From positions 1-60,418 of the forward strand of contig NZ_JAVHUY010000062.1 in NCBI RefSeq assembly GCF_031085175.1: a stretch of 60,418 bases of DNA. The letters run 5' to 3'. Shown here piece after piece: positions 1-60,418 of this stretch; position 1 is the stretch's first letter, and every line of letters starts with the position of its first letter. The notes beneath the pieces were generated by a model that did no database searches, was not told the DNA's origin, and saw nothing but the letters and a program-made list of their open reading frames with translations. The position numbers and the translations under genes were made by a program. Origin of the DNA: Phytohabitans maris (GTDB taxonomy: Bacteria; Actinomycetota; Actinomycetes; Mycobacteriales; Micromonosporaceae).

Positions 1-4
1 CTAG

Positions 5-981
5 ACGAGTAGTTCCGATGTCGGTCAGTGGTCGTAGGCGATCAGTGACCGGGTGATCGGTGCGCCGGTCTTGTTGTTGTGCCAGATCGCGGCGGCCATG
101 GCCAGTAGGCGTTGGGCGATGCGGACGGCGACTCCGGTGAAGGTCCGTCCGCCGTGTTGTTCGAGGTCGAGTTGACCTTTGAGGGTGTCGTTGACCGACT
201 CGATCAGCTGCCGGACCTTCTTGAGCAGCGCCTCGCCGTAGCGGGCTTTGTCCCGCTTGCGAGAGGGCCGCAGCAACTGGATACCCTGCTCGGCCAGGTC
301 CCGCTCGAGTGTCTTGGACGCGAAGCCCTTGTCGCTGATCATCAGGATGCCGGTGTGCTCGGCGACCACGCCGGCTTCGACCTCGAGCATCGCGGCGAGG
401 ACCTCCCGTTCGCCGATCTTCGGGTTGGCCAGGGCCCACATGATCGGCATCCCGGTCGGGGTGCACACCAGATACAGGCGCAGGCCCCAGAAGAACCGTG
501 AGTGGGAGGCGCAGTAGCCGTATCCGGCCCACCCGGCCAGGTCCGAGCGTTTCACCGTCGGGCGGGACATGCCGCACGGGATCGGGGTGGAGTCGACGAT
601 CCAGTGGTTGTCGAACCAGAAGTCGCTGTCACGGGCCAGGTCCCGGATGGTCTTCTTGATCAGCGGCAGGGCGGCACGGAGCCGCTTGTTGTAGCCGGGG
701 CGTTGTGGCAGGTAGGGGAACCAGGCGCGTAGATGGATCCGGGCGTAGCGGATCCAGTGCGCCTCCGACCGGGCGCCGAGCAGGACCTGGGCCACGGCCA
801 GGCAGACCAGCTCGGAGTCGGTCAGCAGCGGCGGCCGGCCCAACCATCGCGGCGTCCGGATCGTGTCATCGATCTTCACGTAAAGTGCGGTCAAGAGGGT
901 GTCGAGGTCTTGCGTCACAACATGATCATCGACACCCTCCCTCATGCCCTCGCATCGACCCCCGACATCGGAACTACTCGT
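5..981 (-). mobile_element. IS982-like insertion sequence, complete
   Basis: A perfect 20-bp terminal inverted repeat (5-24 and 962-981, beginning ACGAGTAGTT) encloses one transposase gene. The tetranucleotide CTAG sits outside both ends (1-4 and 982-985). It is palindromic, so it can be read either as part of a 24-bp inverted repeat or as a 4-bp target duplication. Both ends begin with AC, as is usual in the IS982 family. The right end lies about 130 bp upstream of the restriction endonuclease, so it may affect that operon. The bases left of position 1 are not visible, so the outer boundary cannot be confirmed. Confidence 0.85.
25..945 (-). CDS. IS982 family DDE transposase
   Basis: This 306-aa protein catalyses cut-and-paste transposition of the surrounding IS. 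The family is suggested by the block VDSTPIPCGM, followed by YGYCASHSRFFWGLRLYL and later LISDKGF-type residues, which form the RNase H-like DDE core. A conserved C-terminal stretch around RQLIESVNDTLKGQ follows. The stop codon lies next to the left inverted repeat and the start 17 bp inside the right one, so the gene fills the element. It is full length and has no frameshift, so it may be active. Assignment to IS982 rather than a neighbouring IS5-type group rests on motif recognition only. Confidence 0.88.
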   Translation of the reverse strand: MREGVDDHVVTQDLDTLLTALYVKIDDTIRTPRWLGRPPLLTDSELVCLAVAQVLLGARSEAHWIRYARIHLRAWFPYLPQRPGYNKRLRAALPLIKKTIRDLARDSDFWFDNHWIVDSTPIPCGMSRPTVKRSDLAGWAGYGYCASHSRFFWGLRLYLVCTPTGMPIMWALANPKIGEREVLAAMLEVEAGVVAEHTGILMISDKGFASKTLERDLAEQGIQLLRPSRKRDKARYGEALLKKVRQLIESVNDTLKGQLDLEQHGGRTFTGVAVRIAQRLLAMAAAIWHNNKTGAPITRSLIAYDH

Positions 982-1112
982 CTAGAAGGTGTGCAACGGA
1001 CGCGCTTGACGCATCCTCAGCTAGTGGAAGGAAGGCCCTCGGAGGCCGGAGCGAAAGTCCCGTGGCCGCCCGAGGTGACGCGTCGTGAAAGGTCTGGCAG
1101 GCTACTGTCCTT

Positions 1113-1934
1113 GTGGACGTGCTTGATCTCGAGCAGTGGCTCCGAGGGCAATGTCAGGACTATCGGTTCGACCTTCGTGGTGTGTTCCGGCGAGACAGCG
1201 AGATGGCGGTCTGGCCAGTCCATGCGGCCGACGCGGCCGAACTCGAAGCACGACTAGCTTCAGGCGGCCACATCCTGCCGCTTCCGAAGGAGCCGGCGGC
1301 TCTTGCCAATGTGCTTGAGGTCTCCATTGTGGATTTCGTCCTGACGAGACTCCGTCAGATCGACGGCGCGGAGGCGTCACGCGGCTCAGAGCGAGGCTAC
1401 CCGGACTTAGAGATCAGCGGAGCTGCCTTTGGCGGCGGCTTCCACGCGATTGATGTCAAGTGCGCGCGGCGATCGGCGAGTGGGAATACGACGCAGAGTG
1501 CAATCACCCTATATACGGGAAATACCTACTTTAGGCACCCAACCCTGCACTGGCCTGGGGTACCGAGACCGTTCGATGACTATGTGTCACACCTTGACCT
1601 GATTGCGATCTACACGTTGCGACCGGACCTACCACATCGCGTTGATGACCTTGAGATCATCGTCCAAGAGCCCTGGCGTATCGCCAGTCGCAGCCGGTCA
1701 TCGAAGACGCGCGAGTACATCGGGGCAGTAAAGAACATCGATGATCTTCGCTTGGGGAGAGGGGCCTTCGAGACGCCGGCGGCCTTCTACGGCTACTGGC
1801 GGAGGTTTCACTTCACCATCTCCCAGGAGGTTCAGCGACAGTACGAGCTTGCCTTGGAGGCGACCAGGCAAGAACTCGCTGCGTACAGGGCCGCTTCCGA
1901 GGGCACGTCTACCACGGAAGGTCGCAGCATATGA
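1113..1934 (+). CDS. EcoRV-like type II restriction endonuclease
   Basis: This 273-aa protein resembles EcoRV across its catalytic region. It has the PD...(D/E)xK core with Asp98 (YPDLEI), Asp114 and Lys116 (AIDVK). Next come a TLYTGNTYF segment like the EcoRV TLGGYTSF strand, a PFDDYVSHLDLIAIYT helix matching PFDQYIAHWIIGYVYT, and a C-terminal FYGYWRRF block matching DEFLDYWRNY. Glu69 could be the helix-B glutamate. It should make blunt or near-blunt cuts in unmethylated DNA. Its stop overlaps the methyltransferase start (ATGA), so the two are translationally coupled. Base composition is lower in GC than the host genes nearby, which suggests transfer. The recognition site cannot be read from the sequence. 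Confidence 0.82.
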   Translation: MDVLDLEQWLRGQCQDYRFDLRGVFRRDSEMAVWPVHAADAAELEARLASGGHILPLPKEPAALANVLEVSIVDFVLTRLRQIDGAEASRGSERGYPDLEISGAAFGGGFHAIDVKCARRSASGNTTQSAITLYTGNTYFRHPTLHWPGVPRPFDDYVSHLDLIAIYTLRPDLPHRVDDLEIIVQEPWRIASRSRSSKTREYIGAVKNIDDLRLGRGAFETPAAFYGYWRRFHFTISQEVQRQYELALEATRQELAAYRAASEGTSTTEGRSI

Positions 1935-3058
1935 AGGACTCGCCAAACTCGGTTCCTCGCGTGGCAGGGCGGGTCTGGCATGATCATGCCGTGGGAACCA
2001 GAGGCGTGGCCATATCTTTGTTCTCCGGGGCCGGCGGCCTCGACCTTGGCGCTCAGCGAGCTGGGTACGAGGTCCGAGCCGCTGTGGAGTGGGACCGCGA
2101 TGCTGCCGCGACGATGGAGAAGAATTTCCCGCACCTCGTCGCCCCTGTCATTCAGTCAGACATCCTGACCGTGTCCACCGAGGAGATCCTGACGGCCGCA
2201 GGTTTGGGCACAGGGGAGCGACCGGACCTGCTCATTGGTGGCCCCCCTTGCACGCCGTTCTCCAAGTCAGGGTTCTGGCTGGACTGGAAGCGCGACGGCC
2301 TAGACCCCACTGCCTCGCTTCTCCAGGAATACACACGGGTACTGCGTGAGGCCAAGCCTCGTCGATTTGTTCTCGAAAACGTGTACGCGTTGACTTACAA
2401 CAACAAGGCTAGCAAGCCGGCCTTCGAGCGCCTAATGCGAGAAATTGACGAGGCAGGTTACCACTGCGCGTGGAAGGTGTTGTTCGCAGCCGACTATGGC
2501 GTGCCGCAGGCAAGACCGCGGCTATTTGTAGTTGGGGCTCCGAAGAGTGAGCCAGTCCCAACTCACCCTGAACCCACGCATGGCGGAAAGTGGGAGAGCA
2601 CACTTACTGGCAAGCTCGATCGTCCTCATGTAACTGCGGGCGAGGTCCTGGAGAACCTAGTTACGGAGCCGGAGCCGAGCGAGATCGTTGGAGGCAAGTA
2701 CGGACATCTTTTGAAGGATATACCCCCGGGCGACAACTACCTCTTCTATACCGAGAATCGTGGTCACCCTAACCCACAGTTCAAATGGCGTGGAAAGTAT
2801 TGGTCCTTCCTCCTCAAGCTGTCGCCGGACCGTCCATCCCCCACGATTCAGGCACAGCCAGGTCCCTATATTGGCCCCTTTCATTGGGACAACCGCCGCC
2901 TGCGAGTGCCTGAACTTAAACGACTGTTCACGTTTCCCGACAACTTCGAGTTTGTTGGCACCCGCAACTCCGTCCAAGCCCAGATTGGCAACTCGGTCCC
3001 GCCACTGCTTGCCGAAAGAGTCATTGGGGCTCTTACCAGGGTTTCTGCCGCGTACTAG
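1931..3058 (+). CDS. C5 cytosine DNA methyltransferase
   Basis: This 375-aa protein should transfer a methyl group from S-adenosylmethionine to C5 of cytosine in the target of the partner endonuclease. All key motifs are present: motif I FSGAGGLDLG (31-40), motif IV GGPPCTPFSKSG with the catalytic Cys107, motif VI ENV (148-150), motif VIII QARPRLF (from 192), the SPTIQAQPGPYIG and LKRLFTFPD region, and motif X QIGNSVPP near the end. The start overlaps the end of the nuclease gene. A GTG 59 nt further on would also leave motif I intact. The Vsr nuclease follows 9 bp downstream, as is typical for C5 systems whose product deaminates to thymine. Confidence 0.96.
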   Translation: MKDSPNSVPRVAGRVWHDHAVGTRGVAISLFSGAGGLDLGAQRAGYEVRAAVEWDRDAAATMEKNFPHLVAPVIQSDILTVSTEEILTAAGLGTGERPDLLIGGPPCTPFSKSGFWLDWKRDGLDPTASLLQEYTRVLREAKPRRFVLENVYALTYNNKASKPAFERLMREIDEAGYHCAWKVLFAADYGVPQARPRLFVVGAPKSEPVPTHPEPTHGGKWESTLTGKLDRPHVTAGEVLENLVTEPEPSEIVGGKYGHLLKDIPPGDNYLFYTENRGHPNPQFKWRGKYWSFLLKLSPDRPSPTIQAQPGPYIGPFHWDNRRLRVPELKRLFTFPDNFEFVGTRNSVQAQIGNSVPPLLAERVIGALTRVSAAY

Positions 3059-3067
3059 GATCGACCC

Positions 3068-3511
3068 GTGACGAAGAAGTGGGCGTCTACGGTTGCCGGT
3101 CAGCATCTTCGCCAGCGTTCGAAAAAGAACACTGAGCCGGAGCGGCTGCTTCGGAGCGCACTTCATAGGATAGGGGCCAGGTTCCGCCTACACCCCAATA
3201 TCGCCCCAGGATGTACGCCCGATATCACGCTTCCTAGGCGGAGGATCGCGGTATTTGTTGACGGCGACTATTGGCACTCTTGCCCGGTGCACGGCCGTAA
3301 GACTCCCTTTACTGGACCAAACGCGGTGTTGTGGGAAGAAAAGATGCGCCGAAATCGCGAAAGGGACGAACGAAGCTCACGGATTGCTGAGGCTTCTGGA
3401 TGGCTAGTGGTCCGCGTGTGGGAATGCACTATTAGATACAACTCGGCATCGGCAGCGCGCGCCGTCCTAGCCGGAGTCTCACCGGCCCCAGAGCCGAGCG
3501 CGCGGCCTTAA
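3068..3511 (+). CDS. vsr: Very short patch repair endonuclease (Vsr)
   Basis: This 147-aa protein nicks DNA at T:G mismatches that arise when 5-methylcytosine deaminates. The Vsr signature is clear: an N-terminal NTEPE segment, PDITLP with Asp52, then AVFVDGDYWHSCPVHG with the metal-site and catalytic histidine region (Asp65, His70). A downstream N...W..K...N..RD pattern leads to GWLVVRVWEC. Length matches the family. It starts with GTG 9 bp after the methyltransferase stop and belongs to the same operon. Its presence independently supports the methyltransferase being a C5 enzyme. Confidence 0.93.
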   Translation: MTKKWASTVAGQHLRQRSKKNTEPERLLRSALHRIGARFRLHPNIAPGCTPDITLPRRRIAVFVDGDYWHSCPVHGRKTPFTGPNAVLWEEKMRRNRERDERSSRIAEASGWLVVRVWECTIRYNSASAARAVLAGVSPAPEPSARP

Positions 3512-3560
3512 CGACCGGATGGCTATGCTGACTCCGAGCCGTATGCGATGAGCGGGGCTA

Positions 3561-5261
3561 TTAGAAACGCCACACTTCCTCGTACGCTAGGGTCGCTAGA
3601 CGTTTAGCTCGCTCTTCGATTTCCTTCGCGGTCCATTGTGACTCTGCAGTGATATCCGGTTCCATCTTCGCTCTTGCCAGGATGGTCCTCTTTGAGGCGA
3701 ACGGCTTGTCGCCAAGTTCGTCATTTAGCTCGTTGCTAACCAGGATTAGGTTTCCAATACGCGCTGCATCAGCCGGCCGCACATCGACCTTCTTCCCGCC
3801 TTGAGGCGCGATATGCTCAACGGTCATCTGGTCATAGTCGACGGGCGGGGCCGAAAGCGACTGAGCGATATGAAGCCTTATTAGCGCGTATCGCACCAGT
3901 GGCGCCTGAAGTGGGAACAGTTTGCTGCTCTTAAGTTCGAGGAACGACGCCTCGAACTCTGCGTACGATGGAAGCCGCGTGCGGAGCTTATCGAGCAGCT
4001 CGTCGATCGCTTGAACTCGGGCATCAGCGTTCTTCGCATTTACTAGTGCACGAGCAGCTGCTGAGTACATCCGGCTTACGCCGCCAGAGCTAGGCTGGTT
4101 TGCCACGGCCGTTGCGACGAAGTGGTATCCCTCGAGTGCTCGAACGGCCTTGATGAGAGTCTTAAGCTTGATCTCGTCGGCCTCATATGCCCGCAATAAC
4201 GAGAGGATCATAGGTAGCGGCTGCCGCATTCGGAAGAGGCTCAACGCACCAAGCGCGTGCTTTACGGGAAGCTGGGGTTTCTTCCAATCGCGATAACTGG
4301 GTTCCTGTGCCTGCCGATATAGCTCACCGTCGGTGATGAGTGAGTCGAGGAATTCCTGGGCGTTGTTGGACTTTACCTGAGCCTTAACCGACCGAAAAAG
4401 CTGCTTTTCGCCAACATAGTCCTGGCGCGACAGCCAGCTGTGCAGAAGAAAGCGGTTCATGCTGATGTCCGCTGAACTCTTGGCGAAGCTGTCTAGGATG
4501 CCGTTCCACCTATCGCGAATTTGGTCGAGATCCACGTTGGTGGGCTTGAGCAGTGCGAAGACGTGCGACTTGACCAGGTCCGAGACCTCAAGGTCCTTGC
4601 CGCGACTATTCATCGTCTGGAAAATCATGGTTGCGTCGTCCTCGTTATCAACCTCCACAAGGACAACGGTCAGCCCAAGAATCTTGTCACGGAGCTTCTT
4701 AAGCTCCATGACCTTCGTCGCCTTCCTCTTAGCCTCCGCTATGGTCGGATTAGAATCAATCGAGGTTACGACCGCCCGTACGCGTGCTCGGAGGAGCTGG
4801 AAAGCCGACTCGATGGCTTTTTCTTCTGGCTTCGCCGGCTGTTCCTTGTGGGCAGAGCCTGGCATTGCTTGCACTCGTGCTTGAAGGAACGGGTGCGACG
4901 TTTCGGTCTGTAGTACGAAGCGGGTGTTGCCCTGCGCGTCCACCCGCTCAATCATGGTTTGAAGACCGGTGGCCTCCTTGTCGGCTTCCAGGTCACGGAA
5001 CGCATTGCGCAGCGCGGCGAGTAGCAGGGTGATCGTTGTGAGGCGCTGCTGGCCGTCCACCAGCCCAAACGCGCCGCTTCCTCCACTAGTATAGACTACC
5101 ATCGAACCGATGAAGTAGTCGCCCTCACTTTCGACGACGTCGGTCCAGAACTCCTCCACATTGCTGCGGTCCCAGGAATACGGACGCTGGAAGCGAGGGA
5201 TCTTGTAGAAGGCTCCGCCCAGAAGGTTGGCCACTGTTCGACCGTTGCTGGCAACTTGCAT
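3561..5261 (-). CDS. DUF262/DUF1524 GmrSD-like endonuclease
   Basis: This 566-aa protein joins an N-terminal DUF262 domain (FQRPYSW near 25 and the hallmark VDGQQRLTTI near 67-76) to a C-terminal DUF1524 HNH-type nuclease domain (VEHIAPQ near 481, followed by GNLILVSNELN). In characterised relatives the DUF262 part hydrolyses NTP and the HNH part cuts modified phage DNA, giving type IV restriction. It is convergent with the Vsr gene, 49 bp apart, so it is a separate transcript in the same defence island. GC content is clearly below that of the chromosome genes to the right. The 267 bp between this gene and the next show no gene or recognisable signal. Confidence 0.85.
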   Translation of the reverse strand: MQVASNGRTVANLLGGAFYKIPRFQRPYSWDRSNVEEFWTDVVESEGDYFIGSMVVYTSGGSGAFGLVDGQQRLTTITLLLAALRNAFRDLEADKEATGLQTMIERVDAQGNTRFVLQTETSHPFLQARVQAMPGSAHKEQPAKPEEKAIESAFQLLRARVRAVVTSIDSNPTIAEAKRKATKVMELKKLRDKILGLTVVLVEVDNEDDATMIFQTMNSRGKDLEVSDLVKSHVFALLKPTNVDLDQIRDRWNGILDSFAKSSADISMNRFLLHSWLSRQDYVGEKQLFRSVKAQVKSNNAQEFLDSLITDGELYRQAQEPSYRDWKKPQLPVKHALGALSLFRMRQPLPMILSLLRAYEADEIKLKTLIKAVRALEGYHFVATAVANQPSSGGVSRMYSAAARALVNAKNADARVQAIDELLDKLRTRLPSYAEFEASFLELKSSKLFPLQAPLVRYALIRLHIAQSLSAPPVDYDQMTVEHIAPQGGKKVDVRPADAARIGNLILVSNELNDELGDKPFASKRTILARAKMEPDITAESQWTAKEIEERAKRLATLAYEEVWRF

Positions 5262-5528
5262 GTGATCCGTCCCGCCTTAACGCTCCGAAGTCTGACGCCG
5301 TTGGTTGCACCTTAGTCTTCCGTTGACGTTAGATCGACGTGGTTATGCCCCATTGCGGTGCTCGTGTTCGCTGGCGGGCGGACCGACGGCGAACCCACGG
5401 CGGACGCTTGCTGGCGTATTCATCTGGGGCCACACGCCGATGGAGTCGGGCACGGTTCGCGAGTGGCGAACCGGTGCTCGCCAAGCTCGTGGCTGTAGGT
5501 TTCCAGGCGCCTGTGGGATCGTGGACCA

Positions 5529-6744
5529 GTGGTGTCCGGGTCGGTTGGGGAGCGAATCGCGGCGTACCGGCGTCGGCGCGGGCTGAGTCAGGCGGCACTC
5601 GCTGGGCTGGTCGGCCGGTCTGAGTTATGGTTGTCGCAGGTAGAGCGCGGTATCCGCTCCGTCGACCCGGCTCTCGGTACTGCTGGATATGGCGAAGGTG
5701 CTGCGGGTCGAGGTCGAGGCGTTGACCGGTGTGCCGTGGCAGTACGCGCCCAACGGCGGCACGGTCGCTGGCGGGCTGGGTGAGGTTCGCCGGTTCTTCT
5801 CGCAGTTCGACAACCTGTTCCCAGCCGCGTCGGTCGAGCCGGTCGACCTGGCCGTGATGCGTGCGGAGGTCGTGGGTGCGCACCAGGCGTACCAGGCGGC
5901 CCGGTATGACGAAGTCATCGCCGGCCTGCCGGGGTTACTGGGCGCGTCTGATGTCTTGCACCGGTCGGCGGTCGGCGACATCCGGCGCGATGCTCTGTTG
6001 GAGTATGTGTCGGCGTACGCGGTAGCGGCAAAGCTTCTCACGAAGATGGGCGCCGGTGATCTGGCGCTGCTAGCGGCGGATCGGTGCGCGACAGCTGCCG
6101 TCGACGCTGATTCGCTTGCCGCGCGTGGGATGGCGGCATACCAGGTGGTGTGCGCGTTGCTGCGGAGCGACCGGCCCGAGGACGCCGAGTCGCTAGCCGT
6201 GCGGATGGCCGTGGAGATCCAGCGCCATACCAAGCGGGACGCGCCAACGCTGGTTTCTGTCGCGGGTGCGTTGTGGCTGATCGCGGCGGTCATCGCGTCT
6301 CGCCGGACCGATCGAGCCGAGGCGCTCCGCCGGCTCGACCTGGCCGACCAGCTTGCGGACATGCTGGGTGAAGATGGCAACTTCGCGTGGACGGCGTTCG
6401 GCGCGACGAACGTTGCCATTCATCGTGTGTCGGTGGCGGCCGAGCTGGGCGATCCTGCCGAGGCGTTGCGTCTGGCCGAGCCGGTCGATCCGGAGCGTCT
6501 GCCGGCTGGGCTGAATAGCCGGCGGGCGCAGGTGCACCTTGATCTCGCCTGGGCGCATGCCCAGCGCAAGCGGGATGCCGAAGCGCTGTTGCAGCTGATG
6601 GAGGCCGAGCAGCTGGCGCCGGAGTCGGTCCGGTACAACGTCATCGTTCGGGAGCTGGTACGCGAGATGCTGGGCCGGCAGCGGCACGGCGTGAAGAGCA
6701 GCGCGCTGCATGGCCTTGCCGTGCAGGCCGGGGTGCTGGACTAG
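5529..6744 (+). pseudogene. XRE family regulator with TPR-like C-terminus, frameshifted
   Basis: The first 47 codons encode an XRE helix-turn-helix (ERIAAYRRRRGLSQAALAGL, then SELWLSQVERGIRSVD). The matching continuation, MAKVLRVEVEALTG and a roughly 340-aa helical region, is in the +1 frame. One extra C in the CCC at 5666-5668 explains the shift: removing it joins RSVD directly to RLSVLLDMAKVL, the expected helix. The continuation from 5689 ends at 6744. It is either a recent pseudogene or a base-calling error. The gene precedes a flavoprotein gene by 6 bp, and such regulator-flavoprotein pairs occur in actinomycetes. Confidence 0.82.
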
Positions 6745-6750
6745 CTGGCG

Positions 6751-7302
6751 ATGAGCGACACAGACATTACGGTCGTGGTTTCCGGCGCGCCGCTTACTGG
6801 GCGGACGCCGGATCTGGTTGCGGCGCTGGGTGCGGAGGGGTGGCGGCCGACCGTGGTTGCTACGCCTGCGGCGGCTGCCTGGCTGGACGCTGATGCGGTG
6901 GCGGCCGTGACGGGCGAGGCGCCGCGGTTCGAGTTCCGTTCGCCGGAGCAGGCCAAGCGTGGCGGGCCGCCGTCTGCGGTCGTCGTGTGTCCGGCCACCT
7001 TCAATACGATCAACAAGGCGGCGACTGGTGCCGCAGATACCTATGCCCTGGCAGTGGTCTGCGAGGCGCTGGGCACCGGATTGCCCATGCTGCTGGTGCC
7101 GATGGTCAATAACAAGCTCTGGGGACATCCAGCCTGGGCGGGAAACCTCATGTTGTTGAGGAACGCCGGCGCGGTCCTCGTTGATATCCACACCGGACTC
7201 TTGGAGCCGGCTGCGGTAGCGTCGGGTACCGGTGGCGAGGTGGTCGAGCGGTTCGAACCCGCCTGGGTGACCGCGCAGCTCAAGCGGCTTCTGTCGCGTT
7301 AG
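6751..7302 (+). CDS. Flavoprotein (phosphopantothenoylcysteine decarboxylase-like fold)
   Basis: This 183-aa protein has a Rossmann-like flavin-binding fold. [13 protein letters not shown] at the start, [11 protein letters not shown], and the segment [20 protein letters not shown] match the FMN-binding flavoprotein family (PF02441 type). [13 protein letters not shown] lies where the family usually carries its conserved Pro-Met-N element. It lacks the synthetase half of Dfp/CoaBC, so a role in coenzyme A synthesis is unlikely. It starts 6 bp after the frameshifted XRE regulator and was probably co-expressed with it. The substrate is unknown. Confidence 0.8.
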
Positions 7303-7486
7303 CGAGACGTAACCCGGACTTTGTGCGGGTGCTCGTCCGCAATCTCGTGCGGGTCACATCTCGGTACGTGGTTGGTTGCGCCAACGCCTTCACGATGCGT
7401 AGCACAACGAAATCCCACGCGACCCAAGTCGATGGCTGGAGCTATTGGCGACGTGGGGACGCATCGACCGGGAAGGCAGACCACCA

Positions 7487-7666
7487 GTGGGTACAGCAGC
7501 GGCAATCGCGGCGCCTTCATGCCCGTCGTGTCGGGGTAACGGCTGGAAGTTCGCGACGCATCGCGCGGAGCTGCGCGCTCTGGCAGCGTCGTGCGCTGGG
7601 CGGGTGGTGTCGCGGCGGTCCTGTGTGGACTGTTCTGGTTCTGGTCGGTCGTCGGCTGGGTCGTAA
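7487..7666 (+). CDS. Small CxxCxGxG zinc-motif protein
   Basis: This 59-aa reading frame carries two DnaJ-type motifs, CPSCRGNG and CVDCSGSG, spaced as for one zinc site. Such a pattern is unlikely by chance in a GC-rich shadow frame. A GTG preceded at a good distance by GGGAAGG is the likely start; a TTG 42 bp upstream is possible. A longer protein with the same double motif is encoded at 55494-55889. The function is unknown. The 180 bp before it (7303-7486) show no gene. Confidence 0.5.
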   Translation: MGTAAAIAAPSCPSCRGNGWKFATHRAELRALAASCAGRVVSRRSCVDCSGSGRSSAGS

Positions 7667-7702
7667 GCGGGGTGTCGGGGCGGGTGTCAAAATTACGGCC
7701 GG

Positions 7703-7981
7703 GTGTGGCGTGACGCGCGGGAGAAGGCGCTCACCGCCGAGCAGGTCGCCTCGCCGCTCGCCGGCCGGCCGTACGACCTGCGGCACGCGGCCGTGTCGCT
7801 CTGGCTGAACGGCGGCGTTCCGGCAACCGAGGTCGCACGTCGCGCCGGTCACGGAGTGGCCGTGCTGCTCAAGGTCTACGCCGGGTGCATCGACGGCGAA
7901 GAGGAGCAGATCAACCGGCGGATCGAGCGGGCGCTGCGGGCGAGTCGGGGGCGGGGGCGCAACGGGGGGAAGGGACGATGA
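7703..7981 (+). pseudogene. Tyrosine recombinase (integrase), C-terminal remnant
   Basis: Only the last 92 residues of a phage-type integrase remain. PYDLRHAAVSLWLNGG holds the H/R of the catalytic box II, EVARRAGHGVAVLLKVYAG supplies the GH and the nucleophilic tyrosine, and the tail is Arg/Gly rich. The first catalytic arginine and the core-binding domain are missing, so the protein cannot be a working recombinase. The fragment ends 60 bp before the partial tRNA-Ser. That is the usual place for an integrase next to its attachment site, and it points to a dead integrative element to the left. Confidence 0.78.
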
Positions 7982-8040
7982 CCGGAGACGAGCGGAGGAA
8001 GAAACAGCAGGTCACAGAGGCCAGACATCCAAAAGAGCGA

Positions 8041-8102
8041 GTGGACTTGAAAACCGCTATGGGTGGTGACACTCATCGTGGGTTCGAATCCCACACCCTC
8101 CG
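8041..8102 (+). other. Partial tRNA-Ser(TGA) 3-prime segment, probable att scar
   Basis: The sequence has a serine-type anticodon loop (CTTGAAA, anticodon TGA at 8048-8050), a long variable arm with paired ATGGGTG/CACTCAT, a perfect T-stem GTGGG/CCCAC around TTCGAAT, and the 3-prime acceptor strand ACCCTCC plus discriminator G. The upstream bases do not form a D-arm or the matching acceptor strand GGAGGGT, and the base next to the loop is an A-A mismatch. It is therefore not a complete tRNA but the part usually duplicated when an element integrates at tRNA-Ser. The neighbouring integrase remnant supports this. Confidence 0.72.
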
Positions 8103-8142
8103 CTCCCGGCGTCACCACGCAGCGGCGGCGCGGCGCGGTGAC

Positions 8143-8757
8143 ATGTATGAAGTTCCGTGTCATTTTATGCCCATGGCTTCGTACGGGCGGGCCCTGAGCG
8201 CCCTCCACCCCACCTTCGCCACGATCTTCCACAGCCTGGAAGAGGGGCTCGAAGAGGCCCAGCGATACCACACCGAGATGCTCTACCGGCGCTCCGACGA
8301 CCCGCACCTCTTCCTGCACCTCGCCCGTCGCCGGGCTTGCGCTGTCCTTGAGCGGGAGGGTCTGTCTGCCAGGCAGGTCGACGAGACCGCGGCGCTCAAC
8401 CTGTCCGGGATCCTGATCCACCATCAAGGCTTCGCCGTGCGCGTCCTGCACGCCCAGCATGAAGGCGGCCGCGAGGTGGAGATACCGGTGCCGGGCTCCT
8501 CCAAGCCGCGGCAGGACTTTTGGCGGCAGGCGTCGGCGATCCCGGATCTGGAGACCGACAACCTGCTGCTGCTTTGGGGCGACGACGGTGGCGTTCTCAC
8601 CGATCCGCTGACTCTCGTCCGTCCGCTGGGCGGTGACAACCTGAAGGCCAACCTGCGGGTGGAGTGGCGCGGAAAGATCTCCCGGGAGATGGCTAAGCTG
8701 CGGGCGGAAGACCTGGTTGACCTTGAGCCCGATTGGCAGGCGGAAGAGCTGGCCTAG
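8143..8757 (+). CDS. Uncharacterised protein paired with XRE-ImmA
   Basis: This roughly 204-aa soluble protein has no family I can name. It has a helical N-terminal half (SLEEGLEEAQRYHTEML, LFLHLARRRACAVLE) and a more beta-rich C-terminal half ending in acidic residues. The start is uncertain: ATG codons at 8143, 8167 and 8173 are all in frame and none has a strong ribosome site. The frame is open further upstream through the tRNA fragment, but that part is not credible as protein. The XRE-ImmA gene follows 8 bp downstream, so the two form an operon. The arrangement resembles regulator-protease modules of toxin or phage control, which makes this gene the likely effector or target. Confidence 0.7.
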   Translation: MYEVPCHFMPMASYGRALSALHPTFATIFHSLEEGLEEAQRYHTEMLYRRSDDPHLFLHLARRRACAVLEREGLSARQVDETAALNLSGILIHHQGFAVRVLHAQHEGGREVEIPVPGSSKPRQDFWRQASAIPDLETDNLLLLWGDDGGVLTDPLTLVRPLGGDNLKANLRVEWRGKISREMAKLRAEDLVDLEPDWQAEELA

Positions 8758-8765
8758 GAGACGAG

Positions 8766-9875
8766 ATGATCTACGGCGAGCGCATCAGGCAGGTGCGGGA
8801 GATGCACCGGCTGACGCAAGCCGACCTCGTCAAGGAGGTGCCTTCGCTCAGCCAGTCGCGGCTGTCGCGGATCGAAAAGGACCTGGCGCCGATCGACGAT
8901 GAGTCGTTGGCGCTGGTGGCTGCCGTTACGGGCGTTGCGGTCGGCTTCTTTTCGCGGACCCCGACGCCCGGTTTCTCGATCCTGTCTCCGCAGATGCGGT
9001 CGCGCAGCCGGCTGACCCAGGGCGAAAAGTCCGCCGCGCTGCAGTGGGCGCGACTTGTCGACGAGGAGTACCAGAACCTGCGCCACGGGGCGCGCGCCCT
9101 GCCGGTCCGGCTGCGGCCGACCCCGGGTGCCACACCGGAGGAGGCGGCGGCCGAGGCGAGGAGGACGTTGGGGTTTTCCCCGCACCAGCCGCTTCCCTAC
9201 CTCATCCTGGCGGCAGAGCGGGCGGGCGTGACCGTCCTCGGCCTGCCGTACGCGATCGAGACGCTCGACGCCTTCTGCGCCTGGCGCCAGGACGAGCCGG
9301 TCATCGCACTGCTCGATGGGGTACCCGGGGACCGAGTGCGGTTCAGCGTCGCGCACGAGATCGGTCACCTGATGCTGCACCAGCCCGGGCAGACCGGCCC
9401 GGAGATCGAGGCCGAGGCCGACAGGTTCGCGGCGGAGCTTCTCACGCCCCTCGCGGCCTTGCGGGGCGCCATGCCGCACAACCCCACGTTGAGTGCGCTG
9501 GTGATGCTCAAGACCATCTGGGGTGTGTCGGTGAAGAGCCTGGTGCGCCGAGCCAAGGAGCTGGGCACGGTGGACGGCGACCGGGCGCTGAGCCTGTACA
9601 AGCAGATGAGCTCCCGCGGTTGGAACAGGCGCGAGCCGGGCTACGTGCCGCCCGAAAAGCCACGTGCCTTGCGGAAGATGGCGGAGATCGTGCACGGCGC
9701 CGGGGTACGGACGGAGCGTTTCGCCGCGATGGCCGCCTGGTCCGAGGAGCTCGCCCTCAACGTCTTGGCCCAGCACGCCACCGCCGACGAGCTTCCCCAC
9801 GAGCCCGCACCGGAGAGGCCGGACCCGACGAACGTGATCCCCCTCCGCCCCCGCACTCTCAAAGCCGTGCGTTGA
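8766..9875 (+). CDS. XRE regulator fused to ImmA/IrrE metallopeptidase
   Basis: This 369-aa protein starts with an XRE helix-turn-helix (IRQVREMHRLTQADL and QSRLSRIEKDL). It continues into an ImmA/IrrE-type (COG2856) zinc peptidase with the motif HEIGH at 197-201 and EAEADRFAAELL at about 215-226. Proteins of this architecture bind DNA and control it through cleavage, as in phage and ICE repressor systems. The start is supported by an AGGAG ribosome site formed at the stop of the preceding gene. The C-terminal 100 residues are variable and may sense the signal. It is intact and has typical host codon use. Confidence 0.88.
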   Translation: MIYGERIRQVREMHRLTQADLVKEVPSLSQSRLSRIEKDLAPIDDESLALVAAVTGVAVGFFSRTPTPGFSILSPQMRSRSRLTQGEKSAALQWARLVDEEYQNLRHGARALPVRLRPTPGATPEEAAAEARRTLGFSPHQPLPYLILAAERAGVTVLGLPYAIETLDAFCAWRQDEPVIALLDGVPGDRVRFSVAHEIGHLMLHQPGQTGPEIEAEADRFAAELLTPLAALRGAMPHNPTLSALVMLKTIWGVSVKSLVRRAKELGTVDGDRALSLYKQMSSRGWNRREPGYVPPEKPRALRKMAEIVHGAGVRTERFAAMAAWSEELALNVLAQHATADELPHEPAPERPDPTNVIPLRPRTLKAVR

Positions 9876-9883
9876 CGGTCGTC

Positions 9884-10771
9884 ATGCGTGTACTCGTCAC
9901 GGGTGGTCAGGGGTATCTCGGCCATGCCGTCTGCCACGCCCTGGGCGCCGCCGGCCATCAGGTCGCCGTGCTCGGCCGCCGTACCGGCGTCGACGTCCGG
10001 GACCGCGGGACGGTCGCCGAGTTTGTGAGGGGGGTGCGGCCGGACGCTGTCTGCCACCTCGCCGCGCTGACGCGGGCCCGCGACTCGTTCGCCGACCCGC
10101 TCGCCTTTTTCGACGTCAACGTCGGCGGCACCCTCAACCTCCTGCTCGCCCTCGACCGTCCGGTCCCGTTCGTCCTGGCGTCCAGCAGCATCGTCTACGG
10201 CGGCCGGCAGACCGGCGCGCTCGGCGAAGACCTGCCACCTAATCCGGAGAGCCCTTACGCCGCCTCCAAGGTCGCCGCCGAGCAGATGGTCGCCGCCCAT
10301 GCGGCTACCGGGGCGGTCGGCGGTGTCATCCTGCGCTGCTTCAACATCTCCGGCGCGGTCGCCGGCGTCGGTGACGCGGACCCGACGCGGATCATTCCCA
10401 ACGTCTTCCGGGCGATCACGGGCGAGCTGCCGCACGTGACGCTCAACGGCGACGGCTCGGCGACGAGGGACTTCGTGCATATAACGGACGTCGCGCAAGC
10501 CGTGACCAGCGCCGTCGACCGCGCGCGGCCCGGGGAGAGCCAGACCTACAACATCGGGAGCGGCACCGGCACCAGCATGGCCGCGATCATCGAGGCGGCC
10601 GAGGTGGTCACGGGCCGGCGGGTACCGGTCAAGCACAACCCGCCCAAGCCGGAGCCGGCGCACCTCATCGCCGACATCGCGCGGGCCCGGGCGGGACTGG
10701 ATTGGGAGCCGCGCCACTCGACCCCGGACCGTATCCTCAACGACGCATGGGCGGTATGGACGGCGCCATAG
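9884..10771 (+). CDS. NAD-dependent epimerase/dehydratase (UDP-glucose 4-epimerase-like)
   Basis: This 295-aa protein belongs to the extended short-chain dehydrogenases. It has the Rossmann motif GGQGYLG at 7-13, the conserved HLAALT stretch, the SSSIVYGG strand and the active-site YAASK (Tyr-x-x-x-Lys). A C-terminal DFVHITDVAQA and YNIGSGTGTS segment binds the nucleotide sugar. GalE-like proteins interconvert UDP-sugars, but the exact substrate cannot be told here. It follows the XRE-ImmA gene by 8 bp and the MarR gene follows by 1 bp, so a shared transcript is possible although the functions look unrelated. Confidence 0.88.
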   Translation: MRVLVTGGQGYLGHAVCHALGAAGHQVAVLGRRTGVDVRDRGTVAEFVRGVRPDAVCHLAALTRARDSFADPLAFFDVNVGGTLNLLLALDRPVPFVLASSSIVYGGRQTGALGEDLPPNPESPYAASKVAAEQMVAAHAATGAVGGVILRCFNISGAVAGVGDADPTRIIPNVFRAITGELPHVTLNGDGSATRDFVHITDVAQAVTSAVDRARPGESQTYNIGSGTGTSMAAIIEAAEVVTGRRVPVKHNPPKPEPAHLIADIARARAGLDWEPRHSTPDRILNDAWAVWTAP

Positions 10772-10772
10772 G

Positions 10773-11249
10773 GTGCGAAATATGCAGACTCCCGACGAGG
10801 TGCCGGCGTCCTCCTCGCGCATGTGGGAGCTTCCCAGCTGGCTGCTCACCCAGACGGCCACCCACGCCGGCCGGCTGGTGTCGGAGGGGTTGGCCACCCT
10901 CGACGCGCGGGGGTACCACTTCCGCGTGCTGACCACGCTGGAGGAGCTCGGGCCGGCCAGCCAGGCGACGCTCGGCCGGCGCGGCGGTGTCCACCTCAGC
11001 GACCTGGTGGCGACGATCAACGAGCTGGCCGAGCGGGGCTACGTCGAGCGGGCGCCGGACCCCGAGGACCGGCGGCGCAATGTCGTCACCATCACCGCCG
11101 CGGGCCGGCGGCAGCTGCGGCGGTTGGAAAAGCAGTTGGTACGGATCCAGGACGAGCTGCTCGCCCCGCTGTCGCCGCAGGAGCGGGACGAGTTCGCCCA
11201 GCTGCTGACTCGGCTTCTCCGCCACCACATGCGCCGAGTGCGAGGATGA
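10773..11249 (+). CDS. MarR family transcriptional regulator
   Basis: This 158-aa protein has the winged-helix layout of MarR: a helical dimerisation start, HLSDLVATINELAERGYVER as recognition helix and lead-in, the wing PDPEDRRRNVVTITAAGR, and closing helices for dimer contact. Such dimers repress nearby genes until a phenolic or oxidative ligand binds. GTG at 10773 and ATG at 10782 are both possible starts. The PEBP gene begins 4 bp after the stop and is the most likely co-regulated partner. Confidence 0.9.
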   Translation: MRNMQTPDEVPASSSRMWELPSWLLTQTATHAGRLVSEGLATLDARGYHFRVLTTLEELGPASQATLGRRGGVHLSDLVATINELAERGYVERAPDPEDRRRNVVTITAAGRRQLRRLEKQLVRIQDELLAPLSPQERDEFAQLLTRLLRHHMRRVRG

Positions 11250-11253
11250 CGGT

Positions 11254-11787
11254 ATGAGTCTTGACCGTCCTATCGCACCGGACCCGTACGAGCTGCTCCC
11301 GGCCGTACCGTCGTTCACGCTCACCAGCAGCGACCTCGACGAAGGTCAGCCGTTCGACGCGGCCTTCGCCCACGACAGCGTCGGTGGCCAGAATCTCTCG
11401 CCCCACCTGGCCTGGTCGGGCTTCCCCACCGAGACCCGCAGCTTCGTCGTGAGCTGCTTCGACCCGGACGCCCCGGTCGTCAGCGGCTTCTGGCACTGGA
11501 ACCTGGTCAACCTGCCGGTCTCGGTCACCGAGCTGGCCCGCGGCGAGGGCGCCGCCGACGTGCACGGTGGCTTCCACGTGCGCAACGACTACGGGACGCG
11601 GGCGTACGGCGGCGCCGCCCCGCCCGCGGGTGACCGCCCGCACCGGTACTACTTCGCCGTCCACGCGGTCGACGTCGAGGCGCTCGACCTGACGCCGGAC
11701 GTCTCGAACGCGGTGGTCGGCTTCAACCTCGTCTTCCACACGCTGGCGCGGGCCGTCCTGGTCGCCACGTACCAGGTCAAGGCTTGA
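11254..11787 (+). CDS. YbhB/YbcL family PEBP-like protein
   Basis: This 177-aa protein shows the bacterial phosphatidylethanolamine-binding fold. It has SFTLTSSDLDEGQ, the segment NLSPHLAWSGFP, the ligand-site CFDPDAP, FWHWNLVNLP and the HRYYFAVHAVD strand. Family members in bacteria are cytosolic or periplasmic and have no settled reaction; they are often called Raf kinase inhibitor-like. No signal peptide is present. It is coupled to the MarR gene and overlaps the 3-prime end of the convergent FhuF-like gene by 11 bp. Confidence 0.9.
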   Translation: MSLDRPIAPDPYELLPAVPSFTLTSSDLDEGQPFDAAFAHDSVGGQNLSPHLAWSGFPTETRSFVVSCFDPDAPVVSGFWHWNLVNLPVSVTELARGEGAADVHGGFHVRNDYGTRAYGGAAPPAGDRPHRYYFAVHAVDVEALDLTPDVSNAVVGFNLVFHTLARAVLVATYQVKA

Positions 11788-12574
11788 TGCAGCAGCCTGC
11801 GCAGATCTTGGGCTGAGGCAGGGTGAACGCGAGGCAGCAGGTCTTGCGCTGCACCGTCAGCTCGCCGTGCTGCCCGGGCACCAGGTCGATCAGGTCTTCG
11901 ACGCCCAGCGTCGTGAGCAGCGTGCCGATGTGCTCCGCCGTCGAACCGGGGAGCACGTCGGCCGCGCGCAGGATGCCGTGCGCGATGCCGGAGCTGACCG
12001 AGCCGAGCAGGGTACGGGCGCCAACGCGCACCTCGGCGTGGATCGCGTCGAGCATCGGGGTGAGGTGGGCGTCGAGCAGCGCGGCCCGCAGCGCGCCGAG
12101 CAGGGCCTCCTCGTCGCGTACCACCCGCACCTGGGGGAGGCCGGAGAGGGCCAGCGGGTCGGAGGGGAGCACCGCGACCGCGACCGAGCGGCGGTAGGCG
12201 AGCGTGAGCAGCGGCCGCTGGTCTTCGAAGTGCATCAGCACGTCGTCGGGGTAGAGCAGGGGGACCCGCCGCGCCGAGGCCCAGCCGAGCACCACGGGCA
12301 GCGAGAGCCAGTACGTATACGCCTTCCACGCCAGCGCGGCCGCCGCGTGCGGGGACGCCTGCCACCGTCGCTTGGCCGAGCCGAGCAGGTCGGGCAGGCG
12401 GCTGCCGTCGACGAGGCGGGACGCGGTGATCCACTCGGCGTCGGAGAACTCGGGCACCACGAGGCCCGGCGTGAGGCCCGGCAGGTCATCGGTGCCGAAC
12501 ATCGCGCGCAGCGTAGACGTGATCGGCGCGAGGAGGTCAGCGCCTGCGATCCGATGGGGCACGACGGTGGTCAC
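11777..12574 (-). CDS. FhuF-like ferric siderophore reductase with 2Fe-2S C-terminus
   Basis: This 265-aa protein ends with the FhuF iron-sulfur signature: Cys246-Cys247, ten residues, then CAGC at 258-261, in the order CCLAFTLPQPKICAGC. Relatives release iron from ferric siderophores in the cytoplasm by reduction. The body carries the usual helical domain with KAYTYWLSLP. The start is a GTG with the strong site GGGAGG upstream, sharing its bases with the stop of a 29-codon ORF. An iron-box-like sequence lies about 130 bp upstream, so repression by IdeR/DmdR under iron excess is expected. Confidence 0.85.
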   Translation of the reverse strand: MTTVVPHRIAGADLLAPITSTLRAMFGTDDLPGLTPGLVVPEFSDAEWITASRLVDGSRLPDLLGSAKRRWQASPHAAAALAWKAYTYWLSLPVVLGWASARRVPLLYPDDVLMHFEDQRPLLTLAYRRSVAVAVLPSDPLALSGLPQVRVVRDEEALLGALRAALLDAHLTPMLDAIHAEVRVGARTLLGSVSSGIAHGILRAADVLPGSTAEHIGTLLTTLGVEDLIDLVPGQHGELTVQRKTCCLAFTLPQPKICAGCCIKP

Positions 12575-12660
12575 TTTGCGTCGCCTCCCTTACGGAGTGC
12601 GACGTACGCGGTCAGGCAGGGGAAGTGCCCCATCCAGTGCCGCGTAAACGTGTCCACCAC
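12571..12660 (-). CDS. 29-aa ORF translationally coupled to the FhuF-like gene
   Basis: A reading frame of 29 codons starts with GTG (a second GTG follows) just after the purine-rich AAAGGGAAGCAGC and ends in a TGA that overlaps the GTG start of the reductase gene (GTGA). The peptide contains TRHWMGHFPCLTAYVALRKG, with one cysteine, two histidines and a basic tail. Its position between the iron box and the reductase suggests a leader or accessory peptide. It is too short to assign to a family, and coding status rests on the coupling and ribosome site. Confidence 0.5.
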   Translation of the reverse strand: MVDTFTRHWMGHFPCLTAYVALRKGGDAK

Positions 12661-12704
12661 GCTGCTTCCCTTTGGTCTCAAGCCGACGGATCAATCTAGC
12701 GTAC

Positions 12705-12723
12705 TAAGGCTAGGCTAACCAGA
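12705..12723 (-). promoter_or_regulatory. Probable IdeR/DmdR iron box
   Basis: The 19-bp stretch TAAGGCTAGGCTAACCAGA matches 15 of 19 positions of the actinobacterial iron-box consensus TTAGGTTAGGCTAACCTAA. It lies upstream of the 29-codon ORF and the FhuF-like gene, at a distance suited to overlap with their promoter. Iron-loaded IdeR/DmdR would repress here. Confidence 0.7.
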
Positions 12724-12923
12724 GGATCCGGCGCGCGTCTCTCTTTCTCCTCACAACATGTCTACAGTCACACTCCGTATGAGATTACGGAACGTAGCTG
12801 TCCGATACGACTGAGTAGCTGAACTGCCCGTTTGTCAAGGCTTTTGTCGGTAACGCGCCAGTTCATGTTGGGCCGAGCGGCTCGGAAAGCAGACTGAAAG
12901 TCCCGGCCCGAGGTACCCAAGAG

Positions 12924-14444
12924 ATGACGACATCGCCCATCGAGCGGGCTGCGGACACGTTCGCGGCTGAGCTGGCCCGATGGCGGGTCGAGCGCAGCAT
13001 GAGCAAGAAGCAGCTCGCGGCCCGCATGGGCTTCGACCCGTCCTACGTCAGCCATGTCGAGGGACGCCGCCACCGCCCCACCGAGGACTTCGCCCGGCGT
13101 GCCGAGGCGGTGCTCGGCGCGGGCGGCGCGATCTGGCAGCGCTACCAGGAGTACGACGAGCTGCGCCACGCCCGCTCCGCGGCGAGTCACCGCGACCCGC
13201 CGGTGCCCGAGCAGTGGCTGCCGCCCGGCACCGGCCTGATCGTGGAGCAGGAGGTGGCCACCCTCTCCTACCGCGAGGGGTCGTACCGGTGCGTCATCCG
13301 CCGGGCCCTCTACAACGCCGGCACCGAGCCGGTCACCCGCTACCTGATCCGGGTGGCCGTCGACCGATACCCGCACGATCCGGAAAAGTCCAACCGCCAC
13401 CACCGCGAGCACCCGCTCAGCTTCGCCGAGCTCGACCTCCAGGCGTGGTGCGGCGAGGAGCCGGCTCGAGAGGCGATGGAGTACCGCAAGAAGCACGACC
13501 GGGACGCGTTCAAGGAGGTCTGGCTCCTCTTCGAAAACTCCGAGGGGCGCTTCCCGCTCTACCCCGGGCAGCGCACCGTCATCGAGTACGCCTACACGGT
13601 CAGTCACGACAAGTGGGGACAGTGGTTTCAGCGCGCGGTGCGACTGCCGACCCGGCGCCTCACCGTGCGGCTCGACTTCCCGAACTGGCTCGACTCGCAG
13701 GTCTGGGGCGTGGAGACCTCGCTGTCCGCCGAGGAGGCCCCGCTGCGCACACCGGTCAGCCGGCGCGCGGAGGGCGAGCGGATGGTCTTCGAGTGGACGA
13801 CCGAGTCGCCGCCGCTCAACGCCCGCTACCGGCTGGAGTGGCGCTTCCGCGGCCACAACGGACCGCCCCCGTCCGGCCTCGCGATCGCGGTCCGGGCCAG
13901 CGACCGCATGCGCGCGGTCGGCATCGTGCAGCGCGGCGCCGACTCGCTCCGCCAGGCCGCCCGCCAGTTCGACCTGCCACATGACGAGGCGGACGCGCGT
14001 GACGTCGTCGACCGGCTCGTGGGGGCGCTCGACCGGGTCGAGGAGCTGCACACGTTCACCAAGGGGGTGGGCCTGGCCGCGCCGCAGATCGGGCTGCCCT
14101 GGGCGGCCGCCGTGGTGCGCCCCGCCGATCGCACCGCCGAGCCGGTCGTGCTGCTCAACCCCCGGATCGTGGAGTCGTCGCCGGAGACCGACGAGCAGTA
14201 CGAGGGGTGCATGTCCTTCTTCGACGTGCGCGGCAAGGTCTCCCGGCCACTCACGCTGCAGGTCGAGCACGCCAAGTGGGACGGCGGCCGGGTGATCACG
14301 GCGTTCGAGCAGGGCATGGCCCGGCTGGTCGCGCACGAGATCGACCACCTCGAAGGCCGCCTCTACGTCGACCGGATGCCGCCCGGGGTCCCGCTCGTGC
14401 CCGTCGAGGAGTACCGCGAGGCCGGAAACCCCTGGCGATACTGA
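12924..14444 (+). CDS. XRE regulator fused to peptide deformylase
   Basis: This 506-aa protein has three parts. Residues 1-75 form an XRE helix-turn-helix (MSKKQLAARMGF and YVSHVEGRRHRP). Residues about 95-330 are a beta-rich region of unknown family with many aromatic residues. Residues from about 340 form a peptide deformylase with all three motifs: GVGLAAPQIG at 381-390, EGCMSF at 427-432 and HEIDH at 471-475. The metal ligands Cys429, His471 and His475 are intact, so deformylase activity is plausible. Ordinary deformylases are about 170-200 aa and lack the first 330 residues. No partner gene is close. Confidence 0.85.
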   Translation: MTTSPIERAADTFAAELARWRVERSMSKKQLAARMGFDPSYVSHVEGRRHRPTEDFARRAEAVLGAGGAIWQRYQEYDELRHARSAASHRDPPVPEQWLPPGTGLIVEQEVATLSYREGSYRCVIRRALYNAGTEPVTRYLIRVAVDRYPHDPEKSNRHHREHPLSFAELDLQAWCGEEPAREAMEYRKKHDRDAFKEVWLLFENSEGRFPLYPGQRTVIEYAYTVSHDKWGQWFQRAVRLPTRRLTVRLDFPNWLDSQVWGVETSLSAEEAPLRTPVSRRAEGERMVFEWTTESPPLNARYRLEWRFRGHNGPPPSGLAIAVRASDRMRAVGIVQRGADSLRQAARQFDLPHDEADARDVVDRLVGALDRVEELHTFTKGVGLAAPQIGLPWAAAVVRPADRTAEPVVLLNPRIVESSPETDEQYEGCMSFFDVRGKVSRPLTLQVEHAKWDGGRVITAFEQGMARLVAHEIDHLEGRLYVDRMPPGVPLVPVEEYREAGNPWRY

Positions 14445-14472
14445 CGACCCAGGATCCGTTTCAGAATCTGAG

Positions 14473-14720
14473 CTACCGCGACGTCCGCGGTGGTCCGGAC
14501 CGTTGCTCCCGCGGCCTCACCCTGCGCGATCGCGGGGGCCGGCGCGGAACGCGCCGACCCCCTGACCAACATCCGCCGACCGGCTCCCGCAGGCCGCAGT
14601 GGGTTGTGAACCGCGGAGGGCGAGGCCGCGGGAACGCACCCCAAGAAAACGCTCCGCTGCGCTCCACGTTTCCCCGGGGACCCCGCGCAACGGTCCGCAC
14701 CCCGACGGACGTCGCGGTAG
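14473..14720. repeat. MITE-like element or nested inverted repeat
   Basis: Two 34-bp arms (14473-14506 and 14687-14720) are near-perfect inverted repeats: the outer 15 bp (CTACCGCGACGTCCG) and inner 11 bp (CGGACCGTTGC) are identical and the middle 8 differ. A second inverted pair lies inside (CCCGCGGCCTC near 14509 and GAGGCCGCGGG near 14617). The 248-bp element contains no gene and sits between two convergent genes, filling almost the whole gap. It could be a miniature transposable element or a large two-way terminator. Confidence 0.75.
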
Positions 14721-14733
14721 CACTATGTTTCTG

Positions 14734-15849
14734 TCAGTGCTCGCTAAGCGCGTCGTAGCGGATGCGCATCGGCGGCACCTGGAGCTCGGCCAGCGTGCGC
14801 AGCGTCGCCTTGACCATGGTGGGTGAGCCGGCGACGAAGAAATCGTGGTCGATCCAGGGGCCGTAGCGGGCGACCACCTCGCTGACGTTGCCCTGCTCGC
14901 CGGCGTAGCTCGCGTCCTCGCTGCACGCCGGCACCACCGAGAGCCAGGGGTGGCGGGTGGCGAGCTTCTCCAGGTCGGCGAGGTCGTAGAGGTCCTCGCG
15001 GTCCTTCGCGCCGTAGAAGATGTGCACCCAGCGGTTGCGGTTGTAGCGGGCCAGTTCCTCGACCAATGCCTTGATCGGTGCCAGACCGGTGCCACCGGCC
15101 ACGCACACGATGTCGCGGTTGGATTTGCGGTCGAGCGTCATCGAGCCCATCGGCGCGGCGATGCGCAGCAGGTCGCCGGGCTGCACCCGGCGGACCAGCG
15201 CGCTGGAGACCCAGCCGGCGCCCAGCGCCCGCACGTGGAAGTCGAGCGTCCCGTCTTTTCGCGGCGCGTTGGCGATCGAGTACGTGCGCCACAGCCGCGG
15301 CCGGTAGCGCGGTGCCTCCACGCTCACGTACTGCCCGGCGCGGTAGGAGAGCGGGTGCTGCAGCGGCCGCAGCGTAAACACCGCGATGTCCCGCGAACGC
15401 CGCTCGTGCGACACCACCTCCGCGTGCCAGAAAGGCGGGTTCGTGTCCGCGTCGGCGCCGGCCATCATCTTCTTGGCGATCACCGCGTAGGCGTCGCTCC
15501 ACGCCTGCTCGTACTCGACACCCCACTGCTCACCGGCGAACGTGCGCAACGCCTCCAGCAGCGCACCGCCCACCACCTGATAGTGCTCCGGGCCGACGTG
15601 GAACTTGCGGTGGTCCCGGCCGAGAGCCCGCAGGTAGTCGTCGAACCTTTCCGGATCGTCGAGTGTCTGCACGGCGGTGACGATCGCGCCGAGTAGTCTG
15701 GCTCGTTGCACGTCCATATGAACCGGAAAGAGGGACCGCAACTCGGGATTCGATAGGAACATGCGGGCGTAGAAGTAGCCGGCGACCTTGTCCTGGTGCT
15801 CCTCGACGATGGTCCAGCTCTCCTTCAGCAGTCGCGAAAGATTTCCCAT
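14734..15849 (-). CDS. Flavohaemoprotein-type globin-reductase
   Basis: This 371-aa protein combines a globin domain (1-135) with a ferredoxin-reductase-like FAD/NAD domain. The likely proximal haem histidine is His84 in KFHVGPEHYQVVG. RTYSIANAP near 212 binds FAD, and CVAGGTGLAPIKALVEEL near 265 binds NAD(P)H. Relatives turn nitric oxide into nitrate using oxygen. The start at 15849 opens the globin fold and has GGAAAGAG upstream; the frame continues 38 codons further but adds no domain. The 182 bp to the divergent CPBP gene should hold both promoters. Confidence 0.88.
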   Translation of the reverse strand: MGNLSRLLKESWTIVEEHQDKVAGYFYARMFLSNPELRSLFPVHMDVQRARLLGAIVTAVQTLDDPERFDDYLRALGRDHRKFHVGPEHYQVVGGALLEALRTFAGEQWGVEYEQAWSDAYAVIAKKMMAGADADTNPPFWHAEVVSHERRSRDIAVFTLRPLQHPLSYRAGQYVSVEAPRYRPRLWRTYSIANAPRKDGTLDFHVRALGAGWVSSALVRRVQPGDLLRIAAPMGSMTLDRKSNRDIVCVAGGTGLAPIKALVEELARYNRNRWVHIFYGAKDREDLYDLADLEKLATRHPWLSVVPACSEDASYAGEQGNVSEVVARYGPWIDHDFFVAGSPTMVKATLRTLAELQVPPMRIRYDALSEH

Positions 15850-16031
15850 AGACGCTCTTTCCGTTCTGCGACGCGGATAAGCGGTTACGCGGTTGCGGGA
15901 TGACATGGAGGTTTGCGCGAGAGTGTTCAGACTGCGCACTGAGCGTTGCCAAAGGTCGCACATCTTGTGCGATTCGGTTGATCTTGGAGTGATAGCAGCC
16001 GCCTCGCGGGTGCGTCGGGCACAGTTATCGG

Positions 16032-16808
16032 GTGACGGTTGAGCTAGCCCCGCCGACCACCGGCCGCGCCCAGACCACCCGCCGAAACGAGGTGCTCCTC
16101 GTCCTCGGCGTCTCGCTCGGACAGTCGGCGATCTATGCGATGATCTCCATCACGGCTCGGCTCACGGCCAGCCGCCCGCTGTCGCAGCAGACCGCCACGC
16201 TCAACGCCTCGCAGTCGCCGCGCCCCTACCTCGACCTCACCTACCAGCTGCTCGGCATCTTCTTCGCGCTGGTCCCGGTGCTGCTGGCGATACACCTGCT
16301 CAACCGCGACCGCGACGCCCGCACGACCCTCGGCCTCGACCGCCGGCACCCCGTCTTCGACCTGCTGAGCGGCATGGGACTGGCGGCGCTGATCGGGCTT
16401 CCCGGCATCCTCCTCTACGTCGGCGCGCGCGAGATCGGCATCAACGCCAACGTGGTGCCGGCCGCACTCCCAGACCTCTGGTGGGCGGTGCCCGTGCTGA
16501 TCCTGGCCGCCGCGCAGAACGCGATCCTCGAAGAGGTAATCGTTGTCGGATATCTGGTGACCCGCCTGGAAGAACTGGGATGGCGGATTCGCACCATCAT
16601 TGCCGCGAGTGCCCTATTGCGAGGCTCTTATCACCTGTACCAGGGTTTCGGTGGCTTCATCGGCAATGCGGTAATGGGCGTGATCTTCGCGTTTTTCTAC
16701 CTGCGCACGCGCCGCGTACTCCCGCTGGTGATCGCACACACGCTGCTCGATGTGGTCGCCTTCATCGGGTACACGCTGCTGAAGGACCACTGGAGTTGGC
16801 TGAGGTAG
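16032..16808 (+). CDS. CPBP family intramembrane glutamic endopeptidase
   Basis: This 258-aa membrane protein has about seven hydrophobic segments. It also has the CPBP/Abi signature EEVIVVGYL, then LLRGSYHLYQGFGGF with the conserved histidine, and the late VIAHTLLDVVAF. The paired glutamates and two histidines make the intramembrane active site. Relatives process CAAX-like or bacteriocin-related substrates; the substrate here is unknown. It starts with GTG. An 18-bp tandem repeat begins 33 bp after the stop. Confidence 0.85.
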   Translation: MTVELAPPTTGRAQTTRRNEVLLVLGVSLGQSAIYAMISITARLTASRPLSQQTATLNASQSPRPYLDLTYQLLGIFFALVPVLLAIHLLNRDRDARTTLGLDRRHPVFDLLSGMGLAALIGLPGILLYVGAREIGINANVVPAALPDLWWAVPVLILAAAQNAILEEVIVVGYLVTRLEELGWRIRTIIAASALLRGSYHLYQGFGGFIGNAVMGVIFAFFYLRTRRVLPLVIAHTLLDVVAFIGYTLLKDHWSWLR

Positions 16809-16840
16809 CCCGGCTCGCCGGGGCATGCCCCATTTCGGGC

Positions 16841-16965
16841 GCTCGCCCACCTGGCGCGGCTCGCCCACCTGGCGCGGCTTGCCCGCCTGGTGGGGCTTGC
16901 CCGCCTGGTGGGGCTTGCCCGCCTGGTGGGGCTTGCCCATCTGGTGGGCTCGCCCGCCTGGTGCG
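16841..16965. repeat. 18-bp tandem repeat, about seven copies
   Basis: Seven contiguous units of the type GCTTGCCCGCCTGGTGGG run head to tail. The first two copies are GCTCGCCCACCTGGCGCG variants and the last is 17 bp. The array fills the gap between the CPBP gene and the convergent low-complexity gene. Units are a multiple of three, so every frame stays open across the array, but no real start or domain indicates translation. Confidence 0.9.
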
Positions 16966-16992
16966 TCGCTCGCTTCGGTGAGGGTCTGGTTT

Positions 16993-18897
16993 TCAGGCGG
17001 CGCGGTAGCGGGCCCGCGCCCGGTAGCCGAGCCGCTCCACCGCCGCGGCCGCGCCCGCCGCGGCCGTCACCGGCACCACACCCGGCAGCCGCCGCGCGAA
17101 CATCCGCACCGCCAACCACCCCCGCGACTGCCCGGACAGCGGCATTGCCAGCCGCCACGCCGCCTCCGCCGCCCGCAGCGCCGGCGGCCCGTCGTCCTCC
17201 AGGTCGGTCGCGGTCGCCTCGGCCAGCGCGGCCCGGGCCGCCTCCGCCGACGCGTGCACCCCCAACAACACCAGCAGGTCGACCGCCCGCTCGTCGTCGA
17301 GCGGGTCATGCTCGTACGCCGCCGCGAGGTGCAACACCAGCGCCGCCTGCGCCCACGCCGTCGCGGTGAGCTCGGCCACCGGCGTCAACAGCCCGAACGC
17401 CGCCGACACCGCCCCACCCGCCCCCGCCATCCGCACGAAGCGCCGCGTCGCCAGCCGCGCCAGCCCGTCGGCCGTCGCCGCCGGGTAGGTCGCCCGCGTC
17501 AGCGCGGCCCAGTCGCGCGCCTGCGGCCCGATCGCCCGCACTGCCGCAAGAGCCAAGAGCTCCGGGGCATGTCCCGGCCGATCGAAAAGCCGCGGCCTGG
17601 TCGCGGGTCCATCTTCCCCTCTGGTACGCGTGACGACCGGCCCATTCACCAGGGCGACCGCCTTCCGGGCCGAAGTGCTGGCCGCGGCCGCCGCCCGCGA
17701 GGCACCGGTCACCGCCGCCTTCCGGCCCGCTGCCTTGGCCGCCTTCTTCGCTGCGCCCTTCTTCCCAGCGGCCTTGGCGTCCGTTGCCTCCGCGTCCTGA
17801 GTGGCGGCGTCCCCCTCCGCCGAGATCCGCTGCCTCGGCGCGCCCCGCGCGGGCTCCTCAGTTGGCTCGTTCCGCGTGGTGCTCTTTGATGGTGCGGGTC
17901 TTTGGGCTGCTGGCGTGCTCTCGGCTGGCTCGTTCCGGGTGGTGCTCTTTGTTGCTGCGGGTCTTTGGGCTGCTGGCTGCGCCGGCGTGCTCTCGGCTCG
18001 CTCCTTTCGCGCGGCGGCATCGGCCGGCGGGGTCACCGTGCGTGCCTCGTCGGCCGGCCTTTCCGGGGAGGTCTTCTCGGCGGCGACCTTGGCGGGCTGG
18101 CTCAGCGCCGGTGTATCGGTGGCCGGCTCCTCCGGCGCCGCGCTCTTGGCGCGCCTCGCCCGCGTAGGCGTCTCGCCAGCGGTCGCCTTCTTCGCCGCCC
18201 GACCCCGCGCGGTGGCCTCCGCGGCCGGCTCGTCTGCGGTCCTGCGCCCGGCCGCCCGAGTGCGCGGCGCCGCCTCACCCTCGGACGACCCATCGGCGCC
18301 GGCCGTCTTGGCCCGCCGTGCGCGCGGTGGTGGTGTCTCCCCGGCCGCCGGCGCTGTCTCCGTAGCGGGCGCGCCCGGGCTGGCCCCGCCGCGAGGCCGT
18401 GCTGTCCCCGCTCCTGCTCTGTCCGCGCTGGTTCCCCTGGTGACCCGTGCAGGCGGCGCCGCGGTCTCCGCGACCGGCGCGTCGGTGCCAGCCCTCCGAC
18501 CCGGTCGTGTGGTCTCCGCCTCCGCCGTGTCTGCGCCGGCCGGTCGTGTGCGCTCCCTGGCTGGGGTGTCTGGGCTGGTCTCCTCAGCGGCTCGTGGGCG
18601 CTCTCCGGCTGGCTCGTGTGCGCTGGTCGCCTCAGGGTCTCGTGCGCGCGTTGGGCGCGCCTCCGCGGCGCGTGCGTCCCGATCGGTCCGTCTGTCTGGC
18701 CGGGCGCGCCGGGGTGGCTCGTCAGGTGGCTCGTCCGGCACCGCGGGCGCCTGGAAGAGCACCGAAGGCGCGGGCCGACTGGCCGGCGGCCGGCGCGGCG
18801 GAGGCGCCGCTGCCGGATCCTCCTCGGGCGGCGTGAAGGCAGCCTTGGAGGGGCGCGACCGCTCCCGCCGGCCGCTCGGGCGCTGCTCCTCCTCCAT
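16993..18897 (-). CDS. Low-complexity Ala/Pro/Arg protein with EcsC-like C-terminus
   Basis: This 634-aa protein has about 400 residues of Ala, Pro, Arg, Glu and Thr-rich disorder with repeated TEPAES- and KSTTRNE-type segments. A histone-like Lys/Ala stretch (KGAAKKAAKAAGRKAA) follows. A folded C-terminal region of about 230 residues contains AELTATAWAQAALVLHLAAA and VDLLVLLGVHASA, and resembles EcsC-family proteins. The start at MEEEQRPS is chosen over an upstream ATG because it begins the charged region. Long opposite-strand frames here come from the GC-rich repeats. The cellular role is unknown; the basic tail region could bind nucleic acid. Confidence 0.7.
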   Translation of the reverse strand: MEEEQRPSGRRERSRPSKAAFTPPEEDPAAAPPPRRPPASRPAPSVLFQAPAVPDEPPDEPPRRARPDRRTDRDARAAEARPTRARDPEATSAHEPAGERPRAAEETSPDTPARERTRPAGADTAEAETTRPGRRAGTDAPVAETAAPPARVTRGTSADRAGAGTARPRGGASPGAPATETAPAAGETPPPRARRAKTAGADGSSEGEAAPRTRAAGRRTADEPAAEATARGRAAKKATAGETPTRARRAKSAAPEEPATDTPALSQPAKVAAEKTSPERPADEARTVTPPADAAARKERAESTPAQPAAQRPAATKSTTRNEPAESTPAAQRPAPSKSTTRNEPTEEPARGAPRQRISAEGDAATQDAEATDAKAAGKKGAAKKAAKAAGRKAAVTGASRAAAAASTSARKAVALVNGPVVTRTRGEDGPATRPRLFDRPGHAPELLALAAVRAIGPQARDWAALTRATYPAATADGLARLATRRFVRMAGAGGAVSAAFGLLTPVAELTATAWAQAALVLHLAAAYEHDPLDDERAVDLLVLLGVHASAEAARAALAEATATDLEDDGPPALRAAEAAWRLAMPLSGQSRGWLAVRMFARRLPGVVPVTAAAGAAAAVERLGYRARARYRAA

Positions 18898-19027
18898 GAC
18901 GAGGGAGCCTAGTCCCGATGAGGCCGGCGCACCTCCCGTAAACCCCGCCGCCACGGCCCGCGCCGCTTTGCCGGCACGGACGACCGCACGGTATCCTCGG
19001 CGAGCGGTGGTCTACGACGGCCACCTG

Positions 19028-19118
19028 GGAGACTTCGCCTAGTCTGGTCTATGGCGCCGCACTGCTAATGCGGTTGGGGTCTTAACGCCCCTCCCGGGTT
19101 CGAATCCCGGAGTCTCCG
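19028..19118 (+). tRNA. tRNA-Ser(GCT)
   Basis: A 91-nt serine-type tRNA. The acceptor arms GGAGACT and AGTCTCC pair, the anticodon stem CCGCA/TGCGG encloses CTGCTAA (anticodon GCT at 19064-19066), a long variable arm follows, and the T-arm is CCGGG TTCGAAT CCCGG. The CCA end is not encoded. Confidence 0.95.
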
Positions 19119-19152
19119 CGCCCAGGCCGGTGTGTATGCTGGTCGAGCGCAA

Positions 19153-19225
19153 GCGCCCGTAGCTCAATGGATAGAGCATCTGACTACGGATCAGAAGGTT
19201 AGGGGTTCGAGTCCCTTCGGGCGCG
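19153..19225 (+). tRNA. tRNA-Arg(ACG), integration target
   Basis: A 73-nt tRNA with paired acceptor GCGCCCG/CGGGCGC, anticodon stem TCTGA/TCAGA around CTACGGA (anticodon ACG at 19186-19188) and T-arm GGGTTCGAGTCCC. It reads the CGN arginine codons and is still intact. Its 3-prime half, from the anticodon loop, is repeated at 32691-32733. The gene is therefore the attachment site of element A, and the integrated DNA restores its 3-prime end. Confidence 0.96.
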
Positions 19226-19226
19226 C
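19184..19226 (+). repeat. att repeat, left copy (attL) inside tRNA-Arg
   Basis: This 43-bp block starts at CTACGGATCAG in the anticodon loop, ends one base past the tRNA, and is identical to 32691-32733. It is the core of site-specific integration by the neighbouring tyrosine recombinases. Confidence 0.92.
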
Positions 19227-19316
19227 AGCACGACAGGCCCCGTGACCAGCCAAAACGGCAGGCGCGGGGCACTTTCGTTTCCTCGGCAAGATCGATATGT
19301 AGCGCCCGATGTAGCA

Positions 19317-20528
19317 TCACGCACCCGCGATCTTCCGCAGCACGCCGTCCATCTTGTCGGCGGTCCCCTTCCGCACCGACTCGGCCACATGCACGTAGAT
19401 GTCCGCCGTGGTCGCCTGCCGCGTGTGCCGCAGCATGGCCTGAACCTCCTTGATGGACGCACCCTCAGCGAACGCCAGGCTCGCCGCGAGGTGCCGGAGG
19501 TCGTGCAGCCGCATCTTGACCCCTGCTCGCTCGCACACCGCCGCCCAGGCCCGGTTGACGTTCCGCGGCTCCAGCGCAGTACCCACCGACGTCGTGAAGA
19601 TCAGGTCAGGATCGACCCACACCCGAGCGGCCAGGCGTGCCGCGAGCTGCTCGCGCCGGTGCACGCGCAGCAGCTCGACCAGCGCAGCCGGCAGGCTGAG
19701 CGTCGCCCGCGAGGCGTCCGTCTTCAGGTCCTTCTCGACCAGACGTCCCCGGCGCCGCCCCGTCTCCGGGTCGACCTCGGTACCGCGCACACGGCGGATC
19801 TGCTTGCGCAGCTTGGTGTTCGCCGCGTCGAGGTCGGTCAGCGACCACCGCATGGCGAGCGCCTCGCCCCGCCGCGGACCGAACGCCAGCATCGTGAACC
19901 ACAGCACCCGATGTGTGTCTGCGACCATCTCGGCGAAGACGCGCTCCGCCGCCTCCTCTGTCGGTGCTTCAGCCGGCTTGCTTTGCCCGGCGGGCAGGGG
20001 CACGAGGGCGAAGACGTTCCGCCCGATCATCTCGTCGCGCATTGCGTCGTTCAGCGCCCGCCGAACCGCGCCGTGCGCCATCCCGACCGACCGCGCGGAG
20101 TACGGCTTGCCCCGCGAGCTGGTGGTCTTCAGGCGCTCTCGCTGCCACGCACGTACATCCTCGGTGGATAGCCGCTCCCGCTTCACCTTGGCGATGCTGG
20201 TCGGGAGGATGTGAGTCTCGATCATCTGCCGATAGCTATCCGCTGTGGACTCGTCCAGGTGGCCGGCCTCAACCTGCCCAGCCACGTAGACGTCAAGCCA
20301 CCATGTCAGGTGCTGGCCGAGCGTTGGATCGCGCCCGACTGTGACCGGCCGACCCGCCTCGATCTCCGCTAGCAGCTTCCGGCGAGCCCTGAGTGCCTCC
20401 TTCTCGTCATCGCCGTATACGACCTTGCGGCGGCCGCTCGGCAGCGTCACGGACGCGCACCACTTCCCGTCGCTCTTTCGCTGGTAGACCGACCCCTCGC
20501 CCTTCGGCGTCCGCTTCTTGGTGGTCAA
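19317..20528 (-). CDS. int: Tyrosine recombinase (integrase) of element A
   Basis: This 403-aa site-specific recombinase is complete. It has an N-terminal arm-binding segment (SVYQRKSDGKWCASV), a SAM-like core-binding domain at about 70-180, and a catalytic domain with Arg219 (FGPRRGEAL), His342 and Arg345 (HDLRH), His368 and the nucleophile Tyr378 (ADIYVHV). Its 3-prime end lies 90 bp from attL, the standard arrangement, so it should integrate and excise element A at tRNA-Arg. The stop-start overlap with the upstream helix-turn-helix gene (4 bp) suggests shared expression. Confidence 0.95.
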   Translation of the reverse strand: MTTKKRTPKGEGSVYQRKSDGKWCASVTLPSGRRKVVYGDDEKEALRARRKLLAEIEAGRPVTVGRDPTLGQHLTWWLDVYVAGQVEAGHLDESTADSYRQMIETHILPTSIAKVKRERLSTEDVRAWQRERLKTTSSRGKPYSARSVGMAHGAVRRALNDAMRDEMIGRNVFALVPLPAGQSKPAEAPTEEAAERVFAEMVADTHRVLWFTMLAFGPRRGEALAMRWSLTDLDAANTKLRKQIRRVRGTEVDPETGRRRGRLVEKDLKTDASRATLSLPAALVELLRVHRREQLAARLAARVWVDPDLIFTTSVGTALEPRNVNRAWAAVCERAGVKMRLHDLRHLAASLAFAEGASIKEVQAMLRHTRQATTADIYVHVAESVRKGTADKMDGVLRKIAGA

Positions 20529-21115
20529 CCTGCCCTTCCCTTCCGCGCGGGTGGGAGATGCCCGCGCCGTCGCGCTTCAGCGATCCAGCGGTGCACCGTG
20601 GTCACCGGCACGCCAGCCTCCTCCGCTAGCACCATCGCCGGCTTCCTTGTGCTGACCACGGCTTCGTTGTAGGCGTCGGCTACACGACGTGAGAACCCAT
20701 CCGGGTCTGAGCCGTCCGGCCGGGTGAGTGACGCTCGCGGCCGCCGGCGCTCGTTGCGGCCGACCGTGGGGGTCCTGTTTCCTGCCGTCGACAGGTACCG
20801 GTCGAGCGCTCTGTCGATCGCGGCGAACTCCTCGGGGAACAGCTCCCCACGCGCGGCCATCTCGGCGAGCACGTCATGCGGCAGCTCCGCGCGCAATGCT
20901 CCCGGGAATCCGTACCTCGGATGGTTGAGATCGGACTCAATACGTCCGATCGGGATCGCGCGGAGCATCGACGAATCGATGGCCTCGCCCACGATCACAA
21001 GACGCGTAATGACCGCGCGTCCGTCGCGCGGCTCGAACTTGAGGAGCGCCAAGGGTGGCCCGTCGCCCGAGAGGTGTGCGGCAAGCCAACCGGGCGCCCC
21101 GGTGATCTCCAGCAT
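20525..21115 (-). CDS. Helix-turn-helix protein coupled to the integrase
   Basis: This 196-aa protein has an N-terminal alpha/beta region (LEITGAPGWLAAHL, AVITRLVIVGEAID) of unknown family. A C-terminal helix-turn-helix follows: FSRRVADAYNEAVV, LAEEAGVPVTTVHRWIAEAR and a basic tail. It overlaps the integrase start by 4 bp. The position suggests control of integrase expression or a recombination accessory factor. An ATG at 21115 is preferred to more distal starts because the fold begins there. Divergent transcription from the excisionase operon lies across a 160-bp control region. Confidence 0.75.
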   Translation of the reverse strand: MLEITGAPGWLAAHLSGDGPPLALLKFEPRDGRAVITRLVIVGEAIDSSMLRAIPIGRIESDLNHPRYGFPGALRAELPHDVLAEMAARGELFPEEFAAIDRALDRYLSTAGNRTPTVGRNERRRPRASLTRPDGSDPDGFSRRVADAYNEAVVSTRKPAMVLAEEAGVPVTTVHRWIAEARRRGHLPPARKGRAG

Positions 21116-21143
21116 CACGACTTCCACCGGGTCACGGTAGGCC

Positions 21144-21202
21144 AGCGAGCTTGTGCGCGCAAGTGCGCACGGTCGGGCGCGCATGCTAGCGGACTTGTGC
21201 GG
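21144..21202. promoter_or_regulatory. Direct repeats, probable operator of element A
   Basis: AGCGAGCTTGTGCGC (21144-21158) and AGCGGACTTGTGCGG (21188-21202) repeat with 44-bp spacing in the divergent control region. The second copy overlaps the -35 element of the excisionase promoter, which suits repression by an element-encoded DNA-binding protein. Confidence 0.45.
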
Positions 21203-21223
21203 ACACGCCGCATAGGGTATATC
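21195..21223 (+). promoter_or_regulatory. Promoter for the excisionase-replication operon
   Basis: TTGTGC and TATATC are separated by 17 bp, 53 bp upstream of the excisionase ATG. This is a good vegetative-sigma-type promoter in a region that otherwise is very GC-rich. It would drive the long chain of overlapping genes to the right. Confidence 0.55.
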
Positions 21224-21275
21224 TGGCAATGGCCGCGCAAGCGCGCGGGCTTACGCACTGGAGGGGTGTGGGTCG

Positions 21276-21479
21276 ATGGATGCCCTGCTACACAGCGATG
21301 CCCTGCTGCACACCGTGGACTCAGCGGGTCAGATGCTGCGCTGCGGCCGGACCACGATCTACGAGCTGATGGCCAGCGGCGAGCTGGAGAGCGTCACGAT
21401 CGGCCGGGCCCGCCGCATCCCGCACGCCGCGCTCGTCGAGTACGTCGACCGGCTGCGCGAGCAGGCTCGGGCCGCGTAG
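21276..21479 (+). CDS. Excisionase-like helix-turn-helix protein
   Basis: This 67-aa protein is of the MerR-like/helix-turn-helix 17 type. TVDSAGQMLRCGRTTIYELM forms the helix-turn-helix, then SGELESVTIGRARRIPHAALVEYVDRLRE is the wing and last helix. Proteins of this size next to integrases act as directionality factors (Xis) for excision. GAGGGG lies 8-13 bp upstream of the ATG. It is the first gene of the rightward operon and is followed after 3 bp by the winged-helix gene. Confidence 0.8.
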   Translation: MDALLHSDALLHTVDSAGQMLRCGRTTIYELMASGELESVTIGRARRIPHAALVEYVDRLREQARAA

Positions 21480-21482
21480 CCC

Positions 21483-22220
21483 GTGGCCTACCAGCTCGTC
21501 GCCGAGGTGCTCGACCACGCGCCCCCGATGACACCGGCCGAGCGCCTACTCCTAGTGGCGATCGCCGAGCAGGTGCGCCTGCCGTCGCGCACGCGCCCGA
21601 TCGCGACCGAGGACCTAGTCCGGCGCGTGGGCATCGAGGAGCGTGGCGTGCGCGCCGCGCTGCGTCGGCTCGCCGAGCGCGGACTCGACGTCCGCGTGGT
21701 ACGGGGCACCGACTCACGCGGACTGCCCGTCTACGCGACACGAGGGACCCTCCCGCAGTACCGCCTCCCGGAGCTACCGGTGCCGCCGGGCTGCTCGTGC
21801 GCGGCGTGCGGGGATGGCGGCACCGTGGCGCCCCCTGCGCTCGCATATGGCGGCACTGTGGTGCCGCCATCGCGCCCGGATGGCGGCACGCCCATGCCAG
21901 ATGGCGGCACTGTGGTTACCGATGGCGGCACTGTGGTGTACCCGATCGGTAACCACGGTGCCGCCCCTACCGTCCCTACCCCGGGTTCCGTACGCGCGCG
22001 CGCCCGCGCACGGGACTCGTCTGCTCCGCTGCCGGGGAGCCTGGTGCAGCGCGAGCTAGCAGCCCGTCGCGTGGAGGCGGCCGCTCAGCGATCGGTGCCG
22101 CCGTGGCAGGCCGAGCTGGCCGAGCGCGAGGTGCCCGCGCACATCGCCGCCGCGCGCGCTCGCCGCGGTGCCGAGGAGGCGCGCCGTGCGCTCGCGGCCG
22201 CCCGGGAGGAGCCGGCATGA
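21483..22220 (+). CDS. Winged-helix replication-type protein with embedded repeats
   Basis: This 245-aa protein begins with a winged-helix region (MTPAERLLLVAIAEQV, TEDLVRRVGIEERGVRAALRRLAERG) of the kind found in phage and plasmid replication initiators. A middle segment holds repeated GGTV-P motifs, encoded by five iteron-like DNA repeats. The C-terminal 80 residues are Ala/Arg/Glu-rich helix. It starts with GTG 3 bp after the excisionase gene. The fold and position suggest initiation of element replication. No catalytic domain is visible, so it would need host helicase and primase. Confidence 0.7.
   Translation: MAYQLVAEVLDHAPPMTPAERLLLVAIAEQVRLPSRTRPIATEDLVRRVGIEERGVRAALRRLAERGLDVRVVRGTDSRGLPVYATRGTLPQYRLPELPVPPGCSCAACGDGGTVAPPALAYGGTVVPPSRPDGGTPMPDGGTVVTDGGTVVYPIGNHGAAPTVPTPGSVRARARARDSSAPLPGSLVQRELAARRVEAAAQRSVPPWQAELAEREVPAHIAAARARRGAEEARRALAAAREEPA
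21814..21965. repeat. Iteron-like repeat cluster, possible replication origin of element A
   Basis: ATGGCGGCAC occurs at 21814, 21847, 21880, 21901 and 21922, so spacings are 33, 33, 21 and 21 bp. The copy at 21847-21870 is a perfect 10-bp-arm palindrome with a TGTG centre. The copy at 21903-21920 has an 18-bp inverted partner at 21948-21965 with one mismatch. The 21-bp spacing is two helical turns. A similar site lies in the DUF2637 gene at 30623-30672. Protein-level repetition explains part of the pattern but not the inverted copy. Confidence 0.6.
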
Positions 22221-22477
22221 CCAAACCGGGTATGCGCCCCCACCCGTTCGAGCTGGACGACGACCTGTCGACTGAATACGTCACCTCGGACCGGCGCGAG
22301 GCCGGCCCGCGTGGTTGGTGCCGTCGCTGTGGTCTGCCGGGCGAGCCGGGAGACGCACGCCACTCCGCACGCGAGGTACAGCGCCTTGCCGACGCTGCCG
22401 AGCTGGACCGTCGCCGGCTCGGCGAGCGCGTCGACGACGAGGACCAGGACGTGATGCGCGGGAGGGCAGCCGCATGA
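22217..22477 (+). CDS. Small zinc-finger-like protein
   Basis: This 86-aa protein contains GWCRRCGLPGEPGDARH, a CxxC plus histidine pattern that could bind zinc, between acidic and Arg-rich ends. It overlaps the winged-helix gene by ATGA and the next gene likewise, so it is part of one translationally coupled chain. No known family is recognised. Its setting in the early operon of element A suggests a replication or regulatory accessory role. Confidence 0.7.
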   Translation: MTKPGMRPHPFELDDDLSTEYVTSDRREAGPRGWCRRCGLPGEPGDARHSAREVQRLADAAELDRRRLGERVDDEDQDVMRGRAAA

Positions 22478-22617
22478 GGCTCCGTGTGCTCGCCGGCGTA
22501 GTGCGCCGGTGCCCGGTCTGCGGGTCGGTGCTGCTGTGCATCGGCCGCGGCCGGCTTGCGACCACGTGGTGTCGGCCGTGTGCCGGCCCGGCTTCGCCGC
22601 CGAGGTCGTTCGCGTGA
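22474..22617 (+). CDS. 47-aa zinc-ribbon protein
   Basis: This very short protein has CPVCG near residue 13 and WCRPC near 32, together a zinc-ribbon pattern, with a basic body. It starts at the ATGA overlap with the preceding gene and ends in a GTGA overlap with the next one. The coupling on both sides supports coding. The function is unknown. Confidence 0.65.
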   Translation: MRLRVLAGVVRRCPVCGSVLLCIGRGRLATTWCRPCAGPASPPRSFA

Positions 22618-22973
22618 GGGTCCTGGTGGCCTCGCGTGGAGACCTGGCCGAGGACTACTGCTGGACGGTCGCCGGCGAACTGGTTGCCGTCGTCTCCCGA
22701 TGCGAAGACGTCCAGTGCTCACTGTGCGACCTGTGTGTGGCGTTCGTAGGCGTGGGCAGCGCGCGAGCTACGACCGTTGCCCGGGTTGCCGATGTGGCGA
22801 TCACGAGGGACGCGTACGTGGAGGCGCTGCACGAGCTGTACGTGCGCGAGGGCGTTGAGTGCACTGTGGACGAAGCGCGGGAGGAGGCAGAGCAGCTACT
22901 CGCGTTGGCCTCCACCCTGGCCCCTGGCGCGCTCGTGCGTCGACATGGCGACGAGCTGAGGCAGGCGTCGTGA
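22614..22973 (+). CDS. Conserved small protein of unknown function
   Basis: This 119-aa protein starts with a beta-strand-rich part (MRVLVASRGDLAEDYCWTVAGE, then CSLCDLCVAFVGV with three cysteines). It continues with helices rich in Glu and Ala (VDEAREEAEQLLALASTL). I recognise no named function. Related small proteins occur in actinobacterial elements. Both ends overlap neighbours through GTGA, so it is certainly translated with the HNH gene that follows. Confidence 0.75.
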   Translation: MRVLVASRGDLAEDYCWTVAGELVAVVSRCEDVQCSLCDLCVAFVGVGSARATTVARVADVAITRDAYVEALHELYVREGVECTVDEAREEAEQLLALASTLAPGALVRRHGDELRQAS

Positions 22974-23299
22974 CAGGTCCTAACGCTGGGCGACATGGGC
23001 CACGCTGGCGCAAGCTGCGCAGGCAGGTATTCGCCGTCTGGGGCTACACCTGCTGGTGGTGTGGGCACGCGCTGACCCCCTCAGCAGACATTGACCACGT
23101 GTTACGTAGGGCTGATGGTGGGCACCCCTGGGACCCTGCCAACCTGCGCCCTGCACATGGGGCACGCGATCGCTGCTACGCGTGCGCTCCAACGCGAGGC
23201 AGGTGCTGCAACCAAGAGCGCAACAGGCGCGAGCCCACCCCTGGACCACTCACGGACGTGCCCTCTGTGGTCATCAGCGTGCGCGTGCAGGACCTGTGA
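22970..23299 (+). CDS. HNH endonuclease
   Basis: This 109-aa protein has the phage-type HNH fold: a basic start (WRKLRRQVFAVWG), CWWCG, the catalytic block IDHVLRRADGGHPWDPANLRPAH, then a second cysteine pair (RCYAC and CC) that closes the zinc site. Phage HNH proteins near head genes assist terminase during packaging, and here the capsid lies about 0.8 kb downstream. No terminase is visible in the element, so its partner may be a helper phage or it may act alone. A GTGA overlap couples it to the previous gene. Confidence 0.88.
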   Translation: MTGPNAGRHGPRWRKLRRQVFAVWGYTCWWCGHALTPSADIDHVLRRADGGHPWDPANLRPAHGARDRCYACAPTRGRCCNQERNRREPTPGPLTDVPSVVISVRVQDL

Positions 23300-23443
23300 C
23301 AAGGGGGGTGGGGGTGAAAAGTTCGCGAGTCGCGCGCGTACACCCCACGCACACCGTGGTCTGTCTCTCTCCCCGCGCCGCATCTCGCGCGCGGGCCGGC
23401 GACAGCCGCGACTGACAGCCTTCTATACCTCTGGGGGATCGAT

Positions 23444-23953
23444 GTGAATGAGCACCAGCTCGGCCGGCTGGCCGAGGTCATCCGCTTCTGCGTGGCGAAC
23501 CTGCCCGAGCAGGACCGGGCCGCCCGGATCGCGTACTGCCGGGCCACTGGCGAGCACGGCGTGCGCGTGCTGCGTGACGCCGGCGACGTCGAGGTCCGGT
23601 GGGGTGGACAGCGCCTGGCCGTCGTGCCGCTGGACGCGCTCGACGCGACCGGCGACCTGATCGCCGGCCAGTACATCCCGGTCCAGGTGCCGGACTCGCC
23701 CGCCGCGGCCGCCGCGTTCGAGGCGCTCGTGACGCCGCTGCGTCAGGCAGACCCGGCCGCGCTGCTGCGCGTGCGGGAGCAGCTCGTCGACGACCTGAAC
23801 GGCGCCCTGGACGACGCCGCAGCGACACCCGCGGCCGCGCTGGTCCGGGCTACGCGTCCGCTGGGCCGTGAGGGTCAGGTGGCGCTGCTGGGCTGGATCG
23901 ATCGGCGGCTGACCGACACGCCGCCGGACGGCGGTCCGCCGGCCGCTGCGTGA
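23444..23953 (+). CDS. Unknown protein before the capsid gene
   Basis: This 169-aa protein is mostly helical (LGRLAEVIRFCVANLPEQDRAAR, VREQLVDDLNGALDD) with one short beta part (GDVEVRWGGQRLAVV). It is not a recognisable terminase or portal. Its place between HNH and capsid is where packaging genes sit in tailed phages, so it could be a diverged packaging or scaffold-type protein. The 144 bp before it (23300-23443) hold no gene and may contain a promoter. Confidence 0.65.
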   Translation: MNEHQLGRLAEVIRFCVANLPEQDRAARIAYCRATGEHGVRVLRDAGDVEVRWGGQRLAVVPLDALDATGDLIAGQYIPVQVPDSPAAAAAFEALVTPLRQADPAALLRVREQLVDDLNGALDDAAATPAAALVRATRPLGREGQVALLGWIDRRLTDTPPDGGPPAAA

Positions 23954-24135
23954 TCTACCTTGGGAACCAGCCACCGGGCCGCGTCCGGTGGTGGCCCGGC
24001 GGGCCGCCGACCAGCCTCTCGCCCTGCCACCGCGCTACACCCGACGCGAGCATCCGACCAGGGCCGCCCCGCGTGGGCCTCCCAGGAGCAACGGCAGTTC
24101 CCTTTGCCATGCCTTCCTGAGGAGACGAATCCCTT

Positions 24136-25611
24136 ATGCCACGCCCGATTCCCACCATCAAGGCCGACCTAAGCGAGGCGAAGTCCGCGCTGGCCCGGCT
24201 GGAAAGCGACGCTGAGGAGGTCGTCCGGTCCGCCGGCGACGCCGAGCTGACCGACGGCCAGCAGACCCGGCTGGAGCGGATCGAGACCGGCGCGCGCCGC
24301 AAGCGTGAGCTGATCCGCGCCCTGGAGGGCGAGCTGCGCGACTCTGCGGTGGACGGTGTCACCAGCGGCCGCCTGCGCGGCGAGAACGGCGCCGGCGTCC
24401 GGCCAGGCAACGGCCCGGAGATCATGCGCCGCGTCGAGCCGTACCAGGACGACCTGCCCGCCCTGCGCGACGGCCGGTACAACGACGGCGACGTCATCTC
24501 GCGGGCGCTCAAGGCCGTCGAGGTCGCACCGGCGCACATGGACGACAAGGCGCGCGAGCACGTGCAGCGCCTGGTCGACGTCGACGACAGCGACGAGAAC
24601 CGGCAGGCCGCGCTGATCGCCCGGCACATGCTGATGACCGGCAGCCCTGGCTACCACGAGCAGTTCCGGGAGTACATGCGCACCCGCGGCGCGTACGCCG
24701 GCGAGCTGCTGCGCGCGTCGATGACGCTGACCGACGCCAACGGCGGCTTCCTGGTGCCGTTCACGCTGGACCCGACGATCATCCTCACCAACGCCGGGAT
24801 CATGGACCCGCTGCGGCAGATCTCGACGATCAAGCAGATCGCGACCGACTCGTGGAACGGCGTCACCAGCTCGGGCGTCACGGCGAGCTGGACCGCGGAG
24901 GGCGCCGAGGCCTCGGACGGTACGCCGACGTTCGCTCAGCCGACCATCACGCCGAAGCGCGCTGACGCGTGGGTGGAAGGCACGTACGAGGTCCTGGCCG
25001 ACTCCGGTTTCGCGAACCAGCTCGGCCGGCTGCTCGCCGACGCCAAGGCCCGGCACGAGGGTGCCGCGTTCGCCACCGCCAACGTCGGCGCCACCCGTCC
25101 GCGCGGTGTGGTCGCCGCGGTGGCCGCCGTGACCGCGTCCATCGTGGCGTCGGCGGCGACCAACGCGCTCGCGATCGGGGACGTCTACAACGTCTCGGAC
25201 GCGCTGCGGCCACGCGACGCCGCTCAGGCGTCGTGGCTGGCCAACAAGAAGATCTACAGCCGGGTACGGCAGTTCGACACCTCGGGCGGTGGCTCGTTCT
25301 GGGCGAACCTCGGCATGGGCCGGCCGCGGATGCTGCTGGACGCCCCGGCCTACGAAGCGTCCACGATGCAGTCGGCGGTGACCACCGGCGGCCTGGTGCT
25401 GTTGGCCGGCAACTTCGCCGAGTACTACATCGTGGACCGGATCGGCATGTCCGTGCAGTACAACCCCATGTTGATGGGGCTGACCACGGGCCGGCCGACC
25501 GGCAAGGCCGGCTGGCTGGCGCTGTGGCGGGTCGGCGCCGACGTCGTCGACGTCGACGCGTTCCGCCTGCTCCAGCTCAACGCCGTCGCCTCGAACGTGC
25601 CGCTGGCCTGA
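24136..25611 (+). CDS. HK97-fold major capsid protein
   Basis: This 491-aa protein has an N-terminal coiled-coil scaffold region (about 1-75, SEAKSALARLESDAEEVVR). A capsid domain from about 195 follows with SMTLTDANGGFLVPFTLDP, WTAEGAEASDGTPTF and a late VGADVVDVDAFRLLQL strand, the standard HK97 order. It forms the icosahedral shell after the N-terminus is removed. A GAGGAGACG ribosome site precedes the ATG. The protease gene comes after the capsid, not before it as in most phages. No portal or terminase is nearby. Confidence 0.93.
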   Translation: MPRPIPTIKADLSEAKSALARLESDAEEVVRSAGDAELTDGQQTRLERIETGARRKRELIRALEGELRDSAVDGVTSGRLRGENGAGVRPGNGPEIMRRVEPYQDDLPALRDGRYNDGDVISRALKAVEVAPAHMDDKAREHVQRLVDVDDSDENRQAALIARHMLMTGSPGYHEQFREYMRTRGAYAGELLRASMTLTDANGGFLVPFTLDPTIILTNAGIMDPLRQISTIKQIATDSWNGVTSSGVTASWTAEGAEASDGTPTFAQPTITPKRADAWVEGTYEVLADSGFANQLGRLLADAKARHEGAAFATANVGATRPRGVVAAVAAVTASIVASAATNALAIGDVYNVSDALRPRDAAQASWLANKKIYSRVRQFDTSGGGSFWANLGMGRPRMLLDAPAYEASTMQSAVTTGGLVLLAGNFAEYYIVDRIGMSVQYNPMLMGLTTGRPTGKAGWLALWRVGADVVDVDAFRLLQLNAVASNVPLA

Positions 25612-25620
25612 GGCACAGCC

Positions 25621-26223
25621 GTGGCGACCATCACCCGCGCCTGGCCGCTGGACGACATCACCGTCCGGCGGTCAGGCGACGGCCGCACCGTCGAGGCGTA
25701 CTGCGCGCTGTTCGACGACGAGTACGAGGTCCAAGACACGCACGGCCACTACATGGAGATCATCGACCGGGCCGCGTTCGACCACGCTCTGTCGCAGGGC
25801 CTGACGCGGACGTCGGTGCTGTTCAACCACGGCATGACCGTGCACGGCACCCCGGACGCGATCGCGTCGGTACCGCTGGGCACACCGATCGAGGTGCGCC
25901 CAGACAGCCGCGGCCTGCTCACCGTCACCCGCTACAACCGCAGCGCGTTGGCCGACGCGACGCTGGAGGCGATCCGGCACGGCGACATCACCGGCCAGTC
26001 CTTCCGCGGCCGCGTCTACCGCTCCTCGCCCACGCGGGTGCCGAAGGTACGGCCGGGCGCCGCGCTGCCCACCGTCGTGCGGTACGAGCTCGGCCTGACC
26101 GACTACGGGCCCACCCCCGTGCCGGTCAACGCCGAGCCCATGATGGTGGCCGTTCGCTCCAGCGGCGTGCGGTCCGGTGCCGAGTGGCTGGAGCGGATCC
26201 GCGCGCTCTGCGTTGACGGGTAG
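25621..26223 (+). CDS. HK97 family prohead protease
   Basis: This 200-aa serine protease processes the capsid scaffold. Key parts are the VEAYCALFDDEYEV start, TSVLFNHGM with the likely catalytic His70, RGLLTVTRYN, and GDITGQSFRGRVY with Ser127. It starts with GTG 9 bp after the capsid gene. Length is normal. The order capsid then protease is reversed relative to HK97. The next coding segment, a tape-measure remnant, begins 5 bp after it. Confidence 0.88.
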   Translation: MATITRAWPLDDITVRRSGDGRTVEAYCALFDDEYEVQDTHGHYMEIIDRAAFDHALSQGLTRTSVLFNHGMTVHGTPDAIASVPLGTPIEVRPDSRGLLTVTRYNRSALADATLEAIRHGDITGQSFRGRVYRSSPTRVPKVRPGAALPTVVRYELGLTDYGPTPVPVNAEPMMVAVRSSGVRSGAEWLERIRALCVDG

Positions 26224-26228
26224 CCGCT

Positions 26229-27945
26229 GTGGGCGATACGTCGCTGGTCTTCAACCTGATCGGCCGGGACCGCGGCGTCTCGGGCACGCTGGCGCGTACC
26301 GCCATGTCGGTACGCGCGGCCAGCTCGTCGACGCGCGTCACCGGTCTTGCGGTGGGCGTGGCTGCGGCGTCGGCGGCCGCGCACGCGGTCGCGCTCGGTG
26401 CCGCCAGCGCCGGCGTTGTCGGCGCCGCCGGGTTGCTGCCCGCCATCCTCGGCGGTGCCGGCCTGCAAATGGTCGCGCTGCGGGTGGTGACGTTCGGGCT
26501 GTCCGACGCGTGGACCGCCACCGGTGCGGCCGCGACCGGGGGAGGCTCGTCGACGGCGGCCGCCGGCAAGGCGGTGGCGGCCGCGCACCGCGAGCTGGCC
26601 GCCGCTGGGCAGGCGTTCGAGGAGGCGCAGCGCGACGCCATCGCCGCGCAGGCCGTGGTGACCACCGCCCGCACTGGTGGGCGGGAGCGGCTGGAGGACC
26701 TCGGCCGTGCGGTCGCCGGCGTCGCCCTGGACGTCGAGGCCGCCGAGCAGGCGGTGCAGCGCGCGGACAAGGACCTGCAGGTGGCTCGCCGCACCGGCAA
26801 GCCAGCCGACATCGCCGCCGCTGACCTGGCCTACCGGCAGGCCCTGCACAGCCTCGGCGAGGTACGTGACCGCAGTCAGGACCTGGCCGCCGAGCAGGCC
26901 GAAAGCCAACGCCGCGGCGTCGACGGCTCTACCGCCGTGCTGGACGCCGAACGCCGGCGAGAAGACGCGCAGCGGGACCTGGCCCAGGCTGCCCGGCGGC
27001 TCGCCGACGCCCAGCAGGCCGTACGGGACGCCTCCACGGGCGCGGCCGCCGCAGGCGTCGACCGGGCCACCGAAGCCCTGGCGCGGCTGGCGCCGAACGC
27101 CCGCGCCGTGGTGCTCACCGCCCGGGCGCTCGCGCCGGCGTGGCAGGCCGCTGGCCGGGCCGGGCAGCAGGCCACCTGGGAGGGCACGGCCGCCGGGCTA
27201 CGCCGCCTGTCCGGCCTGTACCTGCCCGCCGTGCGCGGCTGGCTGCCCCGCATGGGCAGGTCGTTCAACACCGCCATCCGGAGCACCCTCGGCCTGGCCG
27301 CTACCGGACGCACCGTCCGCGACGTGGGCCAGCTCGCCGACGCCACCGCGGCGTCGACCGGCCGGCTCGCCGCCGGCGTACGCCCCGTGCTGAACGGCCT
27401 CATGCAGTTCGCCGCCGTGGGCGCCGGGTTCCTGCCCGGCCTCGCCGGACACACGCTGACCCTGGCCGGCCGGTTCGAACGCTGGGCGATCGCCGCCCGC
27501 GAGTCCGGGCGCATGCAGCAGTGGATCGGTAACGCCCTCGGCCTGATCCGCCTACACAGATGCGTTCCGCCGCGTGATCCACCTGTGGAACGGCTTCGAG
27601 CTGGGCGCACCCGCCGTAACCATCGCCGGCATCCACATCCCCGCCATGCGCCTGCCCCTGCCGAACATCCCCGACATCCCCAGCCTGGCCGAGGGCGGCA
27701 TCGTCAAGGCCAACCGCGGCGGCGTGCCCGAAGTGGTCCCGCTCCCACCCGAACTCAGGCGCCGGGTACGCCGGAACCAGACCGGCCTCGCCGGCGTACC
27801 GGCCGACACTGACACCGGTTCGAACGTGGGAGGCGTCGACGACCGCAAGCGCGCGATGGCCTCCTGGTTCCACGAGGCGGTACGTACCGGCAAGCTCCGC
27901 CTCTACGTCGAAGGCGAACGCGTCACGACTGCCCGGCTGGCCTGA
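26229..27945 (+). pseudogene. Phage tape-measure protein, internally deleted
   Basis: The first 440 codons form a tape-measure N-terminus: hydrophobic Ala/Gly segments (AAGVVGAAGLLPAILGGAG) and long coiled coils (VAAAHRELAAAGQAFEEAQR). At about 27547 the frame changes. A second frame (27550-27945) carries a tape-measure-like C-terminus: FRRVIHLWNGFELGAP and IPSLAEGGIVKANRGG. A deletion of the middle, leaving a frameshift, is the simplest reading. A full tape measure of this type is about 1400 aa, as at 43919-48157. The rest of the tail region is absent. Confidence 0.75.
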
Positions 27946-28063
27946 GCGCACGCCCGGGGGACACCGCGTGGAGATCCAGCCGCGCAGGCGTACCGTCGAC
28001 AGTGGCGGCCGCCGGGGTAGTGGCCTGGCGCGCCGCCGCCCAGCCACTACCTGGGAGCCTGAT

Positions 28064-29311
28064 ATGAGTCCCACCATCGGTGACAACATCGCCCAGCGTC
28101 GACGCCAGACCGGCCAGACTCAGGAGCAGCTCGCGGAAGCCGCTCAGGTCAGCGTCGAGACGATCCGGAAGCTGGAGCAGAACGAGCGCACCACTGCGCG
28201 CATGGCCACGCTGAACCGCATCGCCCGCGCGCTGCGGGTGCCGACGTCGACGCTCATCGGCAACGCCGCCGAGTCCGCCGCACGCCGCGAGCCGGACCAC
28301 GATCAGGTCGCCCTGCTGGAGGTGCGCCGCGCGCTCACCCCGGCCCGTGGCCTGCGCGGGGTGGTCGTCGGCGGGCCAGCGGTAGAGCCGCCCACACTGG
28401 ACGGTGTGCGCGCCCGCATCCGCGCCATCGACCGGGTGTACCACGCGGACGACTACGCGGCCACGCTCGCCGGCCTGCCCGCGCTGCTCGCCGAGGCCCG
28501 AAGCGCCGTCGACGTCACCAGCGGCGCCGAGCAGGCCGCCGCCTATGAACTGCTCGCGCAGGCGTACCAGGTCGCCGGCACCGCCCTGATCCAGCTCCGC
28601 ACGTTCGACCTGGCCTACAGGGCGTTGAGCCTCGCGCTGGACGCCGCCGACGCGTCCGGTAACGAGCTGGTAGGCGCGTCGGCCGTGACCACGATGTGCT
28701 GGTTGCTGCTGCGCCAAGGCCGGTTCGCCGAGGCTGAGCAGCTCGCCGTGACCACGGCGGACGCGATCGAACCGCGGTTCTCGCGCGCCGAGCCGGCTCA
28801 GTTCTCGTCGTGGGGGTGGCTGCTGCTGCGCGCCTCGGCGGCCGCCGTGCGCGACAACCGGGACGACGACGCACAGACCATGCTGGACGCCGCGGCCGCC
28901 GCCGCGGTCCGGATCGGCGACCGGGTGCCCGAGCACGTGATCTCACCCGGTCCCGCCACCATCGGCGCGTTCTGCCACACCACCGTGGAGATGAAGCGGG
29001 TGGAGTCCGCCGTGATCGCCGGCGACGTCGGCCGCGCCCTGGCGCTCGCTGAGCGTGTGCCGCCCAGCGACCGGCCCACGTCCAACAATCGCAACCGGCA
29101 CCGGCTCGACGTCGCGTGGGCACACGCGCAGGCCGGCCAACACGCCGAGGCGACAGAGGTCCTGCTCGACGTCCGTGAGCATGCGCCCGCGTGGCTGCGG
29201 CACCAGCGGTTCGCCCGCGACATCGTGGGTACCCTCGCCGCGTCGCGCCGGCGAGCGATGAGCCGTGAGCTGGCCGAGCTAGCCGATCTGGTCGGCGCCG
29301 ACGCGAACTAG
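28064..29311 (+). CDS. XRE regulator with TPR-like sensor domain
   Basis: This 415-aa protein has an N-terminal XRE domain (NIAQRRRQTGQTQEQLAEAA, VETIRKLEQNERTT). About 330 residues of helical repeats (QAAAYELLAQAYQVAGTAL, RLDVAWAHAQAGQHAEATE) follow, typical of peptide- or ligand-sensing regulators. The ATG at 28064 has GGGAG upstream and opens the XRE fold; the frame is open further left but adds nothing. Three coupled small genes follow at 29545, and an equivalent arrangement lies at 49890-52302. The 233 bp between contain a short GCCTGAGG-type hairpin that may end transcription. Confidence 0.85.
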   Translation: MSPTIGDNIAQRRRQTGQTQEQLAEAAQVSVETIRKLEQNERTTARMATLNRIARALRVPTSTLIGNAAESAARREPDHDQVALLEVRRALTPARGLRGVVVGGPAVEPPTLDGVRARIRAIDRVYHADDYAATLAGLPALLAEARSAVDVTSGAEQAAAYELLAQAYQVAGTALIQLRTFDLAYRALSLALDAADASGNELVGASAVTTMCWLLLRQGRFAEAEQLAVTTADAIEPRFSRAEPAQFSSWGWLLLRASAAAVRDNRDDDAQTMLDAAAAAAVRIGDRVPEHVISPGPATIGAFCHTTVEMKRVESAVIAGDVGRALALAERVPPSDRPTSNNRNRHRLDVAWAHAQAGQHAEATEVLLDVREHAPAWLRHQRFARDIVGTLAASRRRAMSRELAELADLVGADAN

Positions 29312-29544
29312 TACGCCATGTACCAGTTACCGGCTGGCCCGGTCGTAGTGGTACGCCTCGTACCTTCACCTTCCGTAGAGGTCACGGCAGCATCCGGTGA
29401 AGAGAGAGCGGCTGGCCCGGCGCACGTGGCATCGACGCCGCTCCTCGCGGACCGGGGCGTGACCGTGCCCGGGAGCCTCAGGCGAGCCCCCCGCACGCCT
29501 GAAGGTCAACGAGCGGTCACGCCCCCCGGAAGGGGGCGGTGGCG

Positions 29545-29754
29545 ATGGGGATGCGCGGAACGTGGCTGCGCTGGCCGTGGAAGCGGCGGCCGCGCCCCGT
29601 CGTGGACCGCACCGGCCCGGCCACGCCGTACGTGCACCAGTCCGGCGGCCACGCCCCGGGCGCACCACCGTGGAACCAGCCGACCCCGCCCCCTGCACGG
29701 GTGCTGACTCCTCGCCCCGCCCACCGTAGCTGCCACCTGGACAACGCGTCGTGA
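29545..29754 (+). CDS. Small Pro/Arg-rich protein, cassette gene 1 (element A)
   Basis: This 69-aa basic, proline-rich protein (WLRWPWKRRPRP, TPYVHQSGGHAPGAPPWN) has no known family. The ATG at 29545 lies a good distance from AAGGGGG. Its TGA overlaps the GTG of the next gene. A comparable first gene of the same cassette lies at 50404-50697. Coding is supported mainly by the coupling and by the repeated arrangement. Confidence 0.5.
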   Translation: MGMRGTWLRWPWKRRPRPVVDRTGPATPYVHQSGGHAPGAPPWNQPTPPPARVLTPRPAHRSCHLDNAS

Positions 29755-29975
29755 GCGAGCAGCACGTCCCGAGGCGTCCGGAGTGGACATGCCAGGTCTG
29801 CGGGCAGGAGTGGCCGTGCCCACCGGCCCGCACCATGCTGGCCGAGGAGCACGTGCGCGACCGGGTGAGCCTCGGCGTCTACATGGCTGTCCAGCTCGGC
29901 CACGCCGCCGGCGAGTTGAACTGCGCCTCCTCCAGCGAGCTGTACCGGCGGTTCGTCGAGTGGACCCGCCCGTGA
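29751..29975 (+). CDS. Zinc-motif protein with WPCPPAR signature, cassette gene 2 (element A)
   Basis: This 74-aa protein has WTCQVCGQEWPCPPART near the start, a CxxC...C zinc-like pattern. LAEEHVRDRVSLGVYMAVQL and YRRFVEWTRP follow. This is a widespread actinobacterial small-protein family, sometimes mislabelled flavin reductase, and its function is unknown. It overlaps both neighbours by GTGA. Its counterpart at 50150-50407 shares WPCPPARE, ALGVYMAVQLGHAAGDM and LYRRFIVWTRP, so the two are homologous. Confidence 0.8.
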   Translation: MSEQHVPRRPEWTCQVCGQEWPCPPARTMLAEEHVRDRVSLGVYMAVQLGHAAGELNCASSSELYRRFVEWTRP

Positions 29976-30223
29976 TCGGACCGGAGGACGACCCGCTGCG
30001 CGCGTACGAGCCGACCGGCGTGCCGCTCGTCGACGCGGTGATCGCCGCCGCGATGGCCGCGTTCGAGCACGGCAAGGCGGTCCAACGTGGCGACCGGCCA
30101 GCCTGCGCGGTCGCGTACGACCGCACGATGCAAGCGCTGACCGAAGTGCAGCGGCTGTGGACCGAGGCCGGCCGCCCCGGTATGCCGGCTGTTGCCCGGC
30201 ACGGCGCCCCAGACGGCGGGTGA
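29972..30223 (+). CDS. Small helical protein, cassette gene 3 (element A)
   Basis: This 83-aa protein has an acidic start, GVPLVDAVIAAAMAAFEHGKAVQRGD, and TMQALTEVQRLWTEAGRPG. It matches the equivalent gene at 49890-50162 (GIPLLDAVLDVAKASYEQGEAYGRGD, LTALAEVQRLWRQLD). It starts in a GTGA overlap with gene 2. The function is unknown; co-occurrence with the WPCPPAR protein suggests a heteromeric partner. A strong terminator follows after 15 bp. Confidence 0.8.
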   Translation: MIGPEDDPLRAYEPTGVPLVDAVIAAAMAAFEHGKAVQRGDRPACAVAYDRTMQALTEVQRLWTEAGRPGMPAVARHGAPDGG

Positions 30224-30238
30224 GGAACCCCGCCGGGT

Positions 30239-30272
30239 CGCCCCACCGTCCCGCCTCGGCGACGGTGGGGCG
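30239..30272. terminator. Bidirectional hairpin terminator
   Basis: Perfect 12-bp arms CGCCCCACCGTC (30239-30250) and GACGGTGGGGCG (30261-30272) enclose a 10-nt loop, followed by TTCC. It sits between convergent genes and can end both transcripts. Confidence 0.75.
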
Positions 30273-30279
30273 TTCCCAT

Positions 30280-31056
30280 CTACGCGGCGGCCGCCAGCTC
30301 GCGGGCGAGCCGGCCCGCCCGGGTAGTGGCCACCCGGTGACCGCGGGCGCGTAGCTCAGCGGCGAGCGCGTCCCGGGTCACCCTGCGGCCGGCCGCGGCC
30401 ATCTCGCCGGCCACCGTCCGCGCCGCGAGTATCAGCGGGTCGCCGTGCTCGGCCTGCCGGTCGGCAGGCCCGACCTCCTCGACCTCGGGGACCTCGGGTG
30501 CCGGCTCGTCGTCCGGCTGCTCGACCTGTTCGACCTCGGGCACGGCCGGCTCGTCGACCTCCGCGCGGACATCGTCCGCATCGCTGCTCGGCGCGGGTAC
30601 CGGTTCTGGAGCCTCGGGCGCAGGGGGCACTGTGGTGCCGCCTTCAGCCGATGGGGGAACCGTGGTGCCGCCTTCCTCGGCGTCCGTACGCGGCCGCCCG
30701 GACCGGGACAGCACCTCGACCGCGAGCAGCAGCGCGATCGGGGCGACGACCGCGACGAGGCGGCCACCCGCGGTCGGTCGGGCGCTGGCCAGGTTCGCGG
30801 CGAGCGAGGCGGCCACACCGAACGCGAACGCGACCCGCGCCGAGGTGCGCGGGTGCCGCCCGGCGCGCTTGTCCTCGATCATGGCGGCGGTGGCCACGAG
30901 CATCAGGCCGTCGATGCTGAACGGCAGCGCGTACGCGACGGCCAGGTCCTCGCCGTGCTCGCGGGCCACGTCGACGATGTGCCGGAAGCTCGCGAACCCC
31001 GCGATCAACGCGACGAGCACGGCGCTGGCCCGGGCGGTGACCTTCGCCCCGGTCAT
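30280..31056 (-). CDS. DUF2637 membrane protein
   Basis: This 258-aa protein has about four transmembrane segments in its first 130 residues (SAVLVALIAGFASFRHIVDV, LPFSIDGLMLVATAAMI, VAVVAPIALLLAVEVLS). An acidic Glu/Pro linker follows with two GGTTVPP motifs, then a C-terminal helix-turn-helix-like region (VTRDALAAELRARGHRVATTRAGR). DUF2637 proteins are typical of actinobacterial plasmids and integrative elements. It starts in an ATGA overlap with the second integrase. The GGTTVPP codons contain DNA nearly identical to the repeats in the replication-type gene. Confidence 0.85.
   Translation of the reverse strand: MTGAKVTARASAVLVALIAGFASFRHIVDVAREHGEDLAVAYALPFSIDGLMLVATAAMIEDKRAGRHPRTSARVAFAFGVAASLAANLASARPTAGGRLVAVVAPIALLLAVEVLSRSGRPRTDAEEGGTTVPPSAEGGTTVPPAPEAPEPVPAPSSDADDVRAEVDEPAVPEVEQVEQPDDEPAPEVPEVEEVGPADRQAEHGDPLILAARTVAGEMAAAGRRVTRDALAAELRARGHRVATTRAGRLARELAAAA
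30623..30672. repeat. Two copies of the element A palindromic repeat
   Basis: Sites at 30623-30642 and 30653-30672 match the palindromic site of the winged-helix gene; the first differs by one base over 20 bp from 21849-21868. They are 30 bp apart and read on the other coding strand. Sharing between two distant genes suggests a protein-binding site. Confidence 0.55.
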
Positions 31057-32195
31057 GCCGCACCCCCGGCGCGGCGGGCGCGGCGGGTGGCCTGCCGGGC
31101 GCGGTCGAACCGGTCGCTGCCGGCGTGCAGGTACCGCTGCACTGAGCGCAGGCTCTCGTGGCCCATCAGCGCGGCGATCTCGTGTGCCGGCACGCCCTGC
31201 TCGGCCAACCGGGTGCCGTACGTGTGGCGCAGGTCGTGCGCGGTCGGCCACGGGTGCTCGAGTCCGGCGCCCGGCATCGGCAGCCGCGCGGCGCGGCCGC
31301 GCTTGGCCTCGAGGGCGGGCGTGCCGGTCAGCGCCCGGCGCCAGATCCGCTCACGCCAGTTCGGGTAGTGCAGAACCTGCCCGCCCCCGGCGGTGAACAG
31401 CAGCCCGCCCGGCGCGGTCGCGAGCGCGTGCGCACGCAGCCGCGGCCACAGCTCGTCGTCGACCGGCACGTCCCGCACCCCGGCCGGCGTCTTCGGGTAC
31501 GGCCGGATCGTGCCGTCGCGCTCGACGACCGGGCCTACCTGGATCAGTGCCCGGCGCATCACGACGTGCTCGCGGTCGATCGCGGCGGCTTCCTCCCACC
31601 GCAGCCCGCAGTACACCAGCACCTCGACGAACAGCCGCGCGGCGGGCAGGCCGGGGTGGTGCCGGTCCAGCGCGGAGAGCAGCTGCTCATCCTCGCCGGG
31701 TTCGAGTACCCGGTCCAGGTGCGTCGCCCGCGGGGGCACGCTCACCCCACGGGCCGCGTTCAGCCGCAACACCTTGGCGTCGACGGCCAGGTCCAGCAGC
31801 GCGCGCAGCACCCCGACCGCACCCTCGATCGTCGCCCCGCCAACCCCAGCGCGCTGCATCTTGACCACCCACGCGGACACGTCCGGGCGCAGGATCGACC
31901 CGATCCGCACCTCGGCCCAATGCGGGGCGACGTGGCAGCGCCAGTGCGACGCGTCTCGCCGGCGAGAGGCCAGCTCCAGCCGCCGCGACTCCTGGCACCG
32001 GTCCCACCACTCGCCGACCGTGACCGACCCGGCGCGCGGGTCGATCCAGTCACCGTGCCGGATGTCGGCCTCAAGGTCAGCCGCCCACCCGGCGATGATG
32101 CTCTTCAGGTCGTGCGTACGGGTCACCCGCTTGCCGTTGGGCAGGTACACCGTCGCCGCCCACTTCTTCGACGGCAGTTGCCGAATCCACGCCAC
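31053..32195 (-). CDS. Second tyrosine recombinase in element A
   Basis: This 380-aa integrase is full length. It has an SAM-like core-binding part (DASHWRCHVAPHWAEVRIGS), Arg in CGLRWEEAAA, HDLRHTYGTRLAEQGVP, GHESLRSVQRYLHAG with the catalytic tyrosine, and a basic tail. It lies at the right end of element A, upstream of and overlapping DUF2637, so it is in an operon rather than at an att end. It may resolve dimers, act at another site, or be the integrase of an older element inside element A. No second att pair was seen around it. Confidence 0.92.
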   Translation of the reverse strand: MAWIRQLPSKKWAATVYLPNGKRVTRTHDLKSIIAGWAADLEADIRHGDWIDPRAGSVTVGEWWDRCQESRRLELASRRRDASHWRCHVAPHWAEVRIGSILRPDVSAWVVKMQRAGVGGATIEGAVGVLRALLDLAVDAKVLRLNAARGVSVPPRATHLDRVLEPGEDEQLLSALDRHHPGLPAARLFVEVLVYCGLRWEEAAAIDREHVVMRRALIQVGPVVERDGTIRPYPKTPAGVRDVPVDDELWPRLRAHALATAPGGLLFTAGGGQVLHYPNWRERIWRRALTGTPALEAKRGRAARLPMPGAGLEHPWPTAHDLRHTYGTRLAEQGVPAHEIAALMGHESLRSVQRYLHAGSDRFDRARQATRRARRAGGAA

Positions 32196-32198
32196 AGC

Positions 32199-32474
32199 TC
32201 ACGCACCCGCCAGCGCGCGGCCGCGCAGCTCGGCGGCCGCCAGCCGCACCGTCTCATCCGACAGCGCGTCGACCAGCCGCCCGGACAGGCCGGCGTCGAC
32301 CAGCTCGCCGGCGAGGTCGTCGACCGGCACGCCGGCGATGAGCTCCGCGTCGGCCGCCATCACGAGCTCGCCGAGCTCGGCCAGCATCACCCGGGCACGG
32401 CCAGCGTGCACCGGCACCATGAGCCACATCGGGCGGGTGAAAGTTGGCGCCCCAGACGCCGTAGGGTCGGACAT
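32199..32474 (-). CDS. Small helical protein upstream of the second integrase
   Basis: This 91-aa protein starts with MSDPTASGAPTFTRP. It continues with helices (ARVMLAELGELVMAADAELI, AGELVDAGLSGRLVDALSD) and has no recognisable family. It ends 3 bp before the integrase gene, so the two share a transcript. It could be an accessory or directionality factor, but has no helix-turn-helix that I can see. The roughly 210 bp to attR hold no gene. Confidence 0.65.
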   Translation of the reverse strand: MSDPTASGAPTFTRPMWLMVPVHAGRARVMLAELGELVMAADAELIAGVPVDDLAGELVDAGLSGRLVDALSDETVRLAAAELRGRALAGA

Positions 32475-32623
32475 AGCCCCTCCTCGTTAGGGGTCAGGCC
32501 CGGGATCACGGTGTTGGCGCACCGCCCGGGCCGCTTTAGTTGATCGATCTTCCGTCGTCCACTTTGGACGCTGGTGTAGCGGAGCATGTAGCGTATTCAG
32601 TTCGTCCGCAGAAGTACGCTAGC

Positions 32624-34390
32624 TTACGCGGACGTCCGTTGACAAGGGTATCCATACGATGGCGAACGCCGGCGGACGCTACGCCCAGACCTACGGATCA
32701 GAAGGTTAGGGGTTCGAGTCCCTTCGGGCGCGCCACGGTTTAGCAGGGCGTTCTCTCCATCGGAGGGAGCGCCCTTCATCATTTCCGGGCCATCGGGGAC
32801 CAAGCGGAGACCAGCAGGATCGGGCAACCTTCCAACGACCGCCCGCGGCACGATCCCCACGACCGCCTCGGCGGCCTCCTTGGCGACCTCCACGAACACC
32901 GACGTGTACGTGTCGTCGGTGATCTTCCGGCTGCTGTGGCCGAGCATCTCCGAGATCACCTTGGTATCGATGCCCGCGGCCTTCGCCAACGTGGCGGCGC
33001 CGTGGCGGAGGTCGTGCAGTCGGATCGGTGGCAGGCCCGCCTCCTCGACCAGCGAGTTGAACATGTCGGTCACGGACGCCGGGTGGAGCTCACTGCCGTC
33101 CTCGCGGGTGAAGACGCGGCCGGAGTCGATCCAGGCGCTTCCCCAGCGGAGACGGTCCTCAAGTTGTTGGCGCCGGTGTGCACGGATCACCTGCACGGTG
33201 CCGGCGTCGAGCGCCACGTCGCGGTTGCCCGCCTCGGACTTGGGCTCCCCCTCCTCGACCTCCCAGCCGACCGTGACGAGCTGCTCGGCGATGGTCGCGA
33301 TGCCCTCGTCGAGATCAAGGTCGATCCAGCGCAGGCCGCACGACTCACCGCGGCGCAGGCCGCGGAACGTGATCAGGTGGAACATCGCGTACAGGCGGTG
33401 GCCGCTTACGAAGTCGAGGAAGCGGCCGGTCTGCGCGGGCGTCCACACCATGACCTTGGACGGCCGCTCCTTCTCGCGCAGCGCCTCGATCTCGGCCGCG
33501 AGGCGCCGGGCCTCCGTCCAGTCGCAACGGTCGAGCGCGCCCGTACGGTCGGTCTCCAGCGCCGCGATCTGCGTCCGGATCTCCTGCCAGCGGGCGACCC
33601 GTTCCTTCGTCCACACGAGGGCCTTCGGCTTCTTCGCGGACTCCATCTTGATCAACTTGCCGCCGGCGACGTTGACCTCGACCAGGCCCTCCGCGCGGGC
33701 GTCGTTCAGCGCCGAACGCAAGCATGCCCGGATCCGCTGCTTAGTCGCAGGCCCGGCGATCTTTCGGTACCGCAGGGCGGCGCGCTGCTCCGCCGTGCCG
33801 TCCTTCCGCACCTGGCGGATACGCTCGTTCTCCGCGTCGATCTCGTCGAACATCGCGGAGATGTGCGCCGCTCGCAGCTTCTCGATCGGAATGCGGCCGA
33901 GGTGCGGCACCAGGTAGACGCGGATGTGCGTCTCGTAGCCCCTGCGGGTGGTGCTGCGGATGTCCTTCTTTCCCGCGAGCCACGTCGTCAGGAAGTCGCC
34001 AACGAGCACGTCCGTGCTCACGGAGAGGCCGGTCTTCACGCGGCGCCGGATCACGTCGGCGGATGGCAGCGGCGCGCCAGCCTTCAGCGCGCGGTCGACC
34101 AGCGCCATGATCTCGCCGCGCTCCTTCTCACCCAGGCGGCCGGCCTCCGGGATGGCAAGCAGTGCGGCGACCGCAGTGCCTTCCTTGGCGGCCTCGTCCT
34201 GCGTCTTGCGGTTGCCGCGCTTTGGGCGGTTGCGTTTCTGGCCTCGCTCGACTGGGATGTCGACCATCCAAGACCAGTAGCCGTGGCGCGGGTTGTACGA
34301 GCCGTCCGCCCGGCGCAGCTTCGGGCACTTGGCGCCGAGCTCCTTGCCATCGGCCCGGCACCGGCACCGCTTGAAGGTGGAAACGTTCAT
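32624..34390 (-). CDS. int: Tyrosine recombinase (integrase) of element B, reading through att
   Basis: This 588-aa recombinase is longer than usual because of charged coiled insertions (about 170-300). Catalytic parts are present: GLRRGESCGLR, HDLRHGAATLAKAAG, LGHSSRKITDDTY with the tyrosine. The final 47 or so codons pass through the 43-bp att repeat and continue into element A until the stop at 32624. The C-terminus therefore depends on what lies beyond att and would change after excision. The ATG overlaps the stop of the XRE gene upstream (ATGA). Confidence 0.93.
   Translation of the reverse strand: MNVSTFKRCRCRADGKELGAKCPKLRRADGSYNPRHGYWSWMVDIPVERGQKRNRPKRGNRKTQDEAAKEGTAVAALLAIPEAGRLGEKERGEIMALVDRALKAGAPLPSADVIRRRVKTGLSVSTDVLVGDFLTTWLAGKKDIRSTTRRGYETHIRVYLVPHLGRIPIEKLRAAHISAMFDEIDAENERIRQVRKDGTAEQRAALRYRKIAGPATKQRIRACLRSALNDARAEGLVEVNVAGGKLIKMESAKKPKALVWTKERVARWQEIRTQIAALETDRTGALDRCDWTEARRLAAEIEALREKERPSKVMVWTPAQTGRFLDFVSGHRLYAMFHLITFRGLRRGESCGLRWIDLDLDEGIATIAEQLVTVGWEVEEGEPKSEAGNRDVALDAGTVQVIRAHRRQQLEDRLRWGSAWIDSGRVFTREDGSELHPASVTDMFNSLVEEAGLPPIRLHDLRHGAATLAKAAGIDTKVISEMLGHSSRKITDDTYTSVFVEVAKEAAEAVVGIVPRAVVGRLPDPAGLRLVPDGPEMMKGAPSDGENALLNRGAPEGTRTPNLLIRRSGRSVRRRSPSYGYPCQRTSA
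32691..32733 (+). repeat. att repeat, copy between elements A and B
   Basis: This block is identical over 43 bp to 19184-19226. It carries the 3-prime half of tRNA-Arg(ACG) without the 5-prime half. It is both the right end of element A and the left end of element B, whose integrase reads through it. No third copy was found to the right. Confidence 0.92.
32745..32775. terminator. Hairpin at the 3-prime end of integrase B, next to att
   Basis: Imperfect 14-bp arms (AGGGCGTTCTCTCC and GGAGGGAGCGCCCT) with a 3-nt loop lie 12 bp inside element B from att. The hairpin is within the reading frame of the long integrase. It may act as a terminator or a recombination feature. Confidence 0.45.
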
Positions 34391-35055
34391 GGTCGAGTTC
34401 CTCCGTCGATACCGCTGCTGCCACCAGCGGGCTTCTGTCTGCGCCGTCGGGCGGCGGTGCGCAGTTCTGCGATCCGCTCCCGGGTAAGGCGCTCATACCG
34501 GCGGTCGTCAACGTGCTGCAGGTCGTTCGGCAGTTCGGGCGGGATCAGGCCATGTCTGCGGATCTCGGCGCGTGTGGTGCGCAGCTTCTGCATCGCGTCC
34601 TCAGTCCGACGGCGCAGCTCCGAATCTTCTAGGGCGTCGTCTTCCGCCAGCATGTCGTGGAGCGCCACGGTGTAGTGCTCCGCTTGTTCGGTGTGCTGGG
34701 CATACAGGGTGATCGGCGCCGCGCCAGCGGGATCGTCGCCGTAGAAGACCCAGCGTGCGCCTGTCCAGGTCGACACCACGAGGCCGGGCAGGAACTCCGT
34801 TTCCTGTGAGAGACCAACGGGGAAGATCAGGAGCACCGGCGGGACCTCGAAGACCTCTGCGAGGGTCAGCAGCTCCTGTACGGTCACCGATGCGCGCCTG
34901 GCAGCCTCGACGTTGGCGATGATCGATCGATCCCAGTCTAGGCCCAGCCTCTGGCAGCGTTCGGCGAGTTGTGGCTGGGTCCAGCCCCGCGTGGTTCGGT
35001 ACCGCTTCACACTCTGCGCGAAGTGGCGCGTCGGGGTCAGGACTTCGTCGGTCAT
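34387..35055 (-). CDS. XRE-type repressor upstream of integrase B
   Basis: This 222-aa protein has a clear XRE domain (FAQSVKRYRTTRGWTQPQLA, then RSIIANVEAARRASVTVQEL). About 130 residues follow with a charged helical end (LRRRTEDAMQKLRTTRAEIRR). It starts with ATG behind GGAGGAAG; upstream in-frame codons add no fold. The stop overlaps the integrase ATG. It is divergent from the excisionase operon across 143 bp that contain repeats, so it is the likely repressor of excision and replication of element B. Confidence 0.88.
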   Translation of the reverse strand: MTDEVLTPTRHFAQSVKRYRTTRGWTQPQLAERCQRLGLDWDRSIIANVEAARRASVTVQELLTLAEVFEVPPVLLIFPVGLSQETEFLPGLVVSTWTGARWVFYGDDPAGAAPITLYAQHTEQAEHYTVALHDMLAEDDALEDSELRRRTEDAMQKLRTTRAEIRRHGLIPPELPNDLQHVDDRRYERLTRERIAELRTAARRRRQKPAGGSSGIDGGTRP

Positions 35056-35165
35056 GCTTCCTCCGGCCGGCGACGTGTTGTGAGAGCACGCTCCGCCAGA
35101 TTGTTGCACGTGTCCACGGCCAATGCCATGATGTCCACAGTCATCCACGGTCGCGATCAGTAGAT

Positions 35166-35203
35166 CACGATCATGGTCCGTGCTTTAAGGACACGATCAT
35201 GGT
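35166..35203. promoter_or_regulatory. Direct repeats, probable operator of element B
   Basis: CACGATCATGGT occurs at 35166-35177 and 35192-35203, 26 bp apart, and the second copy covers the excisionase start. Palindromic GATC-rich sequence surrounds them. It is a natural target for the divergent XRE repressor. Confidence 0.5.
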
Positions 35204-35393
35204 GATGAAGGAACGACTGATGACTTCAGTCGAGGTCGCTGAGCACCTACGGGTGCCGCTGGAGACGCTGTACGCCTGGCGAGCCCGAGGAACCGCGCCG
35301 CGAGGTGTGCGAGTCGGTAGGCATACCCACTACCGGCCCGAAGATGTCGAGGCCTGGATTGAGGCCCGTGCTGACGCCGAGGCGGCGGCGTGA
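35199..35393 (+). CDS. Excisionase-like helix-turn-helix protein of element B
   Basis: This 64-aa protein has a MerR/helix-turn-helix 17 fold (TSVEVAEHLRVPLETLYAWR, APRGVRVGRHTHYRPEDVEAWIEAR). It starts with ATG after AAGG and ends in a GTGA overlap with the next gene. Position and size suit a recombination directionality factor for integrase B. It is the first gene of the replication operon. Confidence 0.82.
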   Translation: MVMKERLMTSVEVAEHLRVPLETLYAWRARGTAPRGVRVGRHTHYRPEDVEAWIEARADAEAAA

Positions 35394-35677
35394 GTGGCAA
35401 TCGGGCCGAGCCGGGCAAACGTTGGACCGCCGAGGCGGTGAGGGAACTCGGGCTCCGGATGGACGCCCGGACCTATTTCTCCGTGATCGGCGTCAGCGAC
35501 AGGACCGGCTACGAGCTGATCCGCCAGGGCCGTACTCCGACTACCCCGCTGAGGCTCGGCAATAAGTGGGTGTTCGCCACGCAGCCGGTGCTGGAGTGGC
35601 TCGGCGTCGTCGACGAGCCCTCCCATCCGACGCGCACGCCGCTGGCGGCGGTTCCCGATCCGCCGGAGGCAGCTTGA
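35390..35677 (+). CDS. AlpA-like DNA-binding protein
   Basis: This 95-aa protein has a helix-turn-helix (MDARTYFSVIGVSDRTGYEL), then RLGNKWVFATQPVLEWLGV, the wing and final helix of excisionase-type proteins. It follows the excisionase gene with a GTGA overlap and overlaps the next gene by TGATG. Two such proteins in a row are common in actinobacterial elements; one may act in excision and one in replication control. Confidence 0.75.
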   Translation: MSGNRAEPGKRWTAEAVRELGLRMDARTYFSVIGVSDRTGYELIRQGRTPTTPLRLGNKWVFATQPVLEWLGVVDEPSHPTRTPLAAVPDPPEAA

Positions 35678-36201
35678 TGTTCGCTCGCGGCGATCCCCAG
35701 ACGCACAGCGGCCCGGGAGTCCCCACTCCCGGGCCCGCTACCGATAACCCGCCCTCACCAAAGGATTCAGGTCTAGCCGTGACTCTACAGCCGCAGCCTG
35801 ACGGTGGTACTCCACCGGCCAGACGACCCGGCGACGGTGACCAGCATGTTGAGCACGAGCAGCTCGACCTCGTCGACCTGCTCGATGAGGATCCGCCCTC
35901 CCTCAAGGAGCGGTTCTGGGCCTTCCACGAGGCGAACCCGCTGGTCTACCAGGTGCTGGTCAGGCTGGCGCGCGAGTGGGTGGTGAGGACGGGGCGGCGC
36001 AAGATCGGCATCGCCGCGCTGTTCGAGCGCGCCCGCTGGGAGATCGCCTTGCAGACCACGGAGACGCCGCGCTGGAACAACTCGTATCGCGCGGCGTACG
36101 CGCGGCTGATCCTGAAGCAGGAGGCCGACCTCGCCGACCTGTTCGACTTGCGGAGGTCGGCTGCGGACGAGTGGCTGAGCGAGGTTGACGATGCTGCCTA
36201 G
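35677..36201 (+). CDS. Phage replication-region protein of unknown function
   Basis: This 174-aa protein has a disordered, proline-rich start and a folded C-terminal half (LKERFWAFHEANPLVYQVLV, TGRRKIGIAALFERARWEI, SYRAAYARLILKQEADLADL). This type of domain is frequent next to phage primases. The start is an ATG overlapping the upstream stop with GGAGG at 8 bp. It overlaps the Prim-Pol gene by about 11 bp. No function can be assigned. Confidence 0.75.
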   Translation: MFARGDPQTHSGPGVPTPGPATDNPPSPKDSGLAVTLQPQPDGGTPPARRPGDGDQHVEHEQLDLVDLLDEDPPSLKERFWAFHEANPLVYQVLVRLAREWVVRTGRRKIGIAALFERARWEIALQTTETPRWNNSYRAAYARLILKQEADLADLFDLRRSAADEWLSEVDDAA

Positions 36202-37024
36202 CCTGCCCGCGCCCGCGCTCTCGCTCGTCGCCGCCGGCCGGCGGGTCTTCCCATGCGCGCCTGGGGCGAAGGTGCCGCTGTACGCCAACCCGCACTCGCG
36301 TGGAAGCGAGGAGCGCGACACGTGCCGCGGTGAGTGCGGGGCGTGGGGACACGGCGTGCTCGACGCCACCACCGACCCGGAAGTCATCGCCGTCTGGTGG
36401 ACGCGCACACCGGCCGCCAACATCGGCGTTGCCTGCGGGAGGCCTGGCGGTCCGGATGTCCTCGACGTCGACGTGAAGGACGGCCAGCCGGGGGTGGCCA
36501 GTCTCGCGAAGCTCCGCGACGCCGGGTACGTCTCGGGCGCCGAGGCGACGGTACGCACGCCGAGCGGCGGGCTTCACGTTTGGTTCGCCGGGACGGATCA
36601 GGGCAACGGGCGCATCCCACGGCACGGCGTCGACTTCCGATCGACAGGCGGCTACGTCGTGGCGCCTCCGTCCGTCGTCAACGGCAACCCGTACGAGCTG
36701 ATCGCCTTCAGGGAGCCGACCGGCGTCACGTTGAACTTCGCCGCGGTCCGGGAGTTCCTGGCGCCACCCCGGCCGGTACGACTCCTCCCAGCCACCGCGA
36801 GCGCCACCTTCGACGGGCTGATCCGGCACATCGCCGAGCAGGGGGCGTCCTCGCACAACAGGAACGAGGCGCTGCACTGGGCCGCGTCCAGGGCGGCCGA
36901 GCAGGGCGCTGGTGAGGCCGTGTTCGCGGCACTCGCGGCCGCAGCTGTTTCCAACGGGCTGTCGCTGGCCGAGGCGGAACGCACCGTCCACTCCGCACGA
37001 CGGCGCACAGGGGCGAATCTGTGA
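36191..37024 (+). CDS. Bifunctional DNA primase/polymerase (Prim-Pol)
   Basis: This 277-aa protein is an archaeo-eukaryotic-type primase. VFPCAPGAKVPL opens the domain, VLDVDVKDG holds the catalytic aspartates (Asp92 and Asp94), PSGGLHVWF gives the conserved histidine near 129, and FRSTGGYVVAPPS is the last motif. It makes primers and extends them at the element origin. A short C-terminal helical domain follows. The gene overlaps both neighbours, and the DUF3987 partner follows directly, so the two probably form the replication unit of element B. Confidence 0.92.
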   Translation: MLPSLPAPALSLVAAGRRVFPCAPGAKVPLYANPHSRGSEERDTCRGECGAWGHGVLDATTDPEVIAVWWTRTPAANIGVACGRPGGPDVLDVDVKDGQPGVASLAKLRDAGYVSGAEATVRTPSGGLHVWFAGTDQGNGRIPRHGVDFRSTGGYVVAPPSVVNGNPYELIAFREPTGVTLNFAAVREFLAPPRPVRLLPATASATFDGLIRHIAEQGASSHNRNEALHWAASRAAEQGAGEAVFAALAAAAVSNGLSLAEAERTVHSARRRTGANL

Positions 37025-38781
37025 CCAACGACCTGACGCCCGGCAGCCTCGACCACGTGTGGGAGGAACCGCTCCCCCTGGGCTGGCGCACCGACCTGCC
37101 ACCCTTCCCGGGGCTCCCCGGCCTTCCCGGCGAGTACACCGAGGCCCTGGCAACTGCCACGCAGACGCCCCTCGACCTTCCGGGCAGTGTGGCGCTGGGC
37201 GTGCTCTGCGCGTGCATCGGTGGCCGGGTCCGGGTCCGGGCGCGGGCCGGCTGGGTTGAGCCAACCAATGCGTGGATCGTGCCCGTCCTGCTTCCTGGCG
37301 CCCGCAAAAGCCCAGTCGTAGAGGCGTGCACCTCGTCGCTGATGGACGCCGAGGACGTGCTCCGCGAGTCCATCGCGGACAAGCGCCGCAACGACCTGGT
37401 GGAGAAGGAAGCCGGCGAGAAGCGTGCCCAGCAGCTCCTGGCCGTCGCCGCGAAGAAAGGCGACCGGGACGCACTCGATGCGGCGCAGGAGGCCGCGAAG
37501 AAGGCCGAAGAGATCCAGATTCCCGTCTGGCCGCAGCTCACGATCGACGACTCGACGCCCGAGGCGCTCGTATCGGTCCTCGCCGAGCAGGGCGGGCGAG
37601 TGGCGGCGATCTCCGCCGAGGCAGGCGTGTTCGAGGCGCTGACCGGTCGGTACGCGAAGAAGGCGAACCTCGACGCGGTGCTGAAGGCGCACGCCGGGGA
37701 CACCATCCGGGTGACGCGCCAGCTCCGGGAGCCGCAGCTCGTACGCCGGCCGGCGCTGACGTTGGTCGCTTCCATCCAGCCGTATGCGCTGCGGGAGATG
37801 GTGGATCGGGCCGACTTCGCCGGCCGTGGCCTGCTCGCCCGGTGTCTCTGGGCGCTCCCAACAGACAACGTCGGGTGGCGAGAGATCGGCGCGCCTCCGG
37901 TGCCCGACGAACTCGCCGAACAGTGGGGCGACCTGGTCCGCCGCCTGGCGATCGCGATGGCGACCGCAACGGCGCCCGTGGTCGTCTCCTTGTCGGGAGA
38001 GGCCGTCGCCGCGCACATCGCGTACGAGCGTCGGATCGAGGCAATGCTGCGGCCCAACGGGCCGATGGGCGCACCGCTGATGCGCGGCTGGGGTTCCAAG
38101 CTCGCCGGTGCGACGCTGCGGATCGCTGGCGCGATCCACGCTGCGACGGCAAAGGACATCGCAGCGCCGATCTCCGGCGAGACGATGGCTGCGGCCGTCA
38201 ATCTCGCAGAGTACTACCGGGCGCACGCAGCGGTCGCGCTGCGGCCAGGCGAGGATGCGGAGACCACCAACGCCCGATCGCTGATCGAGTGGTTAATCAC
38301 GCACTCCGAGGCAGGCCGGTTCCGGTCACGAGACATCCAGCGTGGCGGACCCTCGCAGCTTCGGCAGAAGGCTGCGCTGGCGCCGGTCCTGGCCAGGCTC
38401 CTCGACCTGGGCTGGATCCGACCGGCTACGACGGTGGACAGCCGCGCAGATACATATGAGCTCCACCCGGAGGCGCAGAAGCATCTGGATGCCTGCGACA
38501 CCGGCGACAGTTGCGACAGTGACGAAGAAACCGCAGGTCAAGGCCTGTTCGACGGGCCTACGACAGTGTCGCGACAGCTTGCGACACCTGCGACAGATCA
38601 GCCGAGTGTCGCTAACCGTCGCAGCAACCTGCGACACGCCCGAAAGCGATCGAACCTGCCTCTGACCAGCGAAGACACGGTGACTGTCGCAGCAGTCGCG
38701 GGTGTCGCGACGGAATGCCCCGTATGCAGCTGGCCATTCGGCTCGACCGGCCACGAGATCAACTGTGGAGGCGTCGGATAG
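37021..38781 (+). CDS. DUF3987 replication protein
   Basis: This 586-aa protein belongs to the DUF3987 family found beside phage Prim-Pol genes. It has an acidic start, LPGSVALGVLCACIGGRV, a coiled coil (about 115-170), a Walker-A-like GARKSPVVEA, AISAEAGVFEALTGRY, and a C-terminal winged-helix part. DUF3987 proteins are thought to be helicase-like partners of primases. The last 90 codons include an unusual cluster of GCGACA/TGTCGC repeats and then CPVCSW, a possible zinc knuckle. It starts with GTG overlapping the Prim-Pol stop. Confidence 0.85.
   Translation: MTNDLTPGSLDHVWEEPLPLGWRTDLPPFPGLPGLPGEYTEALATATQTPLDLPGSVALGVLCACIGGRVRVRARAGWVEPTNAWIVPVLLPGARKSPVVEACTSSLMDAEDVLRESIADKRRNDLVEKEAGEKRAQQLLAVAAKKGDRDALDAAQEAAKKAEEIQIPVWPQLTIDDSTPEALVSVLAEQGGRVAAISAEAGVFEALTGRYAKKANLDAVLKAHAGDTIRVTRQLREPQLVRRPALTLVASIQPYALREMVDRADFAGRGLLARCLWALPTDNVGWREIGAPPVPDELAEQWGDLVRRLAIAMATATAPVVVSLSGEAVAAHIAYERRIEAMLRPNGPMGAPLMRGWGSKLAGATLRIAGAIHAATAKDIAAPISGETMAAAVNLAEYYRAHAAVALRPGEDAETTNARSLIEWLITHSEAGRFRSRDIQRGGPSQLRQKAALAPVLARLLDLGWIRPATTVDSRADTYELHPEAQKHLDACDTGDSCDSDEETAGQGLFDGPTTVSRQLATPATDQPSVANRRSNLRHARKRSNLPLTSEDTVTVAAVAGVATECPVCSWPFGSTGHEINCGGVG
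38495..38708. repeat. GCGACA/TGTCGC cluster, possible replication origin of element B
   Basis: Seven GCGACA (38495, 38504, 38513, 38571, 38581, 38590, 38631) and four TGTCGC (38567, 38607, 38685, 38703) fall within 214 bp, including the perfect palindrome TGTCGCGACA at 38567-38576. The copies lie in all three reading frames and both orientations, so the signal is at the DNA level. Position inside the 3-prime end of the replication gene suits an iteron origin. Confidence 0.68.
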
Positions 38782-39026
38782 TGGCACGCCGCAAGAAGAC
38801 GAAGCTGAAGGCCCGCCGCCCCGACACGGCGGCGGTGGACGCCGGCGCGGTTGACGCAACCGGTGGAGACAGCACGACGTGCCCGGACTGCGGCTGGCTC
38901 GCCAGCAACGTGCGCGATGACGGCGCGGTGGTGTGGCTGATCTGCCGCCGCTGCCAGGCCGTCCGCGAGTACGAGCCGCCCGACGACGACGGCTGGCGAC
39001 GCGTGGAGCGGCGGTGGACGCCATGA
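38781..39026 (+). CDS. Small zinc-ribbon protein
   Basis: This 81-aa protein starts basic (ARRKKTKLKARR) and has CPDCGW near residue 34 and CRRC near 55, forming a zinc ribbon. GTG overlaps the upstream TAG. The gene ends in ATGA with the SWIM gene. No family is recognised. Its place after the replication genes suggests an accessory role. Confidence 0.75.
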   Translation: MARRKKTKLKARRPDTAAVDAGAVDATGGDSTTCPDCGWLASNVRDDGAVVWLICRRCQAVREYEPPDDDGWRRVERRWTP

Positions 39027-39256
39027 GCCGCGAGTCGGCCGCGAGCAAGGCCGCTCGCTACCTCGCCGAGGGCCGGCTTGTCGTGCTCCGCGTCGTGCCA
39101 GGCGAGGTCGACGCCACCTGCCGCGGCGACGGGGCGGTGTACCAGGTGACCTACCGGCGCGGCCTGTGGCACTGCACCTGCGACGCGCGTGGACGCTGCA
39201 GCCACAAGCTCGCGCTCGGCTTGGTCGTCGCGCCCAGCACGGAGCGATACCGATGA
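39023..39256 (+). CDS. SWIM zinc-finger protein
   Basis: This 77-aa protein ends with the SWIM signature CxC-x6-CxH as CTCDARGRCSHKLAL. A short beta region (DATCRGDGAVYQVTYRRG) precedes it. SWIM domains bind DNA or proteins and occur in recombination factors. The small size and operon position suggest a DNA-binding accessory in element B. It is coupled to both neighbours by ATGA. Confidence 0.78.
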   Translation: MSRESAASKAARYLAEGRLVVLRVVPGEVDATCRGDGAVYQVTYRRGLWHCTCDARGRCSHKLALGLVVAPSTERYR

Positions 39257-39360
39257 GCGCCCGGTTCCCGCCTGGTCTCCGCAACGCCGTGACCAGCACA
39301 GCAGCTAGTCCGCATCGGATCGGCAATCCGAAGGCGCTACCCAGCCGAAGGGAGTCGTGA
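39253..39360 (+). CDS. 35-aa coupled ORF
   Basis: A 35-codon frame (FPPGLRNAVTSTAASPHRIG) begins in an ATGA overlap with the SWIM gene and ends in a TGATG overlap with the next gene. The sequence shows no domain. Coupling is the only support; it may serve as a translational link. Confidence 0.45.
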   Translation: MSARFPPGLRNAVTSTAASPHRIGNPKALPSRRES

Positions 39361-39836
39361 TGGACGTCGACGCCGAACTCGCCGCCGCGATCGAGCGATA
39401 CAACCGCGTCCGTATCGCCGAGGTGGAGACCGAGTCCGGCCTGCGCTGGCTCGGTGAGCAGGCACCGATCTATCGCCTCGGCACGGTCGCGGTCCGCGGC
39501 CTCCTCCTCGGCCGCGACGGCCGGTACTGGGGCGATGTCGGCCTGGTCGTTGAGTCCGGCTGGCCGCCTGGTGACCTCCGCGACTGGTGCTGGGAGCAGT
39601 TCACGTTCGGCGACGTCACCACGTACGAGACGCTGCTCATGTCGCCGGCCCGCGGCCGGGTCAACGCGCTGTTCGTCGCCCTCGACGACATCGCCGCCGT
39701 ACTCGACCTGGAGCCGCCGCAGCGATCGACCGACGGCTGGGCGCGCGGCTGGGGCTGCCAGCCCGACATCTCCGACGACCTCGAGCGAGGGCTGATCGCT
39801 CACGGCGCCGGCGTCATCGCAGGGAGACTCTGGTGA
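39360..39836 (+). CDS. Unknown protein in the replication operon
   Basis: This 158-aa protein has an N-terminal helix (DAELAAAIERYNRVRIAEVE) and then aromatic-rich alpha/beta sequence (YWGDVGLVVESGWPPGDLRDW, RVNALFVALDDIAAVLDL). I do not recognise the family. It overlaps the preceding ORF by TGATG. The last gene of the rightward chain, it is convergent with a membrane protein gene 62 bp away. Confidence 0.7.
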   Translation: MDVDAELAAAIERYNRVRIAEVETESGLRWLGEQAPIYRLGTVAVRGLLLGRDGRYWGDVGLVVESGWPPGDLRDWCWEQFTFGDVTTYETLLMSPARGRVNALFVALDDIAAVLDLEPPQRSTDGWARGWGCQPDISDDLERGLIAHGAGVIAGRLW

Positions 39837-39898
39837 GCAGCTTTCCTGGGGCCGCCGGCAGGATCCTCGACGTCGATGCGATGGCCCCCTGCGACGGC

Positions 39899-40624
39899 CT
39901 ACTCGTAGTCCTCCAACGTGAAGATGAGGGGCGCATCGTCGTCGACCCCGGCCAGGTTCCGCTCCGGCTGGCTGCGCCCGTCGCGGCTCCATCGGCGACC
40001 GTGCACGTCCGTGAAGCTCACGACCGCCCTCGACCCGTTGAGGACTCGAACCCTCTCCGTCGCTTGCAGCACCCAGTCCTGCGGCCACGGTTCTCCCGGG
40101 CCGAGGACGTCGGCACGTTCAACCAGGTACCGGTATCCCGAGGGCGTGTGGAGGTGCAGCCTGACGTCCAGGATTGGGGCGGTGCCGTAGTTGGCCATGT
40201 GCACACGAACCACGTAGACGGAACGCTCGTCGTGGACTTCGTCGCCGCCACGGAAGTTGCCGACCACTACGGCCCGCGCTTGGGCGGCCTCGGCGTCACG
40301 GCGCTCCTCGGCGAGCAGTTCGCGGTCCCGGCGACCTTGCTCGCGTTCCTCCGCCGCGTCGGCGCGCGCGAGGCGCGCCTCGCGCATCTCGTGTACCAGC
40401 AGACCGGCAGTGAAGACGGCCGCGAGCAGCCCGGCCACCACGCCCACGACGCTGCCCCAGCCCTGCATCCAATCGGTGATCTTTGGTGGCTCAGTACCCT
40501 GCGGCGGCTGGTAGTCGACCGCAGCGAAGGCGAGCGCGGTTCCTGCGACGGCCAACGCCAGGACCGACACGGACACCGCTGCCACCGCCGGCCACCGCGA
40601 GGGCCTCGGCTCGTCTGTCGTCAC
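39899..40624 (-). CDS. Membrane-anchored protein with coiled coil
   Basis: This 241-aa protein has two transmembrane segments near the N-terminus (about 12-35 VAAVSVSVLALAVAGTALAF and 52-75 GSVVGVVAGLLAAVFTAGLL). A charged coiled coil at about 78-115 (REARLARADAAEEREQGRRD) and a beta-rich cytosolic domain follow. This layout is common among actinobacterial cargo proteins without known function. It starts with GTG. It is on the opposite strand to the replication operon, so it is an independent unit. Confidence 0.75.
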   Translation of the reverse strand: MTTDEPRPSRWPAVAAVSVSVLALAVAGTALAFAAVDYQPPQGTEPPKITDWMQGWGSVVGVVAGLLAAVFTAGLLVHEMREARLARADAAEEREQGRRDRELLAEERRDAEAAQARAVVVGNFRGGDEVHDERSVYVVRVHMANYGTAPILDVRLHLHTPSGYRYLVERADVLGPGEPWPQDWVLQATERVRVLNGSRAVVSFTDVHGRRWSRDGRSQPERNLAGVDDDAPLIFTLEDYE

Positions 40625-40895
40625 CTACAGATTCTCGCCGGTCCGCTACTCGGCGGCCGGCAACAGGTCCTCGTCCGCATGCCGCGGCTGCGGTGCAACA
40701 CCCGAGGGCTCGAGATTCTGGCGGCCGTGGGCAACCCCGCTGGGGTGTCCCTCCGCAGGACCGCCCAACCAGGCGGGCTGGTACGTGTAACCGTGGCCAT
40801 GAGAAACCGTGGTTGGCTGGGACGAACTGTCCCGTTCTTCGGCGCGTCCATAGGTCCCCGTCTTGGGGTCGGTTCTGTGAGGTGCGGAGGCTGCC
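40625..40895. other. Gene-free interval
   Basis: This 271-bp stretch lies between divergent genes. It shows short palindromes (GGGACGAACTGTCCC near 40818 and GGTCCCCGTCTTGGGGTC near 40854) that may be operators, but no clear promoter or coding frame. Confidence 0.5.
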
Positions 40896-41621
40896 GTGGC
40901 TGAGAATCGGCGGCCGGTGCGTGTGCCAGATGGTCATTACGCCGTTCCGGATCCCGACGACCCGGCCCGGCTGACGTTGTGGTCGGTGTGTGCCGGCGTG
41001 GCGCGCGACTACCCCGAGACGGCTCGGTGGCGTCCGACGCCGCCCCCGATCGAGGGCCCGTCGAAGGATGCGCGTCAGGCGATCCGGCAGGACTGGTACG
41101 ACCGGGTCTACTTTCCCTGGCGTGCTGCGGTGGCGGTGGCGATCGAGCGGGATCCGGAGGGTGCAGCGGCCGCGTTCGTGGCCGCGCAGGGGTACGTGCC
41201 TGTCCCGGTCCGTCCGGCAAGGAGGCGGTCGGCTCAGCCAGCGTGGGCGAAGCGGATGCGGGCGGGGCCTACGGCGGCGCAGCGGCGGCGTGAGGAGCTC
41301 GGTCTGCTGGCGCTGGCGTTGCGGGGTGCGGGGCGGTCGGTGCGGGAGACGGCGGACCTGTTGGGCGAGCCCAGGTCGACGATCCAGCGGTTGTCGGCCG
41401 ACTGCGCGGGGTTCGAGGCCGCTGACGTGGCGACGCGCGCGGTCACGTTGTTGCGGATCGATCAGCTGGAGCAGCAGCTGCTGGTGGCGCGGGTGACGGC
41501 GTCTGGTGAGTTGGCGGCGGAGCTTGACCGGCAGTTGGGTCAGGTGGCCGAGATGCGGGCCGCGTTGAGGGCGTTGATCGTGCCGCCGCGGGGGCGGGAC
41601 GGAGGCATTGGTGGCCGCTGA
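40896..41621 (+). CDS. Phage-type helix-turn-helix protein
   Basis: This 241-aa protein has an N-terminal domain (VPDGHYAVPDPDDPARLTLW, YFPWRAAVAVAIERDPEGAA). A middle helix-turn-helix (LALRGAGRSVRETADLLGEP, STIQRLSAD) and a coiled C-terminus follow. Such proteins may be small terminase-like or regulators. The gene opens the module leading to the tape-measure-like gene. It starts with GTG. A function cannot be fixed. Confidence 0.7.
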   Translation: MAENRRPVRVPDGHYAVPDPDDPARLTLWSVCAGVARDYPETARWRPTPPPIEGPSKDARQAIRQDWYDRVYFPWRAAVAVAIERDPEGAAAAFVAAQGYVPVPVRPARRRSAQPAWAKRMRAGPTAAQRRREELGLLALALRGAGRSVRETADLLGEPRSTIQRLSADCAGFEAADVATRAVTLLRIDQLEQQLLVARVTASGELAAELDRQLGQVAEMRAALRALIVPPRGRDGGIGGR

Positions 41622-41648
41622 GGTTCACATTTCTCGTGGGTTCACGTT

Positions 41649-42113
41649 ATGGCGTCGGACTGGCTGTCGGGCGGGGTCGCGGTGACCGGCGGATCCGAGC
41701 GGCCGTTGCTGGCCGCCCCCGTCAGCGGGGTCGCGGCTTTCGTGATCGCTCGCGTGCTGGATGCGGCGATGCCTGGCCGGATGGTGACGTTGCACCGGCT
41801 GGTGGAGCTTGGCCGGCTGCGGCCCGAGCAGCTCGGCGAGGTTCGGCGGGCGTGGGCGGCGATCGACGCGGCGGGGCGGGAGTGGGATACAGCCCGGCGT
41901 ATGTCCGCTGGCGGACATGCGGACGTCGATTCTGCGGACGTGGCGGCAGGCTCGGATCAGGACGAGGTGAACACCGAGACCGCGGCGGCCCTGCTCGGCA
42001 TGAGTACGCGCCAGGTACGCCGGCTCTGCGCCGACGGCGGGTTGAACGCTCGATACGTCGGGCGGTCGTGGTTGGTGGACCGGGCGTCCGTCGATTTGAG
42101 GAGGGGCACGTGA
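41649..42113 (+). CDS. Helix-turn-helix protein
   Basis: This 154-aa protein has a helical N-terminal half (VAAFVIARVLDAAMPGRMVTL, QLGEVRRAWAAIDAAGREWD) and a C-terminal excisionase-type helix-turn-helix (NTETAAALLGMSTRQVRRLC, ARYVGRSWLVDRASVDLRR). It overlaps the next gene by GTGA. It may regulate the module with the 1412-aa gene. I do not know its family. Confidence 0.7.
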   Translation: MASDWLSGGVAVTGGSERPLLAAPVSGVAAFVIARVLDAAMPGRMVTLHRLVELGRLRPEQLGEVRRAWAAIDAAGREWDTARRMSAGGHADVDSADVAAGSDQDEVNTETAAALLGMSTRQVRRLCADGGLNARYVGRSWLVDRASVDLRRGT

Positions 42114-42637
42114 GCCAGTCGGTGCAGCTGCGGCTGTACGAGCACTACTGCGACCGATTCGAGGAAGGTGGCATGGACGCTGGCCGTGCCCGGGCGGCCG
42201 CCCTGATCGCTGTGAATCGGCACGGCATCGTGCTGACGGAGGCCGACGTCCGGGCCGCCGAGCAGCACGTCGCCGGGAACGCGGTCCAGGCGCAGCTGGC
42301 CGAGGCGTACGCCGCGCACGGTATGCCGGCGACGGCCGCGAGGTTGGCCGCGTCGGGCCGCCCGGGGGCGACAGGCGAGACACCGCCCCGCGAGGCGGTG
42401 GCGGTGTCGGCAACCAGGACGACTGAAACAGCGCGGCGGCTGGTCGAGGTGACCGGCCAGGTCGAACAGATCGCCCGGCAGGCGCTGCGGAAGCCACCCG
42501 CGGAGGCGCGGCAGTACGCACTTCAGATGCGGGACTCCGCCCGGCTGCGCGGCGGAGACAGGAACGCCGTGGACTTCCTGACTCACTTCGTGGAAGCCAT
42601 GCGGACACGTGGTCTCGCTCAGGGGGTGACGCGCTGA
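42110..42637 (+). CDS. Unknown helical protein
   Basis: This 175-aa protein is almost entirely helical (QLRLYEHYCDRFEEGGMDAG, RRLVEVTGQVEQIARQALRK) and Ala/Arg-rich. It starts in a GTGA overlap and ends in a TGATG overlap, so it is translated with both neighbours. The region before a tape-measure gene often encodes tail assembly chaperones, but no slippery site is visible and no homology can be claimed. Confidence 0.65.
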   Translation: MSQSVQLRLYEHYCDRFEEGGMDAGRARAAALIAVNRHGIVLTEADVRAAEQHVAGNAVQAQLAEAYAAHGMPATAARLAASGRPGATGETPPREAVAVSATRTTETARRLVEVTGQVEQIARQALRKPPAEARQYALQMRDSARLRGGDRNAVDFLTHFVEAMRTRGLAQGVTR

Positions 42638-43326
42638 TGGAGCCGATCACACTGGTGCGCCGGCCGGCACCGGAGCCACCAAAGCCACCGTCGTTGGAGT
42701 CCACTCTGGAGCTCCTCGCGAGCGCGGAGGCTGCGGTCAGCCAGTCGGCGGCGATGGCGGAGTCGAAGACGCACGAGGCGGAGAGGCTGGCGCTCCAGCT
42801 CGCCGAGGCGCAGGCCCTCGCGGCGGAGGACGCGCTGGCGAACCCGGAGGCCATCGGCCAGATCACGCAGCAGCTCCGGCAGTTGCAGGCTGAGCAGGAT
42901 CTCGCACACCAGGCGGCCGAGTTGGCCATGGTCAAGGTGGATGACGCCCGCCGCGGTGTGGTGGCGGCGAAGGTGGAGGCGATTCGGGCTCGGGGCCGCC
43001 GCCTGCGCGAGGTCGCCGAGATTCGGCGGGCCCGGACCGCGGAGCTGCTGGCCGGGGTCCAGGCGTTCGAGGGCTGCCTGTACGCGCCCGCGGTGACCTG
43101 GACGGGCGGCGGAGAGCACCGGGCGGTGTCGATCTCGCAGAAGATCGAGAATCGTGCCGGCTGGCTCGATCGGGAGGCCCGGGATCTTGAGCAGAAGCTG
43201 CAGCGGGCGGAGAGTGCCCAGCAGCTGGCGAAGCTCGCCTCGAAGGGCATGCCGGAGGAGACCGACGCCGAACGAATCGCGCTGGCCAGCGTCGCTGCCG
43301 AGGCTCCAGACGCCTTGGACGGCTAG
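42637..43326 (+). CDS. Long coiled-coil protein
   Basis: This 229-aa protein is a coiled coil over nearly its whole length (LELLASAEAAVSQSAAMAES, HEAERLALQLAEAQALAAED, REARDLEQKLQRAESAQQLA). Scaffold-like or structural function is possible. It precedes the hairpin at 43434-43483. No family is recognised. Confidence 0.65.
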   Translation: MEPITLVRRPAPEPPKPPSLESTLELLASAEAAVSQSAAMAESKTHEAERLALQLAEAQALAAEDALANPEAIGQITQQLRQLQAEQDLAHQAAELAMVKVDDARRGVVAAKVEAIRARGRRLREVAEIRRARTAELLAGVQAFEGCLYAPAVTWTGGGEHRAVSISQKIENRAGWLDREARDLEQKLQRAESAQQLAKLASKGMPEETDAERIALASVAAEAPDALDG

Positions 43327-43433
43327 TCCAAAGAGGTGGCGTGAACGGCACTGGCGGGGAACGATTTCGGCGCCCCTGGCAGACCGAAGGCGGCGAGTGG
43401 GGCCCTCCTCCACGAAGACCCGCCTGCGCCCCC

Positions 43434-43483
43434 TGGTGTTGGGTGGTGGTGCGTCCCGGCGGCCGGGCCGCCACCCAACACCA
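43434..43483. terminator. Long inverted repeat
   Basis: Perfect 13-bp arms TGGTGTTGGGTGG (43434-43446) and CCACCCAACACCA (43471-43483) flank a 24-nt loop that contains a smaller CCCGGCGGCCGGG hairpin. No T-tract follows. It is either a terminator or an operator between the coiled-coil gene and the next unit. Confidence 0.6.
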
Positions 43484-43514
43484 AGTTGATCTCTTTAGGA
43501 GCGAGGTGAGCGCG

Positions 43515-43811
43515 ATGCGACGGCCTAGTGATCGAATGTTCATGATCATCAACGGTGAGCCGATCTTGAGCGTGGACGGGTTGAGCTTGCTGATCGACGT
43601 GCCGGTCGCCGAGATCAAGGCGGAGGCGGCGCGTCAAGGCATCGATGTGCAGGTAATGGTGCTTCCGGCGGCCTGGGAGCGGCAGGGCCGGCGAATCGCG
43701 GTCCGGCTCGCCGTACGGGGTATCGGGCGGGGCGACATCCCTGCCGCGTTGGACTTCCTCGCCGCGGAGCGGGCGCGGCGGGACGGCTCGACGGTGGCCC
43801 GGGCCGGGTAG
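43515..43811 (+). CDS. Small protein before the tape-measure-like gene
   Basis: This 98-aa protein (MFMIINGEPILSVDGLSLLI, VAEIKAEAARQGIDVQVMVL, IPAALDFLAAERARRD) has an alpha/beta layout with a Val-Ala-Glu-Ile helix. A GTG at 43506 is also possible and is better placed relative to AGGAG. It precedes the 1412-aa gene by 107 bp. The function is unknown. Confidence 0.65.
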   Translation: MRRPSDRMFMIINGEPILSVDGLSLLIDVPVAEIKAEAARQGIDVQVMVLPAAWERQGRRIAVRLAVRGIGRGDIPAALDFLAAERARRDGSTVARAG

Positions 43812-43918
43812 AGCCGGCTGGCGGCGCCATCCCGTCCCCGGCGCCGCCAGCCTTACCGCCGTTGAGGGGACGGCAAAGACCGTGATCACCGTGGGGACGG
43901 GAGATCGGGGAACGCCGG

Positions 43919-46900
43919 ATGGTCCGCCGTCGCGTTGCTGTCGAGTTCACGGCGGAGATGCGCGCGTTCCTGCGCCGCATGAGGGACGGCGAGCGGGCCA
44001 CCGGCGACCTTAACCAGTCCACGCAGGACGCGCGGGAAGAGGTCCGCAAGTTCGGGCAGGAGTCGGACAAGGCTGCCCGGCAGGTCGCCGACTCGGCGCG
44101 CCGGTCGGCGCACGAATGGCGGTCGGCGGCCGGGCGGATGCGGTCCGCCCGCCGCGACTTCGAAGCCGCCGGGGCCGAGGCCGGGCGGGCGACCGGCGAC
44201 AAGTTCGTGTCCGAGTCGCAGCGCACGATGCGCGACGCCCGGGGCCGGCTCGTCGCCGCCGGCCACGCCGCCGGCCGGGCGATCGGCGACGGTCTCGACC
44301 GGGCGGTCCTGGCCCGGCTCCGCGACGTGCGAGCCCGGCTCGCCGCCCTCCGGGCTGAAGGAATCGGCCCGATCCACACCCCCACCATCGGCGGTGGCGG
44401 CGGGGACGGCGGCGGGGGTCCGATTGGTGACGCCGCCGGCGCGATCGCCGAGCTCGCCGACGAGGTGCTCGAAGTCGGCGAACGGGCCCGCACGATCACC
44501 GCCGCCACCCGCGCCGCGACACGGCAGATCGAGGCTGCGAACCGGATCGCCCTGAACCGGATCGGGCAGCCGTACTACACCGACTCCGGCCGCTACGCAC
44601 CCCATGCGGAGGCCCGCGCGGCCGGGCTCATGGGCGACGCCGCCGACTCGGTACGCCGCCTGCGGGACGAAACCCAGCGCGCCCGGACCGAGGTCGCCGA
44701 GCTGGCGGCAGCGTCCAACCAGGCCGCTACCGAGGTAGCCCGCTCGGCGGAACGGGCAGCCGGGTACTGGCGGGACGCCGCCGGCCGGCTCCGCGACACG
44801 CGCGGCAAGTTCGCGAAGGCCGGCGCCGACGCCGGCCAGGCCCTCGCCGACGGGTTCGAGCGAGAGGCCGGCAGCCGGCTCCGCGCGGCCGCCGGGCGCG
44901 GGTTTGGGGCCGGGGACGCGGTCCGGGCGGCACTGCGGCGTGCCGGGAACATCGACGTGTCCGGGCCGCTGTCCGCGCGCTCCATGGCGATCCTCGCCGC
45001 CGGTGGTGTCGCCGCGGTCGCCGCCCTGCAGGGTGTGCCGCCGGTGCTGGCCGCGATCGGCGGCGGCCTCGGCTCCATCCCCTCCCTGGCCGCCGGCGCC
45101 ACCGGCTCCATCCTCACCTTGGTCGCATCGCTGTCCGGCGTGGGCGACTCGATTGGCGAGATCTTCGACCCACCCGCCGGCGGCGGAAGCGGCGGCATCG
45201 ATCGGACCGCCGCAGCGACCAGGCAGTTGGAGTCGGCCGAACGCGGGCTGGCCAGGGCGCAGCGCGACAGCCGGCTGGCCCAGCACGAGGTCAACCGGGC
45301 CCGGCAGCAGGCCACCCGCGAAATCCGGGACATGGGTATCGCGTTGGGCCGGGTCGCGTTGGACGAACGCGACGCCGCCCTGTCCGTGCGCGAGGCCGCC
45401 GAGGAGTTGGCCCGGCTGCAACGCGACCGCGCCCTCGACCCGACCGGCGTGTCCGAACTGGAGCTCGAACGCGCTCAGTTGGCGTACGACCAGGCCATCC
45501 AGTCGCAGATCGAGGTCGCCGCCCGCGCCCAGGACGCCCGCGAGGATCAGGCCGCCGCCGCCCGGGCGGGAGTGGAAGGGTCAGAGCAGGTGCAGGCCGC
45601 TCTGCGCCGGCAAGCGGACGCCGCTGACCAGGTCCTCGACGCAACGAACGCCGTGATCGACGCGCAGGAGGCCCTCGCCCAGGCGGGTGCCGGCGCCGGT
45701 GGCGGCGGCGCAGCAACCGCCTACAGCAAGCTGTCCCGGGAGGGCAAGCAGTTCGTCGACTCCATCCGGGCGCAGAAGGACGCGATCTTCGACCTGAAGA
45801 ACCTCGGCCAGGACACGATCCTGGACGGCCTGGACCGCGAGTTCACGCAGACGTTCGAGCACACCCTGCCGTTCGCGCGCAAACAGGTCGTCCGGTTCGG
45901 CGACACCTGGAACGACACCTTCAAGGCGCTGTTCCGGCTCGGCCGGGATGATGAGTTCCTCGCCGGCCTCGACGTTGCCTTCGGTGCCACCGACCGGTTC
46001 TTCGACAAGGTCAACACCCGCATCCCGACCACCGGTCGCGCGTTCGCGAAACTGTTCACCGGTTCCGAGGTTTTCGTCGACCGGTTCGGCGACAGCCTCC
46101 TGTCCTATGTGGACGACTTCAACGAGTGGATCGACGAAGCGTCCTCATCCGGGCGGCTGGAAGAGATCTTCGAAGGGGCCGCCGAGCAGGCCGACGCCCT
46201 CCTCGACATCGGCAAGGAGATCATCCGCCTCGTCGCGCGGATCTCCGGGCAGGGCATCGACTCGCCACTGCTGCGTGACGCCGCCGACGGCCTCAAACGC
46301 TTCAACGACGAAGCCCGCCGCGCCGAGGACCTCGACGGGATCATCGCCACCGGCAACGCCGCGATCCGCGGCCTCGTCGACGTGCTCCTCATCCTCGGCG
46401 ACACCGCCTCCGACGTGCTCGCCGACCCGGCCACCCGCGACGCCGTCGAGATCTTCTTCGACGTACTCACCCTCGGCGCCGGCGTCGTCCACGACCTCGT
46501 CGGCCTGTTCCAACTGCTGCCCGGCCCTATCCAGTCCACCGTGCTGGCCGGCGCCGCCCTCGCGCTCGTCGGCGGCCGCCTGTTCCGGGTCTTCGAACGG
46601 GTCGAGGGCGTCGCCGGCCGGGTCAACAACCGGATCGGGCAAATGGGGCCGCTCGGCGCGCAGGCCGCGGTCGGCCTCGAACGTGCCGGCCGTGGCGCCC
46701 GCGTCGCCGGTGCGGCGCTACTCACCGCGCAGGTCGCCTCGGCCGCGTTGGGCGAGGACCTGCGGGCCCAGGTCGGCCCGCTTTCGCGGAACCTCGAAGA
46801 GTTCGCCCGCGGCGGCCAGGTCGGAGGGGAAGCGGCCCGCCTCTTCGGTGACGACCTAGGCAAGCTGGATCAGGCACTCAAGGACATCGCCGACACCGGC

Positions 46901-48157
46901 GCGTGGTCCAGTTTCGTGCGCGGGACGACCGGCATGGTGGAGTCGCTGACCGGGTTGGGTAACGCGTACGACCTGAGCCTTCTCCACAGTCGTGAGCGGC
47001 TCGAGGCCCTCGACGCGGCGTTGGCTCAGATGGTCAACTCCGGCAACGCTACCGGCGCCCAGGCGGCGTTCAACAAGCTCGCCGCCTCGGCCGCCGAGCA
47101 GGGCATCAGCGTCCGGGAGCTCAACAGCGTGCTACCGACCTACGCGAACGCGATCGAGGAGGCCGGCGGCGCCAACGCGATCGCTGCCGAGCAGATCGAC
47201 GCGTTCGCCGAGGCGCAGCGGACCGCGCAGGACGCCACCACTGATTGGCTGGACGCCGAGCTCGGTGTGGAGGAGGCGCTCGCCCGCGCCTCCGACACGA
47301 TCTCCGAGAACGGCGAGGCATGGAACCTCAACACGGAGGAGGGCCGCGAGAACCGGCGCGCCCTGATGGACGCGGCCTCGGCCGCGAACGACGCGGTGAC
47401 CGCGAAGCTGCGCGAGACCGGCAGTGTCGAGCAGGCCAACGTGGTCTACCGGGAGAACTACAACCGGATCTACAACCTGGCCCGGCAGGCCGGCGCGACG
47501 AAGGACGAGGCGAAGAAGCTCGCCGACCAGCTGCTGAAGACCCCCGACGTGAACGTCGCATTCGAGACACCTGGCCTGGCCACCGCGGTCCGGCTGGCCG
47601 AGGAGTACAACGAGATGCTCAACCGCATCCGCCGCAACGTGAAAGCAGGCGGGTTTGGTGTCAACGGCAACTACCTCGGGATCGGCGGTAACCGGTGGGG
47701 CGGCGTCTACGAACACGCCCAGGTCGGGCTGCTACGCGAGGCGCGCATATACTCAGCGGTCAACCCAGCCCGATACGCCTTCGCCGAGCCCGGAACGGGC
47801 GGGGAAGCGTTCATCCCGCGCAACGGCGACCGGGAGCGGTCCGTGTCGATCGGCCGGCACGCGATGAACTGGTACGGCTTCGACGTAGTGCCGAAGCCGG
47901 CGGTCACGGCTACCGGTGGGACCCGGCCGGCATCCGTCAACTACGGCCAGCTGGCCAGCTACGTGCGGGGCACGTCCGCCGCCGCCCCTGCGATCGACTA
48001 CGACCAGCTGGGCGCCGCAGTGGCACGCCACCAGCGGGGCGACCTCGCTGCCGTCGCAAGCGCGGTCGGGTCCAGCGAGACCGTCGTCCAGGTCGACGGG
48101 GTGGAACTCGCCCGGGCCGCCCGAGCTGGACAGCGAGATCTCGACCGCCGCGCCTAG
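43919..48157 (+). CDS. Phage tape-measure-like protein, 1412 aa
   Basis: This very long protein is built like a tail tape measure. Repeated coiled coils occur at 15-130, 230-310 and 430-590. Hydrophobic Ala/Gly/Val segments are present (ILAAGGVAAVAALQGVPPVL near 360, LAGAALALVGGRLFRVFERV near 880). A C-terminal region holds EYNEMLNRIRRNVKAGGFGV and EPGTGGEAFIPRNGDRERSV, the motif typical of tape-measure C-termini. It is intact and its architecture matches the broken gene in element A. No tail tube, baseplate or chaperone gene flanks it. It meets the lipoprotein gene tail to tail with a 4-bp overlap. Confidence 0.82.
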   Translation: MVRRRVAVEFTAEMRAFLRRMRDGERATGDLNQSTQDAREEVRKFGQESDKAARQVADSARRSAHEWRSAAGRMRSARRDFEAAGAEAGRATGDKFVSESQRTMRDARGRLVAAGHAAGRAIGDGLDRAVLARLRDVRARLAALRAEGIGPIHTPTIGGGGGDGGGGPIGDAAGAIAELADEVLEVGERARTITAATRAATRQIEAANRIALNRIGQPYYTDSGRYAPHAEARAAGLMGDAADSVRRLRDETQRARTEVAELAAASNQAATEVARSAERAAGYWRDAAGRLRDTRGKFAKAGADAGQALADGFEREAGSRLRAAAGRGFGAGDAVRAALRRAGNIDVSGPLSARSMAILAAGGVAAVAALQGVPPVLAAIGGGLGSIPSLAAGATGSILTLVASLSGVGDSIGEIFDPPAGGGSGGIDRTAAATRQLESAERGLARAQRDSRLAQHEVNRARQQATREIRDMGIALGRVALDERDAALSVREAAEELARLQRDRALDPTGVSELELERAQLAYDQAIQSQIEVAARAQDAREDQAAAARAGVEGSEQVQAALRRQADAADQVLDATNAVIDAQEALAQAGAGAGGGGAATAYSKLSREGKQFVDSIRAQKDAIFDLKNLGQDTILDGLDREFTQTFEHTLPFARKQVVRFGDTWNDTFKALFRLGRDDEFLAGLDVAFGATDRFFDKVNTRIPTTGRAFAKLFTGSEVFVDRFGDSLLSYVDDFNEWIDEASSSGRLEEIFEGAAEQADALLDIGKEIIRLVARISGQGIDSPLLRDAADGLKRFNDEARRAEDLDGIIATGNAAIRGLVDVLLILGDTASDVLADPATRDAVEIFFDVLTLGAGVVHDLVGLFQLLPGPIQSTVLAGAALALVGGRLFRVFERVEGVAGRVNNRIGQMGPLGAQAAVGLERAGRGARVAGAALLTAQVASAALGEDLRAQVGPLSRNLEEFARGGQVGGEAARLFGDDLGKLDQALKDIADTGAWSSFVRGTTGMVESLTGLGNAYDLSLLHSRERLEALDAALAQMVNSGNATGAQAAFNKLAASAAEQGISVRELNSVLPTYANAIEEAGGANAIAAEQIDAFAEAQRTAQDATTDWLDAELGVEEALARASDTISENGEAWNLNTEEGRENRRALMDAASAANDAVTAKLRETGSVEQANVVYRENYNRIYNLARQAGATKDEAKKLADQLLKTPDVNVAFETPGLATAVRLAEEYNEMLNRIRRNVKAGGFGVNGNYLGIGGNRWGGVYEHAQVGLLREARIYSAVNPARYAFAEPGTGGEAFIPRNGDRERSVSIGRHAMNWYGFDVVPKPAVTATGGTRPASVNYGQLASYVRGTSAAAPAIDYDQLGAAVARHQRGDLAAVASAVGSSETVVQVDGVELARAARAGQRDLDRRA

Positions 48158-48642
48158 CCGTTCCCCAGCGAGATCGAGATGGGCGACGCGGCGTCCCGCT
48201 CGGCGTACTTGACCGCGCCGCGGCGCGCGACCTCGACCCCGTAGAAGCCCAGTCCAGCCGGCACGCCAGGAACGCCAAACCCGAACCTGCACACGCCTAC
48301 GGATGAGACGACGCCGGGGCCCAGCTCGCCGACGGCCACGATGTCACCGTTTGCGCCGGTGACGGTTATCTGCGCCCCGTAACGGATGTCGCTGTAGCCA
48401 CCTCGGCCGTCGCAACTACCGTCACCGACGGCCGAGTCCACGTCCTTGAGGAGCAGGTCGCCGGTGATCGCGAACGTGGTCGGCGTGGTGGGCGCCGAGG
48501 AGCCGCTTGGACTGTCGTCGGGAGAGGTGCCGGACTCGTCAGCGGAGCAAGCCGCTGCGGCCAGGGCAACAGCGCCAACGACAGCGAGACGCAGAGCGCG
48601 CCCAATGGGGAGAGCCACCGCGGCACCGTAGCCGCATGCCAT
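48154..48642 (-). CDS. Secreted lipoprotein
   Basis: This 162-aa protein has a lipoprotein signal: a hydrophobic stretch VVGAVALAAAACSADES with the lipobox LAAAAC. A Ser/Pro/Thr linker and a beta-rich domain follow (ITGDLLLKDVDSAV, GGYSDIRYGAQITVTGANGD, FYGVEVARRGAVKY). Similar small exported proteins are common in actinobacteria and have no known role. A nearer GTG could also start it. It overlaps the convergent tape-measure gene by 4 bp. Confidence 0.85.
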   Translation of the reverse strand: MACGYGAAVALPIGRALRLAVVGAVALAAAACSADESGTSPDDSPSGSSAPTTPTTFAITGDLLLKDVDSAVGDGSCDGRGGYSDIRYGAQITVTGANGDIVAVGELGPGVVSSVGVCRFGFGVPGVPAGLGFYGVEVARRGAVKYAERDAASPISISLGNG

Positions 48643-48808
48643 CGCTGGCCGCTGTCAGGCAGGTGACGGAACGGGGTCGCCCGGTCGGGCGATTTCGTAT
48701 CGCCTGCGTGATGGCGCTTCGGTCCGGGGGTCTAAGGAGTATGACCGAGCCAGACCACAAAACGCTGCGCAGACGACCGGCGAGACGGAGTCTGCTCGGG
48801 GTAGGCCC

Positions 48809-48970
48809 TTGCGTGTCACGCGTATTTGGTCGCCCAGCGGACGATCGGGCGGCCTGGTGTGCCGGGCGTGGCGGGTGGACGACCCGGACGACGTCGGCAC
48901 GGCCGTCGGCGAGGACTGGTGGGCTACCGCGAGGTTCCGGCTCCGGGCCCGCAGGCCGCCGGCGGCGTGA
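48809..48970 (+). CDS. Possible 53-aa protein
   Basis: A TTG-started frame encodes a protein with WSPSGRSGGLVCRAWRVDDP and GEDWWATARFRLRARRPP, and has normal codon bias. Its end overlaps the GNAT gene by 47 bp. There is no strong ribosome site. The other frames in the 281-bp interval (48643-48923) give no better protein. Confidence 0.35.
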   Translation: MRVTRIWSPSGRSGGLVCRAWRVDDPDDVGTAVGEDWWATARFRLRARRPPAA

Positions 48971-49478
48971 GCGGGAGCACCAGCAGATCCATCGCCGGCC
49001 CCCACGACAGTTTCGACCGGCCGACCTGCTGCCAGCCCGCCCGAGCGTAGATGCTGCGGGCGGCCGCGCGCGGATCAGAGGCCAATGTCGCCCACCGCTC
49101 CGGCCGGTCGGCGAGCAGCATCGCCATCAGCGTCCGGCCGACGCCCTCCCTACGGTGGCTGGGTCGGACCATCCACTCCATCACCGCGAACTTCGGTACG
49201 TCCCGCACCTCGGCGGCCGGGGCGGCGTCGGTGTTCTGCCACCAGCGGCCCGCCGGCATCGTCCAGCCGTACGCCGCTCCCACCAACTGCTCATCCACCG
49301 TGGCGGCCACCGTCGCAAAACTCTCGGTGGCGAGCTCGGCGGGAAACGTGTCGGCGAACCTGGCGACCTGCTCGGGGCCCTCTTCGTACGGCGGCTCGGC
49401 GTAGACGACGGCGTACAAGGCGACGATCTGGTCGACGAGCGGGCGGGCGCCGGCCGCGTCGAGAACGAGGTACTCCAC
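48924..49478 (-). CDS. GNAT family N-acetyltransferase
   Basis: This 184-aa protein has the GNAT fold. VVYAEPPYEEGPEQ and TVAATVDEQLVGAAYGWTMP are early strands, EWMVRPSHRREGVGRTLMA is the acetyl-CoA-binding motif A (RREGVG pattern), and SIYARAGWQQVG is motif B. The substrate is unknown. A GTG at 49478 is chosen because it opens the first strand; longer frames add no fold. It is a stand-alone cargo gene. Confidence 0.88.
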   Translation of the reverse strand: MEYLVLDAAGARPLVDQIVALYAVVYAEPPYEEGPEQVARFADTFPAELATESFATVAATVDEQLVGAAYGWTMPAGRWWQNTDAAPAAEVRDVPKFAVMEWMVRPSHRREGVGRTLMAMLLADRPERWATLASDPRAAARSIYARAGWQQVGRSKLSWGPAMDLLVLPLTPPAACGPGAGTSR

Positions 49479-49541
49479 GGGCGGGAGCCTAGACGGGCCG
49501 GGCCTGCGATCGGCCGCTGGCGGAGGTCGCCGGACGGCCCG

Positions 49542-49829
49542 ATGAGCGGCGAGCCGCTCTACACGCTGCGCGAGGTCGCTGCGATCACCGGGTTCAGCCT
49601 CAATTCGATTGAGCTGGACTGCCGAGAAGGCCGAGTCCGATATACCAAACGTGGCGGCCGGGAGCGCGTCCACAAGCGTATGACTGCGGAGCAGGTGGAG
49701 GAGCTTCGCCGGTTCCGGGTAAAGGAGCCCGAGCCGCAGCCGCTCAGTGACATCGAGGCCGTGATCGCCGCGACCCGTGCTGTACAGCGGCGCTCTCCCC
49801 GCCGGTCTCGTACAGGACGCGACAGCTAG
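49542..49829 (+). CDS. MerR/excisionase-like helix-turn-helix protein
   Basis: This 95-aa protein has YTLREVAAITGFSLNSIELD as helix-turn-helix and RYTKRGGRERVHKRMTAEQV as wing and next helix, plus a Pro/Glu and basic tail. It may be an orphan directionality factor or regulator. It is divergent from the GNAT gene by 63 bp and faces the small-gene cassette. Confidence 0.72.
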   Translation: MSGEPLYTLREVAAITGFSLNSIELDCREGRVRYTKRGGRERVHKRMTAEQVEELRRFRVKEPEPQPLSDIEAVIAATRAVQRRSPRRSRTGRDS

Positions 49830-49889
49830 TTGCCGCCCCTCAAGCGGGCATGCATGCCCTGATCTCTTGGTACTCGCGCAGGTGACCGA

Positions 49890-50162
49890 TCACAACAGAG
49901 GTGACGGATGCCCTTCCCGGTAGACGGCGACAGGGGCGCCAGGCGAGGTGCGCGTCCGGTTGACCTCGATGTCCAGCTGGCGCCAAAGCCGCTGCACTTC
50001 GGCCAGCGCCGTGAGCACCCGGGCGTGCAGCGCCTCGGCCTGGTCGGTGTCGCCGCGGCCGTACGCCTCGCCCTGCTCATAGCTGGCCTTCGCCACGTCG
50101 AGGACCGCGTCGAGCAGTGGGATACCGGTGCGGGACGGCGGATCCGCGGTCACCGTGTCCAC
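49890..50162 (-). CDS. Small helical protein, cassette gene 3 (element B)
   Basis: This 90-aa protein has GIPLLDAVLDVAKASYEQGEA and VLTALAEVQRLWRQLDIEVN, matching gene 3 of the element A cassette (29972-30223). It starts with GTG 13 bp inside the end of the WPCPPAR gene. The function is unknown. The overlap and homology show a conserved cassette. Confidence 0.78.
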   Translation of the reverse strand: MDTVTADPPSRTGIPLLDAVLDVAKASYEQGEAYGRGDTDQAEALHARVLTALAEVQRLWRQLDIEVNRTRTSPGAPVAVYREGHPSPLL

Positions 50163-50407
50163 GACAGCCGCTCCGCGTCCAGTGGCAGCGGCCGGGTCCA
50201 GACGATGAACCGGCGGTACAGGTCGCGGGCGGTGGCCTCGGGCATGTCCCCGGCGGCGTGGCCGAGCTGGACGGCCATGTACACGCCCAGGGCTACCGGG
50301 TCGGCGGCATGCTCGGCGGTCAGCGCCTCCCGTGCGGGCGGGCACGGCCAGTCGCCGCCGCACGTGTCGCATGCCCACGTCGGCCGGATGGGCTGGTGTC
50401 CGGTCAC
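50150..50407 (-). CDS. Zinc-motif protein with WPCPPAR signature, cassette gene 2 (element B)
   Basis: This 85-aa protein has TWACDTCGGDWPCPPAREAL, ALGVYMAVQLGHAAGDM and LYRRFIVWTRPLPL. It is the counterpart of 29751-29975. CxxC plus the cysteine of WPC could bind zinc. It starts in a GTGA overlap with the preceding gene. The family is widespread in actinobacteria and of unknown function. Confidence 0.8.
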   Translation of the reverse strand: MTGHQPIRPTWACDTCGGDWPCPPAREALTAEHAADPVALGVYMAVQLGHAAGDMPEATARDLYRRFIVWTRPLPLDAERLSWTR

Positions 50408-50697
50408 CGGGGCCTCGCCGGGCTGGGGGTGCGCCCCGCCAAGCTGGGGGGTTTGGCGGGGCGCACCGGTTGCGGCCGGCGGTGGGCGACGAGAGCCGCG
50501 GCCGCGGCGGAGGAGGGCGCTGCGGACGCTGTGCCGTACGGGTCGGCGAACCAGCGGATCGCGCCGTCCTGCGCCACGTCGCCCCCTCCGATTCCGGCGG
50601 CGTGACACCCCGTGCGGGATGCCTCGCCGGTCTGGGAGCGGGTGCGGCGGCTCACGGGAGGTGTATGCCATCGCACCCGCACTCCCCGTAGCGTCAC
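50404..50697 (-). CDS. Small Arg/Ala-rich protein, cassette gene 1 (element B)
   Basis: This 97-aa frame has VRVRWHTPPVSRRTRSQTGE, DGAIRWFADPYGTASAAPSS and a Pro-rich tail. The TGA overlaps the GTG of the WPCPPAR gene, the same coupling as in element A. The start is uncertain (GTG at 50697 or a downstream GTG). No family is known. Confidence 0.5.
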   Translation of the reverse strand: MTLRGVRVRWHTPPVSRRTRSQTGEASRTGCHAAGIGGGDVAQDGAIRWFADPYGTASAAPSSAAAAALVAHRRPQPVRPAKPPSLAGRTPSPARPR

Positions 50698-50783
50698 CGC
50701 CGACAGCGGCGAGGTCGAGTAGGAGAGCGTCCGGGATCTGTCCGCCGGTGTCCGCGGACAGGCTGGCCGCTAGCCTCAGGCGC

Positions 50784-51110
50784 GTGACGGACTACCTGGT
50801 GGTGGCGACGGCCACCGAGACGAGAGAGCAGGCGGTGACGCTGGCCGGGTCGGCGGTAGCCGCGCGGCTGGCTGGGAACGCGCAGGTGATCGGGCCCGTG
50901 GTGTCGGTGTTCTGGCACCTGGGCGAGCAGGGCACCGGCGAGGAGTACCAGCTGCTGCTCTACACGACCGCTGACCGGTACCCGGACCTTGAAGCGCGCC
51001 TACTGCGGGAGCATCCGTGGGACAACCCGCAGGTGACCGCTACGCCGATCGTGGCGGGGGCGGCGGGGTGTCTGGAGTGGCTGCGGAAGTCAACCGCCGA
51101 CCCGTCCTAG
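50784..51110 (+). CDS. cutA: CutA family divalent-cation tolerance protein
   Basis: This 108-aa protein fits CutA in length and signature: YLVVATATETREQAVTLA, NAQVIGPVVSVFWHLGEQGT, EEYQLLLYTTADRYPDLEAR and a final CLEWL. CutA trimers bind copper and other ions. It starts with GTG. It overlaps the convergent XRE gene by 71 bp, an unusual arrangement for a housekeeping-like gene and a sign of insertion. Confidence 0.85.
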   Translation: MTDYLVVATATETREQAVTLAGSAVAARLAGNAQVIGPVVSVFWHLGEQGTGEEYQLLLYTTADRYPDLEARLLREHPWDNPQVTATPIVAGAAGCLEWLRKSTADPS

Positions 51111-52302
51111 CCCACTCGACCGCGCGGGCCCGCAGGTCGACCACGCAGGGCAGGGAGCCGTAGGGGTCGAGGCGGCCGAGGAACCCGTCGATCCGCTGCC
51201 CTGGCCGGATGGAGCCGACGCCGGCGGACAGCTCCACGGCGCGGCCGGCGGTCTCGCACGCCTGCTCGACCTCGTGCGCGTCGAGGTACGCGTCGGCCAG
51301 CCACGACAGATACAGCGCCTTGTCGCGGGCGTGGGTGTCGTCGTACGCGGCGAGGACCTGCTCCAACACCGTGATCGCGCGCAGCGGCCGGCGCAGTACT
51401 GTCCAACACCTGCCGGTCATGATCTCCACTTCGGACCGGTCCACCCAATACACCCAGTCCGGCTCGGGCCGGTCGTCGTGCTCGGTGAGCGCGGTCGCCC
51501 CCAACGCAAGGTGCCGCTCCGCGTCGGCAGCCTGCCCCATGACGGCGTGCGCCCAGGCGCGGCGGCAGTGCAGCAGCGCCCGCACCCCCGGCGTCACGCC
51601 CGGGCCAGCGGTCTCCACCGCAGCCACCGCCTCGTCGACGCCGGGCTGGCCCAGACCAAGCCGCAGGTACGCGATGAACGCCCATGCGTTGCCGGCGAGG
51701 GCCGGGTCGGCGGCGTCCTGGGCGGCGGCCAGAGACGTGCGGTAGAGCCGGTCTGCGTCGCCGTGTAGGCCGGCGTCGAACGCGGCCCAGCCGGCCAGCT
51801 GCGCCTGCTCGGCGAGCACCGCTAGGAGGCCGAGGCCGGTCGCCTCTGTGTACGACCCGTCGCGGATCAACGTTTTGGTGGACTCCACCTCGGCGGCGTA
51901 CAGCCGGTAGGTGTCGGCGCCGCCGAGGTAGTCGTCGAGGCGTCGGAGCCGGGCAGCACGAGTGACGAGCTGGGCGGGCAGGTCGGCGCCGACTCGACGG
52001 CCGAACGCAAGCCGCTGGTGCGGCAGCGCGGCGGCGATACCAGCGGCAGCAACGAAGGTGCGGCGCCGCACGCCGCCGGTGTCCACAGAGACCATTCGCG
52101 CGAGCTCACCGCCCGCGTCGAGGACGACGTCGAGGGCCTGCGCGGTCTCGACCGTGGGTGTCTTGACGCCAGTCTCCAGTTCGTGCAGGTAGGTCTTGGA
52201 GTGGTGGACGCGGCGGCCCAGTTCGCGCAACGACAGACCGCGCTCGTCGCGCAGACGCCGGAGCGTCGGCGGAAAGCGCGGGTCCGAGATCGACCGGGCC
52301 AT
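51040..52302 (-). CDS. XRE regulator with TPR-like sensor domain (element B)
   Basis: This 420-aa protein has an XRE domain (LRRLRDERGLSLRELGRRVH, KTYLHELETGVKTPTVETAQ). A stretch GVRRRTFVAAAGIAAALP and long helical repeats (LLAVLAEQAQLAGWAAFDAG, DKALYLSWLADAYLDAHEVE) follow, ending in Pro-rich sequence. It is the counterpart of the regulator at 28064-29311 in gene order: regulator, then the three-gene cassette on the same strand, here with CutA between on the other strand. Confidence 0.87.
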   Translation of the reverse strand: MARSISDPRFPPTLRRLRDERGLSLRELGRRVHHSKTYLHELETGVKTPTVETAQALDVVLDAGGELARMVSVDTGGVRRRTFVAAAGIAAALPHQRLAFGRRVGADLPAQLVTRAARLRRLDDYLGGADTYRLYAAEVESTKTLIRDGSYTEATGLGLLAVLAEQAQLAGWAAFDAGLHGDADRLYRTSLAAAQDAADPALAGNAWAFIAYLRLGLGQPGVDEAVAAVETAGPGVTPGVRALLHCRRAWAHAVMGQAADAERHLALGATALTEHDDRPEPDWVYWVDRSEVEIMTGRCWTVLRRPLRAITVLEQVLAAYDDTHARDKALYLSWLADAYLDAHEVEQACETAGRAVELSAGVGSIRPGQRIDGFLGRLDPYGSLPCVVDLRARAVEWARTGRRLTSAATPDTPPPPPRSA

Positions 52303-52388
52303 GTGCTGCTCCCTGCTAGCGGACAGGGGTGGCGGCGCCGGCCGCTAGACACGGCGCCTGCCAGGTTCACCGTAGCGGATGGCCCGGA

Positions 52389-52919
52389 TCAGATCGCTTG
52401 ATCGAGGTATATCTGGCGTATGCGGGCGGCGATGCCGTTCAGCGCCTCTCGATAGGCATCGATGGCAGTGAGCATGGCGGCCTTAGCCCGATCGGGCGTG
52501 GTCTTCGTCATCGACTCCACGTCGGACAGCAACTCGTACGCCTGGTTTACCTTCGCCCGCAGTTCGTCGTCCAGGGCCAGGTTCATCGACCCCAGCACGT
52601 CCCGCCCCGTCTCGTGCGCCTCTTGGCTGATGTCCTCGGGCAGCAGGTGGCTGGCATAGACGCTGGACGTCTTCGCGACCATCGAATCGTGATGGTGCAT
52701 GCGTCCGACTGCCCGGGCGTACCGCATCAGCGCCTCGTTCAGCCGGAGCAGGTGCTCGAGCTCGAAGGTTTCACGCCGCTCCTGTCGACGGTAGGCCCGG
52801 TCGGTCTCCAGCGCCTGCCGCGCCGCCTGATGCTGCCGCCGATCAGTCCCCCACTGGCTGAAGTACGTGAGTAGGCCGCCGATGATCAGCGTGATCACGG
52901 GGAGGACGCTGTTCCACAT
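52389..52919 (-). CDS. Membrane-anchored helical protein
   Basis: This 176-aa protein begins with one transmembrane segment (LPVITLIIGGLLTYFSQWG). A charged coiled coil (RRQHQAARQALETDRAYRRQ) and helices with HHHDS follow. Such proteins are frequent in actinobacterial accessory regions and have no known role. It lies upstream of the XRE regulator, with 86 bp between. Confidence 0.72.
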   Translation of the reverse strand: MWNSVLPVITLIIGGLLTYFSQWGTDRRQHQAARQALETDRAYRRQERRETFELEHLLRLNEALMRYARAVGRMHHHDSMVAKTSSVYASHLLPEDISQEAHETGRDVLGSMNLALDDELRAKVNQAYELLSDVESMTKTTPDRAKAAMLTAIDAYREALNGIAARIRQIYLDQAI

Positions 52920-52947
52920 AGGCGATCACGCTACGTGCCGTGGGAGC

Positions 52948-53358
52948 TCACCCGCGTCGGACGTACCGGTCGCCGAGGTCGTCGATCAATGCCTTGGCGA
53001 GGTCCGACCAGGCGCTCTCGGGGATGCCGTGGAGCTCCGCCAGGTGCTCGGTGACGTCGTCGGGCGTCCAGTCGCTCTGGGTGATGTATGGCGCCCACCA
53101 GGCGCGATCTTGCTGCCATCCGGCGACGTGCCCTCGACGACGGGCTGACGCGGCCAAGATCAACCGGATGGTCTCCCTACCCAGGGTCGTACGAACCGCA
53201 GGGAAGTGGCCGGCCATCGGGAATGCACTCCACGCCCTCCGGAACGCCCCGTCGAGAACGATCGAGCTGCTCGTGATGCCAGTGACGCCGTGCTTGAGAC
53301 AGCCGGCGGCGAGGCCCTCCCCGACCACGGTCTCCTGCGTGGCCTTGGTCATCGTCAT
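52948..53358 (-). CDS. Unknown protein, paralogue 1 flanking the HEPN gene
   Basis: This 136-aa protein (TKATQETVVGEGLAAGCLKH, DGAFRRAWSAFPMAGHFPAV, DDVTEHLAELHGIPESAWSD) shares its plan with 54829-55251. Both have a VGxGLA start, an AF..AW..FP..  segment, an aromatic WWxPxxxxxD stretch and a closing LG..RVRR. The family is unknown. It is divergent from the HEPN-like gene with 91 bp between. Confidence 0.7.
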   Translation of the reverse strand: MTMTKATQETVVGEGLAAGCLKHGVTGITSSSIVLDGAFRRAWSAFPMAGHFPAVRTTLGRETIRLILAASARRRGHVAGWQQDRAWWAPYITQSDWTPDDVTEHLAELHGIPESAWSDLAKALIDDLGDRYVRRG

Positions 53359-53449
53359 GTCCGAAACGTACCGCGTCGCGGACGTCGTCGACGGCCATCA
53401 GGCCGCCCGCGGCCGACGCCCACGGCAGCGGGTGGCACAGTGTAACGGC

Positions 53450-54562
53450 GTGTCACTCGATCCCATGATCGTTCGCCGCTTGGCGTTCATCCGCTACCTG
53501 CACGGCCTCGGCATCGACCAGGCCCGGCTCCCGGAGCCGCAGTCCCACGCGTCGCTGCTCATGCTCCACGACGCGGTCGAGAGCCTCCTCGTCTTGGCCG
53601 CCGATCACTACGGCAAGGCAGCGCCGAAGTTCATGGACTACTGGAAGACCTTGAAGGACGACGTCCCGGGTGGACTCACCAGTATGCGGGGGATGGACCG
53701 GCTCAACCGCGCGCGGAACGACCTCAAGCACAACGGGGTGGCGCCATCCGCGTCCACGATCGAGCTCGCCGTCGCAGACACGGCGACGTTCATGGTGGCC
53801 ACCACACAGGCGGTCTTCGGCGTCGAGTACGCCGAGGTGTCGATGGTGGACGTCGTCGGCCAATCCAGGGTCCGCGAGGCGCTTCGTGACGCCGAGACCG
53901 CGTACGCTGGCGGCGACGCGATCCAGGCAATGATCAACGTGTTCGTTGCGTCCGAACTTCTGTTCAGCCCGCACGATCCGAAGGCATACGCCCTTCGCGG
54001 GTTCCGCCCCGAATCGCCTTTCGCGTTCGGGGCGGATGCTGGACGATTCTTCGATGTAAATCACCTCGTTACGCGCCTGAAGTCGTTCTTCGCACCCGCT
54101 GCGAGCCGGCAAGGCACCTTCCTGCACACCCCCGCGGTCCATAGGGACATCAACGACGCCCTGAGAGACCGGGATGCTCACGAGGCGGCCGAGATGGTTG
54201 CCGTCGCCGCCGAGGTCGCTTTCGAGACGCGTCGAGCTGTGCGAATCATGGCACTTGGCATCGAGTTTCCCGCATATCTGCGGTTCGACCGGCTGATGCC
54301 TAAGGCAGCCGATAGGTCGAGCAGGCGGCGCATATACCGTGCGCCGAAGGGCTACGCGCCAACGGAGGACGAATTCCGGTTCTGCCTCCAGTTCGTGGTG
54401 ACCGCCGCGCTGCGGCTCGCGGCCGCCGAGGCTCAGCAGACCGACCCGGAGTGGGTCGTCCGCGACCAGCGCGGCAGGGTGCAGTGGGAGGACATCGCCG
54501 AAGGGCGCTGGGATCACCTCGTCGACGAGTCGGAGCCCGGCCCGCGCCCTCCGGCGCCCTAG
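53450..54562 (+). CDS. HEPN-domain-like protein
   Basis: This 370-aa protein has a helical N-terminal domain with SHASLLMLHDAVESLLVLAA and, near 89-94, RNDLKH. That is the R-x4-H pattern of HEPN ribonucleases. A helical C-terminal domain (EALRDAETAYAGGDAIQAMI, EFRFCLQFVVTAALRLAAAE) follows. HEPN proteins act as RNA-cutting toxins and defence effectors. It starts with GTG at 53450, or ATG at 53465. Two paralogous genes flank it on the opposite strand and could be partners. The 266 bp after it (54563-54828) hold no gene. Confidence 0.6.
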   Translation: MSLDPMIVRRLAFIRYLHGLGIDQARLPEPQSHASLLMLHDAVESLLVLAADHYGKAAPKFMDYWKTLKDDVPGGLTSMRGMDRLNRARNDLKHNGVAPSASTIELAVADTATFMVATTQAVFGVEYAEVSMVDVVGQSRVREALRDAETAYAGGDAIQAMINVFVASELLFSPHDPKAYALRGFRPESPFAFGADAGRFFDVNHLVTRLKSFFAPAASRQGTFLHTPAVHRDINDALRDRDAHEAAEMVAVAAEVAFETRRAVRIMALGIEFPAYLRFDRLMPKAADRSSRRRIYRAPKGYAPTEDEFRFCLQFVVTAALRLAAAEAQQTDPEWVVRDQRGRVQWEDIAEGRWDHLVDESEPGPRPPAP

Positions 54563-54828
54563 TCCGTCGCGGCGACCGCCTGGGCGGCTGCCGTCCCGTC
54601 GAGGTACGGCGCGGCCGCGGTCACTGCGGTGTCTGCGGCGTCCGCGAGCCGATCGGGGTGGACGTCGGGTAGCACAGCGGCGAGGGCACGCTCACGGCGG
54701 CTACAGCGGTCGCGTGGAGGTCGTCAGCGAGAGTCATGCGGGTGAGCGTGCCGCAGCGCCAGGCGTGGTGCCAGACGCCCAACTCAGCTGTCACCTACCC
54801 GACGTCGGCGGATACCCGCAGCCGCCAC

Positions 54829-55251
54829 TCAGTCGCGGCGCACGCGCTCCTCGCCCAGCTTGGCGACGAACGGCTCGGCGAGTTCCATCCAGATCGAGGG
54901 GAGGATCCCGTGGCTGCGTCGCATGAGGTCGGCGACCTCCTGGTAGCTGTCGGCGTACCGCAGGTGTGGCTCCCACCAGCCATTTTTGATGTGCCACGCC
55001 ACGTCGCTGCTCCGCCGACGCGGGCTGTGGTCCAGGATCTCCGGCAGGTTGCACCGCTCGAACGACGCTTTGATCGCCCGGAACATCGTCGACGCCAGCG
55101 GGAAGGTCGGCCAGGCGTGGTTGAACGCCATTTCTACCTCGCTGCCCTTGGCGGTGAACGCCGCCACGTCGATGGCGTGGAGCCCGACCGCGAGGCCATC
55201 GCCGACGAGGGTCTTCTGGGACGTCGGAGACAGTTGCTGTCGCGTAGTCAT
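54829..55251 (-). CDS. Unknown protein, paralogue 2 flanking the HEPN gene
   Basis: This 140-aa protein (LSPTSQKTLVGDGLAVGLHA, EVEMAFNHAWPTFPLASTMF, SYQEVADLMRRSHGILPSIW) is a diverged copy of 52948-53358 and ends in VAKLGEERVRRD. The start ATG at 55251 opens the conserved region. No family is known. Its placement beyond the HEPN-like gene makes a symmetric three-gene locus. Confidence 0.7.
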   Translation of the reverse strand: MTTRQQLSPTSQKTLVGDGLAVGLHAIDVAAFTAKGSEVEMAFNHAWPTFPLASTMFRAIKASFERCNLPEILDHSPRRRSSDVAWHIKNGWWEPHLRYADSYQEVADLMRRSHGILPSIWMELAEPFVAKLGEERVRRD

Positions 55252-55428
55252 GCTGGCCACGATAGCCACAACCCCTGACAAATCGTGCAGGCCGAGCTTC
55301 CGGCATGGTTCGGTCGTGATCTGCGCTTCGGCATCGCCGCCTGGCTGGACATTACGAACCAGAATGCGTCGCCGCCGTGGCCGGTCTCCCGCATCGAGCA
55401 CTCCCTGTGGTTCTGTCGCGGAACCGGT

Positions 55429-55481
55429 GGGGGGGGGGGGGGGGGGGGGGAGGCCCCGCCGCCCCCCCCCCCCCCCCCCCC
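55429..55481. repeat. Poly-G/poly-C inverted pair
   Basis: A run of 22 G (55429-55450), 11 bases, then a run of 20 C (55462-55481) forms a perfect homopolymer inverted repeat. It lies in the 242-bp interval before the CxxCxGxG membrane gene and is not coding. It could form cruciforms or quadruplexes, or be an assembly artefact at a scaffold join. Confidence 0.9.
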
Positions 55482-55493
55482 ACGGCCAGGTGT

Positions 55494-55889
55494 TCAGAAT
55501 CGACCACCCCGGTCAGGTGGTTGGTTTCCAACCACCTGACGCGCGCTGCTCGGCTGGCCGGCCCGGCGCAGCAGGCGGAAGTGGTCGACGAACCGGCGGC
55601 CCCACCGTTTCCGTGCGCCGGTGCCTCCGCACCACCAGCACGGCGGTTCGCCGCGGCGGACTCGGCGGGCGCCGTGGCCGCCGCAGATCCGGCAGGCCGT
55701 GAACGGGCGGAGCCAGCACTTCGCCGTGTACACCGCGGCCCAGCCGAGCCCGGCGAGGACGAGCAGCCCGAGCAGCCCGGCAGCGATCTCTGTAGCGGAC
55801 GCCCCGCTACGCGTAGCGGCTGCGCTACACAGGCCGCTACCGACCTGACCTGGGCAGACGGCCTGTTGTAGCGGCTGGACGGGGATCAT
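55494..55889 (-). CDS. Membrane protein with double CxxCxGxG motif
   Basis: This 131-aa protein has one transmembrane segment (EIAAGLLGLLVLAGLGWAAV) and then two DnaJ-like motifs, CRICGGHG and CWWCGGTG, with a basic tail. The zinc domain should be cytosolic. It starts in an ATGA overlap with the FtsK-type gene, so it belongs to the transfer operon. Its last codons include the hairpin at 55512-55540. A smaller soluble relative is at 7487-7666. Confidence 0.75.
   Translation of the reverse strand: MIPVQPLQQAVCPGQVGSGLCSAAATRSGASATEIAAGLLGLLVLAGLGWAAVYTAKCWLRPFTACRICGGHGARRVRRGEPPCWWCGGTGARKRWGRRFVDHFRLLRRAGQPSSARQVVGNQPPDRGGRF
55512..55540. terminator. Perfect hairpin at the end of the CxxCxGxG gene
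   Basis: Arms GTCAGGTGGTTGG (55512-55524) and CCAACCACCTGAC (55528-55540) pair perfectly with a TTT loop. It lies within the last codons of the 55494-55889 gene and could end its transcript. Confidence 0.65.
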
Positions 55890-58051
55890 CGCGAACCCCC
55901 GAAACTGGCCCTGACGACGTTCCCAGGACCCTGCTCGCCGCTACCGCTACGGGCCGCGTCCCGGCGGGCGATCGCCGTCTTCACCGCGTCGAGCAGGCAC
56001 CCCTTCAACACCTCGTCGCCGTCCCGGACGTTCACGCTCGGCACCCCGAACGCCCGGACCTGGGCCGAGATAGCCTCCGACGTGGTACCCGCGTACGCTT
56101 CCGCGATCACGTCCGTGAGCCGGGCGGCGAGGGTCTGCCACTGCAGCCGGTCCTCGCCGGGCAGGAAGACGCTCATCACGTCCGCGAGGACGTCCCGGAC
56201 CTGCTTGGTCGCCTCCTCGCCGGCGGCGTACCCGGACAGGGTGCCGGCCGCTTCCCGGTGGCGGCGGGCGGCGAGCAGGACTTTCTCCGCGTCGGCCGCG
56301 TCGGCGAGGTGGGTGCGGACGGTGGGGGTTTCGTCGGTCAGCCCGTACAGGTAGCCGACACCCCGGTACTCGGGGCCCATTGGCAGCGCCGACGCGTCGT
56401 ATCCCTCGCCGTAGGCGTCGCCGCCGAGCACCGCCATGGACACGTCGCGGTTGCCGCACTTGAGCGCGAACCTGACGGCGTGGTTGTCGCGGTACCGGTT
56501 GAACAGCCGGCCCACGTCACCGGCGCCGACACCGGACGGCTTCTGCGAGCTCGACAGCAGGATCACGCCGGCGGACGGGCCCACCGAGATGATGAACGAC
56601 AGGAGGGAGGCGACCTCCTTGTTCTTGTCCTGGTCCTCCAGTTCGAAGTAGCACTGGAACTCCTCCATCACGAGGAGCCACACCCGCAGGTCCGGGTAGC
56701 GGGGGTCGCGGGCGAGCTCGGGGGTGAGCTTGCCCTCGGGGCAGACGTCGACGGGCAGCGTGGAGAGCACCTCGTTGACCTTGACGATGTGCGCCTTGAT
56801 CTCCTCCAGCGCGTCGATCAGCATCTCGACTGGGTCGCCGTCCCGGTTCGGGGTGGTGCCGAACACGATCCGGTGCGCGACCAAGGTGAACTTGCGCCAG
56901 TCCGGCGAGTTTTTGCCGTCGGCGACGACGAGCTTGACCCACGGGTCGAGGGCGGCGTGCAGGGCGAGGAGTCGGGCGGAGAACGTCTTGCCCTTGCGTG
57001 GCTGGGCGCCGACCAGGATGGAGTGCCAGATGAGCGGGACCTCGACGCGGCGGCCGCGTTCGTCGAGGCCGAACCGGATCGGCTTCCAGATGTCGCGCCG
57101 TTTCAGGTCGAGCATGTCCGTACGCCCGGCCGGGATGGCGAGCGGGTCCTCGTCGGCGACGAACAGGAAATGGCTGCGCTCGGACTTGCGGTCGCGGGTC
57201 AGGAACACCTGGAACTCGGACACGTCCAGGCCCGAGGCGAGAGCGCCCTTGGCCTTGATCGTGTCGGCAAAGGTGCGGCCGTGGGCGAGGGCGATGTGGA
57301 CGTGGGAGCCAGTCTCCAGCGTGTCCCGCGCCATCGTGGACAGGAACTCGACCTTGGCCTTGTCGGGGTCGCCGAGCTTGGCCGAGTAGTAGGCGCGCAG
57401 CACGATGTCCGGGTTGAGCCGGCGCAGGCGGTGCACGACCACCGCGGCGGACACGATCGGCTTGTCGACCGGCCGGCCGTAGTGCGCCAGCCCGCACACC
57501 GCTACGGCGGCGGCAAGCAGCTGCAGCCACCACGGTGCCAGCCACCACAGCAGGCCCAGGGCCGCGAGGACGGCGATCGCCTCGCTGGCGAGGACGGAGC
57601 CGCGCCACGCCCGCGTGTGGCGGGCCTCCCGGTGCAGCAGCAGCCAGGTGGCCGGGTCGTTCCTCGTCGCCGCTTCCTGCCGCAGACGGTGCTGCTCCAG
57701 CACCCACCACCAGCGGATCTGCCGGCCGGCGACCTTTAACAGGCCCACGGTGGACCACAGCAGGGCCAGCGGCACGTAGATGACCGGGAGCCTCCAGCCG
57801 TGGTACAGCGCCCGGTAGCGGGCGAGGTCGGCGTGGTAGGAGGCCCAGTTCTTGAACCCCTGCCACGAGTGCCACGACGGCGGCAGGATCGGTTTGCGCT
57901 CCTCGCGCGCCTTCTGCGGCTGGGCGGTGATCTCCGGCGTCTCGACCGGCGCCGTCTGGAGGACCAGGTCGTCGGGGTCGCCGTCGAGGAGCACCTCGAA
58001 GTGCGTGTCGCCCGGACGCTTCTGCGCCGGGCTGGGTTGCTCTGTGGTCAA
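55886..58051 (-). CDS. FtsK/SpoIIIE-type (TraB-like) DNA translocase
   Basis: This 721-aa protein has an N-terminal acidic tail, membrane segments (about 88-106 and 156-188), then a RecA-like motor: Walker A GAQPRKGKT at 348-356 and Walker B RVWLLVMEEF at about 454-463. ILLSSSQKPSG and a C-terminal domain of about 110 residues with EAISAQVRAFGVP (possible winged helix) follow. Such proteins move double-stranded DNA between mycelial cells in actinomycete integrative elements. No relaxase or type IV secretion system is seen, in agreement with that mode. It is the core of the transfer operon. Confidence 0.9.
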   Translation of the reverse strand: MTTEQPSPAQKRPGDTHFEVLLDGDPDDLVLQTAPVETPEITAQPQKAREERKPILPPSWHSWQGFKNWASYHADLARYRALYHGWRLPVIYVPLALLWSTVGLLKVAGRQIRWWWVLEQHRLRQEAATRNDPATWLLLHREARHTRAWRGSVLASEAIAVLAALGLLWWLAPWWLQLLAAAVAVCGLAHYGRPVDKPIVSAAVVVHRLRRLNPDIVLRAYYSAKLGDPDKAKVEFLSTMARDTLETGSHVHIALAHGRTFADTIKAKGALASGLDVSEFQVFLTRDRKSERSHFLFVADEDPLAIPAGRTDMLDLKRRDIWKPIRFGLDERGRRVEVPLIWHSILVGAQPRKGKTFSARLLALHAALDPWVKLVVADGKNSPDWRKFTLVAHRIVFGTTPNRDGDPVEMLIDALEEIKAHIVKVNEVLSTLPVDVCPEGKLTPELARDPRYPDLRVWLLVMEEFQCYFELEDQDKNKEVASLLSFIISVGPSAGVILLSSSQKPSGVGAGDVGRLFNRYRDNHAVRFALKCGNRDVSMAVLGGDAYGEGYDASALPMGPEYRGVGYLYGLTDETPTVRTHLADAADAEKVLLAARRHREAAGTLSGYAAGEEATKQVRDVLADVMSVFLPGEDRLQWQTLAARLTDVIAEAYAGTTSEAISAQVRAFGVPSVNVRDGDEVLKGCLLDAVKTAIARRDAARSGSGEQGPGNVVRASFGGSR

Positions 58052-58076
58052 CTGGTCGCTCCCATTCCGGTGGGAA

Positions 58077-58120
58077 GCGGGGCGCCGCCGGTGCTGTCCA
58101 GGCGAGTGGCGGCGCCCCGC
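58077..58120. terminator. Perfect hairpin upstream of the FtsK-type gene
   Basis: Arms GCGGGGCGCCGCC (58077-58089) and GGCGGCGCCCCGC (58108-58120) with an 18-nt loop lie between two genes of the same strand. It could attenuate transcription into the translocase gene. Confidence 0.7.
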
Positions 58121-58125
58121 GCTAG

Positions 58126-58320
58126 TTAGAACCTCAGGTGCGGGCCGTTGGCCTGCCGTTCACGCTCGGCTGCTGCCGCCGCCTGGATCTCTTCCTGGTG
58201 GGCGGGCGACAGGTCGCGGAAAGCCTGCCTGCCGGCCTCGCTGCGTCCGGCGATCTTCAGCAGCGCCCACGCGGACAGGTTCGCCGCGTCGTCGTTGGTC
58301 GCCTGCCTGCCCTTAGCCAC
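58126..58320 (-). CDS. Small helical protein of the transfer operon
   Basis: This 64-aa protein (DDAANLSAWALLKIAGRSEA, PAHQEEIQAAAAAERERQAN) is helical and charged. Its start overlaps the stop of the 59-codon gene above by 8 bp. No family is known. It may be a regulator or accessory factor in transfer. Confidence 0.65.
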   Translation of the reverse strand: MAKGRQATNDDAANLSAWALLKIAGRSEAGRQAFRDLSPAHQEEIQAAAAAERERQANGPHLRF

Positions 58321-58492
58321 GGGAGCCGCCGTCGGTGCTGCGGGCGACCTCGGCCCACACCTCGTCCGAGGTCATCGCGTTCAGCGCCTGCCGGTAGTTG
58401 CCATCCTGCTTGCAGTCGCCGACGTACTGCAGGCGGTCCCGCTCGGCCCGGCTGGCGGCCAGCTGCCGCTCCGAGCCCTTGCTGAGTCCCAT
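58313..58492 (-). CDS. 59-aa protein of the transfer operon
   Basis: A short frame encodes MGLSKGSERQLAASRAERDR, LQYVGDCKQDGNYRQALNAM and SDEVWAEVARSTDGGS, with ATG after GAGAGATCCAC. It overlaps the next gene by 8 bp. It falls just below usual length cut-offs but codon use and coupling support it. The function is unknown. Confidence 0.65.
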   Translation of the reverse strand: MGLSKGSERQLAASRAERDRLQYVGDCKQDGNYRQALNAMTSDEVWAEVARSTDGGSRG

Positions 58493-58572
58493 GTGGATCT
58501 CTCCTCTCCCCGCCGCTCTGGCGGGTCACCGCGGGCGCCCCGACCCGGTCAGCGAGGCGCCACGGAGACCCG

Positions 58573-58791
58573 TCAGCCCTGCTCGCGCAGGTACCGGTCG
58601 ATCTGCCGCTCGTAGTGGCGCTGCTGGCCGGTGGCCCGGCCCAGCTCACGCAGCCGCTCCACGAACGCGGCGTCGTACTGGTCGCGGTGGTGCCGGGCGG
58701 TCGCCCGCGCCCGGTCGTTGAGGTCGTGCAGCGCCTGCACGCTCTCGTCGACCTGCTTCGCACTGGCGAACAAGTCGTCCAACCAACCCAT
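58573..58791 (-). CDS. Small coiled-coil protein of the transfer operon
   Basis: This 72-aa protein (WLDDLFASAKQVDESVQALH, DQYDAAFVERLRELGRATGQ, RHYERQIDRYLREQG) is a helical, charged protein with no family assigned. It starts with ATG behind GGGGGAGGAGA. It lies 21 bp from the end of the membrane protein gene and belongs to the same leftward transcript. Confidence 0.7.
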   Translation of the reverse strand: MGWLDDLFASAKQVDESVQALHDLNDRARATARHHRDQYDAAFVERLRELGRATGQQRHYERQIDRYLREQG

Positions 58792-58812
58792 CCCGATCTC
58801 CTCCCCCGGCGC

Positions 58813-60033
58813 CTACGCCGACACCGAGTCCTCGTGCCTGCCATTGGGAGTGGTGGCGACCGGCTCGACAGGCTTGGGCCGGTACCGCTGGACGGTCCGC
58901 GCCGAGACGCCCAGCCGCTTCGCGAGGCGCGTCACGTCCGTGTTCGGGTTCCTGGTGAACGCGCGCACGATCGCCGCCTCGTTGCTGGGCCGGCCCGGCT
59001 TCTTCGGCGCGTCCTTCTTCGCCCGCCGGGTGGGCTTCGGCTTCGCCGGGCTCTCTGCCATCGGTGCGTGCAGCGCCTTGATCGAGTTGGCGAGGAACCG
59101 CCGGTCTTCCTCGGGCAGGTCGCCTATGCCGTCCTGGACCGGCTCGATCGCGGTCGTCTGGTAGACCGGCAGCGGTTCAACCGCTGTCCCGGCGGGTTCC
59201 GGTGCGGGGAAGGGGCCGGCGGGCAGCACCGTCTCGGTGTCGTCCACTTGCTGCCGCCCGGGGCTGGACACCTCGGCTTCGGCGGTGAGGGCGAGCTGTG
59301 GCTCGTCGAGCTGGCGGACCGCCGTGACGGCAGTGGGCGTGACCTCGGCCGCGATGATCGCGGTCAGGCCGTCATAGTCCGCGCTCTCGGCGAGGCGGGC
59401 GGCGACCTCGTCCAGGTCATACACCGTCACCGCGATGTCGGCGGCGGCCGGCCCGGTCGCCTGCCGGATCTTCGCGTGCAGCACCTTCGACAGCGCCCGC
59501 TGCCGCCGCTCCGTACGCACCGCGGCCTCAGCGGCGGCGAGACTGCCGTACAGGCCCAGCGTCGGGTCGACGAGGGCGAGGTGCCGCGCACGCCGGGTCA
59601 GCCACGGGTGCCGCAGCCAGTGCACCAGGCCGTAGACCGGCGGGGTCGGCGGCAGCTTCCCGGCCGCGCGCAGAGCATCCCGGCGACGGGCCGCAGAGTC
59701 GATCAGCCAGACCGAGTACCCCAGGGCGGACATGCCGGCGAAGAACGCTGCCTGGCCCGGTTCTTCCCAGTGTCCGAGGAGGTTCACCAGCACCGCCCCG
59801 ACTGCCACTGCGGCGGACAGCAGCCGGGACCACATCGCCCGCTCGCCGAGCTGCCGGCGGCGGTCGGCGTGCATCGACAAGACGGCTCCGCCGAACTCGA
59901 CCGCGCCGACGGCCAGGAACGCGAACGGCGCCCACCAGTTCAGCCAGCCGGTAGCGGCCTGCCCGGAGCCGACCAGCGCGACGCCGAACACGACCACGTA
60001 GAACAGCCGCAGCGCGGTGCGGGTGTCGCTCAT
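58813..60033 (-). CDS. Membrane protein with C-terminal helix-turn-helix
   Basis: This 406-aa protein has about four transmembrane segments in its first 120 residues (LRLFYVVVFGVALVGSGQAA, WWAPFAFLAVGAVEFGGAVL, LLSAAVAVGAVLVNLLGH, FFAGMSALGYSVWLIDSAAR). A charged middle and a C-terminal helix-turn-helix (TRLAKRLGVSARTVQRYRPK) follow. Its plan resembles DUF2637-type proteins of actinobacterial transfer regions, though the family is not certain. It starts with ATG in an overlap with the gene upstream. Confidence 0.75.
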   Translation of the reverse strand: MSDTRTALRLFYVVVFGVALVGSGQAATGWLNWWAPFAFLAVGAVEFGGAVLSMHADRRRQLGERAMWSRLLSAAVAVGAVLVNLLGHWEEPGQAAFFAGMSALGYSVWLIDSAARRRDALRAAGKLPPTPPVYGLVHWLRHPWLTRRARHLALVDPTLGLYGSLAAAEAAVRTERRQRALSKVLHAKIRQATGPAAADIAVTVYDLDEVAARLAESADYDGLTAIIAAEVTPTAVTAVRQLDEPQLALTAEAEVSSPGRQQVDDTETVLPAGPFPAPEPAGTAVEPLPVYQTTAIEPVQDGIGDLPEEDRRFLANSIKALHAPMAESPAKPKPTRRAKKDAPKKPGRPSNEAAIVRAFTRNPNTDVTRLAKRLGVSARTVQRYRPKPVEPVATTPNGRHEDSVSA

Positions 60034-60410
60034 CGGGTGATCTCCTTGAGCTTGCCGGTGGCGATCGCGTGCTGCGTGGCCTTGGCATGGTGTGCGGCGA
60101 GGTAGCCGGTCGCCGCGAGGACACCGCCCACCGTGGCGACGTAGCCGATGCCGGCCATCGCGAGGACCCACGCGGCGACCGGCCCGGCGGCGACCCGGAT
60201 GACGAACCAGCCGGTGACGTACGCGGTCGTGGTCGCGAAGAGGGTGAGGCGGGCCCGATACGACGCGCGCTGCCACCAGCGAACGAGCGTGACGGTCAGC
60301 CACGCGTGGTTGCCGACCAGGCCCAGGACGATCAGGGCCGTGCCCCAGCCGCCGCCGACGCAGATGCCAGCGGTGATCAGCGCGGTCGCTGCCGCGCACA
60401 GGGCGATCAC
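60030..60410 (-). CDS. Membrane protein, possibly cut by the window edge
   Basis: At least 126 aa with four hydrophobic segments (LITAGICVGGGWGTALIVLG, TAYVTGWFVIRVAAGPVAAW, VLAMAGIGYVATVGGVLAAT) and a basic end ATGKLKEITR. It overlaps the next gene by ATGA. A GTG at 60410 may be the start, but the frame stays open to the window edge, so the true start may lie outside. It probably belongs to the membrane part of the transfer operon. Confidence 0.7.
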   Translation of the reverse strand: MIALCAAATALITAGICVGGGWGTALIVLGLVGNHAWLTVTLVRWWQRASYRARLTLFATTTAYVTGWFVIRVAAGPVAAWVLAMAGIGYVATVGGVLAATGYLAAHHAKATQHAIATGKLKEITR

Positions 60411-60418
60411 CCGGCACC

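Follow-up and report, generated by a model that had tools for sequence, protein, structure and literature searches.

A mirrored iteron array at the 3′ end of a DUF3987 helicase gene as a candidate replication origin of an actinobacterial mobile element

Introduction

Why should one six-letter word be packed many times over into the last part of a helicase gene? The question is raised by a mobile element, here called element B, in a 60,418-nucleotide stretch of DNA (the window, at its full length), where a gene for a DUF3987 protein follows a primase-polymerase (Prim-Pol) gene and ends in a dense cluster of GCGACA and TGTCGC words. An initial annotation had put this cluster forward as a candidate replication origin of element B and had likened it to a second cluster in the neighbouring element A. 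DUF3987 domains are predicted helicases in mobile-element replication, and winged helices have been suggested to recognise origins in that primase family; in the text of that study the word iteron did not come up in a word search, and no recognition code was seen there (Kazlauskas 2018, PMC5862659). The main text on PICMI satellites, which have a DUF3987 primase, is also without the word iteron by the same kind of search (PMC10803314). Among the texts reached by a full-text literature search, no paper joined DUF3987 and iterons, and none described an origin for a Prim-Pol and DUF3987 module.

Results

The cluster lies in a Prim-Pol and DUF3987 module of element B

The genes that define the locus are as follows.

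32624–34390, minus strand: tyrosine integrase of element B (PF00589)
32691–32733, plus strand: 43-bp att repeat at the integrase end, identical to the tRNA-Arg 3′ end at 19184–19226
35566–36201, plus strand: small gene upstream of Prim-Pol, matching phrog_13625 (unknown function)
36185–37024, plus strand: Prim-Pol gene (PF09250, E = 6.2e-32), overlapping the start of the DUF3987 gene
37021–38781, plus strand: DUF3987 gene, 586 amino acids, proposed initiator helicase (PF13148, E = 8.8e-90)
55886–58051, minus strand: FtsK/TraB-like gene (phrog_1358 match at 55886–58048)

The Prim-Pol and DUF3987 genes are preceded by helix-turn-helix genes and the divergent tyrosine integrase. Because the repeat at the integrase end equals the tRNA 3′ end, elements A and B are placed in tandem at one tRNA-Arg(ACG) gene, and a third exact copy of the 43-bp repeat at 228224–228266 of contig C2, 8 kb from the end of C2, suggests that element B runs off this contig into C2. 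The FtsK/TraB-like gene probably belongs to element B, whose right end may be on C2. To the right of the element B integrase, phage-like and conjugative-element genes are mixed, including a tape-measure-like open reading frame (ORF) at 43919–48157 and the FtsK/TraB-like gene; at 55424–55485, a poly-G tract is followed by a poly-C tract in a near-palindromic arrangement that is possibly an assembly artefact.

The likeness to element A did not hold. Its cluster, at about 21810–21970, is built of GATGGCGGCAC (TGTGGT) repeats in either orientation, close to phage-like genes (capsid, 24136–25608; protease, 25621–26220; tape measure, 26229–27809), and none of the four Prim-Pol matches of the genome falls in element A. 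With a different word and no Prim-Pol match, the element A cluster is treated here as a separate system.

The window array is dense and mirror-paired

The features of the array itself are listed below.

38494–38709: iteron array, with 11 exact 6-mers and 13 units at one mismatch, centred at about 38601.5
38495, 38504, 38513, 38571, 38581, 38590 and 38631, plus strand: starts of exact 6-mers
38567, 38607, 38685 and 38703, minus strand: starts of exact 6-mers
38494–38518, plus strand: left outer unit triplet (38494, 38503, 38512), with a pitch of 9 bp
38685–38709, minus strand: right outer units, exact at 38685 and 38703, the middle one (expected at 38694) degenerate
38528–38540, plus strand: non-unit motif in the left spacer, AAACCGCAGGTCA (in relatives, TTTCCGCAGSTCA)
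38662–38676, minus strand: mirror counterpart in the right spacer, CTGACCAGCGAAGAC (in relatives, about CTGASCAGCGRAAAC)

A word count confirmed eleven exact copies of GCGACA/TGTCGC in both orientations at 38495–38708, within the 3′ end of the DUF3987 ORF, together with the palindrome TGTCGCGACA at 38567–38576 that had been reported in the cluster. Across the whole window the word occurs 67 times against 65.3 expected from dinucleotide shuffles, with at most two copies per 214 bp anywhere else, so the word is packed at the cluster rather than common overall. A Poisson estimate for eleven copies in 214 bp is 2e-15, before correction for the number of windows and words, and the only strand-merged 6-mer that reaches a higher density per 214 bp is the poly-C run CCCCCC. 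As the initial annotation had stated, the copies use every frame: from their coordinates, the plus-strand copies occupy all three codon positions of the DUF3987 gene.

When up to one mismatch to TGCGACA is allowed, the array holds 13 units, 10 of which are mirror-paired about 38601.5, a degree of pairing reached in 2 of 2000 shuffles of gaps and orientations; by the exact 7-mer alone, only two of six units are mirror-paired. The unit itself is apparently at least 7 bp long (TGCGACA). The layout is approximately >>> 55 < >>> (centre) << > 55 <..<, in which the left triplet has its counterpart in the units at 38685 and 38703, and the next exact unit follows after a 55-bp gap on either flank. The array has no AT-rich centre, the lowest GC content of any 50 bp in the region being 58%, and for four exact DnaA-box 9-mers no match was reported in the window.

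The DUF3987 protein is predicted to end in a winged helix

Two parts of the protein bear on the array.

38257–38463, plus strand: C-terminal winged helix, residues 413–481 (in the model)
38716–38766, plus strand: Cys/His tail, CPxC..HxxxC, in frame past the array, similar in loci L035, L036 and L037

An AlphaFold2 model, taken together with VIA-align 2, predicts an MCM-like AAA+ core and a winged helix, the latter with helices at residues 413–428, 436–442 and 450–462 and strands at 466–468 and 478–481 (pLDDT of the block about 71–90). Residues R441, G443 and P444 of the window protein correspond to positions 409, 411 and 412 of L064, whose numbering is used below for the covarying positions. 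The Cys/His tail was modelled with low confidence, and L038, compared with the window and L035–L037, lacks it. In the window clade (the window and L035–L038) the ORF reads through the array, so a putative origin in this clade would also code for a disordered tail.

A PDB sequence search with the DUF3987 protein gave no match up to E = 1, and a search by winged-helix profile gave weak matches only (best E = 0.17). The protein matched PF13148 only, with no match to DUF927 or D5_N/Primase_Cterm at E = 0.01, and PF01051 (Rep_3) had no match at that cut-off among ten proteins scanned, the DUF3987 protein included.

Arrays recur at the same place in relatives while the unit changes

DUF3987 relatives turned up in 80 of 300 genomes of the window's family (own genome included), in 34 of 160 genomes of one genus of that family (a set overlapping the former), in 51 of 295 genomes of another genus of the class, called Streptomyces-like because a named Streptomyces plasmid groups with it, in 34 of 397 genomes of the order (the window's family included) and in 6 of 396 genomes of the phylum (own genome included). 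An alignment query of IMG/VR added 51 viral loci; a single-protein query had found no relatives in either genome contigs or viral contigs. The family set comprises 95 regions, with one interrupted place in genome G095 excluded and two G067 pieces near 4654000 merged.

Many relatives have an array of units at the 3′ end of the DUF3987 gene or just past its stop codon. The place of the array is shared and its word differs by lineage: units are mostly constant within a locus and include GTTGACA, GGTGACA, GCTGACA and GGCGACA, as well as TGACAGAA, CCACAGAA, CCGCAGAA and CCGCAAAA. Among the family loci first examined, only the four closest relatives (L006–L009) have exact, dense GCGACA, and other lineages have other words. 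A strict cut for GACA arrays left only 36 family loci out of 95 (with L072 too short, 95 of the 96 sequences were counted, the window among them). Among the loci that stayed unlabelled in the covariation analysis below, at least 14 full-length ones with Arg at position 409 show no clear array in the scan, namely an RDMHR/RDMYR-like group and L108, L115, L119, L123 and L125.

The layout was followed across unit types. In L078 and L091 (GCTGACA), successive spacings are 8, 54, 14, 10, 10, 29, 9, 10, 14, 54 and 8, with orientations >> < >>> (centre) <<< > <<; gaps in the GTTGACA and GGTGACA loci are mostly within 0–1 bp of these, barring missing or added units and the central gap, which is about 18–29. 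Six plus six units of exact sequence are present in L078, L091, L094, L100 and L109, others have five to seven per half, and L273 has 6+6 GACA cores with two outlying. Six or more identical units are present in 31 loci, the window among them; 80% of these units have a mirror partner, compared with 39% after shuffling. Loci L112–L114, L116 and L118 fail the mirror test because the left half is absent or the right half tandemly copied; L037 (two unit types) and the window (by exact word) also fail it. In the 54-bp spacers, TTTCCGCAGSTCA recurs on the left side, and the right side has roughly its reverse complement.

These data bear on whether the repeats arise only because the protein has a repetitive and disordered tail (GDTGDTGD.../VAPVAPVAP), with no function as DNA. 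Such a tail does exist in the window's clade, where the array is coding and the plus-strand units of L035 share one frame, and residues 494–586 of the window protein are disordered in the model. The units of the window, however, fall in all three frames and on both strands, the spacing is kept across unit types, and 217 of the 323 exact units in the 31-locus set lie past the stop codon against 106 within the ORF, which contradicts a coding origin for the family as a whole; we regard this explanation as barely credible.

The arrangement extends beyond integrated elements. A free circular Streptomyces plasmid (L135) with genes for an integrase, FtsK, Prim-Pol and a DUF3987-like protein has the array, at about 14540–14810, although its GC skew did not point there (extremes at 17099 and 5621). 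In the five phage or viral-contig loci inspected for this (L218, L228, L242, L247 and L138), inverted sets of units flank an AT-rich spacer. Some arrays hold two unit types: L086 has eight GTTGACA and four GCTGACA in one array, L077 is mixed (9 + 3), and L037 has a GCTGACA array and then a half array of GGCGACA. These look like stages of a specificity switch. Separately, three DUF3987 modules of equal score, spaced about 8 kb apart at G064:C1 7363289–7390890 (L069, L070 and L071), are probably tandem copies of one element.

By eye, an AGATCTTGGCTC-like element followed by a GCTCTCAG-type one, with an inverted partner upstream, was seen about 100 bp past the array in L058, L059, L063, L064, L098, L106, L116, L118 and L057, loci whose iteron words differ. 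An Rfam search at gathering thresholds of L005, L139 and L098 returned tRNA only. If the array bound the DUF3987 protein and served partition or incompatibility, the origin could lie elsewhere, for example in such a downstream inverted repeat, and the conservation of the AGATCTTGGCTC...GCTCTCAGCGGGCC-like repeat in several relatives fits this proposal. Inspection by eye, on the other hand, did not reveal that repeat beside the window array, and no ParA/ParB family was among the scanned neighbours, leaving a partition role very unlikely.

The repeat unit covaries with the winged helix

Of 158 loci, 90 had at least four copies of a unit of three word shapes and were labelled, 71 of them remaining after removal of near-duplicates; the counts that follow are not independent, given the relatedness of the loci and the double entry of some places in the 158-locus set, the family and genus sets overlapping. 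Where the middle base of the triplet that precedes CA is G (59 labelled loci), position 409 is always Arg; where it is C (12 loci), the residue is never Arg but V, A, S or T. Since one word shape fixes that G, the other two shapes make a fairer test, and these alone gave 23 of 23 (G) and 12 of 12 (C). In GNTGACA loci, position 412 is H, Q or R where N is G (12 loci), S, I, Y or A where it is T (15) and A or P where it is C (3), the sole Ala-412 among the T loci belonging to L086, itself a mixed array. Gly stands at position 411 in the three CGACA loci but in none of the 30 TGACA loci.

For base N, 11 of the top 15 covarying columns are within the winged helix against 2.2 expected. For NNNCA-type words (NNNCAGAA-type) the winged helix holds only 6 of the top 15 against 2.5 expected, so helicase columns covary too. 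Pairwise tests ranked position 412 at 12 of 470 and 21 of 473, and at 208 of 450 and 145 of 459 in other sets; many winged-helix columns change jointly and 412 is not the top column, so the winged helix moves as a block and contacts of single residues are putative. On a tree built from the helicase part only, words switch repeatedly among near neighbours.

Thirteen new loci, all in other families of the order, served as a test outside the first sample, with 7 further places outside the window's family (second copies included) excluded as they had no locus. All 12 that bear arrays obey the 409 rule, Val or Ile at 409 occurring with CCACAGAA-like words and Ala or Thr with CCGCA words, in a sample where some loci are closely related to each other and the arrays of L264, L266 and L271 have just 4–5 copies; the thirteenth, L263 (Lys-409), has no array. 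In the viral set, 46 of 51 loci were analysed and 43 were long enough. The 40 usable Arg-409 loci have on average 7.9 GACA/TGTC in the 350 bp past the stop codon against 2.5 expected, at least doubled in 35 of the 40 and not raised in two (L227 and L252), while the three non-Arg loci show no such excess there. The 68 unlabelled loci include weak CCGC words with Thr or Ser at 409 and weak TGCCA words with many Arg-409 proteins, which fit the rule. This joint change of unit and winged helix suggests that the match between initiator and origin follows a readable code.

Besides acting in initiation, iterons frequently take part in control. The array might then be an operator or copy-number site through which the winged helix represses its own operon or handcuffs copies, with replication starting elsewhere, and covariation with the winged helix indeed shows recognition only, not initiation. 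Against this, the array is found where the operon ends at its 3′ side, or beyond, rather than at the promoter, and its partner is a helicase; the initiators of SaPI and SCCmec elements, as described in PMC7581432, have their iterons at the same place. We consider a purely regulatory site unlikely.

Winged helix and array differ together between close relatives

In 370 pairs of loci whose helicase parts are 88–99.5% alike, the winged helix is 90% identical if the word is the same and 69% if it is different, a contrast matched by none of 2000 label shuffles (pairs share loci, and some places occur twice). Eight pairs, six with different words and two with the same word, were aligned as DNA. In four of the six different-word pairs (L078/L148, L091/L149, L084/L152 and L191/L175), identity is about 0.8–0.99 over the helicase, about 0.33–0.8 over the winged helix and array, and back to about 0.74–0.97 further downstream; downstream identity is not regained in the other two, L171/L190 (which has masked bases) and L058/L063. 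The same-word pair L064/L090 stays at 0.77–0.95 through the array, and in the other, L180/L176, identity drops from the stop codon onward. Upstream of the DUF3987 gene, most of the eight pairs are unlike. On these comparisons, close relatives with different units appear to differ mainly in the winged helix and the array.

A second array adjoins the ftsK gene

The transfer sites of TraB/FtsK-type plasmids are themselves repeat arrays. With an FtsK-like gene to the right in the window, the DUF3987-side array could on that ground be a double-strand transfer site (clt/TRS) read by TraB/FtsK. A different cluster lies beside the ftsK gene.

55792–55874: GTAGCGG/CCGCTAC cluster adjoining the ftsK stop codon

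By analogy with relatives, this cluster is a candidate TraB recognition site outside the origin. In relatives L040–L129 and L135, with a cut of at least 6 units per 250 bp, the start of arrays of CGCTAGC, CGCTACC or CGATAGC lies within −4 to +20 bp of the ftsK stop codon in all 28 loci that have both an array and an ftsK match; L103 and L119 have CGCTAGC-type arrays without an ftsK match, and the scan for these three words did not pick up the window's own cluster. The ftsK-side array is probably the site that TraB recognises for transfer; like the DUF3987-side array, it would then stand at the 3′ end of the gene for the protein that reads it. As the GACA units, by contrast, track the DUF3987 winged helix and are also present in phage contigs, a transfer role for the DUF3987-side array is highly improbable.

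Discussion

We conclude that the array is very likely the replication origin of element B, its iterons being the binding sites for the C-terminal winged helix of the MCM-like DUF3987 AAA+ protein that the element itself encodes. This candidate role, already put forward by the initial annotation, gains support from the recurrence of arrays at one place in relatives, from a layout kept while the unit changes, from units lying mostly past the stop codon and covarying with the winged helix, and from similar arrangements in phages and in the free, circular plasmid of Streptomyces. What the sequences show directly is that the array exists, how it is laid out, that it recurs at one place, and that it covaries with particular residues of the winged helix. 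Building on this, we propose that the winged helix would bind the units, with about six units per half forming a seat for one hexamer and the mirror layout placing two hexamers head to head. Melting and unwinding of the DNA would then fall to the DUF3987 helicases and priming to the adjacent Prim-Pol, allowing the excised element to replicate in both directions.

The closest precedents are found in staphylococcal elements. The SaPI Rep (Ubeda 2007, as described in PMC7581432) recognises, through its C-terminal domain and apparently as two hexamers, short iterons that immediately follow its gene. Element B shares with it an element-coded AAA+ helicase, a C-terminal winged helix and an array at or downstream of the helicase gene, but SaPI Rep has DUF927 or D5_N/Primase_Cterm where only PF13148/DUF3987 is found here, and the units differ. 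In the Cch2/CCPol-MP operon of SCCmec, which pairs primase-polymerase and helicase as here, the C-terminal domain of the helicase binds repeats downstream of the helicase gene; SCCmec, however, has three AAGTG iterons and another helicase family, whereas about 12–14 units, in a mirror array in many loci, are seen here (PMC7581432). In our analysis, the best reading of element B is a SaPI-like logic carried out with another helicase family.

Among actinobacterial elements, SLP1-type (RepPP) AICEs combine a Prim-Pol with an SCO4618-like gene (SCO4617–SCO4618; Ghinet 2011, PMC3218068), and a word search of the main text of that paper returned neither iteron nor ori (0 and 0). Element B resembles them in its tyrosine integrase and att site in a tRNA gene; their FtsK/TraB-like protein has a counterpart in the phrog_1358 match in the window, in so far as the right end of element B extends that far or onto C2. 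Where RepPP elements have an SCO4618-like gene directly after Prim-Pol, DUF3987 takes that place in element B. In the Streptomyces plasmid pWTY27, RepA, which is listed as a hypothetical protein, binds an iteron region next to a predicted primase/polymerase, with GTGGGAAC/TTCCCAC as the repeats (PMC3583192). ORF904 of pRN1, a protein with Prim-Pol, helicase and winged helix, has its origin just downstream of the gene, as a 100-bp stem-loop without iterons, unlike the array here (PMC4234260).

A broader reading, which in our estimate has an even chance of being right, would see the DUF3987 proteins as a large group of MCM-like initiators that bind origins, use a 6+6 mirror template to set two hexamers head to head with no separate loader, carry winged helix and array as a swappable cassette, and range from actinobacterial elements to phages of low-GC hosts. 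As part of this reading, the residue at the Arg-441 position would specify the unit by a code in which Arg corresponds to xG[A/C]CA, Val or Ile to CCACA, and Ala, Ser or Thr to CCGCA. Because winged helix and array would travel as one cassette, a swap could switch an element's compatibility group.

The finding offers a concrete candidate origin for the Prim-Pol and DUF3987 replication module of mobile elements, and with it the suggested reading of origins by winged helices becomes a prediction that can be tested base by base. The relatives provide a ready-made series of paired initiators and origins, among them mixed arrays resembling switch intermediates (L086 and L037), and the mirrored 6+6 layout bears on how MCM-like head-to-head double hexamers might form without ORC-like loaders. 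If the cassette reading is true, elements of this family would change their replication compatibility group by swapping winged helix and array together.
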